From contig NZ_SJPP01000005.1 of the NCBI RefSeq assembly GCF_007860075.1, forward strand, positions 28,685-92,684: a stretch of DNA of 64,000 nucleotides, in the 5' to 3' direction. The notes under the pieces are model-generated. The model made no database searches, was not told where the DNA came from, and worked only from the letters and a program-made list of their open reading frames with translations. Each line of letters begins with the position of its first letter. Position 1 is the stretch's first letter. Made by a program: the position numbers and the translations under genes. Source of the DNA: Symmachiella macrocystis. GTDB lineage: Bacteria; Planctomycetota; Planctomycetia; Planctomycetales; Planctomycetaceae. Positions 1 through 64,000 of the stretch are shown piece after piece.

Positions 1-284
1 GGGATGAGTCCCGTTTCGCTGACCTCGTAGGTCCGCTTTGGGCCGAAGAGATGCCTGTTGAGGTTATAAATGTCATCGGCATGAAAGCGGACTTCGAAGC
101 CTTCCAGGTCAAGTCGCCCATCTTGAATCGCGCGCACGCGGTCGTAGGCATAGCCGGCAATGTTAACCTCTGGCAAGCTGTTCGCTGCCAACGCTGGGCG
201 TGTTCCTGCGACGGCAATCGCCCCGAGTCCTCCAGCCGCAGCGGCCCGAAGGCAACGGCGACGGGAGTACTGCTTTCCATCCAT
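1..284 (-). CDS. Tat-exported substrate-binding-like protein, 3' end outside window
   Basis: Only the first 94 codons are in the window; the gene runs off the left edge. The start at 284 follows an AAGGAGAG ribosome site. The N-terminus has a twin-arginine signal (S-R-R-R-C-L-R at residues 7-13, then a hydrophobic Ala/Gly segment), so export in folded form is likely. The next stretch (NIAGYAYDRVRAIQDGRLDL) resembles the start of the solute-binding-fold family that includes 4,5-dihydroxyphthalate decarboxylase. It begins 34 bp after the sulfatase stop, so the two are probably one transcript. Substrate unknown. The family call is inference from a short stretch. Confidence 0.7.
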   Translation of the reverse strand, partial: MDGKQYSRRRCLRAAAAGGLGAIAVAGTRPALAANSLPEVNIAGYAYDRVRAIQDGRLDLEGFEVRFHADDIYNLNRHLFGPKRTYEVSETGLI

Positions 285-318
285 CTATTCTCTCCTTCAC
301 AAGTTCAAGATTTCCGAA

Positions 319-2010
319 TTACTCGGCAGCCTTCCGCGCCGAATAATAGTATTTCAGCAATGCCTTGGTCTCCGGACGAAGTTTGGCAATCCCTTCGTAG
401 GGTTTGCCGCGTGTTTCCCCACGATCCGGGAAGTTTTTCTTCAAGGCCATGTGGCGTTCCCGCATATCAGGGAAGTACGCGACGGACCACATGCCCGTGG
501 CCAATAAAGGCTTGGTTTCCTTAACGTCTCTGTACAGGTCGAAAACCGGCAGCGCAAAACCGGGCGATCCTGGTGCAGGCCAGTGTGCCTTGAACTGTTC
601 TTTGATCGTGGCCTTCAGATGAGGGCCCTCATAGACATGATGGTAATCGCGACGACCATATCCATCGCCATTCAAGAGCAGCGCCAACTGATTCACACCG
701 TCAATGACGCGATCGCGCGGGATGTGTTTATCTGCCTGTGCAATTGTTGCCAGTGTCGTGTACCAGTCACCGCAATAAACGATGTCGCCGGCAAAGGTAT
801 CAGCCTTGATGACATCCGGCCAGCGGACATAGGCATTCACCCGGATACCGCCTTCAGTTGTATCTCCCTTGAAGCCGCGGAAGACCAGTTGTGAGTAGCC
901 GGATTCTGGCATGGCCTGCGCCATCGGGCCGTTGTCACTCATGACAACGACCACGGTGTTCTCTGCCTTGCCGGTTGCTTCCAGTGCTGCAAACAAATCA
1001 CCCAGGTGATTGTCGAGATCTTTCATGCTCTCAACCCAGGTGCCTCCGTTGGCGGTTACGAAATTTCTGTTACGGCGTGTGAAGTTAACCGGAATCTGTG
1101 GCCAGTAGTTGAGGAAGAACGGTTCATCCTCGGCTGCCAGCTGGTTCAACCGTTCAATCACCTGCTTCTTGTATCGCTCGTTCAATGCGTCGTAGTAGGC
1201 GTAGTCCAGTGGTTTTCCTGCTTCCGCACCCCATTCGTGTGCATCCTCGCCAGCAACGGCATCAACACCCAATACCCAGCCTGCCGGACGAAAGTTCTTG
1301 TCCATGCGGTAGTTCGGAATGGTCTTGCGTGTCGCGACATTGTCGGCAAGACGGTCTTCTTCAGATTCGATGGTCATGAAGTTGAAGGTCGCTTGGTTGT
1401 GAAGGGGGTAGCTGGCCGTATCAAAACCCTGATTGTGTGGTGCAGCCTGCGCAATATCGCCTTGATGCCACTTACCGATGTGTGCTGTGTTATAGCCCTC
1501 CTTTTTCAAGAGTTCGGCCAACGTAACTTCATCTCCATGTAAGCCCGTGCCTTCTGGCGGCACGATTTTTGGCTCTAGCATATGACTGCGAACAGGCAGA
1601 CGGCCGGTCAGGAGAGCGGTGCGGGTGGGTGTGCAGGTGGGTTCAGAATACATGCGGGAGAACGTCAGGCTTTCCCGGGCGAATGCATTGATGTTCGGAG
1701 TGGTGTAACCCCGCACATGATTCAGTACCGGGTCACCCATCTCACCGAAACCCACGTCGTCTATTAGTACAAAAAGGATATTGGGGCGTTTGCCACCATT
1801 GGCTTTTCGCACCTCAGCCAATTTGGCCCCAATCACCTTGTCTTCACGGGCCCATTTTTCACCGTGCTGAGCCAACAGCATATAGTGTTCGGCATCGTGT
1901 TGAATTGGTTTACTCCTTTGTTGGGCCAACGCATCGCCAGTACTCGCCAGGAGCGTCACTCCAATCAGAATTCGCAAGGCATCATTAAACATCATCATGT
2001 AGTTCCTCAA
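319..2010 (-). CDS. Secreted arylsulfatase-type enzyme (S1 family)
   Basis: Formylglycine-dependent sulfatase that should cleave a sulfate ester from an organic substrate outside the cytoplasm. Residues 1-30 form a signal peptide (hydrophobic core, then DALAQ). The metal-binding Asp pair is in VLIDDVGFG (near 84-85). The activation motif C-T-P-T-R lies at 126-130 and continues ALLTGR, the canonical C-x-P-x-R site whose Cys is oxidised by formylglycine-generating enzyme. GKWHQGD and SDNG give further active-site residues. The 563-residue length is normal. It sits between a ribbon-helix-helix gene and a binding-protein gene on the same strand, which suggests uptake or handling of the same sulfated compound. 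Substrate cannot be read from sequence. Confidence 0.93.
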   Translation of the reverse strand: MRNYMMMFNDALRILIGVTLLASTGDALAQQRSKPIQHDAEHYMLLAQHGEKWAREDKVIGAKLAEVRKANGGKRPNILFVLIDDVGFGEMGDPVLNHVRGYTTPNINAFARESLTFSRMYSEPTCTPTRTALLTGRLPVRSHMLEPKIVPPEGTGLHGDEVTLAELLKKEGYNTAHIGKWHQGDIAQAAPHNQGFDTASYPLHNQATFNFMTIESEEDRLADNVATRKTIPNYRMDKNFRPAGWVLGVDAVAGEDAHEWGAEAGKPLDYAYYDALNERYKKQVIERLNQLAAEDEPFFLNYWPQIPVNFTRRNRNFVTANGGTWVESMKDLDNHLGDLFAALEATGKAENTVVVVMSDNGPMAQAMPESGYSQLVFRGFKGDTTEGGIRVNAYVRWPDVIKADTFAGDIVYCGDWYTTLATIAQADKHIPRDRVIDGVNQLALLLNGDGYGRRDYHHVYEGPHLKATIKEQFKAHWPAPGSPGFALPVFDLYRDVKETKPLLATGMWSVAYFPDMRERHMALKKNFPDRGETRGKPYEGIAKLRPETKALLKYYYSARKAAE

Positions 2011-2032
2011 GATTGAAGCAACGTCGGCACCT

Positions 2033-2239
2033 TCAGCTACGACGCTTCAGGTATCGTGAGACAATATGGTGCACCAACCCCGACACCGATTTTTCTTCTT
2101 CGTCAGCGACCTTCATCAACTTCTCGAACTCAGCGTCCGTCATTAGCGTCACCACGCGCTTGTTACGAATGGACTCCGGAGCTCCAGGGGGGCGTCCGAG
2201 TCTACGACTGCTCTGGGTACCGATTTGCGGTTTAGTCAT
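2033..2239 (-). CDS. Small ribbon-helix-helix (CopG/Arc-like) protein
   Basis: A 68-residue basic protein. The C-terminal half has the layout of a ribbon-helix-helix DNA-binding fold: a short strand (NKRVVTLMT), a helix starting DAEFEKLMKVADEEE, a turn with SVSG, and a second helix HHIVSRYLKRR. The N-terminus is Arg/Pro-rich (RRLGRPPGAPES), like the tail of many antitoxin-type or autoregulatory RHH proteins. Start chosen at 2239 because AAAGGGG lies upstream; a longer reading frame to 2284 lacks support. It ends 22 bp before the sulfatase start and is divergent from the AraC gene, so it may tune this operon. Function is inference from fold pattern. Confidence 0.7.
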   Translation of the reverse strand: MTKPQIGTQSSRRLGRPPGAPESIRNKRVVTLMTDAEFEKLMKVADEEEKSVSGLVHHIVSRYLKRRS

Positions 2240-2411
2240 GTGGACACGCCCCTTTATCTGGACTTTCCATTGCCTGTCATACAAAATGTATTGTCCGACT
2301 TTCGATGATCGCTCGCTATCAATTTCGGATCAAATTATCGATATCCGATCACGAATTCGCGGGTTGACCAGGACGAGGCCAGCGCCGCTCGCCAAGAGAG
2401 CTTACCCTTCA

Positions 2412-3380
2412 ATGCAATCTGAGCTGATCCAAACGGGAAATAGTGTCCTCGCCACAACACCTGAAGCATGGGAAGAATCCATGCGACCGGTTACAGATGT
2501 TAGCGTAACAGAGGTGCACGGCCGAGAGTTTTCTGCAGAGATGAAGCTGTTCGAGTTACCCCGTACTGCATTTTTCAGTCTCAAGCTTCCCAGGGCCCGG
2601 GTTGTCGTTTCCGAGGGAAGCGGTTTTGTCAGTGTCAACATCGTCTCAAGTGGCCAAATACGCACCGCTAGTCCAAGACGCGGTAGCGAATGGGAAGTTG
2701 GAAGCGTCCACGTCGTGAATCACGACGACTGCGAATTCGATTTCACAAGCGATGAGAGCCTCGACGTCACCACATTGTGTTTCCAGAGACCGCTGCTTCA
2801 GCAATACGCTCGGACATTCCATGGGAACGATGACTTTCGGTTGGACCAGGTTAATGCCAACTTGAAACGTGATTCGGGCGCAGGTGCATGCTTTACGAGG
2901 TACGCGAATTTCATATGGGAAGAATTAAATCGCGGCGGGGCTTTTCTGCAATCACCTCTTGCGACTGTAGAAATCGAGGACAGCCTCTGGGCATTGTTAT
3001 TGTCCGCAGTTCAACGTGATCGCCACGAAAACGTACATCTACGTAGCGGAGGCTACGCAGCCTACGTCAAGCCTGCCGAGGAATTCATCCTTGGGCATCT
3101 AAACTCAGCGCTTCGCGTTGTGGACATTGCTGCAGCAGTGGGCATCAGCGTTCCGACATTGAACCGAGCGTTTCGCAAGTGCCATGGCATGGGACCAAAA
3201 GCATTTATCAAACAACGGCGTCTTGACCGAGTGCGATCAGAACTTCTGCGAGCTGATCCGCAGTCGACCACCGTGACAGCGGTTGCAACAAGATTCGCTT
3301 TTGGGCATCTGAGCCAGTTCGCAGCGGATTACAAGAAAGTCTTTCACGAATCACCCTCTGAGACCCTTCGACGTAGATAG
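2412..3380 (+). CDS. AraC-family transcriptional regulator, divergent from sulfatase operon
   Basis: A 322-residue protein whose last ~100 residues carry the two helix-turn-helix units of the AraC family: ALRVVDIAAAVGISVPTLNR, then FAFGHLSQFAADYKKVFHES ending PSETLRRR. The N-terminal ~200 residues are the variable ligand domain. An open frame extends upstream to 2013, but the ATG at 2412 is preferred: the upstream part overlaps the opposite-strand RHH gene and is low-complexity. The gene is divergent from the RHH/sulfatase/binding-protein operon with 172 bp between starts, the usual arrangement for a local activator. Distantly related regulators sit at 36803-37777 and 62511-63449, each next to its own catabolic operon. 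Confidence 0.88.
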   Translation: MQSELIQTGNSVLATTPEAWEESMRPVTDVSVTEVHGREFSAEMKLFELPRTAFFSLKLPRARVVVSEGSGFVSVNIVSSGQIRTASPRRGSEWEVGSVHVVNHDDCEFDFTSDESLDVTTLCFQRPLLQQYARTFHGNDDFRLDQVNANLKRDSGAGACFTRYANFIWEELNRGGAFLQSPLATVEIEDSLWALLLSAVQRDRHENVHLRSGGYAAYVKPAEEFILGHLNSALRVVDIAAAVGISVPTLNRAFRKCHGMGPKAFIKQRRLDRVRSELLRADPQSTTVTAVATRFAFGHLSQFAADYKKVFHESPSETLRRR

Positions 3381-3561
3381 GATGTGTACGACAACCAGTT
3401 CAGTACCCTCGGTAAATCCTCTCGGTTTCTGCCCTGAAATGACGCCCACTTGCGTGTGAATGTGCTGAAGTTCTTGACATCGTGAAAACGGTTGGGGTGA
3501 GGCACACCGTCGTAGTTTCAAGACGCGGCGAACCAGCATGTGTGTCAACAACCCGTTTCGC

Positions 3562-4015
3562 GTCACCCTCGCCGAATCGGGATGCGCCGTGGAATTGCTG
3601 ACGAAGATTTCACGAGTCTCGACATTGATGAAGACCAGCACAACAGCGGGTGAAACAGCCGGGACATCCTGAGCCTGTCTGTGATTTCGATAACGTGTTG
3701 TTGAGTTGGGAGATAGCATCGTTTTTGTACCGCGCTGAAACGTGGGTCGCAACATTTCGGCGCCGAAAACTGGGGGTGTCGAACGTTGGAAAAGCTCTCT
3801 GTGTCGCGCAAGCTGTTAACCAATGGGTCAAAGGTTTTAGCACTCCCCTCCGGTTAACACAAAGAGAGAGATTTCTGTTAACCAGAAATCGCGCGCGAGA
3901 CATTCGATTTTGTCGCGCAATGCCGAATTCTCGCCGCATGCCCTGCCCCGCGCTCTCCATAACATACGCTCGCTCCATGCTTTAGGTCGCGGTGTTCGTC
4001 AAATATCTCTTTGCA
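3562..4015 (-). mobile_element. Remnant of the transposase family that recurs through the window
   Basis: On the minus strand, 3562-3638 encodes FINVETREIFVSNSTAHPDS, nearly identical to part of the transposase at 52118-53176. The sequence then jumps to the transposase start region (3639-3690 matches 53149-53195), so about 520 bp have been deleted. The matching end sequence (GCTTTAGGTCGCGG) follows near 3980, after ~210 bp of unrelated sequence. Non-functional. Confidence 0.7.
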
Positions 4016-4179
4016 TAAAGAGATATTAGTTCGAAGAGGGTTTTGAACGGGGAGCTAATATTTTGGGAGCGAACTTCCGTTCCCCCATTGGTTTACGCAG
4101 ACGCCGTGGCGAGAGCTACGGCATTTTTCGTATATCCCTACGGCGTCAAAGGGTTTGGAACGTGCGGTCGCCGTAGGCA

Positions 4180-4304
4180 AAACTCTGTGGTTCGAAAGGT
4201 CACGATTGGGGACCATTCCGGAAAGTGGGTTGTTGGATTGGACCCCGTTGGGAACTCTCGAACTGTCTGATTTTGGGTGTCCGGATGGTTAACGGCGCGG
4301 CCGG
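4180..4304 (+). repeat. ~125 bp dispersed direct repeat, copy 1
   Basis: Shares an ordered series of blocks with 7650-7773: GGTTCGAAA, CCATTCCGGAA/CCGTTCCGGAA, GGACCCCGTTG/CGACCCCGTTG, CTCTCGAACTGTCTG/ATCTCGAACTCTCTG, TTTTGGGT, and a GGTTAA followed by GGC near the end. The two copies bracket the glycoside-hydrolase-like gene. No coding capacity is apparent. Confidence 0.6.
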
Positions 4305-4626
4305 GCTGAAATGCAAAGAGATTCTTGGTTCGAAGAGGGTGTGGAATGGTTCCCCTCGAAAGGCATTATTTGCATGCGTAGGTTGTGATCGAAGTTTGCC
4401 TACAGCGACGGCCTTACGTTGTTCAAATAACAGTTGATATTCCGCACGTCCGAGGCATCGAAGGCCCCCCCAAGTGTTCGGTATGTCCGTGAGCACTTGC
4501 GCACCTCCTCAGGTTGACGTCCTCAGTTCTTGTGAGCGAGTCGGCAGAGGTCGCCTTAAGCCGGATTCCCCTTTTTTTGTCCAAGTCATGCTCGGGGTTA
4601 ACGGCCAAAGGTCCTTCGAGATAACT

Positions 4627-7083
4627 CTACGGACCGGCATCATTAGATTTGATGAGCCAGACTTCAGAGACCATACAGCCACGACCGTCGACGAGGTTCC
4701 ATTCTACGTCCAGAGTACCGCCTCGGGTTGCTGCCTGGGGCACGTGGTAGCTGACTGGCCAGATGGGGGATGGTTGAGCGACAGGACCATGAATGCCGAA
4801 CTCGTCGTTCAAAGTGAGCGTCATGCTGGGGCGGAAACGGCCAGCGTATGTGACTTTGAGTCGGTACTGGGCTTTCGGATCGAGACCTTCGTACCTCATC
4901 TTGAGCGGCGTACCGTAGAGCGTGGTGATTTGTGTTTGCCAAGACCCCCGCAATTCTTGACGTCCCGTATGGGCTCCTGCCACGCGGGCCACTTCTTCTT
5001 TGAACGCCAAGTCGTCCTTTTCCGTCTGTCCGGTCTGCTTTGCAATCGTCTTGGCGTCCGCCTTGTAATTCGGGAAGGCCACGCGAGAGGTGTGATTGCC
5101 CGAGGGGTCCTCTTCCCAGCTGTGTTGCGAAATTACGTGCGAGTACTTTCCGATTGTCCCCAGATCATCGTAGAACCCGCCGGGGCCCGGATCCTCCCAA
5201 TTCAGGATGGTTTTGATTTGCGCAAGCTGCTCTGCCTGATTGGGGAGTGCCAGAATTGCTTCAAACCGCTGTTCCAGCCAGGGCCGATTGTTCAATGGCT
5301 GATCCAGCCAGTCCAGCATAGCGCCGCGTTCTGAATTTCGGGCGAGATAGGGTGGCTCGACGCTCAGTTGATAACCGATGCTCTCCAGCATCAAAGGTCC
5401 CAATTCCTCAAGGCCGGACCGCAGCGCAGGTGCTGCCGGTCGGTCAGCTTGAGCCAGCGCCGCACGGGCACTTTCGATGGCTTGGCTCACGCCAGTCTGT
5501 GAGGCATCGGCCAGTGCGGCGAGTGCCTGGGCTTCATAACCCTTCTGGGCACGGGCTTCTGCCTGGACGTTGGCGTCGAATCGGGCGCGAAACAGATACA
5601 TCTGTGCTCGCCAGTTTTTGTCAAAATCGGGAACGCGCTTCGCAATTTTTTCCCACAAGGCCAGCGTGCGGGGAATTGCTGTGTTCTCCGCAATAGGTCC
5701 ACTCCAATTGGCCTCCAGCCCGCGCAGCCCCTCTGCAACGTCCTTCGCCAGATCGACTCCAAACCAGACCTTGCCGTACTCCTCAAGGGCGATATCCATG
5801 TCTGCCTGCGGATCCCAGCCGAGAACGTTCCAGACCTGTTTATTCAGATCATCATGGATTCCATCAGAATACGTGCCGAAACCGTCGCTGAGATTTAAGT
5901 ATCTGCGGTAGATGTGAGACTGCTTTTGGGGCATCGGCATCACGGGTTCTCGGCCAATGGTGTGCGCAAAGGCTGGGTCCCAGTTGGGGATCGGGTACTG
6001 GCAGCGCACCGTATGGTTGATGTCCGGATATCGCCGGATGGGATAGCGGGTTGGTGTGCGTTCACGCATTTCCTCCCATCCCATCTTGATCCATGGTCCG
6101 TAGATAAGTCCGGCGAGCCAGTCGGGGCTGTTGGAGGTAAGGTAGTCGAAGAAGTAGTCGTTTTCTTCCAGCGTGAAGGTCTGATTGGATACCCAGATTT
6201 TGGCATTGGGATGAATTTCCTTGAGAACGACTGACAGCTTCTCAAGGAAGGGCATCAAATGCTCGGCCGGTGTATCGCCGTCGTCACCACCGGGAATAAA
6301 CAAGTGATCGATCGCCGAATAATCCTCGAGGAATTTGCGACGCAGTGCGATCGCCCGCGCCGCGCCCTCCGGCGTTGTCACATCTTCACCCTCGATTGCC
6401 ATGACCGGCGACCAGATCCAAACGTCAATGCCGTAAGACCGGATTAGCTCCGAGAGCGCCACGTTCATCGAACGCATCGTCTCGGTCATGACCGGACCAT
6501 CTTTGGCATTCGCGTCAAGATTGCTGATGAGTTCCACGCCATTGCAACCGAATAAGATCAGATCGCGGATGTATTGCTCATACATGTCCACCGTCCAGGC
6601 ATCGTATGTATTGGCTGTATTGCGGTATGCCAACTGGTGCGCGCGAATTGGAACGTCCGGCGACGAAATGATCGGTTGATCGAGCTTCAGGGTCAAAATT
6701 CCGGGCCGATACGTCGCGAGGCGAATCAGTCGCCCCGCAGCGTAGAGTGCGCCTCGCGCGTCATGTCCGACTAGGCAGACTTCTTTTTCGCGGACGGCGA
6801 CCGTATACGATTCGGGCTTTTGTGGTACCTCCACAATCGAAACATCTGCCGATGTCCCCAGACGGATGACCACCCCATCTGCGGGTGCGGATTTGGCAAT
6901 AGGCAGTGTGATGCCGCTGCGCTCAGCCAGTTCTTCCTGCAGCATGACTGCCGCCTTCGCCACCACGGGCGACGGAGAATCTGTCACGATTGTTGCCGTC
7001 GACAAATCGATCGTCGAAGCCGCTATCGCGACAGCAGGACTGAGGACAATGAACAGAAATCCGCCTAGTAAGCTGCGATACAT
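4627..7083 (-). CDS. Secreted glycoside-hydrolase-like protein (GH67/GH20-like architecture)
   Basis: 818 residues from the ATG at 7083, which follows GAGAGAGAG and begins a clear signal peptide (MYRSLLGGFLFIVLSPAVAI, then AAS). A longer frame to 7173 adds residues before the signal and is rejected. Residues ~20-140 look like the alpha/beta domain that precedes the barrel in GH20 and GH67 enzymes (PVVAKAAVMLQEELAERSG, GALYAAGRLIRLA). The middle looks like a TIM barrel, with ELISNLD, WIWSPVMA and an acidic stretch GGDDGDTP that could supply carboxylates. The C-terminal ~130 residues resemble a beta-sandwich. This points to polysaccharide or uronic-acid breakdown outside the cytoplasm. Substrate and catalytic residues are inference. 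Confidence 0.75.
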   Translation of the reverse strand: MYRSLLGGFLFIVLSPAVAIAASTIDLSTATIVTDSPSPVVAKAAVMLQEELAERSGITLPIAKSAPADGVVIRLGTSADVSIVEVPQKPESYTVAVREKEVCLVGHDARGALYAAGRLIRLATYRPGILTLKLDQPIISSPDVPIRAHQLAYRNTANTYDAWTVDMYEQYIRDLILFGCNGVELISNLDANAKDGPVMTETMRSMNVALSELIRSYGIDVWIWSPVMAIEGEDVTTPEGAARAIALRRKFLEDYSAIDHLFIPGGDDGDTPAEHLMPFLEKLSVVLKEIHPNAKIWVSNQTFTLEENDYFFDYLTSNSPDWLAGLIYGPWIKMGWEEMRERTPTRYPIRRYPDINHTVRCQYPIPNWDPAFAHTIGREPVMPMPQKQSHIYRRYLNLSDGFGTYSDGIHDDLNKQVWNVLGWDPQADMDIALEEYGKVWFGVDLAKDVAEGLRGLEANWSGPIAENTAIPRTLALWEKIAKRVPDFDKNWRAQMYLFRARFDANVQAEARAQKGYEAQALAALADASQTGVSQAIESARAALAQADRPAAPALRSGLEELGPLMLESIGYQLSVEPPYLARNSERGAMLDWLDQPLNNRPWLEQRFEAILALPNQAEQLAQIKTILNWEDPGPGGFYDDLGTIGKYSHVISQHSWEEDPSGNHTSRVAFPNYKADAKTIAKQTGQTEKDDLAFKEEVARVAGAHTGRQELRGSWQTQITTLYGTPLKMRYEGLDPKAQYRLKVTYAGRFRPSMTLTLNDEFGIHGPVAQPSPIWPVSYHVPQAATRGGTLDVEWNLVDGRGCMVSEVWLIKSNDAGP

Positions 7084-8306
7084 CGGATCAATTCTCTCTC
7101 TCTCGTGCGGTCTGGCCTGATTGTGGTGTTGGTTGGGCGGAGCACTCGCATCGTCCCGAATCGTTGCAGGCAAAACTCCAAATCAGAGGGCGATCGATCA
7201 AACCGTTTCGTCCTAAAATTACCCAAATGGAATCCGTCTTGGCCGCAGGGCGATTTGTTCGAGTATATCCTGAACTTGCCTGCTCCGCCACGAGTTCATT
7301 GCCATCGCGACCGTTTCGCCGCACGTGGGACGGCCTCCAACGCCCTTCTCTCCCCGTTGCGAACGGACCGTTCGTACCTTCCTTTGTCAACTTCGGAGTT
7401 GTTCAACGCGGCAGGGCCTCATTCCGGCATGGGAAGGGGGCGTTTCATTTTCAGCCGATGGATCCGCTGTAGCAGTTGCCGAAACAGTGGACGGGGAATC
7501 GCCACTTCCCGAGCGGTCCAAAAACATTGGCGGCCGAAAGCCGAATGCCACAACGAAGTTCATCGGATAAAGTCATGCATGAACTGTCGGCAGAACTCCT
7601 GGCATTCAGCCCCGTGCACCACCTATAAACAACTGAGCCACCTGTTGAAAAACTCTCTGGTTCGAAACGCCTGGAATGGGGCCGTTCCGGAATATGGGTT
7701 TGGGGATCCGACCCCGTTGCAATATCTCGAACTCTCTGGTTTTGGGTAGTCTTGCCGGTTAATGGCTTGGCCGTAAAAGCCTCACTGGGGACGAGTTTGT
7801 AGAGGGTTGCAAATGGTGTCTGATGTGGACAACTTTCGAACTGAGTCCGTTCGCAACATAGCATGTCGTTCGCGACTCTGGCTGTATCATCTGCCGCCGC
7901 TGTGACGGCTTGTTAGCACTTTGAATGTCGATTTCGCTGACGGCGCGAGATCGTACCCATGGTTATCGGGTAGCGGATAGTGCCCTCCAATCGCATCAAC
8001 CAAACGATTACCTGGAACTCGAGTACGGCAATTCTGAACTCTGTAAGCGTCTCCCATTTTGATCTGGGGTAGCTGAAACTTCTTGCAATCGCAATACCTT
8101 TTTGGCATAGTGGCACAACAAGTGATGTTGCCTGCGTCTGCGCATAGTTTATCGCACTTTTGGCGGTGATGCAGTTTGCAATTCGCCGTTTAAAAACGTC
8201 ATCATAGATACAGCTTCAAAGCCCGATTGCGCCTGCTTTTGACACGGACAGAGAGTGTCGGAGAAGCGTTGCCAGGGGTTAAACAGTCGTATAGAGGATG
8301 CGATTC
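7084..8306. other. Long gene-free stretch upstream of the ubiquitin-like operon
   Basis: About 1.2 kb without a supported gene. A frame at 7105-7749 (+) is compositionally odd and lacks a ribosome site, so it is left out. The stretch contains the second copy of the ~125 bp repeat (7650-7773). TTGCAA, 17 bp, then CATAGT around 8089-8111 could be a promoter for the operon starting at 8307; this is a guess by eye. Confidence 0.45.
7650..7773 (+). repeat. ~125 bp dispersed direct repeat, copy 2
   Basis: Partner of 4180-4304, in the same orientation and with the same block order. It lies just outside the 5' end of the glycoside-hydrolase-like gene, so the gene is bracketed. Similarity is interrupted by substitutions and small indels, so the duplication is not recent. 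Confidence 0.6.
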
Positions 8307-8651
8307 ATGAACGATATAACCATCGAAGTATGGGATGCAACTGGCAACAAAAAACAGTCCGTGGAACTGCCGGAAGATGCTGAGGTCAATCGCGTGATTG
8401 TCGTTCTCGTCGAACGCATGAATTTACCCGTGCACAGCCCGGATGGACAACTCATGAGCTACAAGTTTCATCACAAAAGCAGCGGCCGACAATTGTTGGA
8501 TGATGAGACCCTGCATTCGGCCGGTGTGAAAGATGGCGATATCTTACGGCTGCAACCAGAAATCACTGCAGGAAGCCCTGGACCGCAACAAAACGGCGTC
8601 GCGCCAGTTCCAATTGACAACTTGGGGGGACGCATTGGCCATTTCAATTAA
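8307..8651 (+). CDS. Ubiquitin-like (YukD-like beta-grasp) protein, first gene of conjugation operon
   Basis: A 114-residue modifier candidate. Residues ~3-85 follow the beta-grasp pattern: a paired N-terminal strand region (ITIEVWDATGNKKQSVELPE), a helix (NRVIVVLVERM), then LLDDETLHSAGVKDGDILRL, which mirrors the end of ubiquitin and YukD/EsaB. A ~20-residue Pro-rich tail follows and ends D-N-L-G-G-R-I-G-H-F-N. The Leu-Gly-Gly six residues from the end looks like a processing site that would expose a Gly-Gly terminus. The ATG at 8307 is preferred over the one at 8298 because AGAGG lies 9 bp before it but touches the earlier ATG. It overlaps the E1 gene by 17 bp. Confidence 0.88.
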   Translation: MNDITIEVWDATGNKKQSVELPEDAEVNRVIVVLVERMNLPVHSPDGQLMSYKFHHKSSGRQLLDDETLHSAGVKDGDILRLQPEITAGSPGPQQNGVAPVPIDNLGGRIGHFN

Positions 8652-9831
8652 GTGGAGTGAAAAAGAAGGCGATCAGCGTTTCGACCGGTTCAAATTAATC
8701 TCCTGGTGGGACCAACAACGATTGGCCGAGGCGAACGTGTTGGTAATCGGTGCCGGGGCGCTTGGCAACGAAATTCTTAAAAATCTGGCGCTGCTCGGAA
8801 TCGGTCAAGTGTTTGTCGCCGATTTGGATTCGATTGAGAATTCCAATTTATCTCGATGCGTTCTGTTTCGTGCTGAGGATGAAGGACGTCGAAAATGCGA
8901 CGTGGCGGCCGGACGGGCGTCTGAAATTTATCCGGATATGAAGATTCAGCCGTTTTTCGGCAATGTGGTTTACGATTTGGGGTTAGGTGTCTTTCGCTGG
9001 GCTGACGTGATTTTGTGCGGTTTAGATAATCGCGAAGCCCGTGTGGCCATTAACCGTGCCGCTGCCCGTGCAGGCAAGGTCTGGATTGACGGCGCGATTG
9101 AACGATTGGACGGTGTGGCGCGCGTGTTCGATCCGGCATGTGGTCCGTGCTATGAGTGCACAATGAGCGAAGTCGACTGGAAAATGTTAGAAGCACGGAG
9201 GAGTTGTGCGCTACTCTCGCGAGATGAAATGAATCAAGGAAAGGTCCCAACGACGCCGACAACCGCTTCGATTATCGCAGGAATTCAATGCCAAGAAGCG
9301 GTCAAGCTACTGCACGGTCTCGATGTGCTTTCCGGGCAGGGATTCGTTTTCGACGGTTCGAACCATCAGAGTTATGTCGTCGACTACACGCAGCGGAGCG
9401 AATGCCCATCGCATGATCCCTATCAGCCCATTGTCCGGGAGTCATGGAGCGTCTCCGACATCACTGCAAGTGACATGTTGCAACGCGTTCGCAGAGATCT
9501 AGGGCCGACGGCTGTGGTCGAATTCAACAACGACCTATTAGAATCGTTACGTTGTCCAGAGTGTGAGAACGAAGAAATGATGTTTTCCTCGTTGGGGTGC
9601 GTCAATGAACGAAAAGGCCGCTGTACGTCATGTGGGGCAGACCGGATCCCGCAAACATTCCATACCCTCAACGGCCAAGAAAAGTTTTTGGATCGGACAC
9701 TCAAAGATTTGGGTGTCCCGGAATGGGATATTATCGGAGGCCGTTCTGGCCTAGAACAAAAGTATTATGAGTTTGGCGGCGACCAGGATTCCGTATTGGG
9801 GCCTCTAGGTGGGACTGATCATTCCCGATGA
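8635..9831 (+). CDS. E1-like activating enzyme (ThiF/UBA superfamily)
   Basis: Should adenylate the C-terminus of the upstream Ubl and pass it to the E2. The frame opens at 8533, but its early part is an out-of-frame shadow of the Ubl gene; I place the start at TTG 8635 after GGGGGGA, giving 398 residues. Features in that numbering: Rossmann loop GAGALGN (39-45), nucleotide site ADLDSIENSNLSR (62-74), LCGLDNREAR, a possible zinc cluster CGPCYEC (169-175), candidate catalytic Cys in RRSCALL (191), crossover PTTPTTAS, and EAVKLLHG. A four-Cys zinc ribbon follows (C307, C310, C330, C333), then a C-terminal domain that could present an E2. Family is secure; the catalytic Cys is inference. Confidence 0.92.
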   Translation: MAISIKWSEKEGDQRFDRFKLISWWDQQRLAEANVLVIGAGALGNEILKNLALLGIGQVFVADLDSIENSNLSRCVLFRAEDEGRRKCDVAAGRASEIYPDMKIQPFFGNVVYDLGLGVFRWADVILCGLDNREARVAINRAAARAGKVWIDGAIERLDGVARVFDPACGPCYECTMSEVDWKMLEARRSCALLSRDEMNQGKVPTTPTTASIIAGIQCQEAVKLLHGLDVLSGQGFVFDGSNHQSYVVDYTQRSECPSHDPYQPIVRESWSVSDITASDMLQRVRRDLGPTAVVEFNNDLLESLRCPECENEEMMFSSLGCVNERKGRCTSCGADRIPQTFHTLNGQEKFLDRTLKDLGVPEWDIIGGRSGLEQKYYEFGGDQDSVLGPLGGTDHSR

Positions 9832-9897
9832 ATTACCACAAAGTTGCTTTCGGTTGATCGCGCTGCGACACACAACGGGAAAGACGCGGGAGTCAGC

Positions 9898-11019
9898 ATG
9901 ACAGATTCGAGTATGAGTTTGCCCGACGTCCGGCAAATTGTGTTGGAAGAATTGCCTCAAGCGGATTTTCCCGTCAACCTATCTGAGGATTTTCGCGTCC
10001 ACTTCACTGAGAAATGCCATGTGTCTATTCTGGCTCATGCTGAAGAGGATACGTCCGTCGAAATCTGTGGTGTACTGGTGGGAGGAGTACAGCACGATGC
10101 ACACGGCCCCTTCGCATTGATCTCTGAACACATTCGTGCCGACGCCGCTACGAGTAAGTTCGCTGAAGTGACGTTTACCCACGAAGCCTGGTCAAAAATC
10201 AATGCGGAGATGGATTCACGGTATAGTGATTTGAGCATCGTCGGCTGGTACCACACACACCCAGACTTTGGAATATTTCTGTCGGACCGAGATGAATTCA
10301 TTCACCAGAATTTCTTTTCCGGTGCCAGTCAAATCGCTCACGTGGTCGATCCGATTCGTAAGACCGAGGGCGTCTTTGTCTGGCGCGAGGGCAAGCCACA
10401 TCTCTGTTCCCATTTTTGGGTCGGCGACGAAATCCGCGCGGAAACCCAGCGCGAAACAGCGGCCGGCCAATCGCCGCCACAGCCCGGTGCTCCCGAGGCG
10501 GTCGTTGCGCGGGTTGAAAACGCCGCACCGGGGCCGTTGTACTTTTGGATGTGTATGGCGCTGGTGTTTCTTCTGGGCTATATGCTATCAGGCATACTTT
10601 CGAATCGGCGATCCAATTGGGAGCAACGGATGATCTTCCGTGGCGTCGTTCAGGAATATGGAATTATCAAGAATCTGCGACCAGGACTGAAACGGCACCT
10701 GGACGCCGTCGACTCGGGCTTGGGGTTGGCGACTTTGGAGATTGAAAAACTATCCAAGGAGCATGCATTACTGGCAGGTGATGAAAAGAACAAGATTCGC
10801 AAGCAATGGCGCACGGTGCTCAATACGGTCGCAAAAAGTCAAAAACAACTGGACGTGATTGAAGCGACATATTGTCTCACAAACGAAGAATCTGAAATCG
10901 TTGAAGGCCTGCTCAAACAAATTCTCACCGACGCCGCTCCCCAGCCCGCCTCGCCCAAGTCGCCAAGCGAGCAGAAAACGAGCGAATCCTCGTCATCCGA
11001 TAAACCACCAGCGGAGTGA
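9898..11019 (+). CDS. Membrane-anchored JAB/JAMM metallopeptidase (deubiquitinase-like)
   Basis: Predicted zinc isopeptidase that would trim the Ubl precursor or remove it from targets. The JAMM signature is complete: Glu55 in SVEICGVLVGG, His119-x-His121-Pro, seven residues, Ser129, two residues, Asp132 (WYHTHPDFGIFLSDRD). A transmembrane helix follows (~216-234, YFWMCMALVFLLGYMLSGIL), then a ~110-residue helical region (EIEKLSKEHALL, KNKIRKQWRTVLNTV) likely to be coiled coil, and a Ser/Pro-rich tail. Start at 9898 after GGGAG; the frame extends to 9844 without support. The gene ends 6 bp before the FHA gene. The membrane anchor is unusual for JAMM peptidases. Confidence 0.93.
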   Translation: MTDSSMSLPDVRQIVLEELPQADFPVNLSEDFRVHFTEKCHVSILAHAEEDTSVEICGVLVGGVQHDAHGPFALISEHIRADAATSKFAEVTFTHEAWSKINAEMDSRYSDLSIVGWYHTHPDFGIFLSDRDEFIHQNFFSGASQIAHVVDPIRKTEGVFVWREGKPHLCSHFWVGDEIRAETQRETAAGQSPPQPGAPEAVVARVENAAPGPLYFWMCMALVFLLGYMLSGILSNRRSNWEQRMIFRGVVQEYGIIKNLRPGLKRHLDAVDSGLGLATLEIEKLSKEHALLAGDEKNKIRKQWRTVLNTVAKSQKQLDVIEATYCLTNEESEIVEGLLKQILTDAAPQPASPKSPSEQKTSESSSSDKPPAE

Positions 11020-11025
11020 ACTGAA

Positions 11026-12099
11026 ATGCCTGCCCCGAATCAGCCAATCCGCATCCACCAAGATGACCTGCATTCTCCAAGTGTGGAGGAATCTCTACAG
11101 CAGCAGGCGCATCTGGGCCGCGACGTTGGCGAGATGGCGCCACAATCGTGGCTGGTTCGAACACTTTTTTCCAGTTGGTTCTATCTGTCAGTGACGAGCG
11201 GCTTGGGGGCGTTTGTTGCCTGGATGATTCTGGAGCCTTTCTTTGACGACTCAATGGCAGGTCAAGACGACGTCGAAATTGTCAACTTGCTTCTGTTCCC
11301 TACTGTTGCCGGATTCATTGGCCTGTTTTTGGGAGCTGCCGAAGGAATCATGTGCCGCAATGCAAGCCGTGCCGTGATCAGCGGTGCGATTGGGCTGGGA
11401 GTTGGCTTTGGGGGTGGTTTGATTGCTTTGGTTGCCGCTGGCTGTATTTTTACAGTGATGACATCCATCGCACTGGAGTTTTGGGAAAATCCACAGGACG
11501 ATGAAATGCCAACCGGATTTGCTCTGTTAATCCTTATGATGGGTCGGGCAGCAGCCTGGGCCGTTGCAAGTATTCCTGCTGGATTAGGTCAGGGCATCGC
11601 GATCCGCCAGAAAAAAGTGGTCCTCAACGGAGTTGTGGGAGGAGTGCTGGGCGGGTTAGTGGGAGGATTGTTATTCGATCCGATTAGTCTGCTATTTGTC
11701 ACTGATGACGGTGAGGCCAGTTTAAGCCGAGCCATTGGGTTAACATGCATAGGACTCTCGGTCGGCCTATTTGTCGGCTTAGTCGAAGGCTGGACGAAGA
11801 CAGCCTGGTTGCTGATGCAAAAGGGGCCATTGGCCGGAAAGCAGTTTGTAATGTATCGCGATACCACAGTGCTCGGCAGTTCACCCAAAGCCGACATTTA
11901 TTTGTTCAAAGACGATGTGATTGAACCGCGACACGCGCTGATTCATAACCGGGGTGGACGTTTTGAACTTGAAGATTGCCAAACCCCTGATGGGACCTAC
12001 GTCAACGGGATTCCGATCAAACGGCACGTCTTGCACGCGGGCGATCAAATCGGCCTCGGCAAAACCGTATTGGAGTTTTCAGTAAAAGAAAAAGTATAG
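11026..12099 (+). CDS. Polytopic membrane protein with C-terminal FHA domain
   Basis: 357 residues. Several Gly-rich hydrophobic segments span ~50-260 (VTSGLGAFVAWMILEPF, LLFPTVAGFIGLFLGAAEG, GVGFGGGLIALVAAG, GGVLGGLVGGLLF, IGLTCIGLSVGLFVGLVEG). A cytoplasmic FHA domain follows at ~270-355: GSSPKADI (284-291), His303 in EPRHALI, and GTYVNG (323-328), the conserved loop that reads phosphothreonine. FHA domains bind phosphorylated partners, so this protein probably couples Ser/Thr kinase signalling to the conjugation pathway or scaffolds it at the membrane. It begins 6 bp after the JAMM gene. Membrane topology is predicted by eye. Confidence 0.88.
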   Translation: MPAPNQPIRIHQDDLHSPSVEESLQQQAHLGRDVGEMAPQSWLVRTLFSSWFYLSVTSGLGAFVAWMILEPFFDDSMAGQDDVEIVNLLLFPTVAGFIGLFLGAAEGIMCRNASRAVISGAIGLGVGFGGGLIALVAAGCIFTVMTSIALEFWENPQDDEMPTGFALLILMMGRAAAWAVASIPAGLGQGIAIRQKKVVLNGVVGGVLGGLVGGLLFDPISLLFVTDDGEASLSRAIGLTCIGLSVGLFVGLVEGWTKTAWLLMQKGPLAGKQFVMYRDTTVLGSSPKADIYLFKDDVIEPRHALIHNRGGRFELEDCQTPDGTYVNGIPIKRHVLHAGDQIGLGKTVLEFSVKEKV

Positions 12100-12129
12100 G
12101 TTGATCATTCACATCTTTAGGAGCCGGTC

Positions 12130-12666
12130 GTGATTGAATTTGAGTGTCCAACATGTGGGAAAGCATTGAAAGTCCGTGAATCCTCCGCTGGCAAGACGGG
12201 GAAATGCCCCGATTGTAACGGAAAGATCCAAGTCCCGGACGCCGTGTATGATGCCGAAGAGGTCGAGTCCTACTCAACGCAGGGCGACGACGATTTCTCT
12301 TCGTTTGACGGCTATGAAAACGCCGGAACTCCGATCCCACGTGAAGAGGCCGAAGGCGCTTTCCGACATCCGTGCCCGGTTTGCGGAGAGATGATTAAAG
12401 ACTCAGCCGTCAAATGCCGCTATTGCGGAGAAATCTTTGACGAGACACTCAAGAAGAAGGAGAGCCGTCATTCGGATGAGGATGCCGATTTGACGACGGG
12501 CGACTGGGTGTTTTGCATTATATGTAGCGGAATCGCCTGTATCTTTGGCATTGTTTATATGATTCAGGGAAAGCCCAAAGGGATCAAAATGGTCGGCATC
12601 TCTTTTGTAATGCAAATCGTTTGGGGAATTGTCCGAGTAATTCTTGAAGCAGCAGCGAATCGTTAA
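12130..12666 (+). CDS. Double zinc-ribbon membrane protein
   Basis: 178 residues from a GTG start preceded by AGGAG. Two treble-clef-like zinc ribbons: C6-x2-C9...C26-x2-C29 (PTCGKALKV, GKCPDCNGKI) and C82-x2-C85...C96-x2-C99 (CPVCGEM, CRYCGEIFDE), separated by an acidic linker. One or two transmembrane segments follow (FCIICSGIACIFGIVYMI and GISFVMQIVWGIVRVIL). The second ribbon's CRYCG form recurs in the next gene. No catalytic residues are seen. A binding or adaptor role in the ubiquitin-like operon is likely but unproven. Confidence 0.82.
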   Translation: MIEFECPTCGKALKVRESSAGKTGKCPDCNGKIQVPDAVYDAEEVESYSTQGDDDFSSFDGYENAGTPIPREEAEGAFRHPCPVCGEMIKDSAVKCRYCGEIFDETLKKKESRHSDEDADLTTGDWVFCIICSGIACIFGIVYMIQGKPKGIKMVGISFVMQIVWGIVRVILEAAANR

Positions 12667-12683
12667 AAAGAGGTGGAAACAAC

Positions 12684-12791
12684 CACAGAGACCGCACAGA
12701 GACCGCACAGAGACCGCACAGAGACCGCACAGAGACCGCACAGAGACCGCACAGAGACCGCACAGAGACCGCACAGAGACCGCACAGAGAC
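12684..12791 (+). repeat. 11-bp tandem repeat, ~9.8 copies
   Basis: Nine complete, identical units of GAGACCGCACA from 12688 to 12786, with partial units at both ends. It fills most of the 140 bp gap between two genes of the ubiquitin-like operon. Because 11 is not a multiple of three, it reads as a repeating peptide in every frame, but none of these frames has a supported start. Perfect unit identity suggests recent slippage expansion. Confidence 0.95.
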
Positions 12792-12806
12792 TTAGGCTGA
12801 CCAGCA

Positions 12807-13517
12807 ATGTCAAACATCATTCAATGTGAGTGTGGGGCGAGTATACGATTGCCCTCTAATACAGAGAAACGCGCTCTGCGCTGCCCCAAATGCAAACAGG
12901 GCATTGCGCTGACCGTCCACGCGACAGCGCTGAAGACAGTACCAGTGGATGCAGGTGAAACAGTCGCAACCTGTTCGATATGTCAATCGTCAGCGCATGC
13001 GTCTGAACAGTTGGTCAGCTGCCCGCAATGCGATCAGATTCATCACCAGGAATGTTGGGCGGAAGTGGGGGGATGCGGGACTTATGGTTGTAGTGAAGCC
13101 CCCGCACATGAGAAAGATGTGAGTTCTTCTCAGACGCAGCGTTCTGGGTGGGGGGATGAGAAAACGTGTCCTGCTTGCTCTGAATCGATCAAGTCGATTG
13201 CATTACGATGCCGTTATTGCGGCACCGACTTCAATACCGTTGACCCTTTGACTGTGAAAGATTTGCGGCGGCAGGTGAAGCATGAGTCGGCGGTCGGAGA
13301 TTTGCGAAATTGGACCATTGCCATTTTTGTCATGAGCTTGATCGGGTGTTTTGCCCCCATCATGATATTCGTGGCCTTCGGTGTATTACTGAACAAACGC
13401 AAGGAATTAAAAGCAGCCGGCCCGATTTACTTGGTATTGTGTTATTCCGCGGCGATTCTGTCTGCGATATACTCATTTTTGATGCTTGCGTTTGCGATAA
13501 TAAGCGGACTGAATTAA
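12807..13517 (+). CDS. RING-like membrane protein (candidate E3), with flanking zinc ribbons
   Basis: 236 residues with three zinc modules and a membrane tail. N-terminal ribbon: C7-x-C9...C26-x2-C29. RING-like module: C56-x2-C59, C72-x2-C75, H80-x2-C83, C90, C95 (CSICQSS, SCPQCDQIHHQECW, GCGTYGC), the eight-ligand cross-brace spacing of the prokaryotic RING family 1 described by Burroughs, Iyer and Aravind. A second ribbon uses C121, C124, C135, C138. Two or three transmembrane helices occupy ~168-232. In this operon it is the natural candidate to bring the charged E2 to a membrane substrate. Ligase activity is inference. Confidence 0.85.
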   Translation: MSNIIQCECGASIRLPSNTEKRALRCPKCKQGIALTVHATALKTVPVDAGETVATCSICQSSAHASEQLVSCPQCDQIHHQECWAEVGGCGTYGCSEAPAHEKDVSSSQTQRSGWGDEKTCPACSESIKSIALRCRYCGTDFNTVDPLTVKDLRRQVKHESAVGDLRNWTIAIFVMSLIGCFAPIMIFVAFGVLLNKRKELKAAGPIYLVLCYSAAILSAIYSFLMLAFAIISGLN

Positions 13518-13533
13518 CCGACGAACCCGACTG

Positions 13534-14853
13534 TTGAATAAAGCCCGTCCAACATTGGATCAACCCCATAATAAATCACTGCTGGCTGGAAGCCGTGAGG
13601 CGGGAGTGCTTTGCCCCCACTGCCGAGGAGAGATCGAACTGGGCGAGATGGTCTCCATCTGCCAGGCATGTGGTCAAGTCCAGCATGAGAAATGTTTTCA
13701 GAATTGGGACACGTGCGGATCGTATCATTGTGCGCCGCAGCGACGTGTGGAATTGGCGGCGCAGCCATCTGACATCAAAATTACTTCCGGCGATCTAAAA
13801 CGCGTGCATCCAGCGAAATCCGTATTTCATCCTCGCCGCCCACATGCCAATTCTGCTTCCGCAGCGGGAGTTTCGTCCGACCGGCCAGGGATGAATCGCT
13901 TGGCAGTCATTGCACTGGTGATAGCCCTGCTGGGAATTCCGTTATTCGGCCTTATCACCGGGTTAATGGCAATTGCGCTGGGGTGCATTGCTCTGGCGAC
14001 ACACAAACCCAATGCCCGCGGCGCCGGATTCGCTGTCTCTGGAATTCTGCTGGGCGTGGTTGATATGGCGGGTTGGGTCGTGTTTCTTGCCTTGTTCTTG
14101 AACGGCCGCGCCGAGAATCATCAAGTGATCGAATTCGAACCGGACGCGGCTGAAATCGAGGCTGCCGCCCCACATATTCGCCGTGCGATCAAAGCAAACG
14201 TGTTGATTGAATCGCACAACGGCATACCAGGATTTTCTGGAGGCTCGATCGGATCGGGAGTGATCCTCCGAATCCAAGACGGAGAAGCGTTGATCGTAAC
14301 CAACCGGCATGTCATCGACGACGAGTATACAGGGGACGAGTTTCACGACACGAAACTGCCGACAGATATCGGCGAATTACGAATCAAGCTGATTGGGCAA
14401 CTCTCGCAACCGGGAAAACTAGTCTGGATGGCTCCCGACGGGATCGACTTGGCGTTGTTAACCGTGCCTGTCTTGTCACCGGATGTGTTGCCTGCGGTTT
14501 GGGATGCTGCGGTTCCCCAACTGGCCGTGGGGGATGAAGTATTTGCGATTGGGAATCCTCACGGTTTGGGCTGGACACATACGAGCGGTGGGATTTCACA
14601 GTTTCGGTCCCTGGCCAGCGGCAATCGTAAAATTCGCGTGATTCAAATCAGCACCGCGATCAATTCCGGTAACAGCGGAGGAGGTCTTTACGATCAAGCT
14701 GGGAAATTGATTGGCATCAATACCTGGAGCGATGACAAGCGATTTAGCGAGGGGCTTAGTTTTACCATCGCGTTTGAATCTCTGTTAGAATTGGCACCAC
14801 ATCCATTGGAGGGTTTTATCCCCCCTCAAATTGAGGCCTCAGACGCACTATGA
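13534..14853 (+). CDS. RING-like domain fused to membrane segment and trypsin-like serine protease
   Basis: 439 residues from a TTG codon at 13534, 17 bp after the previous stop. Residues 27-66 form a second RING-like module (C27, C30, C43, C46, H51, C54, C61, C66; CPHCRGE, CQACGQVQHEKC). Residues ~120-190 are two or three hydrophobic helices of DUF4190 type. From ~215 the chain is an S1C/DegP-like protease without PDZ domains: His259 (TNRHV), Asp305 (DGIDLALL), Ser381 (NSGNSGGGL), so the triad is complete. If the RING faces the cytoplasm the protease could lie on either side. It ends with a 4-bp ATGA overlap onto the E2 gene. The start codon is uncertain. Confidence 0.88.
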   Translation: MNKARPTLDQPHNKSLLAGSREAGVLCPHCRGEIELGEMVSICQACGQVQHEKCFQNWDTCGSYHCAPQRRVELAAQPSDIKITSGDLKRVHPAKSVFHPRRPHANSASAAGVSSDRPGMNRLAVIALVIALLGIPLFGLITGLMAIALGCIALATHKPNARGAGFAVSGILLGVVDMAGWVVFLALFLNGRAENHQVIEFEPDAAEIEAAAPHIRRAIKANVLIESHNGIPGFSGGSIGSGVILRIQDGEALIVTNRHVIDDEYTGDEFHDTKLPTDIGELRIKLIGQLSQPGKLVWMAPDGIDLALLTVPVLSPDVLPAVWDAAVPQLAVGDEVFAIGNPHGLGWTHTSGGISQFRSLASGNRKIRVIQISTAINSGNSGGGLYDQAGKLIGINTWSDDKRFSEGLSFTIAFESLLELAPHPLEGFIPPQIEASDAL

Positions 14854-15521
14854 GCAACGTACGACTGCGCCGATTGCAATCGGACTATGAGAAGTTGGGG
14901 AGTTTTATCAAGCAGCATCCGAGGCTGACATTGATTCAAGCCGATGGTGATCCCCCCGAGAGATATCAACTGGAATACCGTATCCGCAGCATTCGACAAG
15001 TCGATGATGACGTTGAATGGATAAAAAACCACACTGTAGAAATTTTGTTGCCACGGAACTATCCACGTGTCCCGCCCCAATGTCGGATGCTCACTCCGAT
15101 ATTTCACCCCAACATAGCGCCGCATGCCATCTGCGTAGGAGACCACTGGAGTGCGGGCGAACCATTGTGGTCGATCGTCGCTCGCATCGGCGAGATCATC
15201 GCCTATCAAAGCTACAATACAAAAAGCCCCTTAAATGGCGAAGCGGCGCGGTGGGTCGACGAAAACAAAGTGCAACTGCCACTCGACCCGGTCAGTATGC
15301 TCCCCGAGGAGAAGGCATCGCGATCCCGGAAGATAACCCGATCCGCTCAATCCGCGAAGGGCAAAGTCAAATCCACACATGTGTCGGAGCCAGCGACGCT
15401 TTCCGTCCCGTGCACGAATTGCCAAGCACGCTACAACGTGCCGGTTGATAAGGCCGGCAAACGTTTTCGTTGTAAACGTTGTCAAACTCTGATTCAAATC
15501 CCCGGCCAACCGGTTTCTTGA
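14850..15521 (+). CDS. E2-like ubiquitin-conjugating enzyme with C-terminal zinc ribbon
   Basis: 223 residues. Residues ~1-138 are a UBC fold: helix RRLQSDYEKLGSFI, strands ending YPRVPPQCRMLTPIFHPN, then HPN (86-88), catalytic Cys95 in HAICVGDHW, and the downstream helix LWSIVARIGEIIAYQSYN with SPLNGEAARW. The order HPN, Cys, Trp, Pro-Leu-Asn is as in eukaryotic E2s, so thioester transfer is expected. A basic linker leads to a C-terminal zinc ribbon (C188, C191, C208, C211), related to ribbons on other proteins of this operon and perhaps used to dock. It overlaps the protease gene by 4 bp and its stop touches the next start. Confidence 0.93.
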   Translation: MSNVRLRRLQSDYEKLGSFIKQHPRLTLIQADGDPPERYQLEYRIRSIRQVDDDVEWIKNHTVEILLPRNYPRVPPQCRMLTPIFHPNIAPHAICVGDHWSAGEPLWSIVARIGEIIAYQSYNTKSPLNGEAARWVDENKVQLPLDPVSMLPEEKASRSRKITRSAQSAKGKVKSTHVSEPATLSVPCTNCQARYNVPVDKAGKRFRCKRCQTLIQIPGQPVS

Positions 15522-15958
15522 TGATTAACGATCGTATGGCACAGAACGGATTACGGATGCGCAATCGGCATCTCATGATGTTGACGACTGCAGCCGTTGT
15601 TGTCTGTTTGGCTTTTTTGCTCGAAGTACGCCCCGACCAAGGCGTTCAACTCCGCATGTTTAAAAGTCATCCGCTTCCCTCAAGTTGCATTTCGAGAGAT
15701 GTGTTTGGTGTCGATTGTCCAGGTTGCGGCCTCACACGGAGTTTCGTGTATTTGTCGCACAACCAATGGGCGGAATCTTTAGCCGTACATCGTGTTGGGT
15801 GGGTGTTGGCCATAGCTGTGCTCCTCCAGTTTCCTTATCGCATCGCCGCACTGGCCTATCATAAAGATTATCCGATTGGCAAACCCTTTACGGTATGGTT
15901 TGCCTGGGGACTGATCGCGATGTTGATCGGGAATTGGATACTCGGATTCTGGCTGTGA
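15521..15958 (+). CDS. DUF2752 membrane protein, last gene of the operon
   Basis: 145 residues from the ATG at 15521, which overlaps the E2 stop by one base. Hydrophobic segments at ~18-35, ~90-110 and ~124-145 predict three membrane passes. The family signature CPGCGLTRS is at 66-74, with an upstream Cys56. DUF2752 has no established biochemical role. Coupling to the E2 gene suggests it belongs to the conjugation pathway, perhaps as a membrane substrate or anchor, but DUF2752 genes also occur alone elsewhere, so the link is inference. Confidence 0.85.
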   Translation: MINDRMAQNGLRMRNRHLMMLTTAAVVVCLAFLLEVRPDQGVQLRMFKSHPLPSSCISRDVFGVDCPGCGLTRSFVYLSHNQWAESLAVHRVGWVLAIAVLLQFPYRIAALAYHKDYPIGKPFTVWFAWGLIAMLIGNWILGFWL

Positions 15959-16313
15959 TCGCTGATAGGCAATAAATGTCGCTCAGCAGCGAGTACGTCT
16001 TGCAGTGCGTGCTGTTGCTCTGGAGTTATTTATTTCCACACGGCCGCATAAAATCACGATGGCCAAGACAAAAATGGGAAAGTTTATGAGTGCGCTTGCT
16101 GGATCAGGTTTCTTCTGACTGGCCGAGCCTGAAAACCCAGTAAATTCATTCCTCTATCTTCATGGATTCGGGATCGCGTTCCCAACCATACTACTGCCGA
16201 TTTCATTTCACCGTTGGTATTAGCAACTGTATTCGGCCGAGGTGTAGTAGACCTGTGGATTTAGAGTAGGCAAGTTCCCACTACAAACGCGGCGTTATCC
16301 TCAAGGGCACATC
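15959..16313. other. Intergenic stretch between the operon and the recombinase module
   Basis: 355 bp without a supported gene. A weak inverted repeat (CGCT...AGCG near 15979-15991) follows the operon's last stop but lacks a T-run, so it is not called a terminator. Genes on either side converge. Confidence 0.5.
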
Positions 16314-16706
16314 TTAACGGAGGATGGTCCATATCCTGCGTTGCCTCCCCCAATCCGCCTCCGCCACAACCGCCCGCAGTTCGCGCTCCGTCATCGCATC
16401 CCTTCCCTGTTCCACTGCTGGCAGAAACAACAACGCCTCTTGGATATCAGTCGCTAGATTGAGCAAATTCATAATCTGCGTCACCCGCGCCCGGCTGACA
16501 TGTCCCTGCCACGCCAACTCCGCCTGGTCAGTCACGACGCCATCGCAGATCAACTGGTCGAACCGAATCGCCAACGCCATCAACTTGGCTATCCTAGGAA
16601 TGCGTTTTGCCGGCGGCGCGGGCTTTTCGCCAGTCTTCAATTCTTTCCGGCTCCGCCGCCCGGCCCCGAAATGCACGTTTGCCGTTACAGTCGGTCCACC
16701 AAACAT
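16314..16706 (-). CDS. Small HTH-like protein downstream of the serine recombinase
   Basis: 130 residues. The N-terminus is basic (GRRSRKELKTG). The middle has a likely helix-turn-helix (DQAELAWQGHVSRARVTQIM, then NLLNLA) of the kind that follows large serine recombinases in such modules. The start at 16706 overlaps the recombinase end by 22 bp, as in co-translated pairs. No internal stop, unlike its two upstream neighbours. Its role may be regulation or direction of recombination; this is context-based inference. Confidence 0.65.
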   Translation of the reverse strand: MFGGPTVTANVHFGAGRRSRKELKTGEKPAPPAKRIPRIAKLMALAIRFDQLICDGVVTDQAELAWQGHVSRARVTQIMNLLNLATDIQEALLFLPAVEQGRDAMTERELRAVVAEADWGRQRRIWTILR

Positions 16707-18202
16707 TGCACCACCTCCGTTGCTAACGTCTTGATTCCCGTCGCATGAAACGTCACGCTGATCGTTCCGGCCTGCCCGTCGTAGTCGACCCGCTCGATCA
16801 GCAATTTCAGAAGCTTCGATTTCTCCTGTGAGGACAACTCGTCCCAGACCGGATCGAATTCCGCCAATGCAGTCTGCACGTCCGCCTCATTGATGATCCG
16901 GTTTCGCAAGTCTGCCAATTCGCTACGAATCTCCGACTGTCGCCGTTCTGCGATCGCCTCGCGTTCCTGGGCGTCGGCCAATCGGGCCGTCTCCTCCGCG
17001 GCAACTGCCCGTTCCATTTCGCCGCCCAAACGCCCCAGTTCCCGCGAAAACGCCCGCGTTTCAGTTTTTAGTTCTTTGATCGCCTTTTAGGTCTGCGACC
17101 GCGACGCAGCCTACGTGGCGGCGACGAGGCCGGGATCGCGGCCGATCGCTCGGATCTGGTCCACCACAAACCGTTCGATTTCGCCGGCCGGTACTGATTT
17201 TGGAGGGCACTCGCCGTATCCCCGTTTCTGCGCATTGGTGCAGACGTAATACCGGTACCGCTTTGTCTTGTTCTTGACCACGTGCGAAGGCGTCATCCGG
17301 CAACCACACGGTGCGCAGTGGAGCAGTCCCTTGAGCAGCGCGCCGAACCGGTTTCGCACGTCGCGACCGCCGTTGCGGTGGTTTTTTCGCAGCAATTCCT
17401 GTACCCGGCGAAATATCTCCTGATCGACGATCGCCTCGTGTTCCCCCTCGTAGACGGCCTCTTTGTGCCGCACTTGGCCGATGAAGGCCACGTTGGTCAG
17501 TTGTTTGTGCAGACTCGTCTTGTCGAATCGGCGGCCACCACGGGTTTTGCCTTTCTTGGTGGTCCAGCGCTTCGTCTTCCAACCCCGCTGATCGATTTTC
17601 GCGATAGTTGGCAGCAGCCCTTCGTGCTCCAGATAAAGCTCGAATATCTGTCGGATCTGCAGTGCCTCGATTTCGTTGATGACCAGTTTCGTGTTGATGA
17701 TGTCATATCCCAGGATCGGCGGGCCGCCAGCGTATTTTCCCTTGCGGCGGGCAGTCGCCATCTTGTCTCGCGTCCGCTCGGAGATCATTTCCCGTTCGAA
17801 CTGGGCGAACGACAGCAAAATGTTCAGCGTGAGCCGTCCCATGGAATGGGTGGTATTGAATTGCTGCGTGACCGAGACGAACGAGATGCCGTGTTGTTCA
17901 AAGACCTGCATCATGCTGGCAAAATCAAGCAGGCTGCGGCTAAGGCGGTCGACCTTGTAGACCACAACGCATTCAATGCGGTCCGCTTCGATGTCGGCCA
18001 TTAGTCGTTTTAATCCCGGACGGTCCATGTCTCCTCCCGAAAAGCCACCATCGGCATATTCGGTGGGCAAGCACTCCTAGCCTTCGTGACGGTGGCTGGC
18101 GATGAATGCCTCGGCGGATTCTCGCTGGGCGTCGAGCGAATTGAATTCCTGTTCGAGCCCCTCGTTGGTCGATTTGCGGGTGTAGATGGCACAGCGCGTC
18201 AT
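16685..18202 (-). pseudogene. Large serine recombinase interrupted by three in-frame stops
   Basis: Reading from the ATG at 18202, the resolvase/invertase start is clear: [12 protein letters not shown] with the catalytic Ser in RKST, then [20 protein letters not shown] at 18079-18077 interrupts it. The frame resumes with TEYADGGFSGG, VYKVDRLSRSL, the recombinase domain, and a zinc-ribbon region (LLHCAPCGCRM, YYVCTNAQKRGYGECPPKS), then meets a TAG at 17113-17111 and a TAA about 24 bp later. The coiled-coil and C-terminal tail continue in the same frame to 16685 (VWDELSSQEKSKLLKLLIER). No frameshifts are seen. The frame is well preserved, so inactivation looks recent. A shortened product from an internal start would lack the catalytic Ser. 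Confidence 0.85.
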
Positions 18203-18690
18203 TGCTGTCCTCCTTTAACATTCAGGCGGAAAATGAGAAATCCATTGGTGTGTGTGCCGGTGATCGCCTTGGCGACCGCCGAGAGCGACTTGAAGGTTTC
18301 CCCCTCGTATTCGAAGCCCTCGTCGAGCACCTTCACGCGGACATCACCCCCCTTCTAGATTCGGGAAAGCGTCGTGCCGGGTAACAGCAGTCGGGGATCG
18401 TGGCGATTCGGCAGCTGTCCCGTCCGCGCGGGTGGCTTTGCCAGATCGTGCCCCTGTGGCGGTTTGAGCCACAGATCGGCGTCGTTGGCCAATTCCATTG
18501 CCCGGCGGCGAGTCCGTTCCGACAGGTCCCCTTCCTCATTGGCCTGCATCCGCCAAGCAATCCGCTTGATCAACCATTGTTTGTGGTTGGAGCGGCATTC
18601 TTCGCCGAAGACCTCCTCGTACCGCACCCGCAATTCACGGGGCGTCATTCGCCGCAACGCGGTAACCTCTTGCTCGATGTTCAACGCCAT
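18199..18690 (-). pseudogene. DUF2924 protein interrupted by an in-frame TAG
   Basis: The start at 18690 gives MALNIEQEVTALRRMTPREL and the typical DUF2924 body (YEEVFGEECRSNHKQWLIKR). A TAG at 18357-18355 falls after PGTTLSRI. The same frame then continues with the expected C-terminal part (DEGFEYEGETFKSLSAVAKA, then ITGTHTNGFLIF) to a TGA at 18201-18199 that overlaps the recombinase ATG. DUF2924 proteins accompany this kind of serine recombinase. With the stops in the recombinase, two coupled genes of one module carry four in-frame stops in all. Confidence 0.8.
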
Positions 18691-18724
18691 GAATTTACTC
18701 CTGTGTGTGAGACTCTCGAAACCG

Positions 18725-18899
18725 TTAACCAACGGTGACAGTGAGCCTCGAATCGTCGCCGGCATCAAGGCATGTCGGGGCGGATTTTTCTAGGCGTGGA
18801 GGGGAGATTGGCCTGGCGTGGAGCCGCTGAACGGCGCGGGCGAGGAGTTCGGCGATTTGGCGGTCGCGATCTTCCGGTGTGTGGTGGGGGGTGCTGTGT
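18725..18899 (-). pseudogene. Possible small first gene of the recombinase module, start lost
   Basis: The minus-strand frame reads HHTPEDRDRQIAELLARAVQ and ends with CLDAGDDSRLTVTVG before a TAA. It looks like a real short protein but lacks an in-frame start: the nearby ATG at 18902 is one base out of frame, and a TAG lies just upstream in the correct frame. A single-base change could explain this. Low confidence. Confidence 0.35.
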
Positions 18900-18902
18900 T
18901 CA

Positions 18903-18924
18903 TACTATTTATTTACGCAATCGG
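18903..18924 (-). repeat. 22-bp perfect inverted repeat, left copy
   Basis: Exact reverse complement of 22584-22605. Read on the minus strand it begins CCGATTGCGTAAATAAATAG and ends two bases later. It lies immediately upstream of the minus-strand recombinase module. With its partner it brackets the five-gene segment between them. Confidence 0.95.
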
Positions 18925-19025
18925 CCGTTGCGGTTGCCCGAAAAATGAATCGTTTTTTCCTGCGTGGTAATTTGGAAGACTTCATCCTGATCCCACACCA
19001 TTGATGTACAACAAGGAGACAAGTA

Positions 19026-20237
19026 ATGGCTGATTACCGCATGAAGCGGTTGTCGAACCCGGGGGTGCTCCGGTCGATCGATCGAAAAAACCTTAGTGGT
19101 TTCCTGACGCAATATCGCGATTTCTTCGCGAGGCGAGGCTTAAAGCTGCCCGAAAAGTCGAAAGGCGGTCGCCTGAATTACGACAAACTTATCACCATAT
19201 TGATGACCCCTGACGAGGAAACGCCCCACGAGTTGCTCGATGCGTTATATCTCATCGACGAACTATCGACGCCAGATGCGCAGGCCGCGCTCATCAATGA
19301 ATTCCATGCCAGGAGCGGCGAGATGGAGATTTTTGTCGTTAGTTTTCCTGAAAACCTGACGCTCGACAATCCCAGCCCTGCCGATGTCGCATTGTGCATG
19401 TGGTTGTACGATCGAAACGTCGTGGTGCGAGTGCATGCCGAGTGGGCGATGCCCAATGCGACACGATTTTATTATTTCCGCTCCAGCGAATCAGAGTTGG
19501 AATTCCCAGACCGGATCGAGGAGGCACTATCGAACTTACAGACCGAACTTGGAAATTGGTTCGAGTCACAGAAGTGGGGACGTAGCACAGAAATATTCGA
19601 TTTTGGTGGTGATGTTGATCGCTGGTTTCTAGTCCGGCATGGACAACCCTACCGGCGCCTGGAAGGCTGGAATGGAAAAAGTATCGTTAGCATTGAATAC
19701 CAACCATTGATATACGATGCGATTGTATTTGACGGTGAGCACGGCTTGCTCAAAGTCAAACCCTGCTCGCACCCCGGACCCGAAGCCGAACTCTATCGCA
19801 ATCTCGTTGGCAAACACGTTTTTGGCGACGATCGGATGTTTAGCGAAGACCAAGTGTTTTCGCTGGAACCACTGAAGGACTACGGCCAACGGTCGCTGGG
19901 TTGTGGTGCGAATGAAGGCCTTGACTCAATTCGTGCCACCGGATTGATCTGGCATTTCCAAGATGTTTATGGCCGCGTGGAAACGTGGAATTCGGACAAT
20001 ATCTTTAGCAGCAGTACGGATCTGGAGGGCGATGTGGTGGAAACGGCCGCGCTCATCGAGGCTGAATTTAATGTGGTGTTCTCCGGCGAGACGAATCCTC
20101 GGCCGTTTCGGCTTCAATTGCCAAACATTGCTAAGTTCTCTCGCAATGAGGACATCTCACTAATCGAGCGGTGGTTAACAGAACAACGATTTATGGACAA
20201 CGAGGCTGGGAATGACAACGTGGCAACGATTTTGTGA
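19026..20237 (+). CDS. Protein of unknown function, first gene of a two-gene cassette
   Basis: 403 residues, start after AAGGAG. I do not recognise a family. The N-terminus is basic (MADYRMKRLSNPGVLRSIDR). The rest is mixed alpha/beta, with a helical acidic segment (PDEETPHELLDALYLIDEL), an aromatic-rich centre (WFESQKWG, DRWFLVRHGQPYRRLEGW) and many acidic residues. No signal peptide, membrane helix or catalytic motif is seen. It overlaps the next gene by 26 bp, so the two are probably translated together and may act as a complex. The position inside a mobile region makes a host-interaction or defence role possible, but nothing in the sequence proves it. Confidence 0.8.
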   Translation: MADYRMKRLSNPGVLRSIDRKNLSGFLTQYRDFFARRGLKLPEKSKGGRLNYDKLITILMTPDEETPHELLDALYLIDELSTPDAQAALINEFHARSGEMEIFVVSFPENLTLDNPSPADVALCMWLYDRNVVVRVHAEWAMPNATRFYYFRSSESELEFPDRIEEALSNLQTELGNWFESQKWGRSTEIFDFGGDVDRWFLVRHGQPYRRLEGWNGKSIVSIEYQPLIYDAIVFDGEHGLLKVKPCSHPGPEAELYRNLVGKHVFGDDRMFSEDQVFSLEPLKDYGQRSLGCGANEGLDSIRATGLIWHFQDVYGRVETWNSDNIFSSSTDLEGDVVETAALIEAEFNVVFSGETNPRPFRLQLPNIAKFSRNEDISLIERWLTEQRFMDNEAGNDNVATIL

Positions 20238-21378
20238 AGCGCTCGAGCGTATCCCCAATCAGGAGGCTGTGCTCGTTCAATGGCGGTTGTTGGTGGGTGA
20301 CGACATTGGACTCATCCAGAAGTTATTGCGACGGACGGAGCGGCGAGCTTACACTATTCTGACGCGACAAGGGGCAGCACTGTCGGTAAGGAATTTGCCA
20401 GACGGTAGCTGTGTCGGTGTCAACCGTGAATCCGGCGAGCGACAGATAATCATTGATGACGAACGTTGGATCTACGAGCTGGACGAGGTTAATTTGATCA
20501 AGGGTGTTTGCCAAGTTTTGGGAGCCTTGCCTTCAGCAATAACTGTGGAGCTTCCTGCTTCGACTCGCATGATCGGCAAACTGTCTGCGGATCCCGATTT
20601 GGCGGTTCCTACATATCTCATCATCGCTATCAGCTCAGGGCAGTTTGAACAATCTCTGAATGCTCTTGTAGCAGGGTCCTCAGAATCTTTCATCGTATTC
20701 GCTGCAACAGACAAATTCCTCGATGCGTCCTGTACAGCCCTACTTGATCGACAACGATGTCTGTTTCTCCCATTTTGCGAAGTTTTCCAGTTTTACGAGT
20801 GTGATTGGCTGATAACTCCGATCGGACGGCGCGCAGTGGAGGTGTTCTCAGAGAAGTTTCGAGAGGAACGCAGAGACGAAGGCCGATCGATGGAACGTAA
20901 TTCCAGGATTCGTGTTGAAAGGGAATGGCCGGATCCGAATGAACATACGACTGCGAAGGTTTGGACCGTTAAATCAGGTGCATTGAAGATCAGTACGAAG
21001 ACGGACGGGCACCCCGATGAAACGGTTGAATTCTCTCCAAACCAAGATGGTACTCCAACCAAACAACTCCAACTCATGAGATTGTTGTGCTTCAAGTTCC
21101 CCGTGCCAGTCACATTCTCAACTATCCTTGAAGAAGTTTATCCTGGGGCCTTGGTCGAAAGCCCGCGTGAACCTGAAACGCTAAAATCCACATTGGCAAA
21201 AATCGGAACACTTGTAAGTGATTGTGGAAAAAAACTGGAAAAAGCTGGACTTAATCTACGCATATTGCCATCGCTGAAAATCGAACCGACACGGGGTACA
21301 GCGATTTCGCTCCAACTCCGAAGTCTTCACCGAATGGACGACAAGTCGCTTGATGAGGGTGACGAACCACTTCTCTAG
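20212..21378 (+). CDS. Protein of unknown function, second gene of cassette, possible winged-helix C-terminus
   Basis: 388 residues starting inside the upstream gene. The first ~200 residues are unrecognised. After a charged linker (EKFREERRDEGRSMERNSRI), residues ~270-370 (QLQLMRLLCFKFPVPVTFST, LKSTLAKIGTLVSDCGKKLE, GLNLRILPSLKI) have the spacing of a winged-helix domain like the OmpR effector domain: helix, helix, long helix, then strand pair. DNA binding is therefore possible. No membrane segment or enzyme motif is seen. A strong stem-loop lies 127 bp downstream. Confidence 0.75.
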   Translation: MTTWQRFCEALERIPNQEAVLVQWRLLVGDDIGLIQKLLRRTERRAYTILTRQGAALSVRNLPDGSCVGVNRESGERQIIIDDERWIYELDEVNLIKGVCQVLGALPSAITVELPASTRMIGKLSADPDLAVPTYLIIAISSGQFEQSLNALVAGSSESFIVFAATDKFLDASCTALLDRQRCLFLPFCEVFQFYECDWLITPIGRRAVEVFSEKFREERRDEGRSMERNSRIRVEREWPDPNEHTTAKVWTVKSGALKISTKTDGHPDETVEFSPNQDGTPTKQLQLMRLLCFKFPVPVTFSTILEEVYPGALVESPREPETLKSTLAKIGTLVSDCGKKLEKAGLNLRILPSLKIEPTRGTAISLQLRSLHRMDDKSLDEGDEPLL

Positions 21379-21505
21379 CGAACATCTGCGCAGATGGCAA
21401 ATCGCAGAAGTCGTTTCTGCGCAAGGTTCTACACCGGCCGTTCTATTCAGGTAGCAGGTCCGGTGAAACCTACTAATTAACAATCAACCGCAGCCAATGC
21501 GGTCG

Positions 21506-21549
21506 CACCCCGTGGGAACTCCTTCACCGGACTTGCTTCCCACGGGGTG
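21506..21549 (+). terminator. Stem-loop, 13-bp perfect arms
   Basis: CACCCCGTGGGAA (21506-21518) pairs perfectly with TTCCCACGGGGTG (21537-21549) across an 18-nt loop, followed by ATTTATTT. It lies after the two-gene cassette and 38 bp before the next start, so it could end the upstream transcript or act on the leader of the next gene. Confidence 0.6.
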
Positions 21550-21587
21550 ATTTATTTGGCCACAGGGCCAGGAAGCGAGGATTCGTT

Positions 21588-21932
21588 ATGAGTTCTACTA
21601 CACGACAGGAAATTCCGTCTTGGATCGACGAGATTACAGATGGTCGTTGCCGTTTAGTCACCTGGATGCAGGACGTCTATTTCGGGCGCCTCGAAAACTT
21701 GTTGGTACGGGACGGCGAACCACAAGAGTTTCCAGAGCCGATTCAGGTGTTTCGCCGACCTATTGATAATTTACGAAGATGCGGTTGCAACAAGCTGACG
21801 TGGTCTGGTCCTCACCCTAAGGCTCTGGACAACCTATGGGAGCTGTTCGACATCGAGCGCAACCTTTGGGTTGAAGTGATTGAGGTCCGAAATGGTCTGG
21901 CGACGCACGTGACGTTTCGCCCGCTTAACTAA
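21588..21932 (+). CDS. Small protein of unknown function
   Basis: 114 residues, start after GCGAGGATTCGTT. Trp-rich and acidic (SWIDEITDGRCRLVTWMQDV, WELFDIERNLWVEVIEV). I do not recognise it. It is bracketed by two strong palindromes (21506-21549 and 21946-21969), so it may be transcribed on its own. No membrane segment or zinc site. The regular codon structure and a clean ribosome site support a real gene. Confidence 0.65.
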   Translation: MSSTTRQEIPSWIDEITDGRCRLVTWMQDVYFGRLENLLVRDGEPQEFPEPIQVFRRPIDNLRRCGCNKLTWSGPHPKALDNLWELFDIERNLWVEVIEVRNGLATHVTFRPLN

Positions 21933-21945
21933 ACCTCTACCCAGC

Positions 21946-21969
21946 GCGGCGGGATGCGCATCCCGCCGC
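21946..21969. terminator. 24-bp perfect palindrome between genes
   Basis: Two 12-bp arms (GCGGCGGGATGC and its complement) abut with no loop. It lies 13 bp after the stop of the 114-residue gene and 33 bp before the sigma-factor start. It may be a terminator hairpin or a dimer-binding site; the absence of a T-run leaves this open. Confidence 0.55.
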
Positions 21970-22002
21970 CTCTTCTGATCGTCCCACCTGAGGATGGAAC
22001 CA

Positions 22003-22563
22003 ATGTTTTTCTGCGATGAAGGTACGTCCCGACTGATCCGCCGTAAGGCGAGACAGTTGATGAAACATCCCGCGCTCCACAAATTGGACCGCGAAGACAT
22101 AGAGCAAGAGTTGTGGCTGCACGTCTTAGAAAAGCAGCATCATTTTGACATTGAACGTGGGGCTTTCAACGCATTCGTGACACGCCTTTGCCGAAACAAA
22201 GGGGCGTCGCTGATTCGTTATCACACGGCGGAGAAACGGAACCACGCCTCCAATGGGGTTTCGTTGAACATGCCGATCGACGAAGAACCATACGAACTCG
22301 GCGACACACTGACCGTATCGGGTGCCCGCAAACATCGCGGTACGGCACCGCGGAGCGACTGTGAAATAGCGCAGCTTCGGTTCGACGTCTGCGGAGTATT
22401 GGGTCGACTTCAGGCAGATCTTGCCGCTCTGGGAAACCTGCTAAAATGGAATTCTAAGTACTCCGTGGCAAACGCCCTCAACATTTCTAGGCGTCAAGCC
22501 CACCACCACATCACCCACATGCGACGTCGATTCGAAGACGCCGGCCTCAAAGAATATTTGTAA
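22003..22563 (+). CDS. Sigma-70-like (ECF-type) factor of the mobile region
   Basis: 187 residues. Region 2 of a sigma-70 factor is visible as REDIEQELWLHVLEKQHHFD followed by RGAFNAFVTRLCRNKGASLI. A C-terminal HTH (YSVANALNISRRQAHHHITH) matches region 4.2, with RRRFEDAGL after it. The ATG at 22003 is preferred to 21994 because GAGG is adjacent to the latter and well placed for the former. It sits upstream of the primase genes, so it probably directs transcription of element genes. The 22-bp repeat between them could contain its promoter, which is untested. Confidence 0.75.
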   Translation: MFFCDEGTSRLIRRKARQLMKHPALHKLDREDIEQELWLHVLEKQHHFDIERGAFNAFVTRLCRNKGASLIRYHTAEKRNHASNGVSLNMPIDEEPYELGDTLTVSGARKHRGTAPRSDCEIAQLRFDVCGVLGRLQADLAALGNLLKWNSKYSVANALNISRRQAHHHITHMRRRFEDAGLKEYL

Positions 22564-22583
22564 TTCGCGGGCGCTTGCGCCAC

Positions 22584-22605
22584 CCGATTGCGTAAATAAA
22601 TAGTA
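22584..22605 (+). repeat. 22-bp perfect inverted repeat, right copy
   Basis: Exact reverse complement of 18903-18924, beginning CCGATTGCGTAAATAAATAG. It lies 30 bp before the start of the 22635 operon and points outward like the left copy. Either a shared promoter/operator for both flanking operons or the ends of a 3.7 kb insertion. Confidence 0.95.
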
Positions 22606-22634
22606 GGTAGAGGGACTTCATTGAGGAGTACATT

Positions 22635-22898
22635 ATGTACAAGTACACGTTTGCGCCGCAGGTAGACATGCTCGAGATTGAAGCCTCGTTCCTGCTGGCC
22701 GTGTTGGCTACAGAGAGTCTTCACGGTGAATCGCAGGTGCGTTTGGAAGCTAAGCATGCCATGGATGTCGATAGGCGGACCTGTGTGATCGACGCCGGTA
22801 ATCTAGTTGGCCGCGATCTGAATAGCCTGTTCGTTAAATTCGTGGGGCGTGAGTTTGGGGAGGATGCGTTTACGGTGCGGGAGGTGCCCGTCTCGTGA
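22635..22898 (+). CDS. Small protein upstream of the primase gene
   Basis: 87 residues, start after TTGAGGAGTACATT (good ribosome site). Sequence such as EIEASFLLAVLATESLHGES and FVGREFGEDAFTVREV suggests a compact alpha/beta protein; no family recognised. Its stop overlaps the GTG start of the primase gene by 4 bp (GTGA), so translation is coupled and a role in element replication is plausible. Confidence 0.7.
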   Translation: MYKYTFAPQVDMLEIEASFLLAVLATESLHGESQVRLEAKHAMDVDRRTCVIDAGNLVGRDLNSLFVKFVGREFGEDAFTVREVPVS

Positions 22899-24076
22899 GC
22901 GACTTATTAAGCAAATCCATTGAATACACGAACCGCGGCTGGTCCGTCATACCGATCCCCCACAAGTCGAAAGCCCCTCGTCTCAATGGTTGGCAAAAAC
23001 TTCGACTAACAACGGAGAATCTGCCGAAGCACTTCAACGGCAAACCGCAGAACATCGGCGTGTTGCTCGGCGAACCGTCCGGGTGGCTGATCGACATTGA
23101 TCTGGACCACCCGGTAGCGGTGGAATTGGCGCCAGAGTATTTGCCGCCGACCTCCGCCGTTTTTGGTCGCGCTGGCAAACAGCGGTCGCACTATCTTTAC
23201 CGCGCCACTGGGCCAATTGAGACCAAGAAGTTCTCAAGCAATTCAGAAGGCATGCTGGCCGAGTTACGATCGACCGGACAACAGACTGTTCTGCCTCCCA
23301 GTACGCATGTGAGCGGTGAGGCAATCGAATGGAACGAAGCCAACCCGGAACCGGCGTTGGTCGATCCAGAAGAATTGCAACGGTGTGTCGCCAAGTTAGC
23401 TGCGGCGGTTAAAGAGCGAATCGGTGAACTTCCCGCAAACGTCTGCCTCGATGCGATGCTCCGCATGAATATGGCAGATGGTAAGGACGGATCTAAGCGT
23501 CTGTTTGCCGCTGCGTGTCGGGTCGTGGAGCATGACCTCTCCGACCAAGACGGGTTGGCCCTAATTCGTCAGTACGAACAGCAACGACCGTTCCCTCGCC
23601 AATGGAGTGACAAAGAGATTCTGCAGCGGTATCGGGACGCTGAGAAAAAGGTTGAGCGTGGAACAGTCACGGAAAGGCCGAGCGGTTTTGCGAAGACCGG
23701 GGAACGCGATCCAAAAAGCGGCAAGCTGGTACTCTCTCCCAAGAAAACTCTACCGACGGCGGAAGCCTATGTCGACGAATTTCATACACATCCCGAGGGA
23801 CGCACGCTGTACTGTCACAATGGAGTGTTGTTGCACTGGGAAGGCAATCGGTACGTGGAATTAGAGGACGGCGCTGCTAAAAACAAGTTTCAGCGGTGGC
23901 TTCACGACGCGTTGATGTACAAGACCATCTCTGGTAAGCCACGACTGGTGCAATTCGAAGCAAATCCTCGCACGGTCAACAGTGCTCTGGAGTCGATTCG
24001 CACTCATGTGCATTTACTCAGGAACGATCAGCGATCCCTACTGGTTACAGCCGCAGCCTGGCGATCAGCAGCCTGA
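22895..24076 (+). CDS. Primase-polymerase half of a frameshifted replication protein
   Basis: 393 residues from GTG. Residues ~5-170 are a bifunctional primase/polymerase (prim-pol) domain: GWSVIPIPHKSKAPRLNGWQ, GVLLGEPSGWLIDIDLDHP with the Asp pair, SHYLYRATG, and TVLPPSTHVSGE. Residues ~290-390 start the domain that precedes an SF3 helicase (YCHNGVLLHWEGNRYVELE). The frame is lost after ALESIRTHVHL, and the last ~17 residues are out-of-frame. The true continuation lies in the frame of the next entry, one base away. The protein is thus split by a +1 shift near 24010-24020, and the ancestral protein was a primase-helicase. Confidence 0.85.
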   Translation: MSDLLSKSIEYTNRGWSVIPIPHKSKAPRLNGWQKLRLTTENLPKHFNGKPQNIGVLLGEPSGWLIDIDLDHPVAVELAPEYLPPTSAVFGRAGKQRSHYLYRATGPIETKKFSSNSEGMLAELRSTGQQTVLPPSTHVSGEAIEWNEANPEPALVDPEELQRCVAKLAAAVKERIGELPANVCLDAMLRMNMADGKDGSKRLFAAACRVVEHDLSDQDGLALIRQYEQQRPFPRQWSDKEILQRYRDAEKKVERGTVTERPSGFAKTGERDPKSGKLVLSPKKTLPTAEAYVDEFHTHPEGRTLYCHNGVLLHWEGNRYVELEDGAAKNKFQRWLHDALMYKTISGKPRLVQFEANPRTVNSALESIRTHVHLLRNDQRSLLVTAAAWRSAA

Positions 24077-25088
24077 CGAAATTCTAGCCGGACGGTCGCA
24101 GTTGCTGCATTTACCGACCGGCAATTTACTAATTTCCACCCCGCGATTCTTCACGAACAATGCGTTGGAGTTTGACCTTGACCCCGAAGCACCATCACCG
24201 CAGGAATGGCTTAAGTTCGTCACGCAACTCTTCGGCAATGACCGGGAGTCTCTGGAGTTGCTACAGGACTGGTTCGGTTATTGCCTGACTTCCGATACGT
24301 CGCAACAGAAAATGCTGCTGATGGTCGGTCCCACGCGTCCCGGTAAAGGAACTATCGCTCGGGTGCTTAAAGAGCTGGTCGGCACAGCCAATGTCTATGC
24401 TCCAACCACATCGGGACTAGCGGGTAACTTCGGGTTACAACCGCTGCTTGGCAAGTCGCTCGCCATTGTCAGTGATGCCCGGTTCCGCGGCAAAGACATC
24501 TCCACTGTCGTTGTGCGGCTGCTCTGCGTCAGCGGCGAAGATCCACTGTCCGTCGACCGCAAGTTCATGGGCAGCGTATACCTGAAACTCCCCACGCGGT
24601 TCATGTTTTTGAGCAACGAGTTGCCGAAGTTGTCGGATGCCAGTGGAGCGCTAGCCGGGCGGTTTGTGATGCTGCAAACGACGAAAAGCTTTTATGGCCT
24701 GGAAGACCACGGTTTGACTGCAAAATTATTGGCCGAACTGCCCGGCATTTTCAATTGGGCGATCGAAGGCTGGAAACGCTTGCGCCATCGAGGGCGGTTC
24801 TTTGTGCCCGCTAGTGTTGCGGAAGAGTTGCAGGCGATGCGCGACCTCGGGTCACCGGTGGGGGCTTTCGTCCGCGAGAAGTGCGAGGTCGGCCAAGGCC
24901 TCCGCGTGAATGTAGAAGACCTATATAGCGCGTGGGTGGGGTGGTGCCGCCGCGAAGGGCACACAGTCACCCTGTCGATACAGACGTTCGGCCGCGATCT
25001 GAAGGCTGCTACCGCGACGGTTGAATGCCGTCGCGGCACTGGCAATGTGCGGTTCTATGACGGCATCACATTTAAGGAGGGCGTGTAA
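23982..25088 (+). CDS. D5/P4-type SF3 helicase half of the replication protein
   Basis: The second half of the replication protein. The conserved sequence begins around SGTISDPYWLQPQPGDQQP, so the first ~12 residues of this frame are not native. It includes LLHLPTGNLLISTPRFFT, Walker A GPTRPGKGT, then IVSDARFRGKDIS (Walker B-like), and RFMFLSNELPKLSDASGALA with the arginine-finger region GRFV. A C-terminal winged-helix domain follows (VEDLYSAWVGWCRREGH). These are the hallmarks of element-encoded replicative helicases. Separate translation would require an internal start, so function depends on whether the frameshift is real. Confidence 0.82.
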   Translation: MLWSRFALMCIYSGTISDPYWLQPQPGDQQPDEILAGRSQLLHLPTGNLLISTPRFFTNNALEFDLDPEAPSPQEWLKFVTQLFGNDRESLELLQDWFGYCLTSDTSQQKMLLMVGPTRPGKGTIARVLKELVGTANVYAPTTSGLAGNFGLQPLLGKSLAIVSDARFRGKDISTVVVRLLCVSGEDPLSVDRKFMGSVYLKLPTRFMFLSNELPKLSDASGALAGRFVMLQTTKSFYGLEDHGLTAKLLAELPGIFNWAIEGWKRLRHRGRFFVPASVAEELQAMRDLGSPVGAFVREKCEVGQGLRVNVEDLYSAWVGWCRREGHTVTLSIQTFGRDLKAATATVECRRGTGNVRFYDGITFKEGV

Positions 25089-25294
25089 TGGCCATTTACC
25101 GTCGCGATCACCGTCGAGATGTTTTGCCGATGGGAAATCCGTATAACCTTACCCGGAAGCCAGTTTGGGAATCCGCCGTCGCACCATCGCGGAGGTTCCT
25201 ATTTATTTGGAGTAATACACGCATTTTAAAAAAACACAAATATATGGCGCACAATAGGAAACGTCGCGACGGTGCGACGGTAGCTCGCTGTTGA
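25088..25294 (+). CDS. Short coupled ORF running into a palindromic element
   Basis: 68 codons. The ATG overlaps the helicase stop (TAATG), so coupled translation is likely. The N-terminal ~29 residues (AIYRRDHRRDVLPMGNPYNL) look native. From about codon 30 the frame crosses a 105 bp inverted-repeat element (25176-25280) and ends just past it, so the original C-terminus has probably been replaced. Likely a truncated small gene of unknown function. Confidence 0.45.
   Translation: MAIYRRDHRRDVLPMGNPYNLTRKPVWESAVAPSRRFLFIWSNTRILKKHKYMAHNRKRRDGATVARC
25176..25280. repeat. MITE-like element: 28-bp terminal inverted repeats, AT-rich core
   Basis: Left end 25176-25203 begins CCGTCGCACCATCGCGGAGG; the right end 25253-25280 is its reverse complement at 24 of 28 positions. 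The ~49 bp core is AT-rich with runs of A. The structure is that of a non-autonomous inverted-repeat element inserted in the small ORF after the helicase gene. Confidence 0.8.
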
Positions 25295-25425
25295 TCACAG
25301 ATCACAGCCTTAAGACTTCTTCCAGAACGTCGACCGCCGCGCAACCACCCCTACCCTAAATGACCATGGCGAGGCCGCCGTGCGTTAATGACTACGATCA
25401 ATTTATATTCATAGGAAACCACACA

Positions 25426-26703
25426 ATGCAAATAGACCAACGCCCCCTCACTGACATCCAGCACTACGAGAACAATCCTCGACTCAATGACGGCGCCGTC
25501 GACGCCGTAGCGAAGTCCATCCAAGAGTTCGGCTTCCGGCAGCCGATCGTCGTCGACGAAGACGGCGTGATTATCGTCGGCCATACCCGCTACAAAGCCG
25601 CGCAGAAACTGGGCCTGGAAACAATCCCGGTCCACGTAGTCACCGGGCTCAGCGCGGCACAAATCAAGGCCTACCGCCTCGCCGACAACAAAACCGGCGA
25701 ATTGGCCGATTGGGATCAAGCCTTGTTGCCGGCCGAGCTATTGGACCTACAAGAAGTCGACTTCGACCTGGATACGATCGGCTTCACACCCGACGACCTG
25801 GCGAAGATGCTGGGCACCGATCCGGCCGATGGCTTGACCGACCCCGACGCGATCCCAGAACCGCCCGACGAGGCGACCACGCAACCGGGCGACCTGTGGA
25901 TCCTCGGCGATCACCGGCTATTGTGCGGAGACAGCGCCAACCCGGCCGACGTGGACCGCTTGCTGGACGGCGCGGCGATCCATTTGGTGAACACCGATCC
26001 ACCCTACAATGTCAAAGTCGAGCCCCGGTCGAACAACGCCATCGCTGCCGGGCTCTCCTCCTTCTCGGCAAATCAGAAATCTGCCACGCAAACCAAGCTC
26101 CGTGCCAAGGATCGACCACTGGCCAATGACTTCGTGTCCGACGAAGAATTCGACCGCCTGCTCGTCGCGTGGTTCGGCAATATCGCACGGGTCATAGTTC
26201 CCGGCGGCGCGTTCTATATCTGGGGAGGCTACGCCAACCTGGGGAACTACCCGCCGGTGCTCAAAACCTCCGGGCTCTACTTCTCGCAGGCCATCGTGTG
26301 GGACAAAGAACACCCCGTGTTGAGCCGCAAAGATTTTATGGGCGGTTTCGAACTGGCGTTCTACGGCTGGAAGGAAGGAGCCGGTCACAAATTCTACGGT
26401 CCCAACAATGCCGTCGACCTGTGGCACGTCAAGAAAGTCAATCCTCAGAGCATGATCCATCTCACCGAAAAACCAGTGGAATTGGCCACACGGGCCATCG
26501 AGTATTCCTCCAGGATCGGCGAGAACGTGCTGGATCTGTTCGGCGGCAGCGGGTCGACGCTGATCGGTTGCCAGCAAACCGGCCGCAAGGCATTCCTGAT
26601 GGAATTCGATCCGTTGTACTGCGATGTGATTGTGAGTCGCTGGGAAGCGTTCACCGGCCAAATAGCACGGCGCGTTCCACAGACAGCCAAAATCCCCGCC
26701 TAA
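25426..26703 (+). CDS. ParB-like nuclease domain fused to DNA methyltransferase
   Basis: 425 residues from the ATG at 25426; a frame to 25360 lacks a ribosome site. Residues 1-~110 are a ParB/sulfiredoxin-like domain (LTDIQHYENNPRLND, GFRQPIVVDEDGVIIVGHTR, YRLADNK). Residues ~150-415 are a DNA amino-methyltransferase: catalytic NTDPPYNV, later AdoMet motif LDLFGGSGSTLIG. Motif order (DPPY before FxGxG) is the beta class, N4-cytosine or N6-adenine. Such fusions are common on phages and integrated elements, where they protect or mark element DNA without a partner restriction enzyme. No endonuclease partner is adjacent; the gene at 27603 is a distant possibility. Confidence 0.92.
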   Translation: MQIDQRPLTDIQHYENNPRLNDGAVDAVAKSIQEFGFRQPIVVDEDGVIIVGHTRYKAAQKLGLETIPVHVVTGLSAAQIKAYRLADNKTGELADWDQALLPAELLDLQEVDFDLDTIGFTPDDLAKMLGTDPADGLTDPDAIPEPPDEATTQPGDLWILGDHRLLCGDSANPADVDRLLDGAAIHLVNTDPPYNVKVEPRSNNAIAAGLSSFSANQKSATQTKLRAKDRPLANDFVSDEEFDRLLVAWFGNIARVIVPGGAFYIWGGYANLGNYPPVLKTSGLYFSQAIVWDKEHPVLSRKDFMGGFELAFYGWKEGAGHKFYGPNNAVDLWHVKKVNPQSMIHLTEKPVELATRAIEYSSRIGENVLDLFGGSGSTLIGCQQTGRKAFLMEFDPLYCDVIVSRWEAFTGQIARRVPQTAKIPA

Positions 26704-26725
26704 TAATAGATTGGAGTTAGAGAAC

Positions 26726-27430
26726 ATGGCGTCCAAGAGCGTCATCAAAAGCCGCGTGCAAGAGGTGCTGAGGCTCATACTGGCCGGCGCGGAATTCCCC
26801 GAAGTTCGGCAACATGCGACTCAGCAAGGCTGGGAGCTGAGTGACCGGCAGGTACGGCGGTACATAGAGGCCGCCTATCGCCAATTCACCAAACTCACCG
26901 TCCGCGCTGTGGAACAACTCCTTGGCCGGCACATTATGCAGCGGCGGAGTCTGTTTGCCCGCGCGCTCAAAAACGGCGACCTACGGACCGCGCTGGCAGT
27001 TCTGCAGGACGAGGCCAAATTGGAGGGCTTGTATCCGCCCAGCAAGATTGCGCCCACCACGCCCGACGGTCGGCAACCGTATGCGCCGCATTGCAGCATT
27101 GAGTTGCAGGAACGCCTACCACGGTTGGTGATCGCGCAATCAAACCATGACGACGCGGAGATGCGGCTACTGGAACAGGCGTCGCCCCGCAAGTTTTACG
27201 CGGCGCCCGACATTGCGATGCCCCTACAGCGGCTGAACGTGATGGCGTTGATCTACGTCAACGAACAACTGGAACAGGCGGGACAGTTGTTGCATGCGTT
27301 CGCGATGACCAATTGGGAGGGTGATCCGGACGGTGTGTGGAACGCGATTGCTGCGGCCGCCGCTTACCGATTTCGGATCGGTAAGTTGGCCTGGGAAGAA
27401 TTCACAACGGAGATCGGCGTCCCCTGGTGA
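26726..27430 (+). CDS. Phage terminase-small-subunit-like HTH protein
   Basis: 234 residues starting after GGAGTTAGAGAAC. The N-terminal ~60 residues look like an HTH domain (VIKSRVQEVLRLILAGAEFP, LSDRQVRRYIEAAYRQFTKL), and the next section (RRSLFARALKNGDLRTALAV, LQDEAKLEGLYPPSK) is typical of phage-like DNA-packaging small subunits. The C-terminal half is unfamiliar. It follows the methyltransferase by 22 bp, so probably one transcript. No large terminase or capsid genes follow, so a packaging role is doubtful; a DNA-binding role in the element is more likely. Confidence 0.6.
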   Translation: MASKSVIKSRVQEVLRLILAGAEFPEVRQHATQQGWELSDRQVRRYIEAAYRQFTKLTVRAVEQLLGRHIMQRRSLFARALKNGDLRTALAVLQDEAKLEGLYPPSKIAPTTPDGRQPYAPHCSIELQERLPRLVIAQSNHDDAEMRLLEQASPRKFYAAPDIAMPLQRLNVMALIYVNEQLEQAGQLLHAFAMTNWEGDPDGVWNAIAAAAAYRFRIGKLAWEEFTTEIGVPW

Positions 27431-27437
27431 TGCGCTC

Positions 27438-27617
27438 GTGCGAGCGAATTACCAGGGGACGCTGTTGGACGTGTGCGCGGAGAACATTTGTAACTTGGCA
27501 CCGCCGCGGGATCAGTTACAGGCGGTATGTGATGTGGACGTCAAGACATGCATCGCCGATCAGGTTAAAAGTTGGCGGGAGATCAACAACGGCAGATGGG
27601 ATTCAGTTGACTCTTGA
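27438..27617 (+). CDS. Possible short ORF after the HTH protein
   Basis: From GTG 27438 the frame gives 59 residues with ordinary protein character (ANYQGTLLDVCAENICNLAP, QVKSWREINNGRWDSVDS). There is no clear ribosome site. It could be a small gene or the tail of a deleted one. Low confidence. Confidence 0.3.
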   Translation: MRANYQGTLLDVCAENICNLAPPRDQLQAVCDVDVKTCIADQVKSWREINNGRWDSVDS

Positions 27618-28172
27618 GAACACGCTTGGTCGTTTGAGATGATCCGTTTCGGCATGCAACTGCAGAAAACAGTCGTCTAAAACGCGAAACCGATGAGAAA
27701 GTAACTTCTGTTCTTCGGACTCATAACTAGTTTGGGGCTTCTTGTGAATTCCGGCCCAGACGAACAGGACATCCTCCGACATCGGATAATTCTTCGCATC
27801 GACCGCTGGTCCTCGGAATCGAGTGTTGGACACCGAAACTCGTCTGCGATTTCGTGCAAGGATACGTAACGTCTCTAGATCTTTATCATGAGATGGCAAG
27901 GCGCGGGGTTGATACTTGATTTCAATGACAGCGATCACTTCTCTGGTGTTACAGATTACGATGTCGGGGAAGAAGACCCGCTTCGTTCCGACTTTCATTC
28001 CAGGTTCAATGAACATCCGTCGCGTCTTGGGTGGCAGTGTTCGATTGAGTTGGGCCCAGAGTGATGCCTGCAAACTCCGTTCGGAGTTGATCCGCTGATT
28101 ACAATAATCACGCGTGATAGCACGCTGCCAGGCGCGAATGACTTGTACTTGCAAAGGGCGTCGAACCGCCAT
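27603..28172 (-). CDS. PD-(D/E)XK nuclease-like protein
   Basis: 189 residues from the ATG at 28172 (GGAG 10 bp upstream). The centre contains FFPDIVICNTREVIAVIEIK: a Pro-Asp, a hydrophobic strand, then Glu-x-Lys, the pattern of the PD-(D/E)XK nuclease core. Before it is a helical region with RSLQASLWAQLNRTL, and after it HDKDLETLRILARNR. This fits small restriction-like or repair nucleases. It is opposite in strand to its neighbours and lies between the HTH gene and the integrase. Cleavage activity is inference from a single motif. Confidence 0.6.
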   Translation of the reverse strand: MAVRRPLQVQVIRAWQRAITRDYCNQRINSERSLQASLWAQLNRTLPPKTRRMFIEPGMKVGTKRVFFPDIVICNTREVIAVIEIKYQPRALPSHDKDLETLRILARNRRRVSVSNTRFRGPAVDAKNYPMSEDVLFVWAGIHKKPQTSYESEEQKLLSHRFRVLDDCFLQLHAETDHLKRPSVFSRVN

Positions 28173-28284
28173 ATGCCGCCACTCCAATCGTCGAGGGGGT
28201 TTGGTCAGTGAACTCGTCGGCTCGCAATCATACAACAGACCGGCATCTATCCGCGAATAGGACCATCGATCACTTTTTCTCCAA

Positions 28285-28299
28285 AAATGGTAACCATTT
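28285..28299. promoter_or_regulatory. Palindromic site upstream of the integrase gene
   Basis: AAATGGT-A-ACCATTT: two perfect 7-bp arms around one base, in the 248 bp gap between the divergent nuclease and integrase genes. A second partial CACCATTTTCG lies ~13 bp downstream. It looks like an operator for a small dimeric repressor, or part of a recombinase-binding region. Confidence 0.45.
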
Positions 28300-28420
28300 C
28301 ATACAAACTGCGCACCATTTTCGTTGAGTTTCGGGCGGGTGTGAGGTAACTGGTGGGTGACCAAAAAGTGTCAAAAAATGTCCGGATTTGTGTCATTATC
28401 ACCTTGGGGTAAACCCGCGC

Positions 28421-29059
28421 ATGCATGCATTTGAGCCTTGGAATATAGACGTTTCGCAGATCCTCACCCGCCGGGAATTAATGTCCGTCGTGACATCTTT
28501 GAAAACGCGGTCGGATCGGTTGCCGAATGTGCAACAGAACCTGGCGCTGGTACGACTGGCGTACTGCTGCGGTCTGCGAGCCAGCGAGATTGGTGGTTTG
28601 AAATTGGCGGATGTGACGACGGGTATTTCCCGGTCGTTTATCCAGGTCCGCGCCGAAACCGCCAAAGGGGGCCATGCCCGGCGCGTGCCGCTATGGTGGG
28701 ATGCTGGGACGTTGGAGGACCTTACGGACTGGAAGTCGAAACGCAAATCGCAGGCCGCGCGCTCCGGTGATCCGTTCCTCTGTTCGCTGCAGGCTGCGAC
28801 GTTTGGCAAGCCAATTAATCGGCATGTGCTCCGGCGGAGATTCTTGACCGCCTGCCGCGTATTGGGCTGGGATCGCTTACGAACGCTTACGCTACATCAC
28901 GGCCGGCATACGTTCATTAGTCACGCACTGGCCGGTAATCGCACGTTGGCGGAAGTCCGCGCGGCAGCGGGACATGCGAGTTTACTAACCACCAGTGCGT
29001 ATCTGCATGTAGCAGTGGACGACGACGGCACGGTGGGGGATTTGTTTGCGTTTGCGTGA
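28421..29059 (+). CDS. Tyrosine recombinase/integrase
   Basis: 212 residues from ATG 28421. The catalytic domain of the XerC/D-lambda integrase class is complete: Arg in YCCGLRASEIGGL, the Lys-bearing beta region (ETAKGGHARRVPL), HHGRHTF (His-x-x-Arg), GHASLLTTSAYLH with the final His and nucleophilic Tyr. The N-terminal core-binding domain is very short, so the protein is smaller than a typical integrase (~300 residues). It is the last gene of the mobile region, where an integrase and attachment site would be expected, but no tRNA or flanking direct repeat was identified. Confidence 0.88.
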   Translation: MHAFEPWNIDVSQILTRRELMSVVTSLKTRSDRLPNVQQNLALVRLAYCCGLRASEIGGLKLADVTTGISRSFIQVRAETAKGGHARRVPLWWDAGTLEDLTDWKSKRKSQAARSGDPFLCSLQAATFGKPINRHVLRRRFLTACRVLGWDRLRTLTLHHGRHTFISHALAGNRTLAEVRAAAGHASLLTTSAYLHVAVDDDGTVGDLFAFA

Positions 29060-29307
29060 ATTGCGTGGTCGGTATGGGCAAAGGATACACGGCCTTTTGA
29101 TCTGACGAGTCAGTCGTGTTGTCGCAATTCCTAGAATACCAATAGGAAGAACGCATCCGTCACCGCTCTGTTGCTGTGTCATCATGGACTACCCCGATAC
29201 AATGAGGAACTTGACCTTAGCCGATTTGCCGTAGCAAAACGTATATATAAAAAATTTACTCGCCCCATCAAACCTCTAAAAAATGTCCTGGAGATAACGA
29301 GAAATCC

Positions 29308-30585
29308 ATGAGAATGATATACACCACGACCCGCTTCTCAGATCATGTGTCGTCCGTAAAACACCTGCGGGTCCTGGGTGCCTGTCTTCTGGTGGTGAAC
29401 GTGATCTTTGCAGATCACACCATTGCCGAGACGGCTCGGCCTCTGCGGCTGATATACAACAGCGATGCGGACAATATGTTTATTTACGTCAAGCCACCGA
29501 TGCGGCCAGCGGACGTGTATGCCTACGTAGACGAAATCGCCGCCGCGGGCGTTACGACAATCTATATGTGCCCGAACTACGGAATGCCGGTCAACTATCC
29601 GAGCGACGTGACGCAAATGTTCGGAACTGGACTGACCGCCGAACAGGACGAGCATGTCGCGAAAGTCGCCCCGGAGAAATCTTCACTGGAACGGGGGGCC
29701 GCGAATTTGCGATCTCTCGTAGCGGCTGGACATTCCCCGCTCGGATTGGTCATCGATCGCGCGCGTGTAAAAGGATTGGAGACATTCATCACGTTTCGAC
29801 CCAATGAAGTGCATTGGATCGATAAACCGGACGACTTTCCGATCAACCTCTTGCTCTCGAAATATTGGCGGGAACATCCGCAATGGCGAATTGGCAAGGC
29901 GGGTGACGCGATCGGCCAGTTGCACCGCGACATCCTTGGCCCACGGACCAGCCCGGTTGTCGCCGGCTGGTTACCCGGAGGAATGAACTTTGCGGTTCCG
30001 GAGGTCCGCGCGCAGCGTCTGGCACAATTGCGGGAATGCTGCGAGCGATTTAACATTGATGGCCTCGACATTGATTTCCAGCGGTTTCCGATGTACTTTC
30101 GCATCGGTGAAGAAGCGGCAAATATCAAGACAATGACCGCTTGGATTGCTGAAGTTCGGAAAATGACTAAAGAGGTCGCCAGGAAACGTGGGCAACCGAT
30201 ACTGCTTTCCGTACGTGTAATGGCTAAGCCGCAACAGAATCTTGGCCTGGGGCTGGATCCAGTCGACTGGGCAAGAAAAGGGATGATCGACATCGTCGTC
30301 GCGTCACATTACCTGCACAATAACTTTCCGCTGCCGATCGGCGAATATCGGGAACTGCTCCCGAACGACGTTCCCCTGTATGGTTCGATTGAAGTTGAGG
30401 CGAGCGCGGATAACTATCGTCGCATCGCCAAACGGATGTGGGATGATGGCGTGGACGGGATCATGATGTTTAACTTCTTCACGTGCAGAGAACTGGGAAC
30501 CGAGCCGGAATTTGGACTGTTGAAAGAATTGGGCGACCCGTCACAACTTAAGGCGGATGATACGAAACCGGATGAAGGTGACTAA
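29308..30585 (+). CDS. Secreted TIM-barrel glycosidase-like protein
   Basis: 425 residues with an N-terminal signal peptide (VLGACLLVVNVIFADHTIAE). The body has the pattern of a family-10-like glycosyl hydrolase barrel: VDEIAAAGVTTIYMCPNYGM, GLETFITFRPNEVHW, then FNIDGLDIDFQRFP with the paired Asp, PILLSVRVMAKP, and DGVDGIMMFNFF at the barrel end. Long loops may bind substrate. Reaction and substrate are not certain; carbohydrate cleavage is the best guess. It overlaps the frame of the formamidase-like gene only upstream of that gene's true start, and the two are probably co-transcribed (22 bp gap). Confidence 0.7.
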   Translation: MRMIYTTTRFSDHVSSVKHLRVLGACLLVVNVIFADHTIAETARPLRLIYNSDADNMFIYVKPPMRPADVYAYVDEIAAAGVTTIYMCPNYGMPVNYPSDVTQMFGTGLTAEQDEHVAKVAPEKSSLERGAANLRSLVAAGHSPLGLVIDRARVKGLETFITFRPNEVHWIDKPDDFPINLLLSKYWREHPQWRIGKAGDAIGQLHRDILGPRTSPVVAGWLPGGMNFAVPEVRAQRLAQLRECCERFNIDGLDIDFQRFPMYFRIGEEAANIKTMTAWIAEVRKMTKEVARKRGQPILLSVRVMAKPQQNLGLGLDPVDWARKGMIDIVVASHYLHNNFPLPIGEYRELLPNDVPLYGSIEVEASADNYRRIAKRMWDDGVDGIMMFNFFTCRELGTEPEFGLLKELGDPSQLKADDTKPDEGD

Positions 30586-30607
30586 ACACTTTTCGAGGCG
30601 CGAGCAG

Positions 30608-31966
30608 ATGGCAACCACAATCCCGGCAAACGACAAGACGAATCCCCAACAATCCCGAACTGGTGATTCCGGCTGTGAAACGTTGTTCGTCGACGAGTAC
30701 ATCGACGGTATTCTGGATCCGATCAAGGAAATGCTGGGACCGGTCCGCGACGGCGGGCATATTGTAGCGAACACGACGCCGGGGTGTTGGGGACCGATGA
30801 TCACGCCGGCGATTCGCGGGGGACATGAGGTCACACGGCCAGTCGCCGTTGCCGGCGCGGACGTGGGAGATGCGATTGCAATTCGTATCAAGGAAATCAC
30901 CGTTACTTCCTTGGCGACTGCGTCGGGGAACGATCGCACCATGGAAGGACGATTCCAAGGCGACCCGTATTGTGCTGCCGTCTGCCCCCAATGTGGGACT
31001 TCTCATCCAGAGACGGTGATTAAAGGCATTGGTCCTGAATCGGTTCGATGCACGAATTGCGGGGCGGATGCGACTCCGTTTACTTTCGCCAATGGGTATA
31101 CCATTGTATTTGACGCGAACCGGACCTTGGGAGTCACGCTTCCCCAGGAGGCGGCCGAGAAGATGGCGCTGGATGCACGCAAGTTCGCTGCACTCCCGGA
31201 CGGCTCGGTGCAGAATCCGATTTTGACTTTTGCCCCGCACGATTTGGTGGGCATAGTCGCCCGCCTAAGACCGTTCCTGGGTCAGTTGGGTACTACACCC
31301 GCGGTTGCCATGCCGGACTCACACAATGCGGGGGATTTTGGAGCATTCCTGGTCGGTGCCCCGCATGAATTCGCTCTGACCGAAGAGCAATTAAAACTAC
31401 GAACCGACGGGCATATGGATATTGATGTCGTCCGCGCCGGCGCAGTGTTGATTTGCCCAGTCAAGGTACCTGGCGGCGGCGTCTATCTGGGCGACATGCA
31501 TGCATTGCAAGGCGACGGCGAAATCGCAGGACACACTTGTGATGTTGCCGGAACAGTCACATTGCAAGTCAGTATCATAAAAGACCTCGACATCGATGGC
31601 CCGATTTTACTGCCACTTGTCGACGATCTTCCGTTTCTCGCTCGGCCGTTGACAATTGAAGAAAAAGCCCAGGCTGCGACACTCGCCCAATCCTATGGTT
31701 TGCACACGCTGGAACAATCAGCACCGATTTCAGTGATCGGTACAGCCGCTGATCTGAATTCTGCGACTGAAAACGGGCTGCAGAGGGCGTCTGATCTGCT
31801 CAGTATGTCGTTGCCGGAAGTCAAGAACCGCGCCACCATGACAGGAGCGATTGAGATTGGGCGACATCCTGGTGTCGTGCAGATCACTCTTTGCGCCCCG
31901 CTTGAAAACTTGGAACGTGCGGGTTTATTACCAATTGTCAGCGACTATTACGGAATCAAATGCTAA
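30608..31966 (+). CDS. Acetamidase/formamidase family amidohydrolase
   Basis: 452 residues from ATG 30608, with GAGG upstream; a longer frame to 30557 overlaps the previous gene. FmdA/AmdA features: GHIVANTTPGCWGPMITPAI early on, PHDLVGIVARL, a Gly/Asp/His-rich centre (MPDSHNAGDFG), and GGGVYLGDMHALQGDGEIAG, the conserved metal-binding region of the family. An insertion (AVCPQCGTSHPETVIKGIG and VRCTNCGAD) forms a CPxC...CxxC zinc ribbon, which is unusual. The family releases ammonia from small amides such as formamide; here the substrate may derive from the neighbouring glycosidase's product, which is speculation. Confidence 0.88.
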   Translation: MATTIPANDKTNPQQSRTGDSGCETLFVDEYIDGILDPIKEMLGPVRDGGHIVANTTPGCWGPMITPAIRGGHEVTRPVAVAGADVGDAIAIRIKEITVTSLATASGNDRTMEGRFQGDPYCAAVCPQCGTSHPETVIKGIGPESVRCTNCGADATPFTFANGYTIVFDANRTLGVTLPQEAAEKMALDARKFAALPDGSVQNPILTFAPHDLVGIVARLRPFLGQLGTTPAVAMPDSHNAGDFGAFLVGAPHEFALTEEQLKLRTDGHMDIDVVRAGAVLICPVKVPGGGVYLGDMHALQGDGEIAGHTCDVAGTVTLQVSIIKDLDIDGPILLPLVDDLPFLARPLTIEEKAQAATLAQSYGLHTLEQSAPISVIGTAADLNSATENGLQRASDLLSMSLPEVKNRATMTGAIEIGRHPGVVQITLCAPLENLERAGLLPIVSDYYGIKC

Positions 31967-32269
31967 GTCGCTGCATTGCCCAAAGTTTGTCGCGACGATC
32001 GATTTCACAGCAGTCCATCAATTTCGGTATCCAATGTCGACAACAAGGAGTTGCAGCGCTGCCATCATATTGCCGCAGACGGGGATATTGCCTCGGCATG
32101 GGTGTGAGAGTGAACTATTTCGAAAACCTTTCGAATACTTACACAATTTCTCCACTGAATGGATCTTGTGTTCGCCTCGTGTGTCCCACGGGCGAACCCT
32201 GGTAGTATTCGCTACTCCAACCGAGAAAACATCCCACAGCCAAACGTGGGGCGGTAGTCGCGAAGCGGT
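31967..32269. other. Intergenic stretch, nothing recognised
   Basis: 303 bp between convergent genes. Only short frames without ribosome sites; no strong hairpin seen by eye. Confidence 0.5.
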
Positions 32270-32614
32270 CTATTTCTTCAACGCAAACAACCCACGATCG
32301 GCCTTCGCAAACCGCGAGTCTTCGCTCTTGCGCTGAATATCGCGGAGCAAGGCCGCGTACAGCGTCGCATGCGGCGTCTTGCCGCCGGGGCTGGTCCAGT
32401 AGCCCTTGGCTGCCATCTGCTCGATCATCTGCTTGGTGGTCAGCGGCTCTTTGGCTTCGCTGAGCACTTTGGCGGCGGCGTTGATGGCGCTGAGATTCTT
32501 GGCGCCGGTTTTTCCGGAGGCCTTTGGGGAAAGGGAAATCTGAGTGGTGGTCGTCTTCTTCGTTTTCGGTTTCCGCGTCGTAGTCTTCTTGGTCGTCGTT
32601 TTTTTCGTGGTCAT
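32270..32614 (-). CDS. Histone-H1-like Lys-rich tail plus HARE-HTH domain
   Basis: 114 residues from the ATG at 32614 (AAGGGAC upstream). The first ~40 residues are almost only Lys, Thr and Arg (TTKKTTTKKTTTRKPKTKKT), like the DNA-condensing tails of bacterial H1-like proteins. Residues ~45-112 form a winged-helix HARE-HTH domain (INAAAKVLSEAKEPLTTKQM, AAKGYWTSPGGKTPHATLYA, FAKADRGLFAL), a fold found in chromatin and restriction proteins. It probably binds DNA non-specifically or as a nucleoid protein. Stands alone, with no operon partner. Confidence 0.85.
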   Translation of the reverse strand: MTTKKTTTKKTTTRKPKTKKTTTTQISLSPKASGKTGAKNLSAINAAAKVLSEAKEPLTTKQMIEQMAAKGYWTSPGGKTPHATLYAALLRDIQRKSEDSRFAKADRGLFALKK

Positions 32615-32710
32615 GTCCGTGTCCCTTCGTGAATCGGGTGTCATGTCAGTCCGGCGGCCAACATAGCCACCGAGAACAGGACAGTCAGTTACCTCGTCTG
32701 CCGCGAGACA

Positions 32711-33000
32711 TCCAGCGCTGTGTGGGAGATATTTTCAGAAAATCTCACCCACACGCGAGGTTTTCGATTCCGCAGGTGGTTGGCCGCTGACGAAGCGGGG
32801 AGATTTCGATCAGGCGTTTCTTCGGCGGTTGGCGGGTCTGACGAAGACGGTCGATACTTGTCCCGCATGTGCCCCGTCCTACGTCTTCCGCTGGGGCTCG
32901 ACCCACGCGTACCACGGCCAGGGGCTCATGCACGACCCACACGACGTGAAATGGTACGAGCGTGTTGCTGACGAGGAGCCCGTCGTGGCGACGGCCGGGA
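32711..33000 (+). repeat. ~300 bp dispersed repeat family, copy A
   Basis: Shares extended blocks with 36336-36640 and 56613-56880: CCAGCGCTGT, GGTGGTTGGCCGCTGACGAA, GCTGGGGCTCGAC, TACCACGGCCAGGGG and CATGCACGACCC. In one frame it encodes FRWGSTHAYHGQGLMHDPHD. No terminal repeats were identified and none of the copies has a supported gene. The 580 bp between the HARE-HTH and UbiB genes contain nothing else but a TTCGAAGAGGG motif near 33108. Confidence 0.8.
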
Positions 33001-33194
33001 TTGAGCCGGCGATTGATTCGGAAACGGCTTGTATGTTCGACATTGCACGGTATGACGGGTCCGTGATAGCCAAATAAGATAGTCGAATTCGAATCTGGGA
33101 GGGGATTTCGAAGAGGGCATAGAACGGGGAGCTGCAGTTTACAAGGCTCTTCGAAGGTTGAGACACGGCGATGGGAGAAATGGGCGGTGAGATG

Positions 33195-34862
33195 CTAAGG
33201 CCGCCGGGTCTCCAGATTGCCTGTACTTCGAATGGCCTTTAGCAACCGAAATCCTAACAGTACCGCAGCGCCGCAACCCGCGGCTCCCGGCACCGACACA
33301 CCGGAAACAAGGGGTGGAACCCCACGACTCCAGAGCTGAGCCGATCCCATGAACAGTGCGGCACTGAGAATGCCGAGGACCAGTCGGTTGACGGTCTGCT
33401 CCAATCGGCGATGCTCCAAATGGACGTCGAAACGGCCCCGCTTAATTTGCGTGAGGATGTCGCTGAGATCGCGTGGTAGGGCTTCACCGAGGCGCGACCA
33501 GTCGGTCCAAGCGTGTTGCAAGCGTCCGAAGAGCCTCTGGGGCGACAGTCGCCGCTGCATCGCCTTTGCCTGCCAGGGTTCGAGCAGTTCGGCCAGACTG
33601 AATTGCGGACTGAGATTTTGCGACGTCCCTTCCAGCATCACCAGCACTTTGATCAGAAGAGAGACACGTGCGGGTAGCACGATGCGGTATTTGCGAATGA
33701 TCTCGGTCATGCCGTTCAATGCGCCGCTGAGGTCGAAGTCGCTAAGCGATTGCCCTGAGAATTCGATCAGGAATTCTTCAACGTCGGCCCGCATCCGGTT
33801 GTCGTCGAAGTCGGGAGGGACCGATCCCAACCGCACGATTCCGTCGCACAGCGCGGTCGCATCGCTACGCACCGCGGCGATCAGCAGGTCCTCGATTTGC
33901 TCGCGCAAAGTCTCATCAATTCGGCCAACCATCCCGCAATCAAGCAGTCCAATCGCGCCGCCCTCAAGGACCAAAAGGTTTCCGGGATGTGGATCGGCAT
34001 GATAGAAGCCATCCCGAAATATCATGTCGAGAAACATGTTCGCTCCGCGACTCGCCACGTCGTTGAGGTCGTAACCGGTTTGCTGGAGTTCGGCAGGCTT
34101 CGAGACGCTAATCCCATCGAGACGATCCATTGTGAGCACGCGGCGGGAAGACAATTCGGGGTACGGAGCCGGTATGCGAATGTCACTCTGTTGACCAAAG
34201 TTCCGAGTGAAGGTTTGCAGACTACTTTGCTCGCGCGTGAAGTCCAGCTCGGCGAGCAGCGTCCGGCTGAACTCTTCTGTCGTATCGACCGGCCGATATT
34301 GACGCAGCTCCGCCGAATATTGTTCCGCCAACTGTGCGAGTTGCTGTAAAATTTCCAGGTCGTTGCGGATGCGATCTTCGATACCGGAATGTTGAATTTT
34401 TACGACCACTTCGCGACCGTCCTTGAGAACGGCCGCATGAACTTGTCCGATTGAAGCCGATGCAAAGGCGCAATCGTCGAACTCTCGGTAGAGATTCTCC
34501 GGAGTATCGCCGAGTTCTCCGGCCATCAACGCACGCACGGTTTCGGGGGCATCCGCCGGCGTGCTGGATTGAAGCTTCTGCAACTCCGCACTCAATTCCG
34601 GTCCCGCGAGATCGGGCCGCGTGCTGAGGATTTGCCCGAGCTTAATGAAGGTCGTACCTAGTTCAGTCAGCGCCTGCCGGATACGAACCTCCTCGCTCAA
34701 CTCACCAAGATGCTGCCCGGCCGAATCGCGAAACAGCCCTTGGATCCACTCAATGCGCACGCTCTGCATCCACGGCGCAAGTCCGTATTTCGCCAGAATG
34801 GCCACAACGTCTTTGAATCGAGCAGTGTTTCTGGCCAATTTTGGCAGCGAGGTCAGGGCCAT
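33195..34862 (-). CDS. UbiB/ABC1/ADCK family atypical kinase
   Basis: 555 residues from the ATG at 34862 (AAGGCGG upstream); a longer frame overlaps the neighbouring gene. The family signature is complete: TFIKLGQILSTRPDL (KxGQ motif), ASASIGQVH (Ala-rich nucleotide loop), VVVKIQ, the catalytic DGFYHADPHPGNLL and metal-binding LLDCGMVG. The C-terminus has one or two hydrophobic helices (LVLGILSAALFMGSAQLW). UbiB proteins act as ATPases or kinases that support ubiquinone or other isoprenoid lipid metabolism at membranes. The small helical gene upstream is probably its partner. No quinone-biosynthesis genes are close. Confidence 0.93.
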   Translation of the reverse strand: MALTSLPKLARNTARFKDVVAILAKYGLAPWMQSVRIEWIQGLFRDSAGQHLGELSEEVRIRQALTELGTTFIKLGQILSTRPDLAGPELSAELQKLQSSTPADAPETVRALMAGELGDTPENLYREFDDCAFASASIGQVHAAVLKDGREVVVKIQHSGIEDRIRNDLEILQQLAQLAEQYSAELRQYRPVDTTEEFSRTLLAELDFTREQSSLQTFTRNFGQQSDIRIPAPYPELSSRRVLTMDRLDGISVSKPAELQQTGYDLNDVASRGANMFLDMIFRDGFYHADPHPGNLLVLEGGAIGLLDCGMVGRIDETLREQIEDLLIAAVRSDATALCDGIVRLGSVPPDFDDNRMRADVEEFLIEFSGQSLSDFDLSGALNGMTEIIRKYRIVLPARVSLLIKVLVMLEGTSQNLSPQFSLAELLEPWQAKAMQRRLSPQRLFGRLQHAWTDWSRLGEALPRDLSDILTQIKRGRFDVHLEHRRLEQTVNRLVLGILSAALFMGSAQLWSRGVPPLVSGVSVPGAAGCGAAVLLGFRLLKAIRSTGNLETRRP

Positions 34863-34911
34863 CAGAGTACCGCCTTCTTTGCTGAGTTCCGTCGATGCTG
34901 GCGCGTAGGAA

Positions 34912-35175
34912 TCAGAGGCTTTTGCGAATACGGTCAAAACTATTCATGACCTCTTCAGCAACCAGATTCATTGCCTCAGTGACACTTTCGGTCGACTCCG
35001 AAACTGCTCGTTTTACAGGGTCGTAATCTTGCGTCAGTTCGTCCAGTTTATCAGTGGCTTTCTCCCATTCCTTTTTGGCTTCCGCCGCTCCAAGATGAAT
35101 CTTGACGGCCAATTCGTCGCGTTGTTGTTTGAGCGTGCTAATTAACTCGCCGATGGAGTTTCTCGCGTCAGTCAT
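34912..35175 (-). CDS. Small coiled-coil protein upstream of UbiB kinase
   Basis: 87 residues, almost entirely helical and charged (IGELISTLKQQRDELAVKIH, AEAKKEWEKATDKLDELTQD, VTEAMNLVAEEVMNSFDRIR). Good ribosome site (AACGAGGAGAAAC before the start). It ends 49 bp before the UbiB start on the same strand. It may be a structural partner or regulator of the kinase; no enzyme motif. Confidence 0.75.
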   Translation of the reverse strand: MTDARNSIGELISTLKQQRDELAVKIHLGAAEAKKEWEKATDKLDELTQDYDPVKRAVSESTESVTEAMNLVAEEVMNSFDRIRKSL

Positions 35176-35892
35176 CTGTTTCTCCTCGTTAACGACATTG
35201 CAGTTGTCTGACCGCAGTTCAATTCGCGGTCAACGACATGGGGTTCTGACGGTCCAGTTTATGGTGGCAACAAACGTTCGACAAGCGATGTTCTCGCGTT
35301 TTGTGGCGTCCGGTTGCGAGTTGCACTATAGCGGAAATTGCTATCGATCGTTCCTTTGATAGCGCGCGCCGACAGGAATAAATGGCCGTCGTCACGGCAC
35401 ATCGATTCCTTTAAAAAGTACGAGTTTCTGATGTGCCCAGCGTGTGTCAAATAACGTATAGAGTCTGAGACAAATCCCCAACCACTCGTCGCCCCGAACC
35501 AAACAAGGGTCGAATTACGGCGCATGTCATCTATTAGATCAGCCTTCCGGCAAGTTTTTGGCACTGCAGAACACCGGTCCGAAACACCGACGATTGCCGC
35601 GGGCTGTATCTTGCCTCGGTCATTTACACCGTCGCAAGTTGGCGGCCCCGATTCGCCGCTGAAGTTTGTCCAACCGCCGCAGATTTGTCGTCCGTGATCG
35701 TGGTGAAGGCGAGAAATGGATTTTGAAAACACGCTCTTAGGCTCGTACTATAATCGGGGGAGAGTCACAAATTAAATGACTGTCTGCCATCTTGCGATTA
35801 ATAACACAAGTACCCAAGAATGTTTCCAATGAGCGGTGATTTTGATCCGGATACAAAGACAACGAGCAAGGTGACACTGTTGAACGGGGGCG

Positions 35893-36160
35893 CGGTCCAA
35901 AAACAATGACGGACGTAAGTTGAACCCGCAAAGAAAGCACAGACGAAAATCGCAGAGGAAAACTGACGGCAAAAATAACCTACTGATTAGCATTCGACAA
36001 CACAATCCGACAATTCGTCAGCGGCGAGGCGCAACGATAGCGTCGTCGATGAGAATGCGGATCATCGGAGGATCACGCAGCGCGCTCGTACCACTTGATC
36101 AGCCCGCCAAGTCGTTCGTGGTGAACGATCTGATCGAGTCGATTGTGCTGATCTCCGATG
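35893..36160 (-). mobile_element. Decayed 3' end of the common transposase element
   Basis: The conserved element end (GGTCCAAAAACAATGACGGA) starts near 35895. On the minus strand near 36080-36150 a frame reads NRLDQIVHHERLGGLIKWYE and then RAA and stop, matching the C-terminus of the transposases at 52118 and 63691. The rest of the element is gone. Confidence 0.75.
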
Positions 36161-36335
36161 GCGAGTCATTTCACGACGGCTGTCGAGAGCAGAATGCAAA
36201 GCGTCCGGCTGTTAAATCTTTGCCACCGAATTTCGAAGAGTGTCCCTATCGTTAGTTATGACCGAAACGGACTCAAACGCGATAAGTCATAAGTGATCAG
36301 CAGGTTGCGGAATCCGCCCCAAAGAGTATTGTTAC

Positions 36336-36640
36336 GAAGAGGGTTCCTTTCGGGGAGGAAATTTCCAGAAATTCACCATTACACGCGAAAAGTTCGAATA
36401 AGCCGGTGGTTGGCTGCTAACGAAGCGCGGGGATTTCGCTCAGACGTTTTTGCGGCGGTCGGCAGGCGTGGCATCGATGGCCGATCCTTGTCGCACACGT
36501 CTACGGTCCTTTGTCTTTCGCTGGGGCTCGACAGGCTCCTACCACGGCCAGGGGCCCATGCACGACCCGCACGACATGGAATGGTACGAGCCGGTATCTG
36601 ATGTTGTGTCCATCAACGCGATGAGCACGATTGTGCCGGA
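36336..36640 (+). repeat. ~300 bp dispersed repeat family, copy B
   Basis: Begins near GAAGAGGG and carries GGTGGTTGGCTGCTAACGAA, TTTCGCTGGGGCTCGACAGG, TACCACGGCCAGGGGCCCAT and GCACGACATGGAATGGTACG. Encodes FRWGSTGSYHGQGPMHDPHD in one frame. Closest in order and sequence to copy A. Confidence 0.8.
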
Positions 36641-36802
36641 GCTCGATTCATAAAATGTTCGCGCTGTCGACATGGCACCGTATCTGAAATGTCTTTATTG
36701 ACCGGATGTTTCCCGCAATCTTCTTGTTGTCTCCAAAGGCTCGATCTGAATTCGGATATTCATATTGCCATTCTTGCGCGAGTTCTGTCAGTCCAATCGT
36801 TG

Positions 36803-37777
36803 TTAAATTGGCTTTTGCGGAAGACTGAATTTCACATTTCTTCGCGTTTTAAGCGTCTCTGAAGGTAGCTCACCAAACGTGCGGCGGTAGCGGGAAGCGA
36901 AACGACCAAACTCCCACACGCCGCTTGAAAGCATGGCATCGGAAACGGATACCACATCGGGAGACGCTGCTCGGAGCGCTCGTTGGACCTGATGAAGCTG
37001 CCTGAGTTGGAGATAGCGAGCGGGGCTTAAACCATAATACTCGTTGAACGCCGTCCGGAGAGTCCGTTCAGACACTTCGGCGGCCGCTGCCAATTCTCCG
37101 ACCAAGATGGGTTCGTCATAGCGTTCTTCCAAAAATTTCTTGGAACGAAAGATGATTTCATGCCGCGAAATCTTTCGGCGACCTATTTGAAGAGGCTGGG
37201 CCGCGGGTAGGGTCCCCACAATTGAGGAGGCCAATTTTGTAAGTTCTGCGGCCGCGCAGGTTGTTGCTGGCTCTTTACTTTCTAGCCTGTATTTGGCGTC
37301 CAGGGTCATGATCTGGCTCAAAATCGTCTGGACTCGATTGGCAATCTGGACATTGGAAGGGGTAACTCGGCAAATCATCTTGCTGGAGCCGTTCGTCGGC
37401 TCGAGCTGATTGCCGCTACGAGCGAATATGTCGTTTGGAACGAAAAATGAGCACCAATCGTGTTCCATTTGCGTGCAGACAGAAAACTCACAGCCCGGCT
37501 CCAGGACCATGAACGAATGCCTGTCCAGGACGGTCCCGTTTGCGGTGTAAGCACACGCAACCGTGAGCGGCAAGTAAAACAGATATCCGTCCGACCGTGC
37601 TTGGCCCTCAACAATGTTGCCGCTACCCAAGCTTCCCACTTGAATATCGACGCCGGGGATGCTGGTCTGAAGAACGCTCCAGGTGTGCCGCTTGGCATTA
37701 TGGAGCATCATCTTGGCATCCACATCGCGGATAGAATCCGCAAACTCGTCGAAATTTTGGAAGCAATGCGATTTCAT
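36803..37777 (-). CDS. AraC-family regulator of the aconitase X cluster
   Basis: 324 residues from ATG 37777, with GGAG upstream. The C-terminal ~110 residues are the AraC double HTH (EPILVGELAAAAEVSERTLR, then VWEFGRFASRYRRTFGELPS ending ETLKTRR). The N-terminal domain is the variable sensor. It is closely related to the regulator at 62511-63449 (shared GRFASRY...FGELPS) and divergent from the decarboxylase gene at 38058, so it probably activates that operon in response to a pathway intermediate. Confidence 0.9.
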   Translation of the reverse strand: MKSHCFQNFDEFADSIRDVDAKMMLHNAKRHTWSVLQTSIPGVDIQVGSLGSGNIVEGQARSDGYLFYLPLTVACAYTANGTVLDRHSFMVLEPGCEFSVCTQMEHDWCSFFVPNDIFARSGNQLEPTNGSSKMICRVTPSNVQIANRVQTILSQIMTLDAKYRLESKEPATTCAAAELTKLASSIVGTLPAAQPLQIGRRKISRHEIIFRSKKFLEERYDEPILVGELAAAAEVSERTLRTAFNEYYGLSPARYLQLRQLHQVQRALRAASPDVVSVSDAMLSSGVWEFGRFASRYRRTFGELPSETLKTRRNVKFSLPQKPI

Positions 37778-38057
37778 GCTTTTTCTCCGAAATGGCATTT
37801 TTGCCGAAATTACATAGATGAAACCGGCTTCGGAACATACTTTAATCAAAACATATCACTCTGTCGATTGTTTCTCGTCTAGGAATTCTCCCTTACCAAC
37901 TATCGCATCTCTGGCGCCTGATCCGGGCGTGCGGCAGATGGCTATCGTCTGTCGAAGGTGGTGAAACCCGCGAAAGCCCGGCGATTTCAGTGGTGCCTGC
38001 CCTTCCCAGGATTTGGTTGTGCATAATTACTAATTCAGTAAAAAGGACGACGATTCT
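37778..38057. promoter_or_regulatory. Divergent promoter region of the aconitase X cluster
   Basis: 280 bp between divergent starts. Near 37785-37815 a CCGAAAT word occurs twice around GGCATTTTTGCC, an imperfect palindrome that could bind the AraC protein. The decarboxylase start is preceded by AAAAAGGACGACGATTCT. Confidence 0.45.
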
Positions 38058-39710
38058 ATGTCTCAACCTACCGTAGTTGAATATGCCGTTAATCGGCTCT
38101 CCAAGCTAGGTATCACCGATTGTTTTGGTCTTCCAGGTGACTACGCATTCCCGATCAACGACGCGATTGCCTCGAACGAATCGATCGAGTGGCGTGGCTG
38201 CTCGAACGAACTGAATGCATCTTACGCCGCCGACGGCTATGCTCGCATTCGAGGCGTCTCGATGCTCAATACGACCTATGCGGTCGGCGAGCTGAGTGCG
38301 TTGTGCGGGGTGATGGGAGCCAAGGCGGAGCGGTCGACCATTTTTCATCTGGTCGGCATGTCCAGCATGCGACATCAGCAACTGCGAAAGCACGTACACC
38401 ATACGTTTGGCGATGGTGTGTTTCAGAACTTCATTAATATCTCTGCCCAGTCGGCATGTGTGCATGCAATCCTGACACCGGACAATTGCGTCTATGAAAT
38501 GGAACGAGTCATCGCCGCGGCGCTGGCCAACCGGCAGCCGGCGTATATCGTCGTAGCGGAGGATCTTGCCACCAGACCCATTACTGGTCCCGCGCTGGAA
38601 CCCTTTCCCGAGCCAAAAAGTGATGCGGGCGAACTCAAAGCTGCCCTGGACGCCGCACTCAACAAAATCGAGGCTGCAAACACGGGTTGCATTTTGCCGG
38701 CCTTCACCGTGTCGCGTTTCGGACTTCAGGCCGAGGTGACGGCTCTGATTGAAGCCAGTGGTCTCCCCTTCGCTACCACTGCTATGGACAAAGCGGCGCT
38801 CTCCGAAGGGCATCCTAACTATATCGGCGGTTACGCTGGCAAGTTCTCGCCTCCCAACGTCTTCGAAGCGGTCGAAGGGTGCGATGTCGTGATCAATGCT
38901 GGTGGAGTCCTGTTCACCGACATCTCCACGGCGGCGTTTGCGGACAATATTGATCCCGCCAAGATGATCACGATCGGTATTGATTACACCCAAGTTGACG
39001 GCCGCATTTACAGCAATGTTCGCATGCGGGACATGTTCGTTCAGCTTGCCGCCAAGGTGAAGAAGTTCACCGATGTGAAGCTCCAACGGCCGGCACCAGC
39101 TGAGTTGGTCGGTGGGCCGGATGATCCGATCACACAGGAGTCGCTCGTCGGCCGTTATCAGCGATTTCTAAAGCCTAATGACATCCTCGTGGCCGAGACC
39201 GGCACCAGCGCTGTCGCGACCGGCGGTCTGCTTATGCCTGAAAACGCGGTCTACCACAACCAGACGTTGTGGGGCTCTATCGGCTGGGCGACAGGCACTG
39301 CTCTGGGGACGGCGGTTGCTGACCGGTCTCGTCGCACCGTCCTGATCACCGGTGAGGGTTCGCACCAACTGACCGCCAACGAGATCGGTAACTACGGACG
39401 CCACGGTGTCAAGCCAGTGATCTTCGTCCTCAACAACTCAGGCTATGGGGTCGAACGAGTGCTAGAGGAGTACCCAGACTGGGTCTACAACGACCTGGCG
39501 CCATGGGACTATCACACTCTGCCGGCAGCATTAGGCTGCAAAGATTGGTTCACGGCCAAGGTAAAGACCAACGCTGAGCTCGAAGCGGCGATGCAGAAGG
39601 CGGAGGCGGCAGACACGGCCTCTTACATCGAGATGGTTGGCCAAAAGCACGACTATCCGGCGGGACTCAAGCTTATGGGTAGTAGGCAGTACGAATTCTA
39701 TGGCATTTAG
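38058..39710 (+). CDS. Thiamine-diphosphate-dependent 2-oxo acid decarboxylase (pyruvate/indolepyruvate decarboxylase type)
   Basis: 550 residues. The N-terminal domain has the catalytic Glu in CSNELNASYAADGYAR and the His-His pair in KHVHHTFGDG, a signature of 2-oxo acid decarboxylases that make aldehydes. The C-terminal cofactor domain carries GEGSHQLTANEIG...NNSGYGVE, the GDG-x(~25)-N thiamine-diphosphate motif (Asp replaced by Glu in this family). It begins an operon with an SDR that could reduce or oxidise the aldehyde product. Substrate is unknown; pyruvate, indolepyruvate and branched oxo acids are all possible. Confidence 0.9.
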   Translation: MSQPTVVEYAVNRLSKLGITDCFGLPGDYAFPINDAIASNESIEWRGCSNELNASYAADGYARIRGVSMLNTTYAVGELSALCGVMGAKAERSTIFHLVGMSSMRHQQLRKHVHHTFGDGVFQNFINISAQSACVHAILTPDNCVYEMERVIAAALANRQPAYIVVAEDLATRPITGPALEPFPEPKSDAGELKAALDAALNKIEAANTGCILPAFTVSRFGLQAEVTALIEASGLPFATTAMDKAALSEGHPNYIGGYAGKFSPPNVFEAVEGCDVVINAGGVLFTDISTAAFADNIDPAKMITIGIDYTQVDGRIYSNVRMRDMFVQLAAKVKKFTDVKLQRPAPAELVGGPDDPITQESLVGRYQRFLKPNDILVAETGTSAVATGGLLMPENAVYHNQTLWGSIGWATGTALGTAVADRSRRTVLITGEGSHQLTANEIGNYGRHGVKPVIFVLNNSGYGVERVLEEYPDWVYNDLAPWDYHTLPAALGCKDWFTAKVKTNAELEAAMQKAEAADTASYIEMVGQKHDYPAGLKLMGSRQYEFYGI

Positions 39711-39820
39711 GATAATTGGCGGGCTATGCGGGCCGAGGCCTTTTTGGGCCGGCAAGGCACTAAACAACCAAAGCGCTTCTTTTTTATCAGCAACTCAGTA
39801 TTCAACGAAAGGCTATTAAA

Positions 39821-40603
39821 ATGGCTGAAACCAGAAAACGTCGCGTCGCACTCATCACAGATACGGCGCAACACATCGGACCGTGGGTGGCCCGGGCGTT
39901 GGCCGAGCGTGGTCACGACCTCGTGATCAGTGATCCCAATGTCGTCATCGAAGGTGCCGAGACGTCCGCACCCAACCTGGTCGCCGAGCTCAAGGAAATG
40001 GGCGGGAAGGTCGAGGTGGTTGATATCCCGGACGTCAACGCGGCTGGCGCCGTGCAGAAGCTGGTCGACCGCGCGATAGATGTCTTCGGCGGGTACGATG
40101 CGGCGTTCATTCGCCCGGGCATCCACAGCGCCGGCCCCTGGGACAAGATCACCAAAGAGGAGATGATGGACAACGTCAATGGCAACCTGCTCTCGACGCA
40201 GTACGCGTTGCAGGCAGTCATTCCGCCCCTCGTTGCGCAGAAATCGGGAAACGTCCTCATTGAAGTCAGCGCCACCGGCGCGAAGAACTTCCCCGGTGTC
40301 CCCGCCTACGGCGCGACCCGTGCCGCTGCGAAGTACCTGATCAACGCCACCGCACTCGACATCGCGCCGCATCAGGTCTGCCTCAACGGCATGGGCACTA
40401 TGTTCTGTGATTATCCCGGCTATCGGAACACCCTCGGCGTGAACAACCCCGAAGCACTGGCCGAGGCATGCAAGCCGATCCCCATGGGCCGCCTGGGCCA
40501 GCCCACTGAGATGGCGCACATGGCCGCCTCACTGCTCGATGGCGGGTGCAACTACTACACGGCGCAGTTCGTGAACCTGAGCGGGGGCTGGAACGGGGAC
40601 TGA
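39821..40603 (+). CDS. Short-chain dehydrogenase/reductase with altered motifs
   Basis: 260 residues, Rossmann fold. The nucleotide-binding segment reads ALITDTAQHIG, where the usual first Gly of TGxxxGxG is Asp. The catalytic Ser is in IEVSATGA and the Tyr in PAYGATRAAAKYL: the active site is Y-x-x-x-R, not the standard Y-x-x-x-K. The C-terminus (FVNLSGGWNGD) resembles normal family ends. It may retain activity with an unusual cofactor mode, or have another role. It lies 110 bp after the decarboxylase. Confidence 0.85.
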   Translation: MAETRKRRVALITDTAQHIGPWVARALAERGHDLVISDPNVVIEGAETSAPNLVAELKEMGGKVEVVDIPDVNAAGAVQKLVDRAIDVFGGYDAAFIRPGIHSAGPWDKITKEEMMDNVNGNLLSTQYALQAVIPPLVAQKSGNVLIEVSATGAKNFPGVPAYGATRAAAKYLINATALDIAPHQVCLNGMGTMFCDYPGYRNTLGVNNPEALAEACKPIPMGRLGQPTEMAHMAASLLDGGCNYYTAQFVNLSGGWNGD

Positions 40604-40615
40604 AGCGGGGCCGAC

Positions 40616-40807
40616 CTGGAATTGTGGTGCCGCATATCGTTTGATGGGACAGCTTGTCCTGGCTTGCGCCAGGGCGAGCAGGTCCTGATCCATGAGGGCG
40701 ACCTGTTTTCCAATACCTTGCCGACACCAATCGCAGATGACGCCCATTGGCTTCGTTCGCCCGACGCCAATTGTCGCCACGTGAATATGTCGCTATTCGG
40801 AGAGTAG
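40616..40807 (+). pseudogene. Truncated N-terminal copy of the fumarylacetoacetase-family gene
   Basis: The frame reads WCRISFDGTACPGLRQGEQV then LIHEGDLFSN, matching the start of the intact gene at 41696 (WCRILVDGSPHLGLRQDEHI). The position of its ATG is now CTG. It ends after ~60 codons with a stop just before the first cupin. Product of a tandem duplication that has decayed. Confidence 0.75.
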
Positions 40808-40812
40808 CTACG

Positions 40813-41187
40813 ATGCAATACGTCCGCATTTACACGGGTTCAGATGGAGAAACCCATTTCGAAGATCTGGAGGTTGAATTAGCTGAGGTGAATTTTGCGC
40901 CTCCGGCCCCTCCCGTCCAATTGTCGGCATTCACCGCTGCCAAGCAATGGATGTTTTTTGCGATACCTCCGGGCTGGGTGGGTGATTGGCATCCAACACC
41001 GAAGCGACAGACATTCTTCTATCTTGTCGGCGAGGTCGATATTGAGGTCGGCGATGGCACGGTTCGACGCTTCGTATCAGGCGACGTCGCCATCGTTGAA
41101 GATACGACGGGAAAAGGGCATCGCAGCCGAACAGTCGGGGACGAGACTGCACTTCAGGCTTGCGTGCAAATGGGTGACGATGAATAG
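40813..41187 (+). CDS. Cupin-domain protein 1 (tandem pair)
   Basis: 124 residues, GGAGAG ribosome site. A single cupin barrel: PPGWVGDWHPTPKRQTFFYL matches the first motif (G-x-W-H-x-n) and GDVAIVEDTTGKGHRS the second, giving His residues for a metal. A close paralogue follows at 41277. Cupins of this small type are often isomerases or sensors of small acids. Fits a supporting step in the operon; exact reaction unknown. Confidence 0.85.
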   Translation: MQYVRIYTGSDGETHFEDLEVELAEVNFAPPAPPVQLSAFTAAKQWMFFAIPPGWVGDWHPTPKRQTFFYLVGEVDIEVGDGTVRRFVSGDVAIVEDTTGKGHRSRTVGDETALQACVQMGDDE

Positions 41188-41276
41188 CGTCGCCTGGACG
41201 ATGGCGCCCATTGAACCGGTTCGCCCGAAGCAATCTATCGCCGCGTGAATATGTCTTTTTTTAGGGAGTAGCTTGG

Positions 41277-41651
41277 GTGCAATACGTCCGCATTTACACG
41301 GGTTCAGATGGAGAAACCCATTTCGAAGATCTGGAGATTGAATTAACCGAGGTGAATTTTGCCCCTCCGGCCCCTCCCGTCCAACTGTCAGGATTTAGCG
41401 CTGCCACGCAATGGGCGTTTTTATCGCTGCCTCCTGGTTGGGAGGGTGATTGGCACCGAGAGCCAGGGCGATCGGTTTTATTCTATCTTGCCGGCCAATC
41501 AGAAATTGAGGTAAGCGATGGCACTGTTCGACACTTCGGACCAGGTGACGTCACCATCGTTGAAGACACAACGGGCAAAGGGCATCGCAGCAAAACTGTC
41601 GGGGACGAGACCGCACTGAAGGCTCAAGTGCAAATGCCTGCCGACGAGTAG
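41277..41651 (+). CDS. Cupin-domain protein 2 (tandem pair)
   Basis: 124 residues starting with GTG; the first 18 codons after the start match cupin 1 exactly in sequence (QYVRIYTGSDGETHFEDLE). Cupin motifs GDWHREPGRSVLFYL and GDVTIVEDTTGKGHRS are kept. The region between the two cupins (~41190-41275) matches the region before cupin 1, which shows that the unit was duplicated head-to-tail. Confidence 0.85.
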   Translation: MQYVRIYTGSDGETHFEDLEIELTEVNFAPPAPPVQLSGFSAATQWAFLSLPPGWEGDWHREPGRSVLFYLAGQSEIEVSDGTVRHFGPGDVTIVEDTTGKGHRSKTVGDETALKAQVQMPADE

Positions 41652-41695
41652 CGTCGCCTGGACACGGAAACGAGACATTGGAGACAAGGGCTGAT

Positions 41696-42466
41696 ATGAA
41701 ATCCTGGTGCCGCATTCTTGTTGATGGATCACCTCATCTTGGTTTGCGTCAGGACGAGCACATCCTGATCCACGAAGGAGACCTATTCGCCAATCCCGTG
41801 CCCACGGGTCGAGAAGTGGACGTGGCAGAAGCCGAATGGCTCGCGCCCGTTGAACCACGGCAGTTCCTTGGTCTTTGGAACAACTTGCATGAGGCCATGG
41901 TGCACGGCGGCAACCAGCTTCCGTTGTCGCCGCTTTACTTTACGAAACTGCCAGATTGTCTGAACCGATACCAGGGCGACATCCCGGCTCCGAAAGGGTT
42001 CGGAGACAAGGTCCTATTCGAAGCCGAATTGGGTGTGGTCATCGGTCGCGAGTGTTTCCAACCTTCGCGAGATGCAATCGATGATTACATCTTTGGCTAC
42101 ACGTGCGTGAACGACGTGACAGCTGCAGAACCATTATTCGAGAATAAGGAATTCCCCCAGTGGACACGGGCCAAGAGCTATCCCGGATTCGGCCCAATTG
42201 GCCCGTGCATCGTGCGGGGGATCGAACCGGACGAATTACAGGTTCAGGCCTTTCTGGATGGTGAGAAAAAACAGGACTACCCGGTCAGTGACATGATCTT
42301 CTCACCGCGCGATGCCGTCTGGCAGATCGCGCGTGAGCTGACGCTCTATCCGGGTGATGTGATCGCATGCGGTACCTCGGTGGGGACCTGTTTCATGAAG
42401 CCAGGCCAGCAGATCGAAATCCGTATTTCAGGGTTGGGGAGTTTAGTTAATTGCTTTGCGGGATGA
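41696..42466 (+). CDS. Fumarylacetoacetate hydrolase family protein
   Basis: 256 residues from ATG 41696 (AAGGG upstream). The family core is present: HEAMVHGGN, LYFTKLPDCLNRYQGDI, FEAELGVVIGRE with the metal-binding Glu pair, YTCVNDVTA, RAKSYPGFGPIGPCIV, and GDVIACGTSVG near the end. These enzymes cleave or decarboxylate 1,3-diketo acids and oxaloacetate-like compounds with Mg2+ or Mn2+. It sits in the middle of the aconitase X operon, so it likely acts on an intermediate of that pathway. Confidence 0.92.
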   Translation: MKSWCRILVDGSPHLGLRQDEHILIHEGDLFANPVPTGREVDVAEAEWLAPVEPRQFLGLWNNLHEAMVHGGNQLPLSPLYFTKLPDCLNRYQGDIPAPKGFGDKVLFEAELGVVIGRECFQPSRDAIDDYIFGYTCVNDVTAAEPLFENKEFPQWTRAKSYPGFGPIGPCIVRGIEPDELQVQAFLDGEKKQDYPVSDMIFSPRDAVWQIARELTLYPGDVIACGTSVGTCFMKPGQQIEIRISGLGSLVNCFAG

Positions 42467-42500
42467 TTGGCCCGTCCACATAAAACACAGGAGAATCAGA

Positions 42501-43838
42501 ATGTTAAGAATGAGACGAGACAGTTTGTCGCTATTCAGTCTCGCTGGATTGATGGTCGTAACTGCCATCGGGTTGGGATGCTCTCAGCAACCAGTCGCTG
42601 TCAACGGTGCGAACGTTGACGCCACCGCGAACTCGGACACTAGCAAGAATGCGGCAGATGCCGAGCAGATTCCGCCAAAATTCATCGTTGGCCCAATTCC
42701 CCAGTCCATTCTCGACGTCAAGACCGATGGCGATTTCATTTACGATACTGTAAAGACGATCACTCCGGAAATTGATGGGTACGACGACGTCCTGCTGGAG
42801 GAAGATCTCGGACTTGCCTATGTCACCGGGCGGGATGGATGGCTCTGGAAAGTCGATCTGAAAAAAGAAAAGGCGGAACACTTCGTCGATGTCCCCGTTA
42901 TGGCTGCCGGCATCCATCGGATCCACGGAGAAAAGACCAAGGTCGCTCTTTCGTGCTCGCGCAGTGATCGGGGAAACTACCCGGACGGGGGTGATTATCC
43001 AAAGAGCGAGAAGGTTGGATTGTACACTCTAGACCTCGCCACCAAGGAACTGACCCCGCTGGTGACCCGCGTGCCGAACTCGGCGGACGTGTCGAAACCG
43101 ACCGTCTTTGCTACGGCGAAACAGGAACGCGTCCGCGTGGATTCGCTCGACGACTCAAATAGCCGATTGCTCTCGATCTGCAACGACGTCGCCGTCAGCG
43201 CGGACGGCAAGCGGATGTACTTCACCGAGTCGTACGTGGCCGACGGCGCGACAATGGGTGGCGCCGCCTGCCTTCCCCCAGTGGTCACGCTGAGTACGAC
43301 CGGACGCCTCTGGATGTATGATGCGGAGGATCAGACGGTGGGGCTCGTCGCAAACGGCTACACATTCACCGACGGCATCCTGATGGACGGCGATAGCAGC
43401 GGGATCGAAGAGACTGTCCTGCTGACCGACAACGCGCGCTATCAAATCCACCGCGTCCACCTCGCCGGCCCAAAGGCGGGTGAGAGTGAGGTGATCTGGA
43501 AAGATCTGCCGGGGCTGGTCGACGGGATGCGCCGCGATTCGAAGGGTCGGATCTGGGTTACGATCATTACCAACCATGGTCCGCAGCTTCCTTGGGTCCA
43601 TGCCAATCCAGAGGTCAAGTCCTTTCTGATGCAGCATCTGCCGTTGCTCAGCATGCCTCCGATCACGAGTCTCTTACTGCTCAGCCCAGATGCTTCGACT
43701 CCTCTATGGTATACGGAGCACTTCCAGACCCGCGTCAACGCCATCGCCGCGATTACTCCCGGAAAGTCGGGCCTGTACGTGGCAAACTACAGCGACAAGA
43801 CACCGGGACTTCACCGGATCGACAATCCGGTGGACTGA
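42501..43838 (+). CDS. Lipoprotein with SMP-30/strictosidine-synthase-like beta-propeller
   Basis: 445 residues from ATG 42501 (AGGAGAA upstream). The lipobox AIGLGC marks a lipid-anchored mature protein. After a linker the chain has repeated strand units with YVTGRDGWLWKVDLKK, SICNDVAVSADGKRMYFTES, TGRLWMYDAEDQTVGLVANG, DGMRRDSKGRIWVTII and AAITPGKSGLYVANYS, as in six-bladed propellers of the gluconolactonase/strictosidine synthase group. It may hydrolyse a lactone outside the cytoplasm. It ends 85 bp before the aconitase X large subunit. Confidence 0.85.
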   Translation: MLRMRRDSLSLFSLAGLMVVTAIGLGCSQQPVAVNGANVDATANSDTSKNAADAEQIPPKFIVGPIPQSILDVKTDGDFIYDTVKTITPEIDGYDDVLLEEDLGLAYVTGRDGWLWKVDLKKEKAEHFVDVPVMAAGIHRIHGEKTKVALSCSRSDRGNYPDGGDYPKSEKVGLYTLDLATKELTPLVTRVPNSADVSKPTVFATAKQERVRVDSLDDSNSRLLSICNDVAVSADGKRMYFTESYVADGATMGGAACLPPVVTLSTTGRLWMYDAEDQTVGLVANGYTFTDGILMDGDSSGIEETVLLTDNARYQIHRVHLAGPKAGESEVIWKDLPGLVDGMRRDSKGRIWVTIITNHGPQLPWVHANPEVKSFLMQHLPLLSMPPITSLLLLSPDASTPLWYTEHFQTRVNAIAAITPGKSGLYVANYSDKTPGLHRIDNPVD

Positions 43839-43923
43839 CCGTCACCGAATCTTCCGTAGTGCAACGTGAAGCATTCCACGTGCGATATCATTATTAAGAA
43901 TCAAATAAGAGGAGAAATAGAAA

Positions 43924-45381
43924 ATGAGCGGAACATCTACTAAACGGAAAACCGACCTTCTCGATTATGCTGGGAAGATTGGTCATTCCGATATGGGCGC
44001 CACAGATGCGGACGGGAACCACAAATTGGGATTTAGTGACCGCAGCAGCAAGCCGAAGAAGGGTGATCCGCTGGCGCCCTACCAGATGCCGCTCACCCAG
44101 GAGGAGCAGGACATCATGGACGGCAAGCAGGGCGAGGAGCTGGCCAAGGTGATGAAGATCGTTGTCGCCCATGGCAATGCCTTCAACGCTGAGAAACTCG
44201 TCGATCTCGGCGGCGCGCCGCATAGCTCGCTGTTCACCGGGCAAGACTACCTCATGCCGATCATTGATATGTTCCAGAAATGTGCGGACGCGGGCCTCAA
44301 GGCTTACGCCCCTTACACCGTCAATCCGCGGTGCTACGACGTCTACAACGTCAACAACAACGCAAAGGACCTGAAGGTCATCTACGAGCTTTACGCAGTG
44401 CAGCGAGAGCTCGACTGGGTGCACGTGCAACTCGGTGCTCCGGATCTGAACCTTCGCAGCTGTGCCTGCTACGTAGACGAGGTGGGCAATAGGCCGCCCC
44501 CGGGAACCTACGTCGCGTGGGCCGAATCGTCCGCGGTAAACTATGGCAATTCTGCCCTCGGACTGCGGACCAACCGCAACGCCTCCGGCATGGAATTGCT
44601 CTGTGCCCTGCTCGGCAAGGCGCCGCTGTTCGGACTGATGACCGACGAGGGCCGCATGTCCACCTGGCTTGTCGATGTGAAGACCACCAAAGAGCCGGAT
44701 TGGGGCGTGCTCGGCACAGCCATCGGCCTCAAGGTGGTCGACGCCAACCCCTTCATCACGGGCATTGACAAATACTTGGGCACCGAAGTCAGCAACGACA
44801 ACATGCACCTGTTGAAAAAGATGGGAAGCGCTACCGCATCCAGCGGCGCGGTTGGTCTCTATCACGTGGAGAACATCACGCCCGACGCCAAGGAGAAGGG
44901 ACGCAATCTCTTGAAGGAAGGGTACCAGACCTACGTCTTCGACGACAAGGAGCAGGCCCGGGTCCTGGCCACTTACCCGACCGACTTCCCCGATCGTCCG
45001 AAAGATCCAACGGTCGCGATCATTGGTTGTCCTCACAACACCTACAAGGAAATCCTCGATTGGGGAACGTGGGTGACTGAGGCGATCGAGAAGAAAGGCT
45101 TGGAAAAGCCCGCCATCCCGACCAGGCTGCTCTGCGCGAATGTCGTGCGGGACCGCCTCGTCAAGGAGCACCCGGAGTTGGTCGGGAAGATGACCGCCGC
45201 CGATATGAGGTTCAGTAATATGTGCTCCCTGAGTTACGTGGGCATGAAAGATTTCTCTGAAGATATGTTCGCTGTTACGAACTCGGCCAAGACACGAAAC
45301 TACTATGGCTTCGCACAGTACCTGAAGGACGAACCACTCATTGAGACCATCGTGTCGGGCAAAATCCCGGAGGGAGCGTAG
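43924..45381 (+). CDS. Aconitase X catalytic (large) subunit
   Basis: 485 residues of the AcnX/DUF521 family. Visible features: LTQEEQDIMDGKQGEELAKV near the N-terminus, GGAPHSSLFTGQDY, CACYVDEVGNRPPPG, AVNYGNSALGLRTNRNASG and MRFSNMCSLSYVG. The conserved cysteines fit an iron-sulfur or metal site. Family members dehydrate hydroxy-acids such as cis-3-hydroxyproline and mevalonate 5-phosphate. The swivelling small subunit is separate, at 45548. An antisense 425-codon frame covering this gene is a codon-bias shadow. Confidence 0.93.
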   Translation: MSGTSTKRKTDLLDYAGKIGHSDMGATDADGNHKLGFSDRSSKPKKGDPLAPYQMPLTQEEQDIMDGKQGEELAKVMKIVVAHGNAFNAEKLVDLGGAPHSSLFTGQDYLMPIIDMFQKCADAGLKAYAPYTVNPRCYDVYNVNNNAKDLKVIYELYAVQRELDWVHVQLGAPDLNLRSCACYVDEVGNRPPPGTYVAWAESSAVNYGNSALGLRTNRNASGMELLCALLGKAPLFGLMTDEGRMSTWLVDVKTTKEPDWGVLGTAIGLKVVDANPFITGIDKYLGTEVSNDNMHLLKKMGSATASSGAVGLYHVENITPDAKEKGRNLLKEGYQTYVFDDKEQARVLATYPTDFPDRPKDPTVAIIGCPHNTYKEILDWGTWVTEAIEKKGLEKPAIPTRLLCANVVRDRLVKEHPELVGKMTAADMRFSNMCSLSYVGMKDFSEDMFAVTNSAKTRNYYGFAQYLKDEPLIETIVSGKIPEGA

Positions 45382-45387
45382 TTGAAA

Positions 45388-45488
45388 TCACTCTCCCTCT
45401 GGGAGAGTCGGGCTCTCAGGCCCGGAGAAGGCGACAAGACCCTCCCCGGCAGCTACCGCGTCCGACACTCCCACAAGTGGGAGGGTGA
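45388..45488. repeat. ~100 bp inverted-repeat element between the aconitase X genes
   Basis: The left end TCACTCTCCCTCTGGGAGA and the right end (reverse complement starts TCACCCTCCCACTTGTGGGA) form imperfect terminal inverted repeats of ~20 bp around a GC-rich core. It looks like a small non-autonomous element in the spacer; the small subunit retains its own ribosome site downstream. Confidence 0.65.
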
Positions 45489-45547
45489 ATAAGAAATCAC
45501 AACAACAAACATTATCAAACAAAAGTAATTCGACTCGGAGAATTTTA

Positions 45548-45997
45548 ATGGCGAAAAAAACATTCAAAGGACGTCCTCTGATTCCTGGCAATCTCGAGGG
45601 AAAGGCGCTGGCTTCCAAACACCCGTTCAACGTGAGCGCCAGCTACATGGAAAACCTTTTCGGTGGCAATACAAAGACCGCTCCCTGCACGGATGTGGTT
45701 AACAAGGAGTGGGCCGGTAAAAACCTGGCCGGCCAGATCCTCTGTTTTCCAACGGGTGTAGGCTCCACGATGGGTGGGGCCTCGTTGATGGGAGTTGGCT
45801 CCATGGGTCTAGGCCCCAAGGCGATGTTGTACGCTCAGCACGTCGATTCCGTCTCGGTTGCCGGACTGATCATCGATAATGTCTGGAATGAACACAATGT
45901 GATCACGATCGACCAACTCGGGGACGAGTTCCTCAACACGGTCAAATCCGGTGATCCGATTTCCATTCATGAGGACGGCACTGTTGAGGTCGGATGA
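45548..45997 (+). CDS. Aconitase X swivelling (small) subunit
   Basis: 149 residues (DUF126). Family features: FKGRPLIPGNLEGKALASKH, FSS-equivalent segment with GKNLAGQILCFPTGVGST, MGGASLMG, LGPKAMLYAQHVDSVSVAGL, and ITIDQLGDEFLNTVKSGD. This domain closes over the active site of the large subunit; the pair forms one enzyme. Separated from it by the inverted-repeat element. Last recognisable gene of the operon. Confidence 0.93.
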   Translation: MAKKTFKGRPLIPGNLEGKALASKHPFNVSASYMENLFGGNTKTAPCTDVVNKEWAGKNLAGQILCFPTGVGSTMGGASLMGVGSMGLGPKAMLYAQHVDSVSVAGLIIDNVWNEHNVITIDQLGDEFLNTVKSGDPISIHEDGTVEVG

Positions 45998-46345
45998 GAA
46001 ACATACCCCAAATTGCACAGGCTTCGTCTTGAGTCGGGTTGTGGATCTGCAACATTGGGAGTTATTACGAGCTTGTAGACGATTTCGTTTGATTCAGTCG
46101 GACAGGAACCAGGAATGAGTGTGGATCACGTAGCAAAAGTTAAAGTATTTCTGCCTTCAATCCATGCAACCAACCCCAGCAGCGCTAAGGCCGGAACGAC
46201 TCCAGATAGTTTCTCGGCCGCCCCGCAACTCGCGGTTGGACGTCTTGGCGCATTGACCTATTCTTCCTTGACCAAATTGAATTCAATATGAAGCTGCAGC
46301 GTCGGCTCTGTCACGGTGCGCCATTTTATGTACTTGGACCACTGG

Positions 46346-46921
<576 letters not shown>

Positions 46922-47486
46922 CTAGCTTTGCTATCGCACAATTATTTTGGTCACTAGTGCAGGACCATCAGCAATCTGGCATTGAAATTCGTCGACACAG
47001 GCCACAATTCCAGCTAAAAATGCCAAATCAACGGCAGGCACACAAACTTGTGCCTTGTAGCATCCAAAAGTTAGGCGGAAGGGCGCGTTAAAGTCGCCCT
47101 AATCCTAACATTCGCTCTTCTAAACTAACTCTTTGCACGGATCGTTCCGCGCTAAATTCAGCAGCTGTACTTTTTTTACCGATAATAATGATTGAAGTGC
47201 GCACACGCACGACAAGCCTTCGTGAGTTTTCGCCAAATGGAGTTGCCCGGTGAAGCGACTTGTCCTTAGCGCACTCTTATTGAGCATCCTCATGCCGGCG
47301 ACTTGATTCGGCGAGGATGATATGTCGGAACAGTGCATTGGACTATCAGCTCCCCCCATCGCCTACGCGTCCAGCTGTATTCTTCCGGGCTTCGCGACGC
47401 CCCTCTGAACCCACCCGAACGATTGAACCCGGATTCTCTCACTTACACTGGTACTAATACCGAGGGAAGGCCATAAGGAGGATGCA
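46922..47486. other. Gene-free stretch with a degenerate signal-peptide ORF
   Basis: At 47250-47408 a GTG frame reads KRLVLSALLLSILMPAT, a signal-peptide-like start, then TGA, then FGEDDMSEQCIGLSAPP in the same frame up to a second stop. It looks like the relic of an exported protein inactivated by a nonsense change. Nothing else recognised in 565 bp. Confidence 0.35.
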
Positions 47487-48812
47487 ATGCACAAGTCGGT
47501 GCGGTATTTACTGGGATTGATTGTCACGTGTTGCATTTGGTTGAACACAGCGTCGAGTTTCGCGCAGCAGTCGTTAGCACCTGCGTGTGATGCTGCACAG
47601 GGAAACTACTTCTGCAGTAATGCCACCAATCCCTGCGCTGATTGGCTGACGTCCCCAAACATGCTGGGTGACCTGGGGGGCGCCCGGTCCGGTTTGGCTG
47701 AGAGCGGCATTCTGTACAACGCCTCGTTGACGAACTTCTATCAGGGTGTTGCCAGCGGCGGGAATCAGCAGACCTTCGACAACGGCGGCAAGGTCGATCA
47801 GTTCGTGATCTTCGAAGGAGGCAAGCTCGGCCTCGATGAGGGCTTCACAGCTATCATGCACGCCGAAACACGATATGGTGAGGACGTGATCCTGGACGCG
47901 GCACCATTGGTACCTGTGAATACGAATCTGCTTTATCCGTCACTGAATAACGAGACTGCGATTACCGGCCTGTTGTTTCAACAGGCGTTAAGCGAGGAAT
48001 GGGCGGTCGCGTTCGGTAAGTTTAATGCGGTCGACTTGTGGAATATGGTCTACCCGCAAACCGGTCGAGGTGTAACGGGGTTTATGAATGCTTCGATGAT
48101 CCTCCCCATGTCGTTCACTAAGACGTTTCCGCTTTCGACGCTGGGAGGCGGAGTCATGCGGATGAAAGACAAACAAATCCAGGGCGCACTGCTCGTCTAC
48201 GACTCGAACAACTCGACAACGACCAGTGGCTTTGACAGGCTTTTCGACAACGGAGCGATCGTTCTCGGTTTATGGCGGTTTTTCACCGAATTCAACGAAC
48301 TGCCTGGCTCCCACCTGTTCGGAGGGACGTGGGCCAGCGGTAATTATTCTTCCTTGGACCGGCTCGATTGGGCGTTCATTCCCGGTCAGGGAATTGTCGC
48401 TGGCCCACAAAGCGGTTCATGGTTCTTGATGTATGTGGCCGAGCAAAAGATTTGGATTGATCCATGCAACCTCAATCGCAATGTGGGTCTGCTGAGCCAA
48501 TGGGGATTGGCTGACGAAAACACCAACCCCTACCGCTGGACTGGCAACGTGGCCTTGCAAGCTCAAGGCCTGATCCGCGGCCGCGATAAAGATACGATGG
48601 GCGTCGGTTATTTCTACAGCGGCCTCAGCGGACAATTCAAGACGCTACAACGGCAGTTCGATGTCAACGACCTGCAAGGGGGTGAACTTTACTATAACGC
48701 AACAATAACGCCATGGTTCCATCTGACCGCCGACCTGCAGATCGTGGAGCCTTCGGTGCGGTTCAACGACACGGCAGTCGTGTTTGGCCTGCGGGCGCAA
48801 CTGCTGCTGTAG
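47487..48812 (+). CDS. OprB-type carbohydrate porin
   Basis: 441 residues behind a strong AAGGAGG site. Signal peptide (VRYLLGLIVTCCIWLNTASS, FAQQ). The mature part is an outer-membrane beta-barrel of the OprB family: LGDLGGARSGLAESGILYNA at the start, alternating aromatic strands, AFGKFNAVDLWN, GFMNASMILPMSF, and the C-terminal sequence NDTAVVFGLRAQLLL with strand character. OprB porins admit sugars and related solutes. Isolated here among pseudogenes, but itself uninterrupted. Confidence 0.9.
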   Translation: MHKSVRYLLGLIVTCCIWLNTASSFAQQSLAPACDAAQGNYFCSNATNPCADWLTSPNMLGDLGGARSGLAESGILYNASLTNFYQGVASGGNQQTFDNGGKVDQFVIFEGGKLGLDEGFTAIMHAETRYGEDVILDAAPLVPVNTNLLYPSLNNETAITGLLFQQALSEEWAVAFGKFNAVDLWNMVYPQTGRGVTGFMNASMILPMSFTKTFPLSTLGGGVMRMKDKQIQGALLVYDSNNSTTTSGFDRLFDNGAIVLGLWRFFTEFNELPGSHLFGGTWASGNYSSLDRLDWAFIPGQGIVAGPQSGSWFLMYVAEQKIWIDPCNLNRNVGLLSQWGLADENTNPYRWTGNVALQAQGLIRGRDKDTMGVGYFYSGLSGQFKTLQRQFDVNDLQGGELYYNATITPWFHLTADLQIVEPSVRFNDTAVVFGLRAQLLL

Positions 48813-48895
48813 GCCAATGCGCGCAGTTACGGACCATAAACTCGGTTCAATACGACGAGAATTATTTCGTCGCGAACTGAGTGGGGTATTCCGCG

Positions 48896-49400
48896 CGGTC
48901 CAAAAATAGTGACGGACGGAAGTCAAACGCTAAAAGAAGGTTCGCGTGAAATTCTCAGGGCAGAACTGCCGTGAAGGGAATGTCTGCAAGCAGCAGTTGC
49001 GATTTCAAATTGATGGTTATTCAAGAAGGAAACGCAAAGTGAGCGCAGCCGCTAAGACATGTGCATTTATGAATTCACACAGCACGTTCGTACCATTGAA
49101 CTAAACCGCCCAGTCGTTCGCGGCGGATGAGATCATCGAGTGAAATTGTGTTGTTCTCTGGTGGTGGATCAGCGTTTGAAGGCGGCAGATGCCCACAGGC
49201 TGCGTGTGCTCGCTGATCATTGTAGTAACGGACATATTTGCGAACGGGGCAATTGAGATACCGCTTGCCAAACACCAGGATATTATGCAAATATTCCTGC
49301 TTGATGCTTTGGATGACTCGTTCGCAGTGGGAATTCAAGTTGGGGATTTGCACCGGCAGGACCTTGACCTTTGGTCATCACATGCGTATCAGGCGTCGGC
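48896..49400 (-). mobile_element. Decayed copy of the common transposase element
   Basis: The element end (GGTCCAAAAATAGTGACGGA) starts near 48897. A minus-strand frame at 49375-49075 encodes the transposase C-terminus (NLNSHCERVIQSIKQEYLHN, YYNDQRAHAACGHLPPS, RRERLGGLVQWYERAV). The upstream two thirds of the transposase are missing. Confidence 0.8.
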
Positions 49401-49441
49401 GTCATGCGCTAGCTATCGGTCCAGGGCATCAACGATGTCAT

Positions 49442-49920
49442 TTACAGTGCGCGTCGTAGCGAGAGTAAATGACTCGTACTCCGCATGAGCGTTGCAGAAT
49501 TCGACCAATTTTTCCCAACACTCGCGCCAGTCTGCTCTCTGTGAAATTCGAGGCGTTGGTCAAACATGGGGATAAGTTTTTCATGAAAGCCGGAGGCAGA
49601 AATAATCTCATCCCGCCGCCTGACGATCAGAATCGGTTCGGCATTGCACAGGACCAACGCTACCGAGAGCAGATTGTTGTCCAACTTCTTGTCGCTCCGG
49701 ACACAGTCCAAACACAGCTCCCCGATCAGCCAATCGATGGTCGGCGGCGACTGGGCCAAAGTGTCGGCACGTTCCAGCGTTCGGAACAGAGCCGATTCCC
49801 TGCCATGATTCTCAACGGTTTCAATAACAAGCGGCATCACCGATGGAACATCGCTGTAGGCGTCCACGAAGTAGCTGATCGCCTTGACGCGGATTTCGGG
49901 GTTGGGGTGCAGAATTACCT
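49442..49920 (-). pseudogene. Fragment of an unidentified protein gene
   Basis: A minus-strand frame of ~160 codons with normal protein character (NPEIRVKAISYFVDAYSDVP, TIDWLIGELCLDCVRSDKKL, LLSVALVLCNAEPILIVRRR). A stop lies just upstream and there is no start codon with a ribosome site. It resembles helical-repeat proteins that count or bind proteins. It lies between IS remnants and is probably a truncated relic. Confidence 0.45.
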
Positions 49921-50245
49921 GTTTGATTTACTGCTCGTTCAGCCTCACGCTTGTGGTCTTTCCTTGCGAATCAGTCGAAGTTGGTTTTTCTCAATTGCTT
50001 GGTGGAAAGTGTACTGAGCGTTACTGTCGCGTCGCAACGCTACGACGGCAAAAGTAAACCCACAAACATCCTGAAGCCATGAATTGACAATGACTTACAT
50101 CACCCGGCACAACTGCGAATCGAGTGTCGCAACTCGCTCCGATCGCGACAACGCAGCCGCCGGTTGAGGCCGTGATGCGAACTAGTCGTTGTAAAACCAA
50201 GGCACAATTAGTTGGACACCACTCCCGAGCACCGACACATCTCCG

Positions 50246-51043
50246 TCACACATCTCCGTCCTCTAATCCAGGCGGTCCTTCCAGTACCGCATCGAGACTT
50301 TCCGAGAGAGCAACGATGATATCCCAATCGCCGGTAATGATGTCTTGAGAATGCGCCAGGTTGTCCCTCAGCTTCCCCAACATCTTAGCCGCATCATCCA
50401 ATTGCCGCCTCGATTGAAATTTGGTCAAGTTACGCAATTCCTTACTGCGGGCGATGATTTGTGCTTTATCGGTCAATTGCAGGCAATCCAATAAGGAGAG
50501 ATCCTGGTTGCGTCGGATGCGTTCCACAAGAAGTTCCTCAGTCTTCTGGATCCGTCCTTCTGAAAGAAACGGCTTCCATTTTTCGTCAGGATAGTACTGT
50601 TCGATCAATCGGCTGAACCGCATCTCTATCAGCGTCACCATTCCGAAGAGCCACATCCGAACGGGAGGCTTTTGAAGGTCGGTGCGACTGACGATGCCGC
50701 CGACGCGTCCGAGTATTGAAACAAAAAGACGACGTTTGTCTTTAAGTTGCAATACGAGATCGGCCAGCGCTGTTGAGTCCAGTACAACCTGCGCTTCGTC
50801 GAAAGGCTGAATATGGTTTGCGCATACGCCAGTACCGAGGTCAGCCAGCTCCACATAACCTTCTACACGCCCTTCTTTGCGAATGCCCACAATCTCGAAT
50901 CTCTTAGCTTTCATGAACGCTTGGACTTTTTCTGACGATGTGGAATCGTCAAAGGAGATAAGCGGCTCGGCGATGTCATGAACGACAAAACCCTGCTGGA
51001 AAACTCTGCGGAGACTGTGCAGGGTGGAGGAATTGAGTGTCAT
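50246..51043 (-). CDS. CBS-like sensor with C-terminal HEPN-like domain
   Basis: 265 residues. The N-terminal ~115 residues resemble paired CBS segments (VHDIAEPLISFDDSTSSEKV, RFEIVGIRKEGRVEGYVELA, RRLFVSILGRVGGIVSRTDL). The C-terminal ~140 residues are helical, with RSKELRNLTKFQSRRQLDDA followed by LRDNLAHSQDI; the R-x4-H spacing in RDNLAH is the catalytic motif of HEPN RNases found in toxins and defence proteins. The pair suggests a nucleotide-sensing effector. It stands alone; no antitoxin is seen. The HEPN call rests on one motif and helical pattern. Confidence 0.65.
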   Translation of the reverse strand: MTLNSSTLHSLRRVFQQGFVVHDIAEPLISFDDSTSSEKVQAFMKAKRFEIVGIRKEGRVEGYVELADLGTGVCANHIQPFDEAQVVLDSTALADLVLQLKDKRRLFVSILGRVGGIVSRTDLQKPPVRMWLFGMVTLIEMRFSRLIEQYYPDEKWKPFLSEGRIQKTEELLVERIRRNQDLSLLDCLQLTDKAQIIARSKELRNLTKFQSRRQLDDAAKMLGKLRDNLAHSQDIITGDWDIIVALSESLDAVLEGPPGLEDGDV

Positions 51044-51413
51044 GGATTTCTGTATCTCTTTCAGGCTCTAGCCGTATCCGTAGCTCTCGTCGGTGACGGC
51101 TGCGTTGTCGTGAGATGAGGCCGCGTAATCGAGACAGTATACACGAACCCACATTCGGATTGCCTTCTCGCGGCTCTCAATTTGGCACGCTACGCCCGTT
51201 CCAGAGAGAGTTAAAGAACTTGGGGTTCTCCCCCAGCATGAAAAGCCCAACAAATATTGCCGCGCCGTGCAGATAATGACGGAGCGAAAACGGCCCGCAA
51301 ACCACGGCAGTCCTGCGACATCGGTAGTGAATGTCCCGGCTCAGAAATGCGGCTCTAAAATGTCCATTTTTGCAACAAGGTCGGAGATGCCTTCAGAAAC
51401 GCGCGTCGCGTTC

Positions 51414-51533
51414 CTAGCAACAAGTTACTGACCTGATGGCCGCAACGGTCGGACGAGAACTGTCGAGGCGTTTCGCCAGTCCCTGTTCGTACGCGTAGCG
51501 CATGGCCAGTTCCAGATCTTTAGGATTGGCCAT
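51414..51533 (-). pseudogene. Truncated ORF with strong ribosome site
   Basis: 39 codons from ATG 51533, behind GGAGGT at good spacing: ANPKDLELAMRYAYEQGLAK then RLDSSRPTVAAI. The start looks native, but the frame stops after the residues RSVTCC. The region 51044-51413 downstream shows nothing that continues it in frame. Probably the front end of a gene whose rest was deleted. Confidence 0.4.
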
Positions 51534-51574
51534 ATTTTCTTACCTCCAGAAGTTGTCCCCCTTTGCTTCTGGGT

Positions 51575-51930
51575 ATGCTGGCGGCGGGCGAGGCGTTCTC
51601 AATCTATGCCTGCAAGAACGGACTCTATGATTGCGCATCGCCCATCGTGCTTGAGGGCAAGCATGTCGCCAATGTCTTCGTCGGCCAGATTCTTCTCATG
51701 CCACTTCTGATGAAGCACGTGCTTCAACCGCCCAAGCCGTTATCAGATTACAGATCAGACTTACTCGACGAGTTCGAGGAAGTCGTGCTTCGCTGCCTGG
51801 AAAAGGATCCGGCGAAACGGCCGCTTACCGCCTTTGATCTCGAACAAAGCCTAGCGTCCATCTCCCTCGACGAACCGTGGGACAATCGCCGCGCAGCTGT
51901 TTGGTGGAAAGACTCGCAGCCGAAAAATAC
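51575..51930 (+). pseudogene. Joined scraps of a PocR domain and a Ser/Thr kinase C-terminus
   Basis: The frame first reads YACKNGLYDCASPIVLEGKH then VANVFVGQILLM, which fits a PocR sensory domain, and immediately continues with LMKHVLQPPKPLSDYRSDLL and LRCLEKDPAKRPLTAFDLEQ, the last helices of a protein kinase. These belong to different kinds of protein, so the join is a deletion product. The frame then runs into the end of the transposase element (51933 onward). No start is credible. Confidence 0.55.
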
Positions 51931-51932
51931 TG

Positions 51933-53275
51933 ACGCTCGCTTCAAAAACAATGATGAACGGAAGTTGAACGACGAAACGAGGTTCCACTGAAAATTGATT
52001 GGCAGAACTGTCAGTGGAAATCATGGTATCCAGCCACAGTTGCTATTGCAAATTGGGGATTTGTTACGGTAAGTGCGCAAGGCGAGCGCAGCCGCGTAGA
52101 CGTGGGCGATGATGAAATCACGCAGCTGGTTCGCACCATTGAATCAATCCCCCCAGTCGTTCGCGGCGAACAATATCATCGAGAACGATGGTGTTGTTCT
52201 CCGGTGGCGGATCAGTGCATGAGGGCGATAAATGTCCACAGGCAGAGTGGGCTCGATCATCGTTGTAGTGGCGGACGTATTCACGGACAAGGTAGTTCAG
52301 ATGCTGCTCGCCGAAGACCAAGAAATTGTCCAGGCATTCCTGCTTGATACTCTGAATGACCCGCTCGCAGCGAGAATTAAAGTTCGGGCTTTGTACCGGC
52401 AGGACTTTGATCTTTACACCTTCGGCTTTTAGTACATCGTCGGATTGTGCTGTGGATTTCGTGTCGCGATCGCGAATCAGGCAGGCTGGCTTTTCGTCGC
52501 GACCGGCCGTTTGCATGAGAAAGTTGCGGGCCTGCTGTGTTACCCATGCGGAATCGGGGTGCGCCGTGGAGTTGCTGACGAAGATATCGCGGGTCTCGAC
52601 ATTGATGAAGACCAACAGGAAATAGTTCACAAGCCCTCTTGGCGTGATGACATGTTTTGTGAAAAAGTCACAGGCCCAGAGGGTCTTGGCGTGGATCTTG
52701 ATGAACTGCTCCCAAGAACCTTGAGACCGGTTGGGCGAGGTGTCGATCCCCTCCTCTTTGAGGATGTTGCGGACCGTTTGTCGGCAGATGCGGTTGATGC
52801 CGAGCCGCCGCAACTCGCCCAAGATGCGCGTGTAGCCGACGCCGGTTTCACGGGCGATCTTGCGGACCAGTTCGCGGAGTACTTATCGTTTTCGGGGTCG
52901 CCCCGGTTTGGCCGGCTTGTAGCCGCGTCGCTCTTTCCGGACCCAGCGATGGAATGTGATTGGCGTGACGATGCTGATCAACCGGTCGATGTCCTTGCCG
53001 AGCGGTTTGCCGAATTTGAGCAATCGGGCACGTTCCTCCGGTTTCGTGTGACTTTTGCCAGGGACGCGGGCGCGCAGAATTGCCAGCTCTTCCTTCAGAT
53101 ATAGGGCGTGCTTGGCCAGTCGGTGTTCAGAGGCGTTGGCAATGAGCAGCAACAGCGGGTGAAACAGCCGGGACATCCTGTGCCTGCCTGTGATTTCGCA
53201 TTGCCCACCTTGCCCCTCTGATGCTTAACGTATGCTCGACCGATGCTTTAGGTCGCGGCGTCGGTCAAATATCTA
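51933..53275 (-). mobile_element. Most complete copy of the common insertion sequence
   Basis: Runs from the conserved end (TTCAAAAACAATGATGAACG near 51937) to the opposite end (GCTTTAGGTCGCGGCGTCGG, ~53246-53265). About 1.3 kb, with one transposase gene. Other copies at 3562, 35893, 48896 and 63508 match parts of it, so it is the best local reference. Exact terminal repeats were not resolved by eye. Confidence 0.7.
52118..53176 (-). pseudogene. DDE integrase-type transposase interrupted by one TAA
   Basis: The frame starts at 53176 (MSRLFHPLLLLIANASEHRL), runs to GRPRKR, meets TAA at 52885-52883, and continues in the same frame with VLRELVRKIARETGVGYTRI to 52118. The catalytic core of IS481/IS3-type integrases is present: Asp in WACDFF, Asp in LIRDRDTKS, Glu in NSRCERVIQSIKQEC. 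The C-terminus is HYNDDRAHSACGHLSPS...RRERLGGLIQW. 352 codons in total. One nonsense change is the only visible damage. Confidence 0.85.
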
Positions 53276-53282
53276 TTTACAC

Positions 53283-53386
53283 GCAGAGGGTTTGGAAGGC
53301 AGAGGGTTTGGAAGGCAGAGGGTTTGGAAGGCAGAGGGTTTGGAAGGCAGAGGGTTTGGAAGGCAGAGGGTTTGGAAGGCAGAGGG
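53283..53386 (+). repeat. 16-bp tandem repeat, 6.5 copies
   Basis: Six identical units of GCAGAGGGTTTGGAAG followed by half a unit. It sits between the end of the insertion sequence and the kinase stop at 53428. The GAGGGTTTGG core echoes the GAAGAGGGTTT motif at the edge of other repeats in the window. Confidence 0.95.
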
Positions 53387-53427
53387 TACGCCCAGTTCGT
53401 CGGTCATTCCGGTCATTCTTGAGGCGA

Positions 53428-56058
53428 CTACGCAGACTCATCGGCCAGCCGTTTTTGGCAATGCTCGATCCGCGATTTAAAGAAACGAATTTGATTATGA
53501 ACCTGCGGCAGTGAAATCTCAATTGACTCGAGAAATGATTTTCCATCCCCATACAGAGTTATGGCTTTGTCGAATTCTTTGCGTGTCTCATAAAGCGTGC
53601 CGAGCTCTCGATAATTTTTCAGCGTCAGTTTGAACAGTTCAGAGTCTGCAAGATCCAGAACGGCTTGTTTGCGGCGAATCGCAATTCTTGCCTGCATGGA
53701 CTGGATTAGATCGTCTTGGCGATTCTGTTTTTTGTAGAGCTGGCAAAGATTGTCGTATGAATACGCTGCGCTCTTTTGAATTTTCGTATCGAGCGAATCA
53801 ATCTCAATGGCGCAGTTGATGAAAAACAACGATTCTTGGAAGGCCTTTTCCGCAGCCGGAAGGTTCCCTTGATCATAATAAAGATTCCCCAAGTACTCAC
53901 GGTTGATCGACAAATGAAACGGGAACTCCTTGAAGCGTGGATATTTTTTCATCAGCTGTTGATATGTCTCACCAGCCTGTTGCAAATATGTTGAGCTCTC
54001 GTCGAATTTCTTCCGTACGTAATAATCTTGTCCCAAACTATCGAGTCCTACCACGAAGAGGGAGTTGATTTCTCGGTCATCAGGATGCTTCTTGACCAAC
54101 TTTTCTGCTCTCTTCAGTCCGTCGGAATGTGCGTCGACTGCTTTGTTCGCTACGTTGCGGGTTTTCCAAAAGTCGCCCCATTCATACAAAATATGTATGA
54201 CGCCCGTGGTATAGCGAGATTCTTGCGGGTGCGCAGTGGCTAACTCCTCGCGCAGCTCGGCACAGCGTTCAAGATAGGGCTCGGCTTCAATTAATCTTCC
54301 GGTGTCAACCAAGTCGGAAGCGACGCGTTGCAGTGCGATTGAATACATCCAGAGCGACTCAGGGTCACGGCCCCCATCTACGTCCACGATCTGTCGAAAC
54401 TGGTTAACCGACTGTTGGAAAAGCTCGAAGGATCGGGCGGAAGCATTCTCGCCACGTTCGTCGCCGAGACGCGAGTAGATGTCGCCCAGATTGAGCAGAG
54501 CTCCAGCACGGTTCGAAGTCACTTCCGTTGCGTTTTCGAATCCTTGCGATACCGAATCGAGGTTCTCGATTGCTTTCGTCAGAATGCTGCGACGTTGTTC
54601 TCCTGCTTCTGGAACTTCGCGGAGTTGCGCGTTGATGTCAAAAATAATCGAGGTGATTGTATCGAGGGCTAGTTGGGTTTGTTGGGTGGCAACCTGCTTG
54701 TTCTTGATCGCGGATTCAGCGCGTCTTTCGGCCAGTATCGCAAAAAATGAAGAGATGCCGATTCCCAAAAACAATGACGTCACGACCGCTATCAAGAGAC
54801 CCGCGACGACAGGATTGTTGCGACACCACCGCCACGCGCGAGCCGTTTGGCTGATCGGTCTTGCCAGAATCGGCTGGCCAGACAGGAAGCGTTTGAATTC
54901 CGCGGCCAATTCCTCGGCCGATTCGTATCGGTGGCTTGACTCTTTTTCCAGACACTTCAAACAGATCGTTTCAACATCCCGGTTGATGGACGGGTCTAGC
55001 GTCCGTGGTGGAATTGGTTCTTGCTCTAAAACCTGACTTAACGTAACGGCCACAGATGCTGCTTGAAACGGAGGCCGTCCCGTCAGCAGGTGATAGAGGA
55101 CCGCGCCCAGTGAATAAACATCGGCAGCCGGTCCCACGGACGCCATGTTACCGACCGCTTGCTCGGGAGGCATGTAACTGGGGGTCCCCAGGATTTGACC
55201 AGTTGCAGTCAATCCGCTGTCTTCTTCTACCCGCTTCGCCAATCCGAAATCGGTGACTTTAGGTACGCCGGTTTGATTCAACAAAATATTCGCAGGTTTT
55301 AGATCGCGATGGATGATTCCTTGGGAGTGGGCATAGGCGACCGCTTCAGTAACCGTACACATTAAAACGGCAGCTTCTTCTGAGGTGAATACACCACGCC
55401 TGATACGGATGGCCAGACTTTCACCTTCGATAAATCCCATCGAATAAAAATGTTGCCCCTCGTGCTCGCCGACCTCAAAAATCGGCACGATATGGGGGTG
55501 GGTTAACAGGGCGGCGGCACGAGCTTCAGTATAAAACCGCGCGATCTCTTCCGGTGCGGCCATTTCGCCCGCAAGAATCATTTTCAGGGCGACGATCCTA
55601 TCCAATCCCTGTTCGCGAGCTTGAAAGACGACGCCCATTCCACCGCGCGCGATCTCTTTGAGCAGTACATAATTATTAAAGACCTTAGGTCCGGTATTCA
55701 CAGTATTGCTGGCGTCGGCTGCAGCTATTGAAAGCGTCGATTTGGCAGCTATGCCGTTGGGATCGGTGGCGACCGTATCCAGATGACGGTCAAAGGCCTC
55801 CTTGACGATTTCGGCATAATCCGAAAACCGTTCCAGATAAGACTCTGGCTGAGGAACGTCACTAAACTTTGATCGGTACTCGAATTCCAACTCCAGTAGC
55901 CTGAGCAAGACCAAATGCGTATCCTCGGGCCCCACCTGACTCAAAAAGTCTTCGATACGACGATTCTCACCTCTTCGCAAACTCTCCTCAAATTCCCGGC
56001 AGAATTGTTCGATGCGTTGTGCTCTGGTCAAGTCTATGTTCTCGTTTGGTTCCGCCAT
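53428..56058 (-). CDS. Membrane Ser/Thr protein kinase with extracytoplasmic helical repeats
   Basis: 876 residues from ATG 56058 (a GTG 6 bp earlier is possible). After a ~125-residue N-terminal helical region comes a Hanks-type kinase: Gly loop ARGGMGVVFQA, Lys in RIVALKM, HRDLKPANILLN, DFGLAKR, GTPSYMPPEQA and KCLEKESSHRYESAEELA. A transmembrane helix follows (~PVVAGLLIAVVTSLFLGIGI), then ~430 residues of tetratricopeptide-like helical repeats (ALLNLGDIYSRLGDERGENA, YLGNLYYDQGNLPAAEKAFQ, YRELGTLYETRKEFDKAITL). It should phosphorylate cytoplasmic proteins in response to a signal bound outside. No operon partner. FHA proteins such as the one at 11026 read phosphothreonine made by such kinases, but no direct link is shown. 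Confidence 0.93.
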   Translation of the reverse strand: MAEPNENIDLTRAQRIEQFCREFEESLRRGENRRIEDFLSQVGPEDTHLVLLRLLELEFEYRSKFSDVPQPESYLERFSDYAEIVKEAFDRHLDTVATDPNGIAAKSTLSIAAADASNTVNTGPKVFNNYVLLKEIARGGMGVVFQAREQGLDRIVALKMILAGEMAAPEEIARFYTEARAAALLTHPHIVPIFEVGEHEGQHFYSMGFIEGESLAIRIRRGVFTSEEAAVLMCTVTEAVAYAHSQGIIHRDLKPANILLNQTGVPKVTDFGLAKRVEEDSGLTATGQILGTPSYMPPEQAVGNMASVGPAADVYSLGAVLYHLLTGRPPFQAASVAVTLSQVLEQEPIPPRTLDPSINRDVETICLKCLEKESSHRYESAEELAAEFKRFLSGQPILARPISQTARAWRWCRNNPVVAGLLIAVVTSLFLGIGISSFFAILAERRAESAIKNKQVATQQTQLALDTITSIIFDINAQLREVPEAGEQRRSILTKAIENLDSVSQGFENATEVTSNRAGALLNLGDIYSRLGDERGENASARSFELFQQSVNQFRQIVDVDGGRDPESLWMYSIALQRVASDLVDTGRLIEAEPYLERCAELREELATAHPQESRYTTGVIHILYEWGDFWKTRNVANKAVDAHSDGLKRAEKLVKKHPDDREINSLFVVGLDSLGQDYYVRKKFDESSTYLQQAGETYQQLMKKYPRFKEFPFHLSINREYLGNLYYDQGNLPAAEKAFQESLFFINCAIEIDSLDTKIQKSAAYSYDNLCQLYKKQNRQDDLIQSMQARIAIRRKQAVLDLADSELFKLTLKNYRELGTLYETRKEFDKAITLYGDGKSFLESIEISLPQVHNQIRFFKSRIEHCQKRLADESA

Positions 56059-57302
56059 GATCACAATTCCCGATGATATTGCTAACGATAAATCTCAAGA
56101 GCAGCGAATGCGATGTGATCGTTTGCGTGGTGCAAAGCTGGCAGCGGAAACGAAAGTGACGCACGGTTTCCCTCAAGTGACCTTCGAAAGTTGTGCGTTA
56201 AAAGGAGTTTCGTCTCAACAAGTTCTAGAAGAATTGTCCGCGAAAATCATGGTAGCGAGCCAAATTTGTGATTTCAATTTGGCAGGTATTCAAATCAAGC
56301 GTGCACGGCAATAATCTGCTGCACGGTGTGCCGGTTCTGCTTCATGATTGAGAATCCTTTCCAGGCTTCAGCTAACTGGAATTCTTTCGCATCAAATGGC
56401 GCAACTCAAGTGGGGAAGTTCACTCGGAGCCAGATTAGTGCAGTAACCACCTCCGGACGGTAATTCCTACCCCAATCCCATCTATAAAACGTCGCACGGG
56501 CTGTTAACCCATTGCGAAATAGTTCGAAGAGGGTTGGTTACGTTTCGAGCCACCGTGACGGACTCGAGCTTTCATAAACCCTTGCTTCAACTGGGCTTAA
56601 AAAACAGGTCCAAAGAGCATGGTGACGAAGAGGGTTTGGCACGGGGAGGGGGAACATCCAGCGCTGTTTGGGAGGCATAGTCGTCGATTACGAAACGCGC
56701 AATTCTGCCGGTGGTTGACGGTCGCGGCCACAACGGTCGATCCGTGTCGCGCACGGCCTCCGTCCCATGTCTTTCGCTGGGGCTCGACCGGATCTTACCA
56801 CGGCCAGGGGGTGATGCAGGGCCCCTGCGACGTGAAAGGGTATGATCGGGTTTCTGGAGTTGGCTCGACGAGTAACCGTTCACGCCCCGATATTGGCCTA
56901 TCCTCAATCGGCGGAATTAGCGACACGTCGCGGTATGACGCAGCATAAGGATGAACCGTCATTTTCTACTGAACTGATAGCCGGGCTGGACCCCGATGCG
57001 CGACGCCCCATTGGCGCCCTTGTCGAGTATCATGAGCATGGATATCGCTCGACAGGACATTCAGTATTCCAAGTTCGGCACTTTCAACTTAGCGGCCACC
57101 GCGCCATCTTGACCGGACAGCTCAGCGCCGATTCCGCTACAAATTGCTAAAACTCAAAAAACGATATGCCCTGTATCGCTCGATTAATTGGTTTTATAGC
57201 GTGTACAAAATCGGTAACATGTAATTTCGCTCTTGGGTGTTTACAGTGAAATTCGGTGAGTGGATGCCAGGCAATCCTGCACATTGGGTCAACCGTCGTT
57301 GC
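56059..57302. other. 1.2 kb without a supported gene
   Basis: Lies between the kinase start and the sulfatase stop. Contains copy C of the ~300 bp repeat (56613-56880) and the TTCGAAGAGGG motif near 56524. Frames at 56619, 56842 and 56012 overlap the repeat or lack ribosome sites. Confidence 0.55.
56613..56880 (+). repeat. ~300 bp dispersed repeat family, copy C
   Basis: Carries GAAGAGGGTTTGGCACGGGG, CCAGCGCTGTTTGGGAGG, CCGGTGGTTGACGG, CTTTCGCTGGGGCTCGACCG and TACCACGGCCAGGGGGTGAT. More diverged than copies A and B, with a ~70 bp shorter middle. Encodes FRWGSTGSYHGQGVMQGPCD. Confidence 0.75.
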
Positions 57303-59723
57303 TCATTCTTGACTGGTCGTCAACTCAAACTTCACATGGTCGATTTTTCCGGTGAACGCGAAACTGCCTTTCGATTTGTACCCTGGGTCAACTGGTGTCA
57401 TTGAGTCACGACCGACCTCGAATGGCTCTAGGCTGTGACGGAAGAGTGTCCGCTTCAGTTTCCCTTCGCCAGCAGGTTCGTCATTAACGAACAGTTTGAG
57501 CGTGCCGCCGCCTTCCTTCGAACCATCCGGACTGAACTCAGTCCTTAGTGTTACATTGCCGACAGGAATCTCGACTGTGCCCGCAACGCTCGTGTTTCCA
57601 ATGCCCAGACACTGGTAGCGGAATTGTAGTTTCTTGTCTTGAATGTAAAGCGACCAGCCCGCCAACGAAGCACCCGCACAAGTAATCACACCGTGCGCGC
57701 CACCTTCTGGAATCTCAACATTTGCCGTGATCGCGTGCGGACGAGGGAACAGCTGTGGGCCAATGGGTTCGGGTAGCCAAACGGTGTTTCCAAAATAGGT
57801 CCAAGATGTGGGTGGCTTGCCGGACATGCGTAACTGAGGATTCATTCGTTCTGCGAATCGCGGATCAAGCGGCAATACGTCGTATTTCACCGCCTCTTTC
57901 AGGAATAGAGCTTTGAGTTCCTCGAGTTTGCCAGAATTCTTAAAGGCAAGGTCGTTTGACTGGCTGTAGTCCTGGTCAATGTTATAGAGTTCCCAGGTAG
58001 CATTCTCGAGTTCATCGAGTGATCGGTTGCCGGTTTCCCACGGGATTCCACAGCGAGCGCTGGCAAACCAGCCGTCGTTATAGATTCCTCGGCTCCCCAA
58101 GATTTCAAAATACTGGGTTGTTCGTCGGCCGGGCGCATTCGCATTATCGAACGAATAAGCCATCGACACGCCAGCGATTGGCTTTTGCTCGATTCCATTG
58201 ACCTGTTTGGGCGCCGGTATATTGCATGATTCAAGGATGGTCGGAGCAACGTCGATTACGTGGTGAAACTGTTGCCGGATTTCGCCGTTCCCTTTGACTC
58301 TCGCAGGCCAGTGGACAAGAAGAGGGTTGCGAGTTCCGCCGAAATGGCTTGGGACAGCTTTCGTCCACTGGAAAGGAGAACACATTGCCCAAGCCCAGCC
58401 AACGGGCACATGCGGATGACTATTCGGCCCGCCAATCTCGTCTATCCGGCTGAGGATGCTTTCCAGCCCCAGATTGATGCCTATCATGCTGGCGAGATCG
58501 ATGAAGGTACCTTCCAGATTGCCCTCGGAGCTTGCTCCATTGTCGCCAACAATGTAGAGCACGAGGGTGTTATCAAGCTCGCCAGATTCGTCGATGCTGT
58601 TGATCAGCCGGCCGACGTGATGATCGGTGTGGGCCATGAAGGCGGCGTAGTTTTCCATCAGGCGCGCGTACGCAACCTTTTCATCTGCTGATCGACTTTC
58701 CCAGGAAGGGATCTCTTTGGGGCGGGGTGTGAGGCCGGTGCCTTTGGGGATAATTCCCATTTCAAGCTGATTGCGATGGGTTCTCTCTCGCTGGTCATCC
58801 CAACCGTAATCGAACTTGCCTTTAAACTTTTCAATCCATTCTTTCGGAGCGTGATGCGGTGCGTGCACGGCGCCAGTGCTGAAGTAGCAGAACCAGGGCT
58901 TGTCTCGCTCAGCAGCTCGAACATTGCGAATCCAACTGATGGCTTCGTCGGCGATGTCCTCGGTGAAGTGATAACCCTCTTCAGGTGACTTCGGCTGGGG
59001 AACGGGACTCGTACCACGATACAGCGTGGGGTAGTACTGGTCTGTTTCGCCTTGATTGAATCCGTAGAAGTAATCGAACCCCAATCCGGTGGGCCACCGA
59101 TTGAAAGGGCCCGCTGGGCTAATTTCTCGTTCGGGAGTGTTATGCCACTTACCAAACATTGACGTCGCATAACCGTTATCACGCAGGACTTGCGAGACGA
59201 GTGCCGTGCTGCGAGGGATAATACCGGTGTACCCGGGAAACCCGGTGCTCATTTCAATTACGGCACCAGTACCTGCGCTGTGATGATTACGTCCGGTCAA
59301 CAGCGCAGCACGCGTCTGCGAACACTGAGCTGTTGTGTGGAAGCGGTTGTAGATCAGGCTATTCTTAGAAAGCCTGTCTAGATTTGGCGTCGGTACGGGG
59401 CCGCCAAAGGTGCTGCACATGCCGAATCCGACATCGTCAAGCAAGACGATCAGTACATTGGGAGCACCTTCAGGTGCCTTGATGGGCTGGGGGTAATCTG
59501 CAGTCGAGTCTTCGAAGGTTTGACGAACGACTCCTTTGAACGGTGGATCCGCCAACGGAATGCCAGATTCACGATCATGATTCAGTGCAGTTGCATCTTG
59601 GGCATGTGCCTGAATGTTCGGTCCCGACAAAGCAACCAAAGCCAGCACGACGTACATGAGTATACGGCTACCCGATTTGCCATTGAGAACTGCACCAGAG
59701 CAGACCTGAGTTGATACAGGCAT
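57303..59723 (-). CDS. Large secreted sulfatase with altered activation motif (C-S-Q-T-R)
   Basis: 806 residues from ATG 59723 (AGAGGGATT upstream). Signal peptide (ILMYVVLALVALSGPNIQAH, AQ). S1-family sulfatase: metal ligands in VLLDDVGFG, GKWHNTPEREISPAGPFNRW, VGDNGASSEG. The activation site is C134-S-Q-T-R, where the usual Pro/Ala of C-x-P/A-x-R is Gln, although the following AALLTGRNHH is standard. Its neighbour keeps C-S-P-S-R. A C-terminal ~130-residue beta-sandwich (FTGKIDHVKFEL) may bind substrate. It is the second gene of a two-sulfatase operon, 111 bp after the first. Whether the Cys is still oxidised to formylglycine is uncertain. Confidence 0.9.
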   Translation of the reverse strand: MPVSTQVCSGAVLNGKSGSRILMYVVLALVALSGPNIQAHAQDATALNHDRESGIPLADPPFKGVVRQTFEDSTADYPQPIKAPEGAPNVLIVLLDDVGFGMCSTFGGPVPTPNLDRLSKNSLIYNRFHTTAQCSQTRAALLTGRNHHSAGTGAVIEMSTGFPGYTGIIPRSTALVSQVLRDNGYATSMFGKWHNTPEREISPAGPFNRWPTGLGFDYFYGFNQGETDQYYPTLYRGTSPVPQPKSPEEGYHFTEDIADEAISWIRNVRAAERDKPWFCYFSTGAVHAPHHAPKEWIEKFKGKFDYGWDDQRERTHRNQLEMGIIPKGTGLTPRPKEIPSWESRSADEKVAYARLMENYAAFMAHTDHHVGRLINSIDESGELDNTLVLYIVGDNGASSEGNLEGTFIDLASMIGINLGLESILSRIDEIGGPNSHPHVPVGWAWAMCSPFQWTKAVPSHFGGTRNPLLVHWPARVKGNGEIRQQFHHVIDVAPTILESCNIPAPKQVNGIEQKPIAGVSMAYSFDNANAPGRRTTQYFEILGSRGIYNDGWFASARCGIPWETGNRSLDELENATWELYNIDQDYSQSNDLAFKNSGKLEELKALFLKEAVKYDVLPLDPRFAERMNPQLRMSGKPPTSWTYFGNTVWLPEPIGPQLFPRPHAITANVEIPEGGAHGVITCAGASLAGWSLYIQDKKLQFRYQCLGIGNTSVAGTVEIPVGNVTLRTEFSPDGSKEGGGTLKLFVNDEPAGEGKLKRTLFRHSLEPFEVGRDSMTPVDPGYKSKGSFAFTGKIDHVKFELTTSQE

Positions 59724-59834
59724 AGTTGAATCCCTCTGTTTTATTCTAATAAGACAATGAGCCAGCGAATTGTTGAACAATGCAGCTGCGAGACTCTCTG
59801 CCCAGGTGCACGATGCTGTTCTCATTCGGCGGTA

Positions 59835-62177
59835 TTAATCAATTGTCACGGTGACCTTCCTTAAATTCCCGCTAAAGCGAAATGGACATTCATATTCACC
59901 AGAAGGTGTGCCAGTGTCCTCGCCAGCATCCAGCGTTTCGTCAGCTGAGAATCCAAGCGGAACCGTCTGTGGGATCTTCCCTTGAGCAACGAGCTTGTCG
60001 TTGACAAATAGTTTCGCTGACCCGCCCTTTCCAATTCCGCCACCGTCGTAGTCGAATTCGTAGCGGACGTTGACTTTGCCACTGGGTAGGGCTTCATCCG
60101 CCGAGATAGTGGTGTGCTTTGATCCGAAGTAGTTGTACGTAAACTGTGGGCGACCGTCCTTGACGTACAGCGACAGCCCGCCGAAGTATCCGCCGGCAGC
60201 CAGCAATACGCCTTGGACTTTTCCTTTCTTGGGGATATCGAGCTCAGCGGAAATTTCATAGGACTTATTGAAGGTCGTGCGAATCATATCTTCAGGCATT
60301 CGCACCGCGCCTGATCGCAATGTGAAACTGGTCCGATCACCTACGATAGTTGGCCTGCCGCTCTCAAGGACGCGAGCGAAACCGCGATCATCAAGTGGAA
60401 AAACGTCGTACTTGTCCGCTTGCTCAAGGAACAACTTCTTGAGCTCGGCAAGCTTTTCTGGGTACTTTGCTGCCAAATCCTCTGCCTGACTGAAGTCCTC
60501 TTCGACGTGATACAGCTCCCATCTGTCGTCGGCAAAGTCTGGCACCTCTGATGCCTGCCACGAGTATTTGTTGTGGTAAGTGCAAGCCACCCAACCGTCG
60601 TCGTAAACGCCACGTACACCCACCACTTCAAAGTACTGCCGAGATCGCGTCGATGGCGCATCGCTGTCTTCAAACGTGTAAGTCATGTCCACACCATGGA
60701 CAGGCATTTGATCAATGCCATTAACCGAGCTAGGAGCAGGAATCCCGGCGGATTCGTAGATCGTTGGAGCGATGTCGATCAAGTGATGAAACTGATTTCG
60801 CAGTCCGCCCTTATCCTTGATACGGTCCGGCCAAGTGATGATGACGGGATTACGAGTTCCACCAAAGTGGCTTGCAAATTGTTTCACGAACTGAAACGGA
60901 GTGCACATCGCCCATGCATGGCCAGTCGCGTAGTCACTGTTGGCCGTGGGGCCGCCACACTCGTAGAGCTTTTTCAACACGACACCCTTATCCTCTCGTA
61001 ATCCGTTCAAATTGACCATGGCGTTGAACACGCCGTAGCGGCCACCAGGACCGGCCGCACCGTTGTCTCCCACGATGTAGATGAACATCGTGTTATCCCA
61101 CTCACCGAGTTCCTTGATGCCACCGGCGAGTCGACCGACTTCGTAATCGGTGTGGTCCAGGAATCCTGCGTAAACCTCCATCAATCGACTGGCAACCTTT
61201 TGCTCATCGTCCGAAAGTGAATCCCAGGCAGGAATCGATGCATCCCGCGCCGTGAGCTTCGTATCCGCAGGAATCACCCTCAACTTTTTCTGCCGCGCAA
61301 AGGTTTCCTCGCGCAGCTTATCCCAGCCCTGGTTGAACTTACCCTGGTACTTCTGGATGTACTCCTTCGGTGCATGGTGCGGTGAGTGTGTGGCTCCTGG
61401 TGCGAAATAGACGAAGAACGGTTTATCCGGGTTCGTGACCTTCTGACGCATCATCCACTGGAGGCTCTGGTCGACGATGTCCGTGGTGAGATGGTAGTCC
61501 TCTACGTGCTCAGGTCGCTCAATGGGTGTGGTCCCGTGAAACAACGCGGGGAAGAACTGGTTCGCTTCACCTGCCATGAATCCATAGAATTCGTCGAAGC
61601 CAAGTGACGTCGGCCAGCGATCGAACGGGCCGGCCGGACTGACTTCCCAGACTGGCGTGTTGTGCCATTTCCCGTAGCAAGCGGTGCTGTACCCGTTCCC
61701 CTGAAGCACTTGAGCGATCGTCGCAGCCGACTTTGGAATAACCGAGTTATAGCTTGGGAATGCGGTGGCAAACTCGGCCACCATGCCGGTTCCGACCGAG
61801 TGATGGTTCCGGCCGGTAAGCAGGGCAGCCCGGGATGGCGAGCAAAGTGCCGTCGTATGGAATCGGTTGTAACGCAGGCCCTCCGTAGCTAATGCGTCCA
61901 TCGCCGGGGTCTCGATTGGACCACCGAAAGTACCAGCTGCTCCGAAGCCAACATCGTCAAGAAGCACGAGCACCACGTTGGGAGCATTTTCGGGAGCTCT
62001 CGGCGTCACGAGTCTGGGGGGGGCAGATACGTCCGCTGTTTGACCGACTTTACCGCCAACTGCTTTCACATCGATTGGCAGATGGGCGCGATCGATATCT
62101 GCCTCTTGGGCGCTAAGGGTACCTAACCAGCAAGCGAACAAGCCGAAAGATAAAAACCTGACCAAGCTCAAATACAT
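59835..62177 (-). CDS. Large secreted sulfatase, canonical motif
   Basis: 780 residues, start after GGAGA. Signal peptide (LVRFLSFGLFACWLGTLSAQ). S1-family features: VLLDDVGFGAAGTFGG, C112-S-P-S-R followed by AALLTGRNHHSVGTG, GKWHNTPVWEVSPAGPFDRW, ATHSPHHAPKEYI, VGDNGAAGPGG and GGTRNPVIITWP. The C-terminal ~140 residues form a beta-sandwich (GVLLAAGGYFGGLSLYVKDG). It is a paralogue of the next sulfatase in the same operon; the pair may cut different linkages in the same sulfated polymer. Divergent from the AraC gene at 62511. Confidence 0.94.
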   Translation of the reverse strand: MYLSLVRFLSFGLFACWLGTLSAQEADIDRAHLPIDVKAVGGKVGQTADVSAPPRLVTPRAPENAPNVVLVLLDDVGFGAAGTFGGPIETPAMDALATEGLRYNRFHTTALCSPSRAALLTGRNHHSVGTGMVAEFATAFPSYNSVIPKSAATIAQVLQGNGYSTACYGKWHNTPVWEVSPAGPFDRWPTSLGFDEFYGFMAGEANQFFPALFHGTTPIERPEHVEDYHLTTDIVDQSLQWMMRQKVTNPDKPFFVYFAPGATHSPHHAPKEYIQKYQGKFNQGWDKLREETFARQKKLRVIPADTKLTARDASIPAWDSLSDDEQKVASRLMEVYAGFLDHTDYEVGRLAGGIKELGEWDNTMFIYIVGDNGAAGPGGRYGVFNAMVNLNGLREDKGVVLKKLYECGGPTANSDYATGHAWAMCTPFQFVKQFASHFGGTRNPVIITWPDRIKDKGGLRNQFHHLIDIAPTIYESAGIPAPSSVNGIDQMPVHGVDMTYTFEDSDAPSTRSRQYFEVVGVRGVYDDGWVACTYHNKYSWQASEVPDFADDRWELYHVEEDFSQAEDLAAKYPEKLAELKKLFLEQADKYDVFPLDDRGFARVLESGRPTIVGDRTSFTLRSGAVRMPEDMIRTTFNKSYEISAELDIPKKGKVQGVLLAAGGYFGGLSLYVKDGRPQFTYNYFGSKHTTISADEALPSGKVNVRYEFDYDGGGIGKGGSAKLFVNDKLVAQGKIPQTVPLGFSADETLDAGEDTGTPSGEYECPFRFSGNLRKVTVTID

Positions 62178-62300
62178 AGTGCGGGTCTCCGGTTTGCAAA
62201 ATCAAGTGCGTCTGAATTCATTGGCCCGGAATGCTCTGTACTTGAATAGCAGCGATAATGCTAATGGCGCTGCTATCATTATGAGAGTTTCACGGACAAT

Positions 62301-62478
62301 TTGACTTTAAGAGTACCCGAGCAACTCGGATCTCGATACGTAGATTCCGCAAGGCAATCACGTCGCGCTCGAAATCACACAAATTCAACTTGACTTTGCG
62401 GGTACCCGAGCAACTAGAATCTCGATACGTAGATTCTGCAAATCAGCCTCATCACATTCGAATTCACACAAATTTAAC
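62301..62478 (+). repeat. 89-bp tandem duplication in the divergent sulfatase/AraC promoter region
   Basis: 62301-62389 and 62390-62478 are imperfect direct repeats, sharing TTGACTTT, GTACCCGAGCAACT, ATCTCGATACGTAGATTC, TGCAA/CGCAA and CACACAAATT. The units abut exactly. They fill most of the 333 bp between the divergent starts, so they probably carry two copies of the regulator's binding site. TTGACTTT could be a -35 element in either unit. Confidence 0.85.
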
Positions 62479-62510
62479 TGAAAATCAACAGCTAGTAGAG
62501 AGACGCATCG

Positions 62511-63449
62511 ATGAACTCGGCAAAGTTCTTCACCGATTTCGAACCCTACTACGAAACCATTGCCCACGTCGATTTGCGGATGCGTGTACTGGGCATGGAC
62601 GAGCCTCGGTATTCGATTCTGCAAACCACGGTCGGTCAGCTTGGTGTTCAGTGGGCCAAGGAGGGCTCCGGGCAGCTTTCGGAAGGCGCAACTGATCGCT
62701 CTGCGTTTGGTTTGTACATGCAGCTAAACAGTCTTCCTAGACTTCTTAATGGAATGATCCTCGATCCGAATGCGATCGTTGTGTTACCACCTGGAGCGGA
62801 GTTTTGTTTCTCGTGCGACCATGCAAATAGCTGGCTTGCGCTCAGAGTTCCAACTGAGTTACTTACCGACTCCGGGGCTGCTTCTCACGACACGTTGATT
62901 AACTCGGTGAGTGTAGTTCGCTCCTGCCATGACCTTTCACAGAAGCTTCGCACTACAGTGCTGGGCTATTTGCGCGCAATCAATCGCACACAATCACTCT
63001 CCAATTCTACGCTTGTCTCATCATTATTTGGCAATGAAATACTCACCATCGCACGCAAAGTGTGCCATCAGTCGGCCGGAATTCAGTTGCACTCCGAGAA
63101 TAAATTTTCGGCCCTTTCACAACGATACGCAGACATCGCGAAAACAGCCGCCGAAATAATCGAAAACTCGTTGGATGGTTCAGTTTCCGTTGCCGCCATC
63201 TCAAAATCGCTCAGTGTTTCCGAACGAACACTGCTGACGGCGTTTCGATCCAGATTTGAAATGCCACCGCGTCGCTTCATTCAGTCAATGCGGCTGAATC
63301 GAGCTCGAACAATCCTTCGCCAGTCCACCCATCCAGAAACTTTCATCCAGGATGTTGCGGCCGAGTGTGGTTTTTGGGACGTTGGGCGTTTTGCCTCGAG
63401 ATACAGTGAGCTCTTTGGCGAGTTGCCGTCACAGACACTCCGTCGCTGA
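62511..63449 (+). CDS. AraC-family regulator of the two-sulfatase operon
   Basis: 312 residues. C-terminal AraC double HTH: SVSVAAISKSLSVSERTLLT, then ECGFWDVGRFASRYSELFGE and LPSQTLRR. N-terminal sensor region is related to the regulator at 36803 (shared ATDRSAFGLYMQLNSLPRL-like layout and DPNAIVVLPPGAEFCFSC). It is divergent from the sulfatases and follows the 89-bp tandem duplication, its likely operator. Probably activates the sulfatases when a sulfated sugar or its breakdown product is present. Confidence 0.92.
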   Translation: MNSAKFFTDFEPYYETIAHVDLRMRVLGMDEPRYSILQTTVGQLGVQWAKEGSGQLSEGATDRSAFGLYMQLNSLPRLLNGMILDPNAIVVLPPGAEFCFSCDHANSWLALRVPTELLTDSGAASHDTLINSVSVVRSCHDLSQKLRTTVLGYLRAINRTQSLSNSTLVSSLFGNEILTIARKVCHQSAGIQLHSENKFSALSQRYADIAKTAAEIIENSLDGSVSVAAISKSLSVSERTLLTAFRSRFEMPPRRFIQSMRLNRARTILRQSTHPETFIQDVAAECGFWDVGRFASRYSELFGELPSQTLRR

Positions 63450-63507
63450 CATGCTCGCTTTATAATCTGATAAACCGGCTGGCCGAGCGACGCCAGGTGC
63501 AGAATAG

Positions 63508-64000
63508 CGCGCGGTCCAAAAACATTGATGGACGGAAGTTGAACACCAAAAGGAGGTTCGCGAGAAAAACACGCGGAGGAACTGTTGTCGGAAGTGATCG
63601 TAACCAGCAGCCAAAATGATTTTATTCCGTCTCGTTTTCCGGACAAGGGCGCAGGGAGATCGCGGGTCGCATAAAATGGTCTGCCAAAAGTCACGCAGCT
63701 CGTTCGTACCATTGAATAAGGCCGCCGAGTCGTTCGCGGCGAACGATCTGATCGAGTACGATCGTATTGTTCTCGGGGGGTGGATCATCGCATGTTGGAG
63801 GCAGATGTCCACAGGCGGAATGGGCACGATCATCGTTGTAGTAGCGGACGTATTCACGGACGCGGTAGTTCAGATGCTGCTCGCCAAACATCAGGAAATT
63901 GTCCAAGCATTCCTGCTTGATGCTCTGGATGACCCGTTCGCAGCGCGAGTTGAGGTTCGGGCTCTGGACCGGCAGGACCTTGACCTTCAGTCCTTCGGCT
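63508..64000 (-). mobile_element. Copy of the common insertion sequence, cut by the window edge
   Basis: Starts with the conserved end (GGTCCAAAAACATTGATGGA near 63513). The transposase frame from 63691 continues unbroken to the right edge of the window. It may be an intact copy. Confidence 0.75.
63691..64000 (-). CDS. Transposase C-terminal part, 5' end outside window
   Basis: The minus-strand frame from the window edge reads AEGLKVKVLPVQSPNLNSRC, ERVIQSIKQECLDNFLMFGE, YYNDDRAHSACGHLPPTCDD, and RRERLGGLIQWYERAA to the stop at 63691. The catalytic Glu of the DDE triad is in NSRCERVIQS. No stop or shift in the ~103 visible codons, unlike the other copies, so it could be the active member of the family. 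Confidence 0.8.
   Translation of the reverse strand, partial: AEGLKVKVLPVQSPNLNSRCERVIQSIKQECLDNFLMFGEQHLNYRVREYVRYYNDDRAHSACGHLPPTCDDPPPENNTIVLDQIVRRERLGGLIQWYERAA

Follow-up and report, generated by a model that had tools for sequence, protein, structure and literature searches.

A putative membrane-associated Ubl conjugation operon with RING-type proteins in Symmachiella macrocystis

The nine-gene operon and its conservation

The window analysed here, a stretch of 64,000 nt from Symmachiella macrocystis, carries between positions 8307 and 15958 an operon of nine + strand genes, recognized by inspection of open reading frames together with Pfam searches and arranged in the order Ubl, E1, JAMM, FHA, zinc-ribbon, RING1, RING2-protease, E2 and DUF2752:

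8307..8651, + strand: Ubl, YukD-type beta-grasp, 114 aa (Pfam YukD, 9.5e-11)
8635..9831, + strand: E1-like enzyme, 398 aa (Pfam ThiF, 1.8e-49)
9898..11019, + strand: JAMM/MPN+ metallopeptidase with a C-terminal extension (Pfam JAB, 1.3e-9)
11026..12099, + strand: FHA protein, with a C-terminal FHA domain at residues 281-345 (Pfam FHA, 1.6e-13)
12130..12666, + strand: gene 5, zinc-ribbon protein (Pfam zinc ribbons, all below cut-off)
12807..13517, + strand: gene 6, RING-type protein 1, candidate E3 (Prok-RING_1, 1e-6)
13534..14853, + strand: gene 7, RING-type protein 2 with protease (Prok-RING_1, 2.9e-5, 24.4 bits; Trypsin_2, 7.7e-20)
14850..15521, + strand: E2 with a C-terminal MJ0042-type zinc ribbon (Pfam UQ_con, 6.5e-11)
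15521..15958, + strand: DUF2752 protein (Pfam DUF2752, 1.3e-14)

These matches agree with the domains that a first-pass annotation had assigned to nine same-strand genes, those for the zinc ribbons and RINGs lying below the Pfam cut-offs. Its description of the genes as tightly spaced or overlapping fits the Ubl/E1 junction, where the TTG start of E1 at 8635 falls within the Ubl gene, and that of gene 7 with the E2 gene (a 4-nt overlap), but not genes 5 and 6, which are separated by about 140 bp with a perfect 11-bp tandem repeat inside the gap. TTG 8635 is the most likely E1 start, preferred because the N-terminal length would then equal that of the E1 of locus L019 counted from its methionine; the DUF2752 gene has an ATG at 15521, its longest reading frame beginning at 15479. 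Membrane segments are predicted in six of the nine proteins. Besides those of genes 6 and 7 (see below), hydropathy indicates two TM helices in the gene 5 product, at least five hydrophobic segments in the FHA protein, membrane helices in the DUF2752 protein, and one TM helix in the JAMM peptidase (residues 216-234), whose flanking charges leave its side unsettled and which has no counterpart at threshold in the L005 and L018 peptidases.

The neighbourhood comparison proposed in the first-pass annotation bore out the arrangement: the identical nine-gene order occurs in nine further loci (L002, L005, L018, L019, L020, L049, L051, L052 and L152), and is thus not due to chance. L019 and L020, the latter from Lacipirellula limnantheis, have an extra zinc-ribbon gene inserted between Ubl and E1, L054 retains all nine genes with DUF2752 relocated, L004 is without the FHA, zinc-ribbon and RING1 genes, and many additional loci in the gene-order comparison are interrupted by contig ends. 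In L022, from one MAG, FHA is fused to RING in a single protein, a fusion for which no second case was found at E 1e-15 in 392 genomes with five candidates scored per genome.

Distribution, surroundings and a possible part in defence

An E2 match at E <= 1e-40 is present in 25 of 170 family genomes, four of which have solely an E2 form 38-40% identical, no genome having had more than 17 of its candidates scored; at E 0.001 the search reaches 105 of the 170, most of the weak matches listed being to the C-terminal zinc ribbon alone and left out of the count. E1 was found in four of the five genomes whose E2 stretch had no other core gene, and one genome (G298, locus L008) has the E2 with no E1 match above 28%. 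Two congeneric genomes were searched and did not yield the operon. In the window it adjoins a serine recombinase and phage-like genes, and six families recur in three or more of 27 loci whose flanks (267 ORFs) were compared.

Patchy presence and such neighbours would suit a defence or conflict system, comparable to Bil or CBASS, whose cascade modifies phage or host proteins upon infection. In the excerpts available, known bacterial Ubl systems are described as often defensive (PMC10097602, PMC13373217) and RING-containing Ubl sets are predicted within conflict systems (PMC7159879). Yet none of the six flanking families looked defence-like on inspection, and the Ubl is strongly conserved (76-83%), unlike an arms-race protein. 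The PADLOC matches are likewise partial or weak, linking E1 to E1-E2 and BilD models across part of the adenylation domain, the JAMM peptidase to JAB models (best 1.6e-6), and the gene 7 protease domain to a protease of the RT-linked kind. We consider a defence role unlikely.

RING-type proteins, enzymes and the Ubl tail

The gene 6 product comprises a zinc ribbon, a C4HC3 RING, a second zinc ribbon and two predicted TM helices, and its Prok-RING_1 score (29.0 bits) lies just under the cut-off of 29.1. All eight RING ligands (C56, C59, C72, C75, H80, C83, C90 and C95) are invariant (63/63), the alignments drawing on 62 of the 119 homologues listed for gene 6 and 63 of 119 for gene 7. The window protein (P0121) also carries a prokaryotic RING assignment (PF14446) among its precomputed annotations. 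The gene 6 model (pLDDT 87.1) has the RNF12/RNF13 RING domains as best Foldseek matches (E 0.01), with several RING domains from E2 complexes among the top matches; none of its structural matches reached E 0.001. Gene 7 encodes a C4HC3 RING (residues 27-66), a DUF4190 membrane region and a Deg/HtrA-type serine protease, whose triad (H259, D305, S381) is invariant in 64 aligned sequences and which matches Deg1/DegS in Foldseek at E 3.9e-15. In the model of the gene 7 product (pLDDT 79.3) the membrane region forms three helices, which with the charge pattern would most simply put the RING on the inner side of the membrane with the protease on the outer; by hydropathy there are two clear TM segments, with which the protease would lie inside.

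The RING assignment of these domains is the point most open to doubt. Both window proteins score below the Pfam RING cut-off, short E1-Ubl-E2-JAMM operons lacking a RING match occur among the loci compared, and treble-clef domains are reportedly known beside membrane peptidases (from the 2011 work of Burroughs and colleagues). The RING-type domains might then be zinc modules that anchor or regulate a membrane peptidase, with no E3 and with E1 and E2 conjugating alone. Against this, which we judge improbable to much the same degree as a defence role, stand the Foldseek matches, the ORFs of other operon layouts that score weakly (29-44 bits) with the RING1 profile, and the eight invariant ligands, whose C4HC3 arrangement matches that reported for prokaryotic RINGs in the available part of PMC11354881.

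The motifs of the enzymes are all present, as the first-pass annotation had noted, and conserved in alignments limited to matches exceeding 100 bits for E1 and 50 bits for E2 and JAMM, the window sequence being counted. The E1 has an adenylation domain, a predicted catalytic Cys191 in RRSCALL (retained in 30/30), a zinc site (C172/C175/C257/H260) and a C-terminal zinc domain (C307/C310/C330/C333). The E2 has H86-P87-N88 and a predicted catalytic Cys95 (HPN and Cys in 42/42), with the E2 2aak as its top PDB match (3.5e-7), and the JAMM motif residues E55, H119, H121, S129 and D132 are conserved in 27/27 to 28/28. The closest PDB match of the peptidase is an Rpn11-like chain, 6fjv (4.1e-7), presumably from Caldiarchaeum subterraneum; that of E1 is the NEDD8-activating enzyme (3.6e-23), UBA5 being weaker (1.1e-12).

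The YukD and EsaB proteins of type VII secretion are not known to be conjugated to other proteins, and among NCBIfam profiles the E1 is closest to ThiF (1.5e-34) and MoeB (4e-32), the ubiquitin E1 profile scoring less well (2.2e-21). Both points could suggest that the E1-activated Ubl acts as a carrier, or as a non-covalent regulator at the membrane, and is not ligated by the E2-like and RING-like proteins. The retention of the E2 HPN and cysteine, of Cys191 in E1, of the JAMM motif and of the terminal Ala-Gly makes this very unlikely. FtsK-like ATPase and WXG100 partners of type VII secretion were absent from the nine operon proteins and the ten other window proteins scanned.

What is new here is the end of the Ubl core, which is not Gly-Gly. 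The protein is a single beta-grasp domain (Pfam, residues 7-82) followed by a conserved Ala88-Gly89 (codons 8568-8573) and a variable tail of 25 aa; its PDB matches to single-domain ubiquitin-like chains lie at E 0.0015-0.0043, polyubiquitin heading the list merely through summed weak repeats. In all 120 homologues listed, the core ends in RL(Q/Y)PEITAG, with each of its final ten positions conserved in at least 119, and conservation halts directly after the glycine; the tails that follow run from 0 to 71 residues, and their commonest first residue is shared by 39 of 118. Ala-Gly stands at this place in 23 of 26 Ubls from the phylum, the window Ubl included (the exceptions being L041, with Ala-Ala, and L044 and L047, without Ala-Gly), as well as in 48/48 Ubl entries of another locus set, some of which repeat one place. 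From the conserved Ala-Gly and the variable tail we predict a mature single-glycine modifier released by JAMM cleavage. The window tail does overlap the E1 start, but a reading in which the tails reflect drift where genes overlap and are never cut off, with a structural Ala-Gly, is made highly improbable by the abrupt end of conservation after the glycine, by tails of zero length (2/120 homologues listed; 8/23 phylum Ubls with Ala-Gly, which terminate exactly there) and by the 146-aa tail of L152, where zinc ribbon and hydrophobic segments make the product a Ubl-Ala-Gly fused to a membrane protein.

Proposed cascade, known counterparts and role

The operon probably works as a complete and reversible cascade, situated at the cytoplasmic membrane, by which a single-glycine Ubl would be conjugated to target proteins. 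In the sequence of steps we infer, the JAMM peptidase would remove the variable tail after Ala88-Gly89; E1 would adenylate Gly89 and hold it as a thioester on Cys191; the Ubl would be handed on to Cys95 of E2; the RING-type membrane proteins would deliver the charged E2 to membrane or membrane-near substrates, possibly chosen through threonine phosphorylation with the FHA protein as reader; and the JAMM peptidase would undo the modification. The first-pass annotation had called the set complete and eukaryote-like. Ubl, E1, E2, RING-type and JAMM proteins are indeed all encoded in conserved order, an in silico completeness with the RING assignment as its weakest link, and the second epithet suits the gene set as a whole, the nearest solved structures of E1, E2 and JAMM coming from eukaryotic or archaeal ubiquitin systems, better than the individual proteins, given the ThiF/MoeB affinity of E1.

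Modifiers of the UFM1/ATG8 type have a single terminal glycine exposed by a protease and are membrane-linked, and the window Ubl is predicted to share these traits, whereas its E1 is closer to the NEDD8/ubiquitin E1 than to UBA5. Operons with Ubl, E1, E2, RING and JAB genes were reportedly predicted in bacteria, in silico, by Burroughs, Iyer and Aravind in 2011, and the window operon is a variant of that class. Both have YukD-like Ubl, E1, E2, JAB and prokaryotic RING genes together, the window showing a YukD-like Ubl beside E1, the E2 His and Cys, the JAMM metal motif and a prokaryotic RING at the borderline score given above. Features that may set the window operon apart are a Ubl predicted to end in one glycine, with variable tails after it, a RING protein that carries a DegS-type protease, an FHA partner in the membrane, the layout of nine genes and a patchy distribution. 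The 2011 predictions are cited in the accessible portions of PMC7159879 and PMC11354881. Among published titles and abstracts (best matches, with few subscription texts), none describes experimental work on a bacterial protein-conjugating system that contains such RING-type proteins.

The systems described elsewhere are compared here through the excerpts available. Bil (BilABCD) likewise has Ubl, E1, E2 and JAB in an operon, but its BilA carries a pair of Ubl domains and its BilB a CEHH site, and no RING, FHA or protease is named there (PMC11354881). The window Ubl has one beta-grasp domain and the E2 has HPN, neither has a PADLOC match, and RING, FHA and protease genes are present, so that the distinction from Bil drawn at first pass holds. 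The Ubl set predicted for FtsH ternary conflict systems, in which JAB is proposed to free the Ubl, has Ubl and E2 fused, together with an EAD1 domain, into a single protein and includes a caspase-like effector gene (PMC7159879); in the window Ubl and E2 are separate, and EAD1 and a caspase-like effector were not found. The Caldiarchaeum subterraneum operon also brings together ubiquitin or Ubl, E1, E2, RING proteins and an Rpn11-like JAMM, its RING proteins being small and its ubiquitin precursor tail being removed by the JAMM peptidase, a precedent for the cleavage predicted here (PMC5654768, PMC6043591). Its modifier, however, ends in Gly-Gly, in contrast to the Ala-Gly of the window Ubl, and those excerpts mention no FHA or serine-protease part, the word "membrane" being absent from PMC6043591. 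The reconstituted prokaryotic E1/E2/RING cascade found in the literature is archaeal (PMC5654768).

As for function, the pairing in gene 7 of a RING, most simply placed inside, with a DegS/HtrA-type protease, most simply placed outside, leads us to favour, tentatively and well short of even chances, a role in controlling membrane and envelope proteins or monitoring their quality; patchy distribution counts against an indispensable quality-control role. More speculative still is a bacterial counterpart of ERAD, in which an inner-membrane cascade with a single-glycine Ubl and membrane RING ligases acting on a phosphothreonine cue would be coupled, through the RING-DegS-type protein, from tagging inside to periplasmic proteolysis, without a 20S proteasome; the sole 20S-family match in the host genome is HslV. 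The Ala-Gly and tail pattern makes the in silico prediction directly testable. Should the operon work as predicted, it would represent ubiquitin-style tagging with RING ligases in bacteria, tied to the membrane, and would bear on the pre-eukaryotic assembly of RING, FHA and JAMM parts.

Gene content and relatives of the operon

Burroughs and colleagues reportedly predicted operons of this class in 2011. Their prediction is cited in PMC7159879 and PMC11354881. PMC1779556 predicts E1/E2/JAB operons and describes a fourth type (6d) whose small ubiquitin-like protein (Ubl) has a highly conserved C-terminal glycine. The class is thus already predicted in silico, and the operon of Symmachiella macrocystis (genome 7.57 Mb, split over 6 contigs) is a variant of it and not a new class. 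The window spans 28685-92684 of contig NZ_SJPP01000005.1.

Genes of the operon, with the basis of each assignment
8307-8651, +, Ubl (Pfam)
8635-9831, +, E1 (Pfam)
9898-11019, +, JAMM (Pfam; membrane segment by hydropathy)
11026-12099, +, FHA protein (Pfam; membrane segments by hydropathy)
12130-12666, +, zinc-ribbon protein, gene 5 (Pfam below cut-off; membrane segments by hydropathy)
12807-13517, +, RING1, gene 6 (Pfam RING below cut-off; membrane segments by hydropathy)
13534-14853, +, RING2-protease, gene 7 (Pfam, RING below cut-off; membrane segments by hydropathy)
14850-15521, +, E2 (Pfam)
ends 15958, +, DUF2752 protein (Pfam; membrane segments by hydropathy)

Hydropathy predicts membrane segments in six of the nine proteins (JAMM, FHA, zinc ribbon, RING1, RING2-protease and DUF2752). 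Between genes 5 and 6, a perfect 11-bp tandem repeat, CACAGAGACCG, in 9.8 copies (12684-12791) takes up most of the gap.

None of the nine proteins reaches the cut-off of any NCBIfam family, the top profiles for the E1 being MoeB (4e-32) and, above it, ThiF (1.5e-34), against 2.2e-21 for ubiquitin E1. PADLOC gave partial matches for the E1 and weak JAB matches, and matched the protease domain of gene 7 to a model of a reverse-transcriptase-linked protease. Against solved structures, the E1 matches NEDD8 and ubiquitin E1s (3.6e-23), the JAMM protein an Rpn11-like chain (4.1e-7), and the E2 ubiquitin E2s (top 2aak, 3.5e-7), with HPN and the active cysteine in register. The Ubl profile places polyubiquitin on top (5e-7), solely through the sum of nine weak repeats of ~5 bits each; single ubiquitin-like chains score 0.0015-0.0043, including chains co-crystallised with the same Rpn11-like protein (6fnn).

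The C-terminal end of the Ubl

The most informative new result is the C-terminal pattern of the Ubl, whose conserved core closes with Ala88-Gly89 (AG), followed in the window by a 25-residue tail. Among the best 120 of 4708 homologues (as best matches, close kin, and including the window's own), the core closes with RLQPEITAG in 119 and RLYPEITAG in 1, and each of its last ten positions carries the window residue in at least 119 of the 120; the tail beyond spans 0-71 residues (median 10) and opens variably, its commonest first residue occurring in 39 of 118. Phylum-wide, AG lies at the same place in 23 of 26 Ubls from 25 genomes (window included), even at 32-45% identity, and 8 of those 23 end exactly there; the exceptions are those of loci L041 (Ala-Ala), L044 and L047. 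AG is also present in 48/48 rows of a further layout survey, some rows being repeats of one place.

At L152, a locus from another genome, the Ubl frame (L152:8864-10195) has no stop at AG and continues for another 146 residues, which include a zinc ribbon and hydrophobic segments; in the nine-gene loci L019 and L020 the counterpart of this extension is encoded in the same position by a gene of its own. L152 is apparently a natural fusion of Ubl and zinc-ribbon membrane protein; an internal start within the frame is possible. Judged from sequence, the simplest reading is that the Ubl would be made as a precursor and cut after Ala-Gly. In archaea, according to PMC5654768 and PMC6043591, a JAMM protease removes such a tail and an E1/E2/RING cascade has been reconstituted.

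Conserved active sites and an FHA-RING fusion

Among aligned rows, the window's included, the E1 keeps C191, which we take from UBA5 to be the catalytic cysteine, in 30/30, with one set of zinc ligands at C172, C175, C257 (30/30) and H260 (28/30) and a second at C307, C330, C333 (30/30) and C310 (29/30). The HPN...Cys site that the first-pass annotation had assigned to the E2 is borne out by H86-P87-N88 and C95 in 42/42 rows, and the JAMM protein keeps E55 and H119 in 27/27 and H121, S129 and D132 in 28/28. Eight RING ligands and a second zinc ribbon are invariant in gene 6 across 63 sequences (the window protein and 62 chosen from 119 other listed homologues, out of 359 matches with the window's own counted). 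In gene 7, aligned over 64 sequences (the window's own plus 63 of 119 further listed homologues), the protease triad H259/D305/S381 is invariant, as are six of the eight RING ligands; the remaining two stand at 90% or more. Both RINGs are C4HC3, the arrangement reported for prokaryotic RINGs in PMC11354881.

Identity to the window is 76-83% for the Ubl (residues 1-89/90, six loci), 62-68% for the E1 in the same six loci, 54-70% for FHA (full or long matches), 37-45% for JAMM, 37-49% for RING2-protease and 33-50% for DUF2752. The Ubl is the slowest-changing part of the operon, and ubiquitin is likewise slow-changing in eukaryotes.

At another locus, L022 (E1 53% identical), a single open frame (L022:8868-9998) joins FHA (2.6e-15), a zinc ribbon and then RING (Prok-RING_1 1e-5, 25.8 bits, below cut-off), with hydrophobic stretches after the RING by eye, and adjoins E1, JAMM and E2. 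That stretch yielded no Ubl; elsewhere the genome encodes one that ends in AG. The zinc ribbon of this E2 is N-terminal, not C-terminal. A second fusion was not found among 392 phylum genomes (E 1e-15, five candidates scored per genome), one of which matches only the RING and downstream part. Eukaryotes possess FHA-RING ligases (RNF8, CHFR), and this single fusion suggests that FHA and RING may belong together.

Distribution, surroundings and possible role

All 21 E2 relatives found in named genomes carry planctomycete names. Ubl matches occur in 25/294 phylum genomes and, at E 1e-10, in 67/397 class genomes, and E2 matches at E <= 1e-40 in 25/170 family genomes. The operon was not found in two same-genus genomes, where the best E1-like matches are 30-33% identical and, among the DNA matches listed (40 of 46-47 candidates scored), none falls within it. 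One of these two genomes has a counterpart of the left flank gene at 94% identity, with a break at 7388. Directly to the right, 16300-29050 is an integrated mobile element or the remains of one, with a serine recombinase and phage-like genes (sigma-70-like, prim-pol, ParB-methylase, phage integrase). Elsewhere in the window lie a gene with GH20b (4630-7173), which has several paralogues in G440, a genome of the same genus, and a perfect 16-bp tandem repeat of 6.6 copies (53283-53387).

Layouts vary. The E2 stands without other core genes at five named loci (L008, L010, L013, L014, L015; the L008 stretch is just 3.7 kb). Four of these five genomes hold an E1 at 65-66% identity, and the fifth, G298 (L008), yielded E1 matches of at most 28% only. 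Around those E1s, L084 and L086 run from Ubl through RING2-protease without E2, and L085 and L087 end at contig ends. Other layouts are E1-Ubl-E2-JAMM and Ubl-E2-E1-JAMM, the latter in some cases extended by a second E2, a second JAMM and weak RING1-profile matches. In L144, L145 and L154 two E2 and two JAMM matches flank one E1, and genome G611 carries two Ubl systems of differing layout (L152 and L153).

Since distribution is patchy and bacterial relatives, whether known or predicted, often act in defence, a defence system is a real rival explanation. Bub operons, according to PMC13373217, have not been shown to confer phage protection. Tagged proteins are unlikely to be degraded by a proteasome, because HslV, adjoining HslU, is the only 20S-family match in the host assembly (96.6% complete). 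Membrane proteins form the majority of the operon's products, and the role we favour is control of membrane or envelope proteins, which the JAMM peptidase would reverse.
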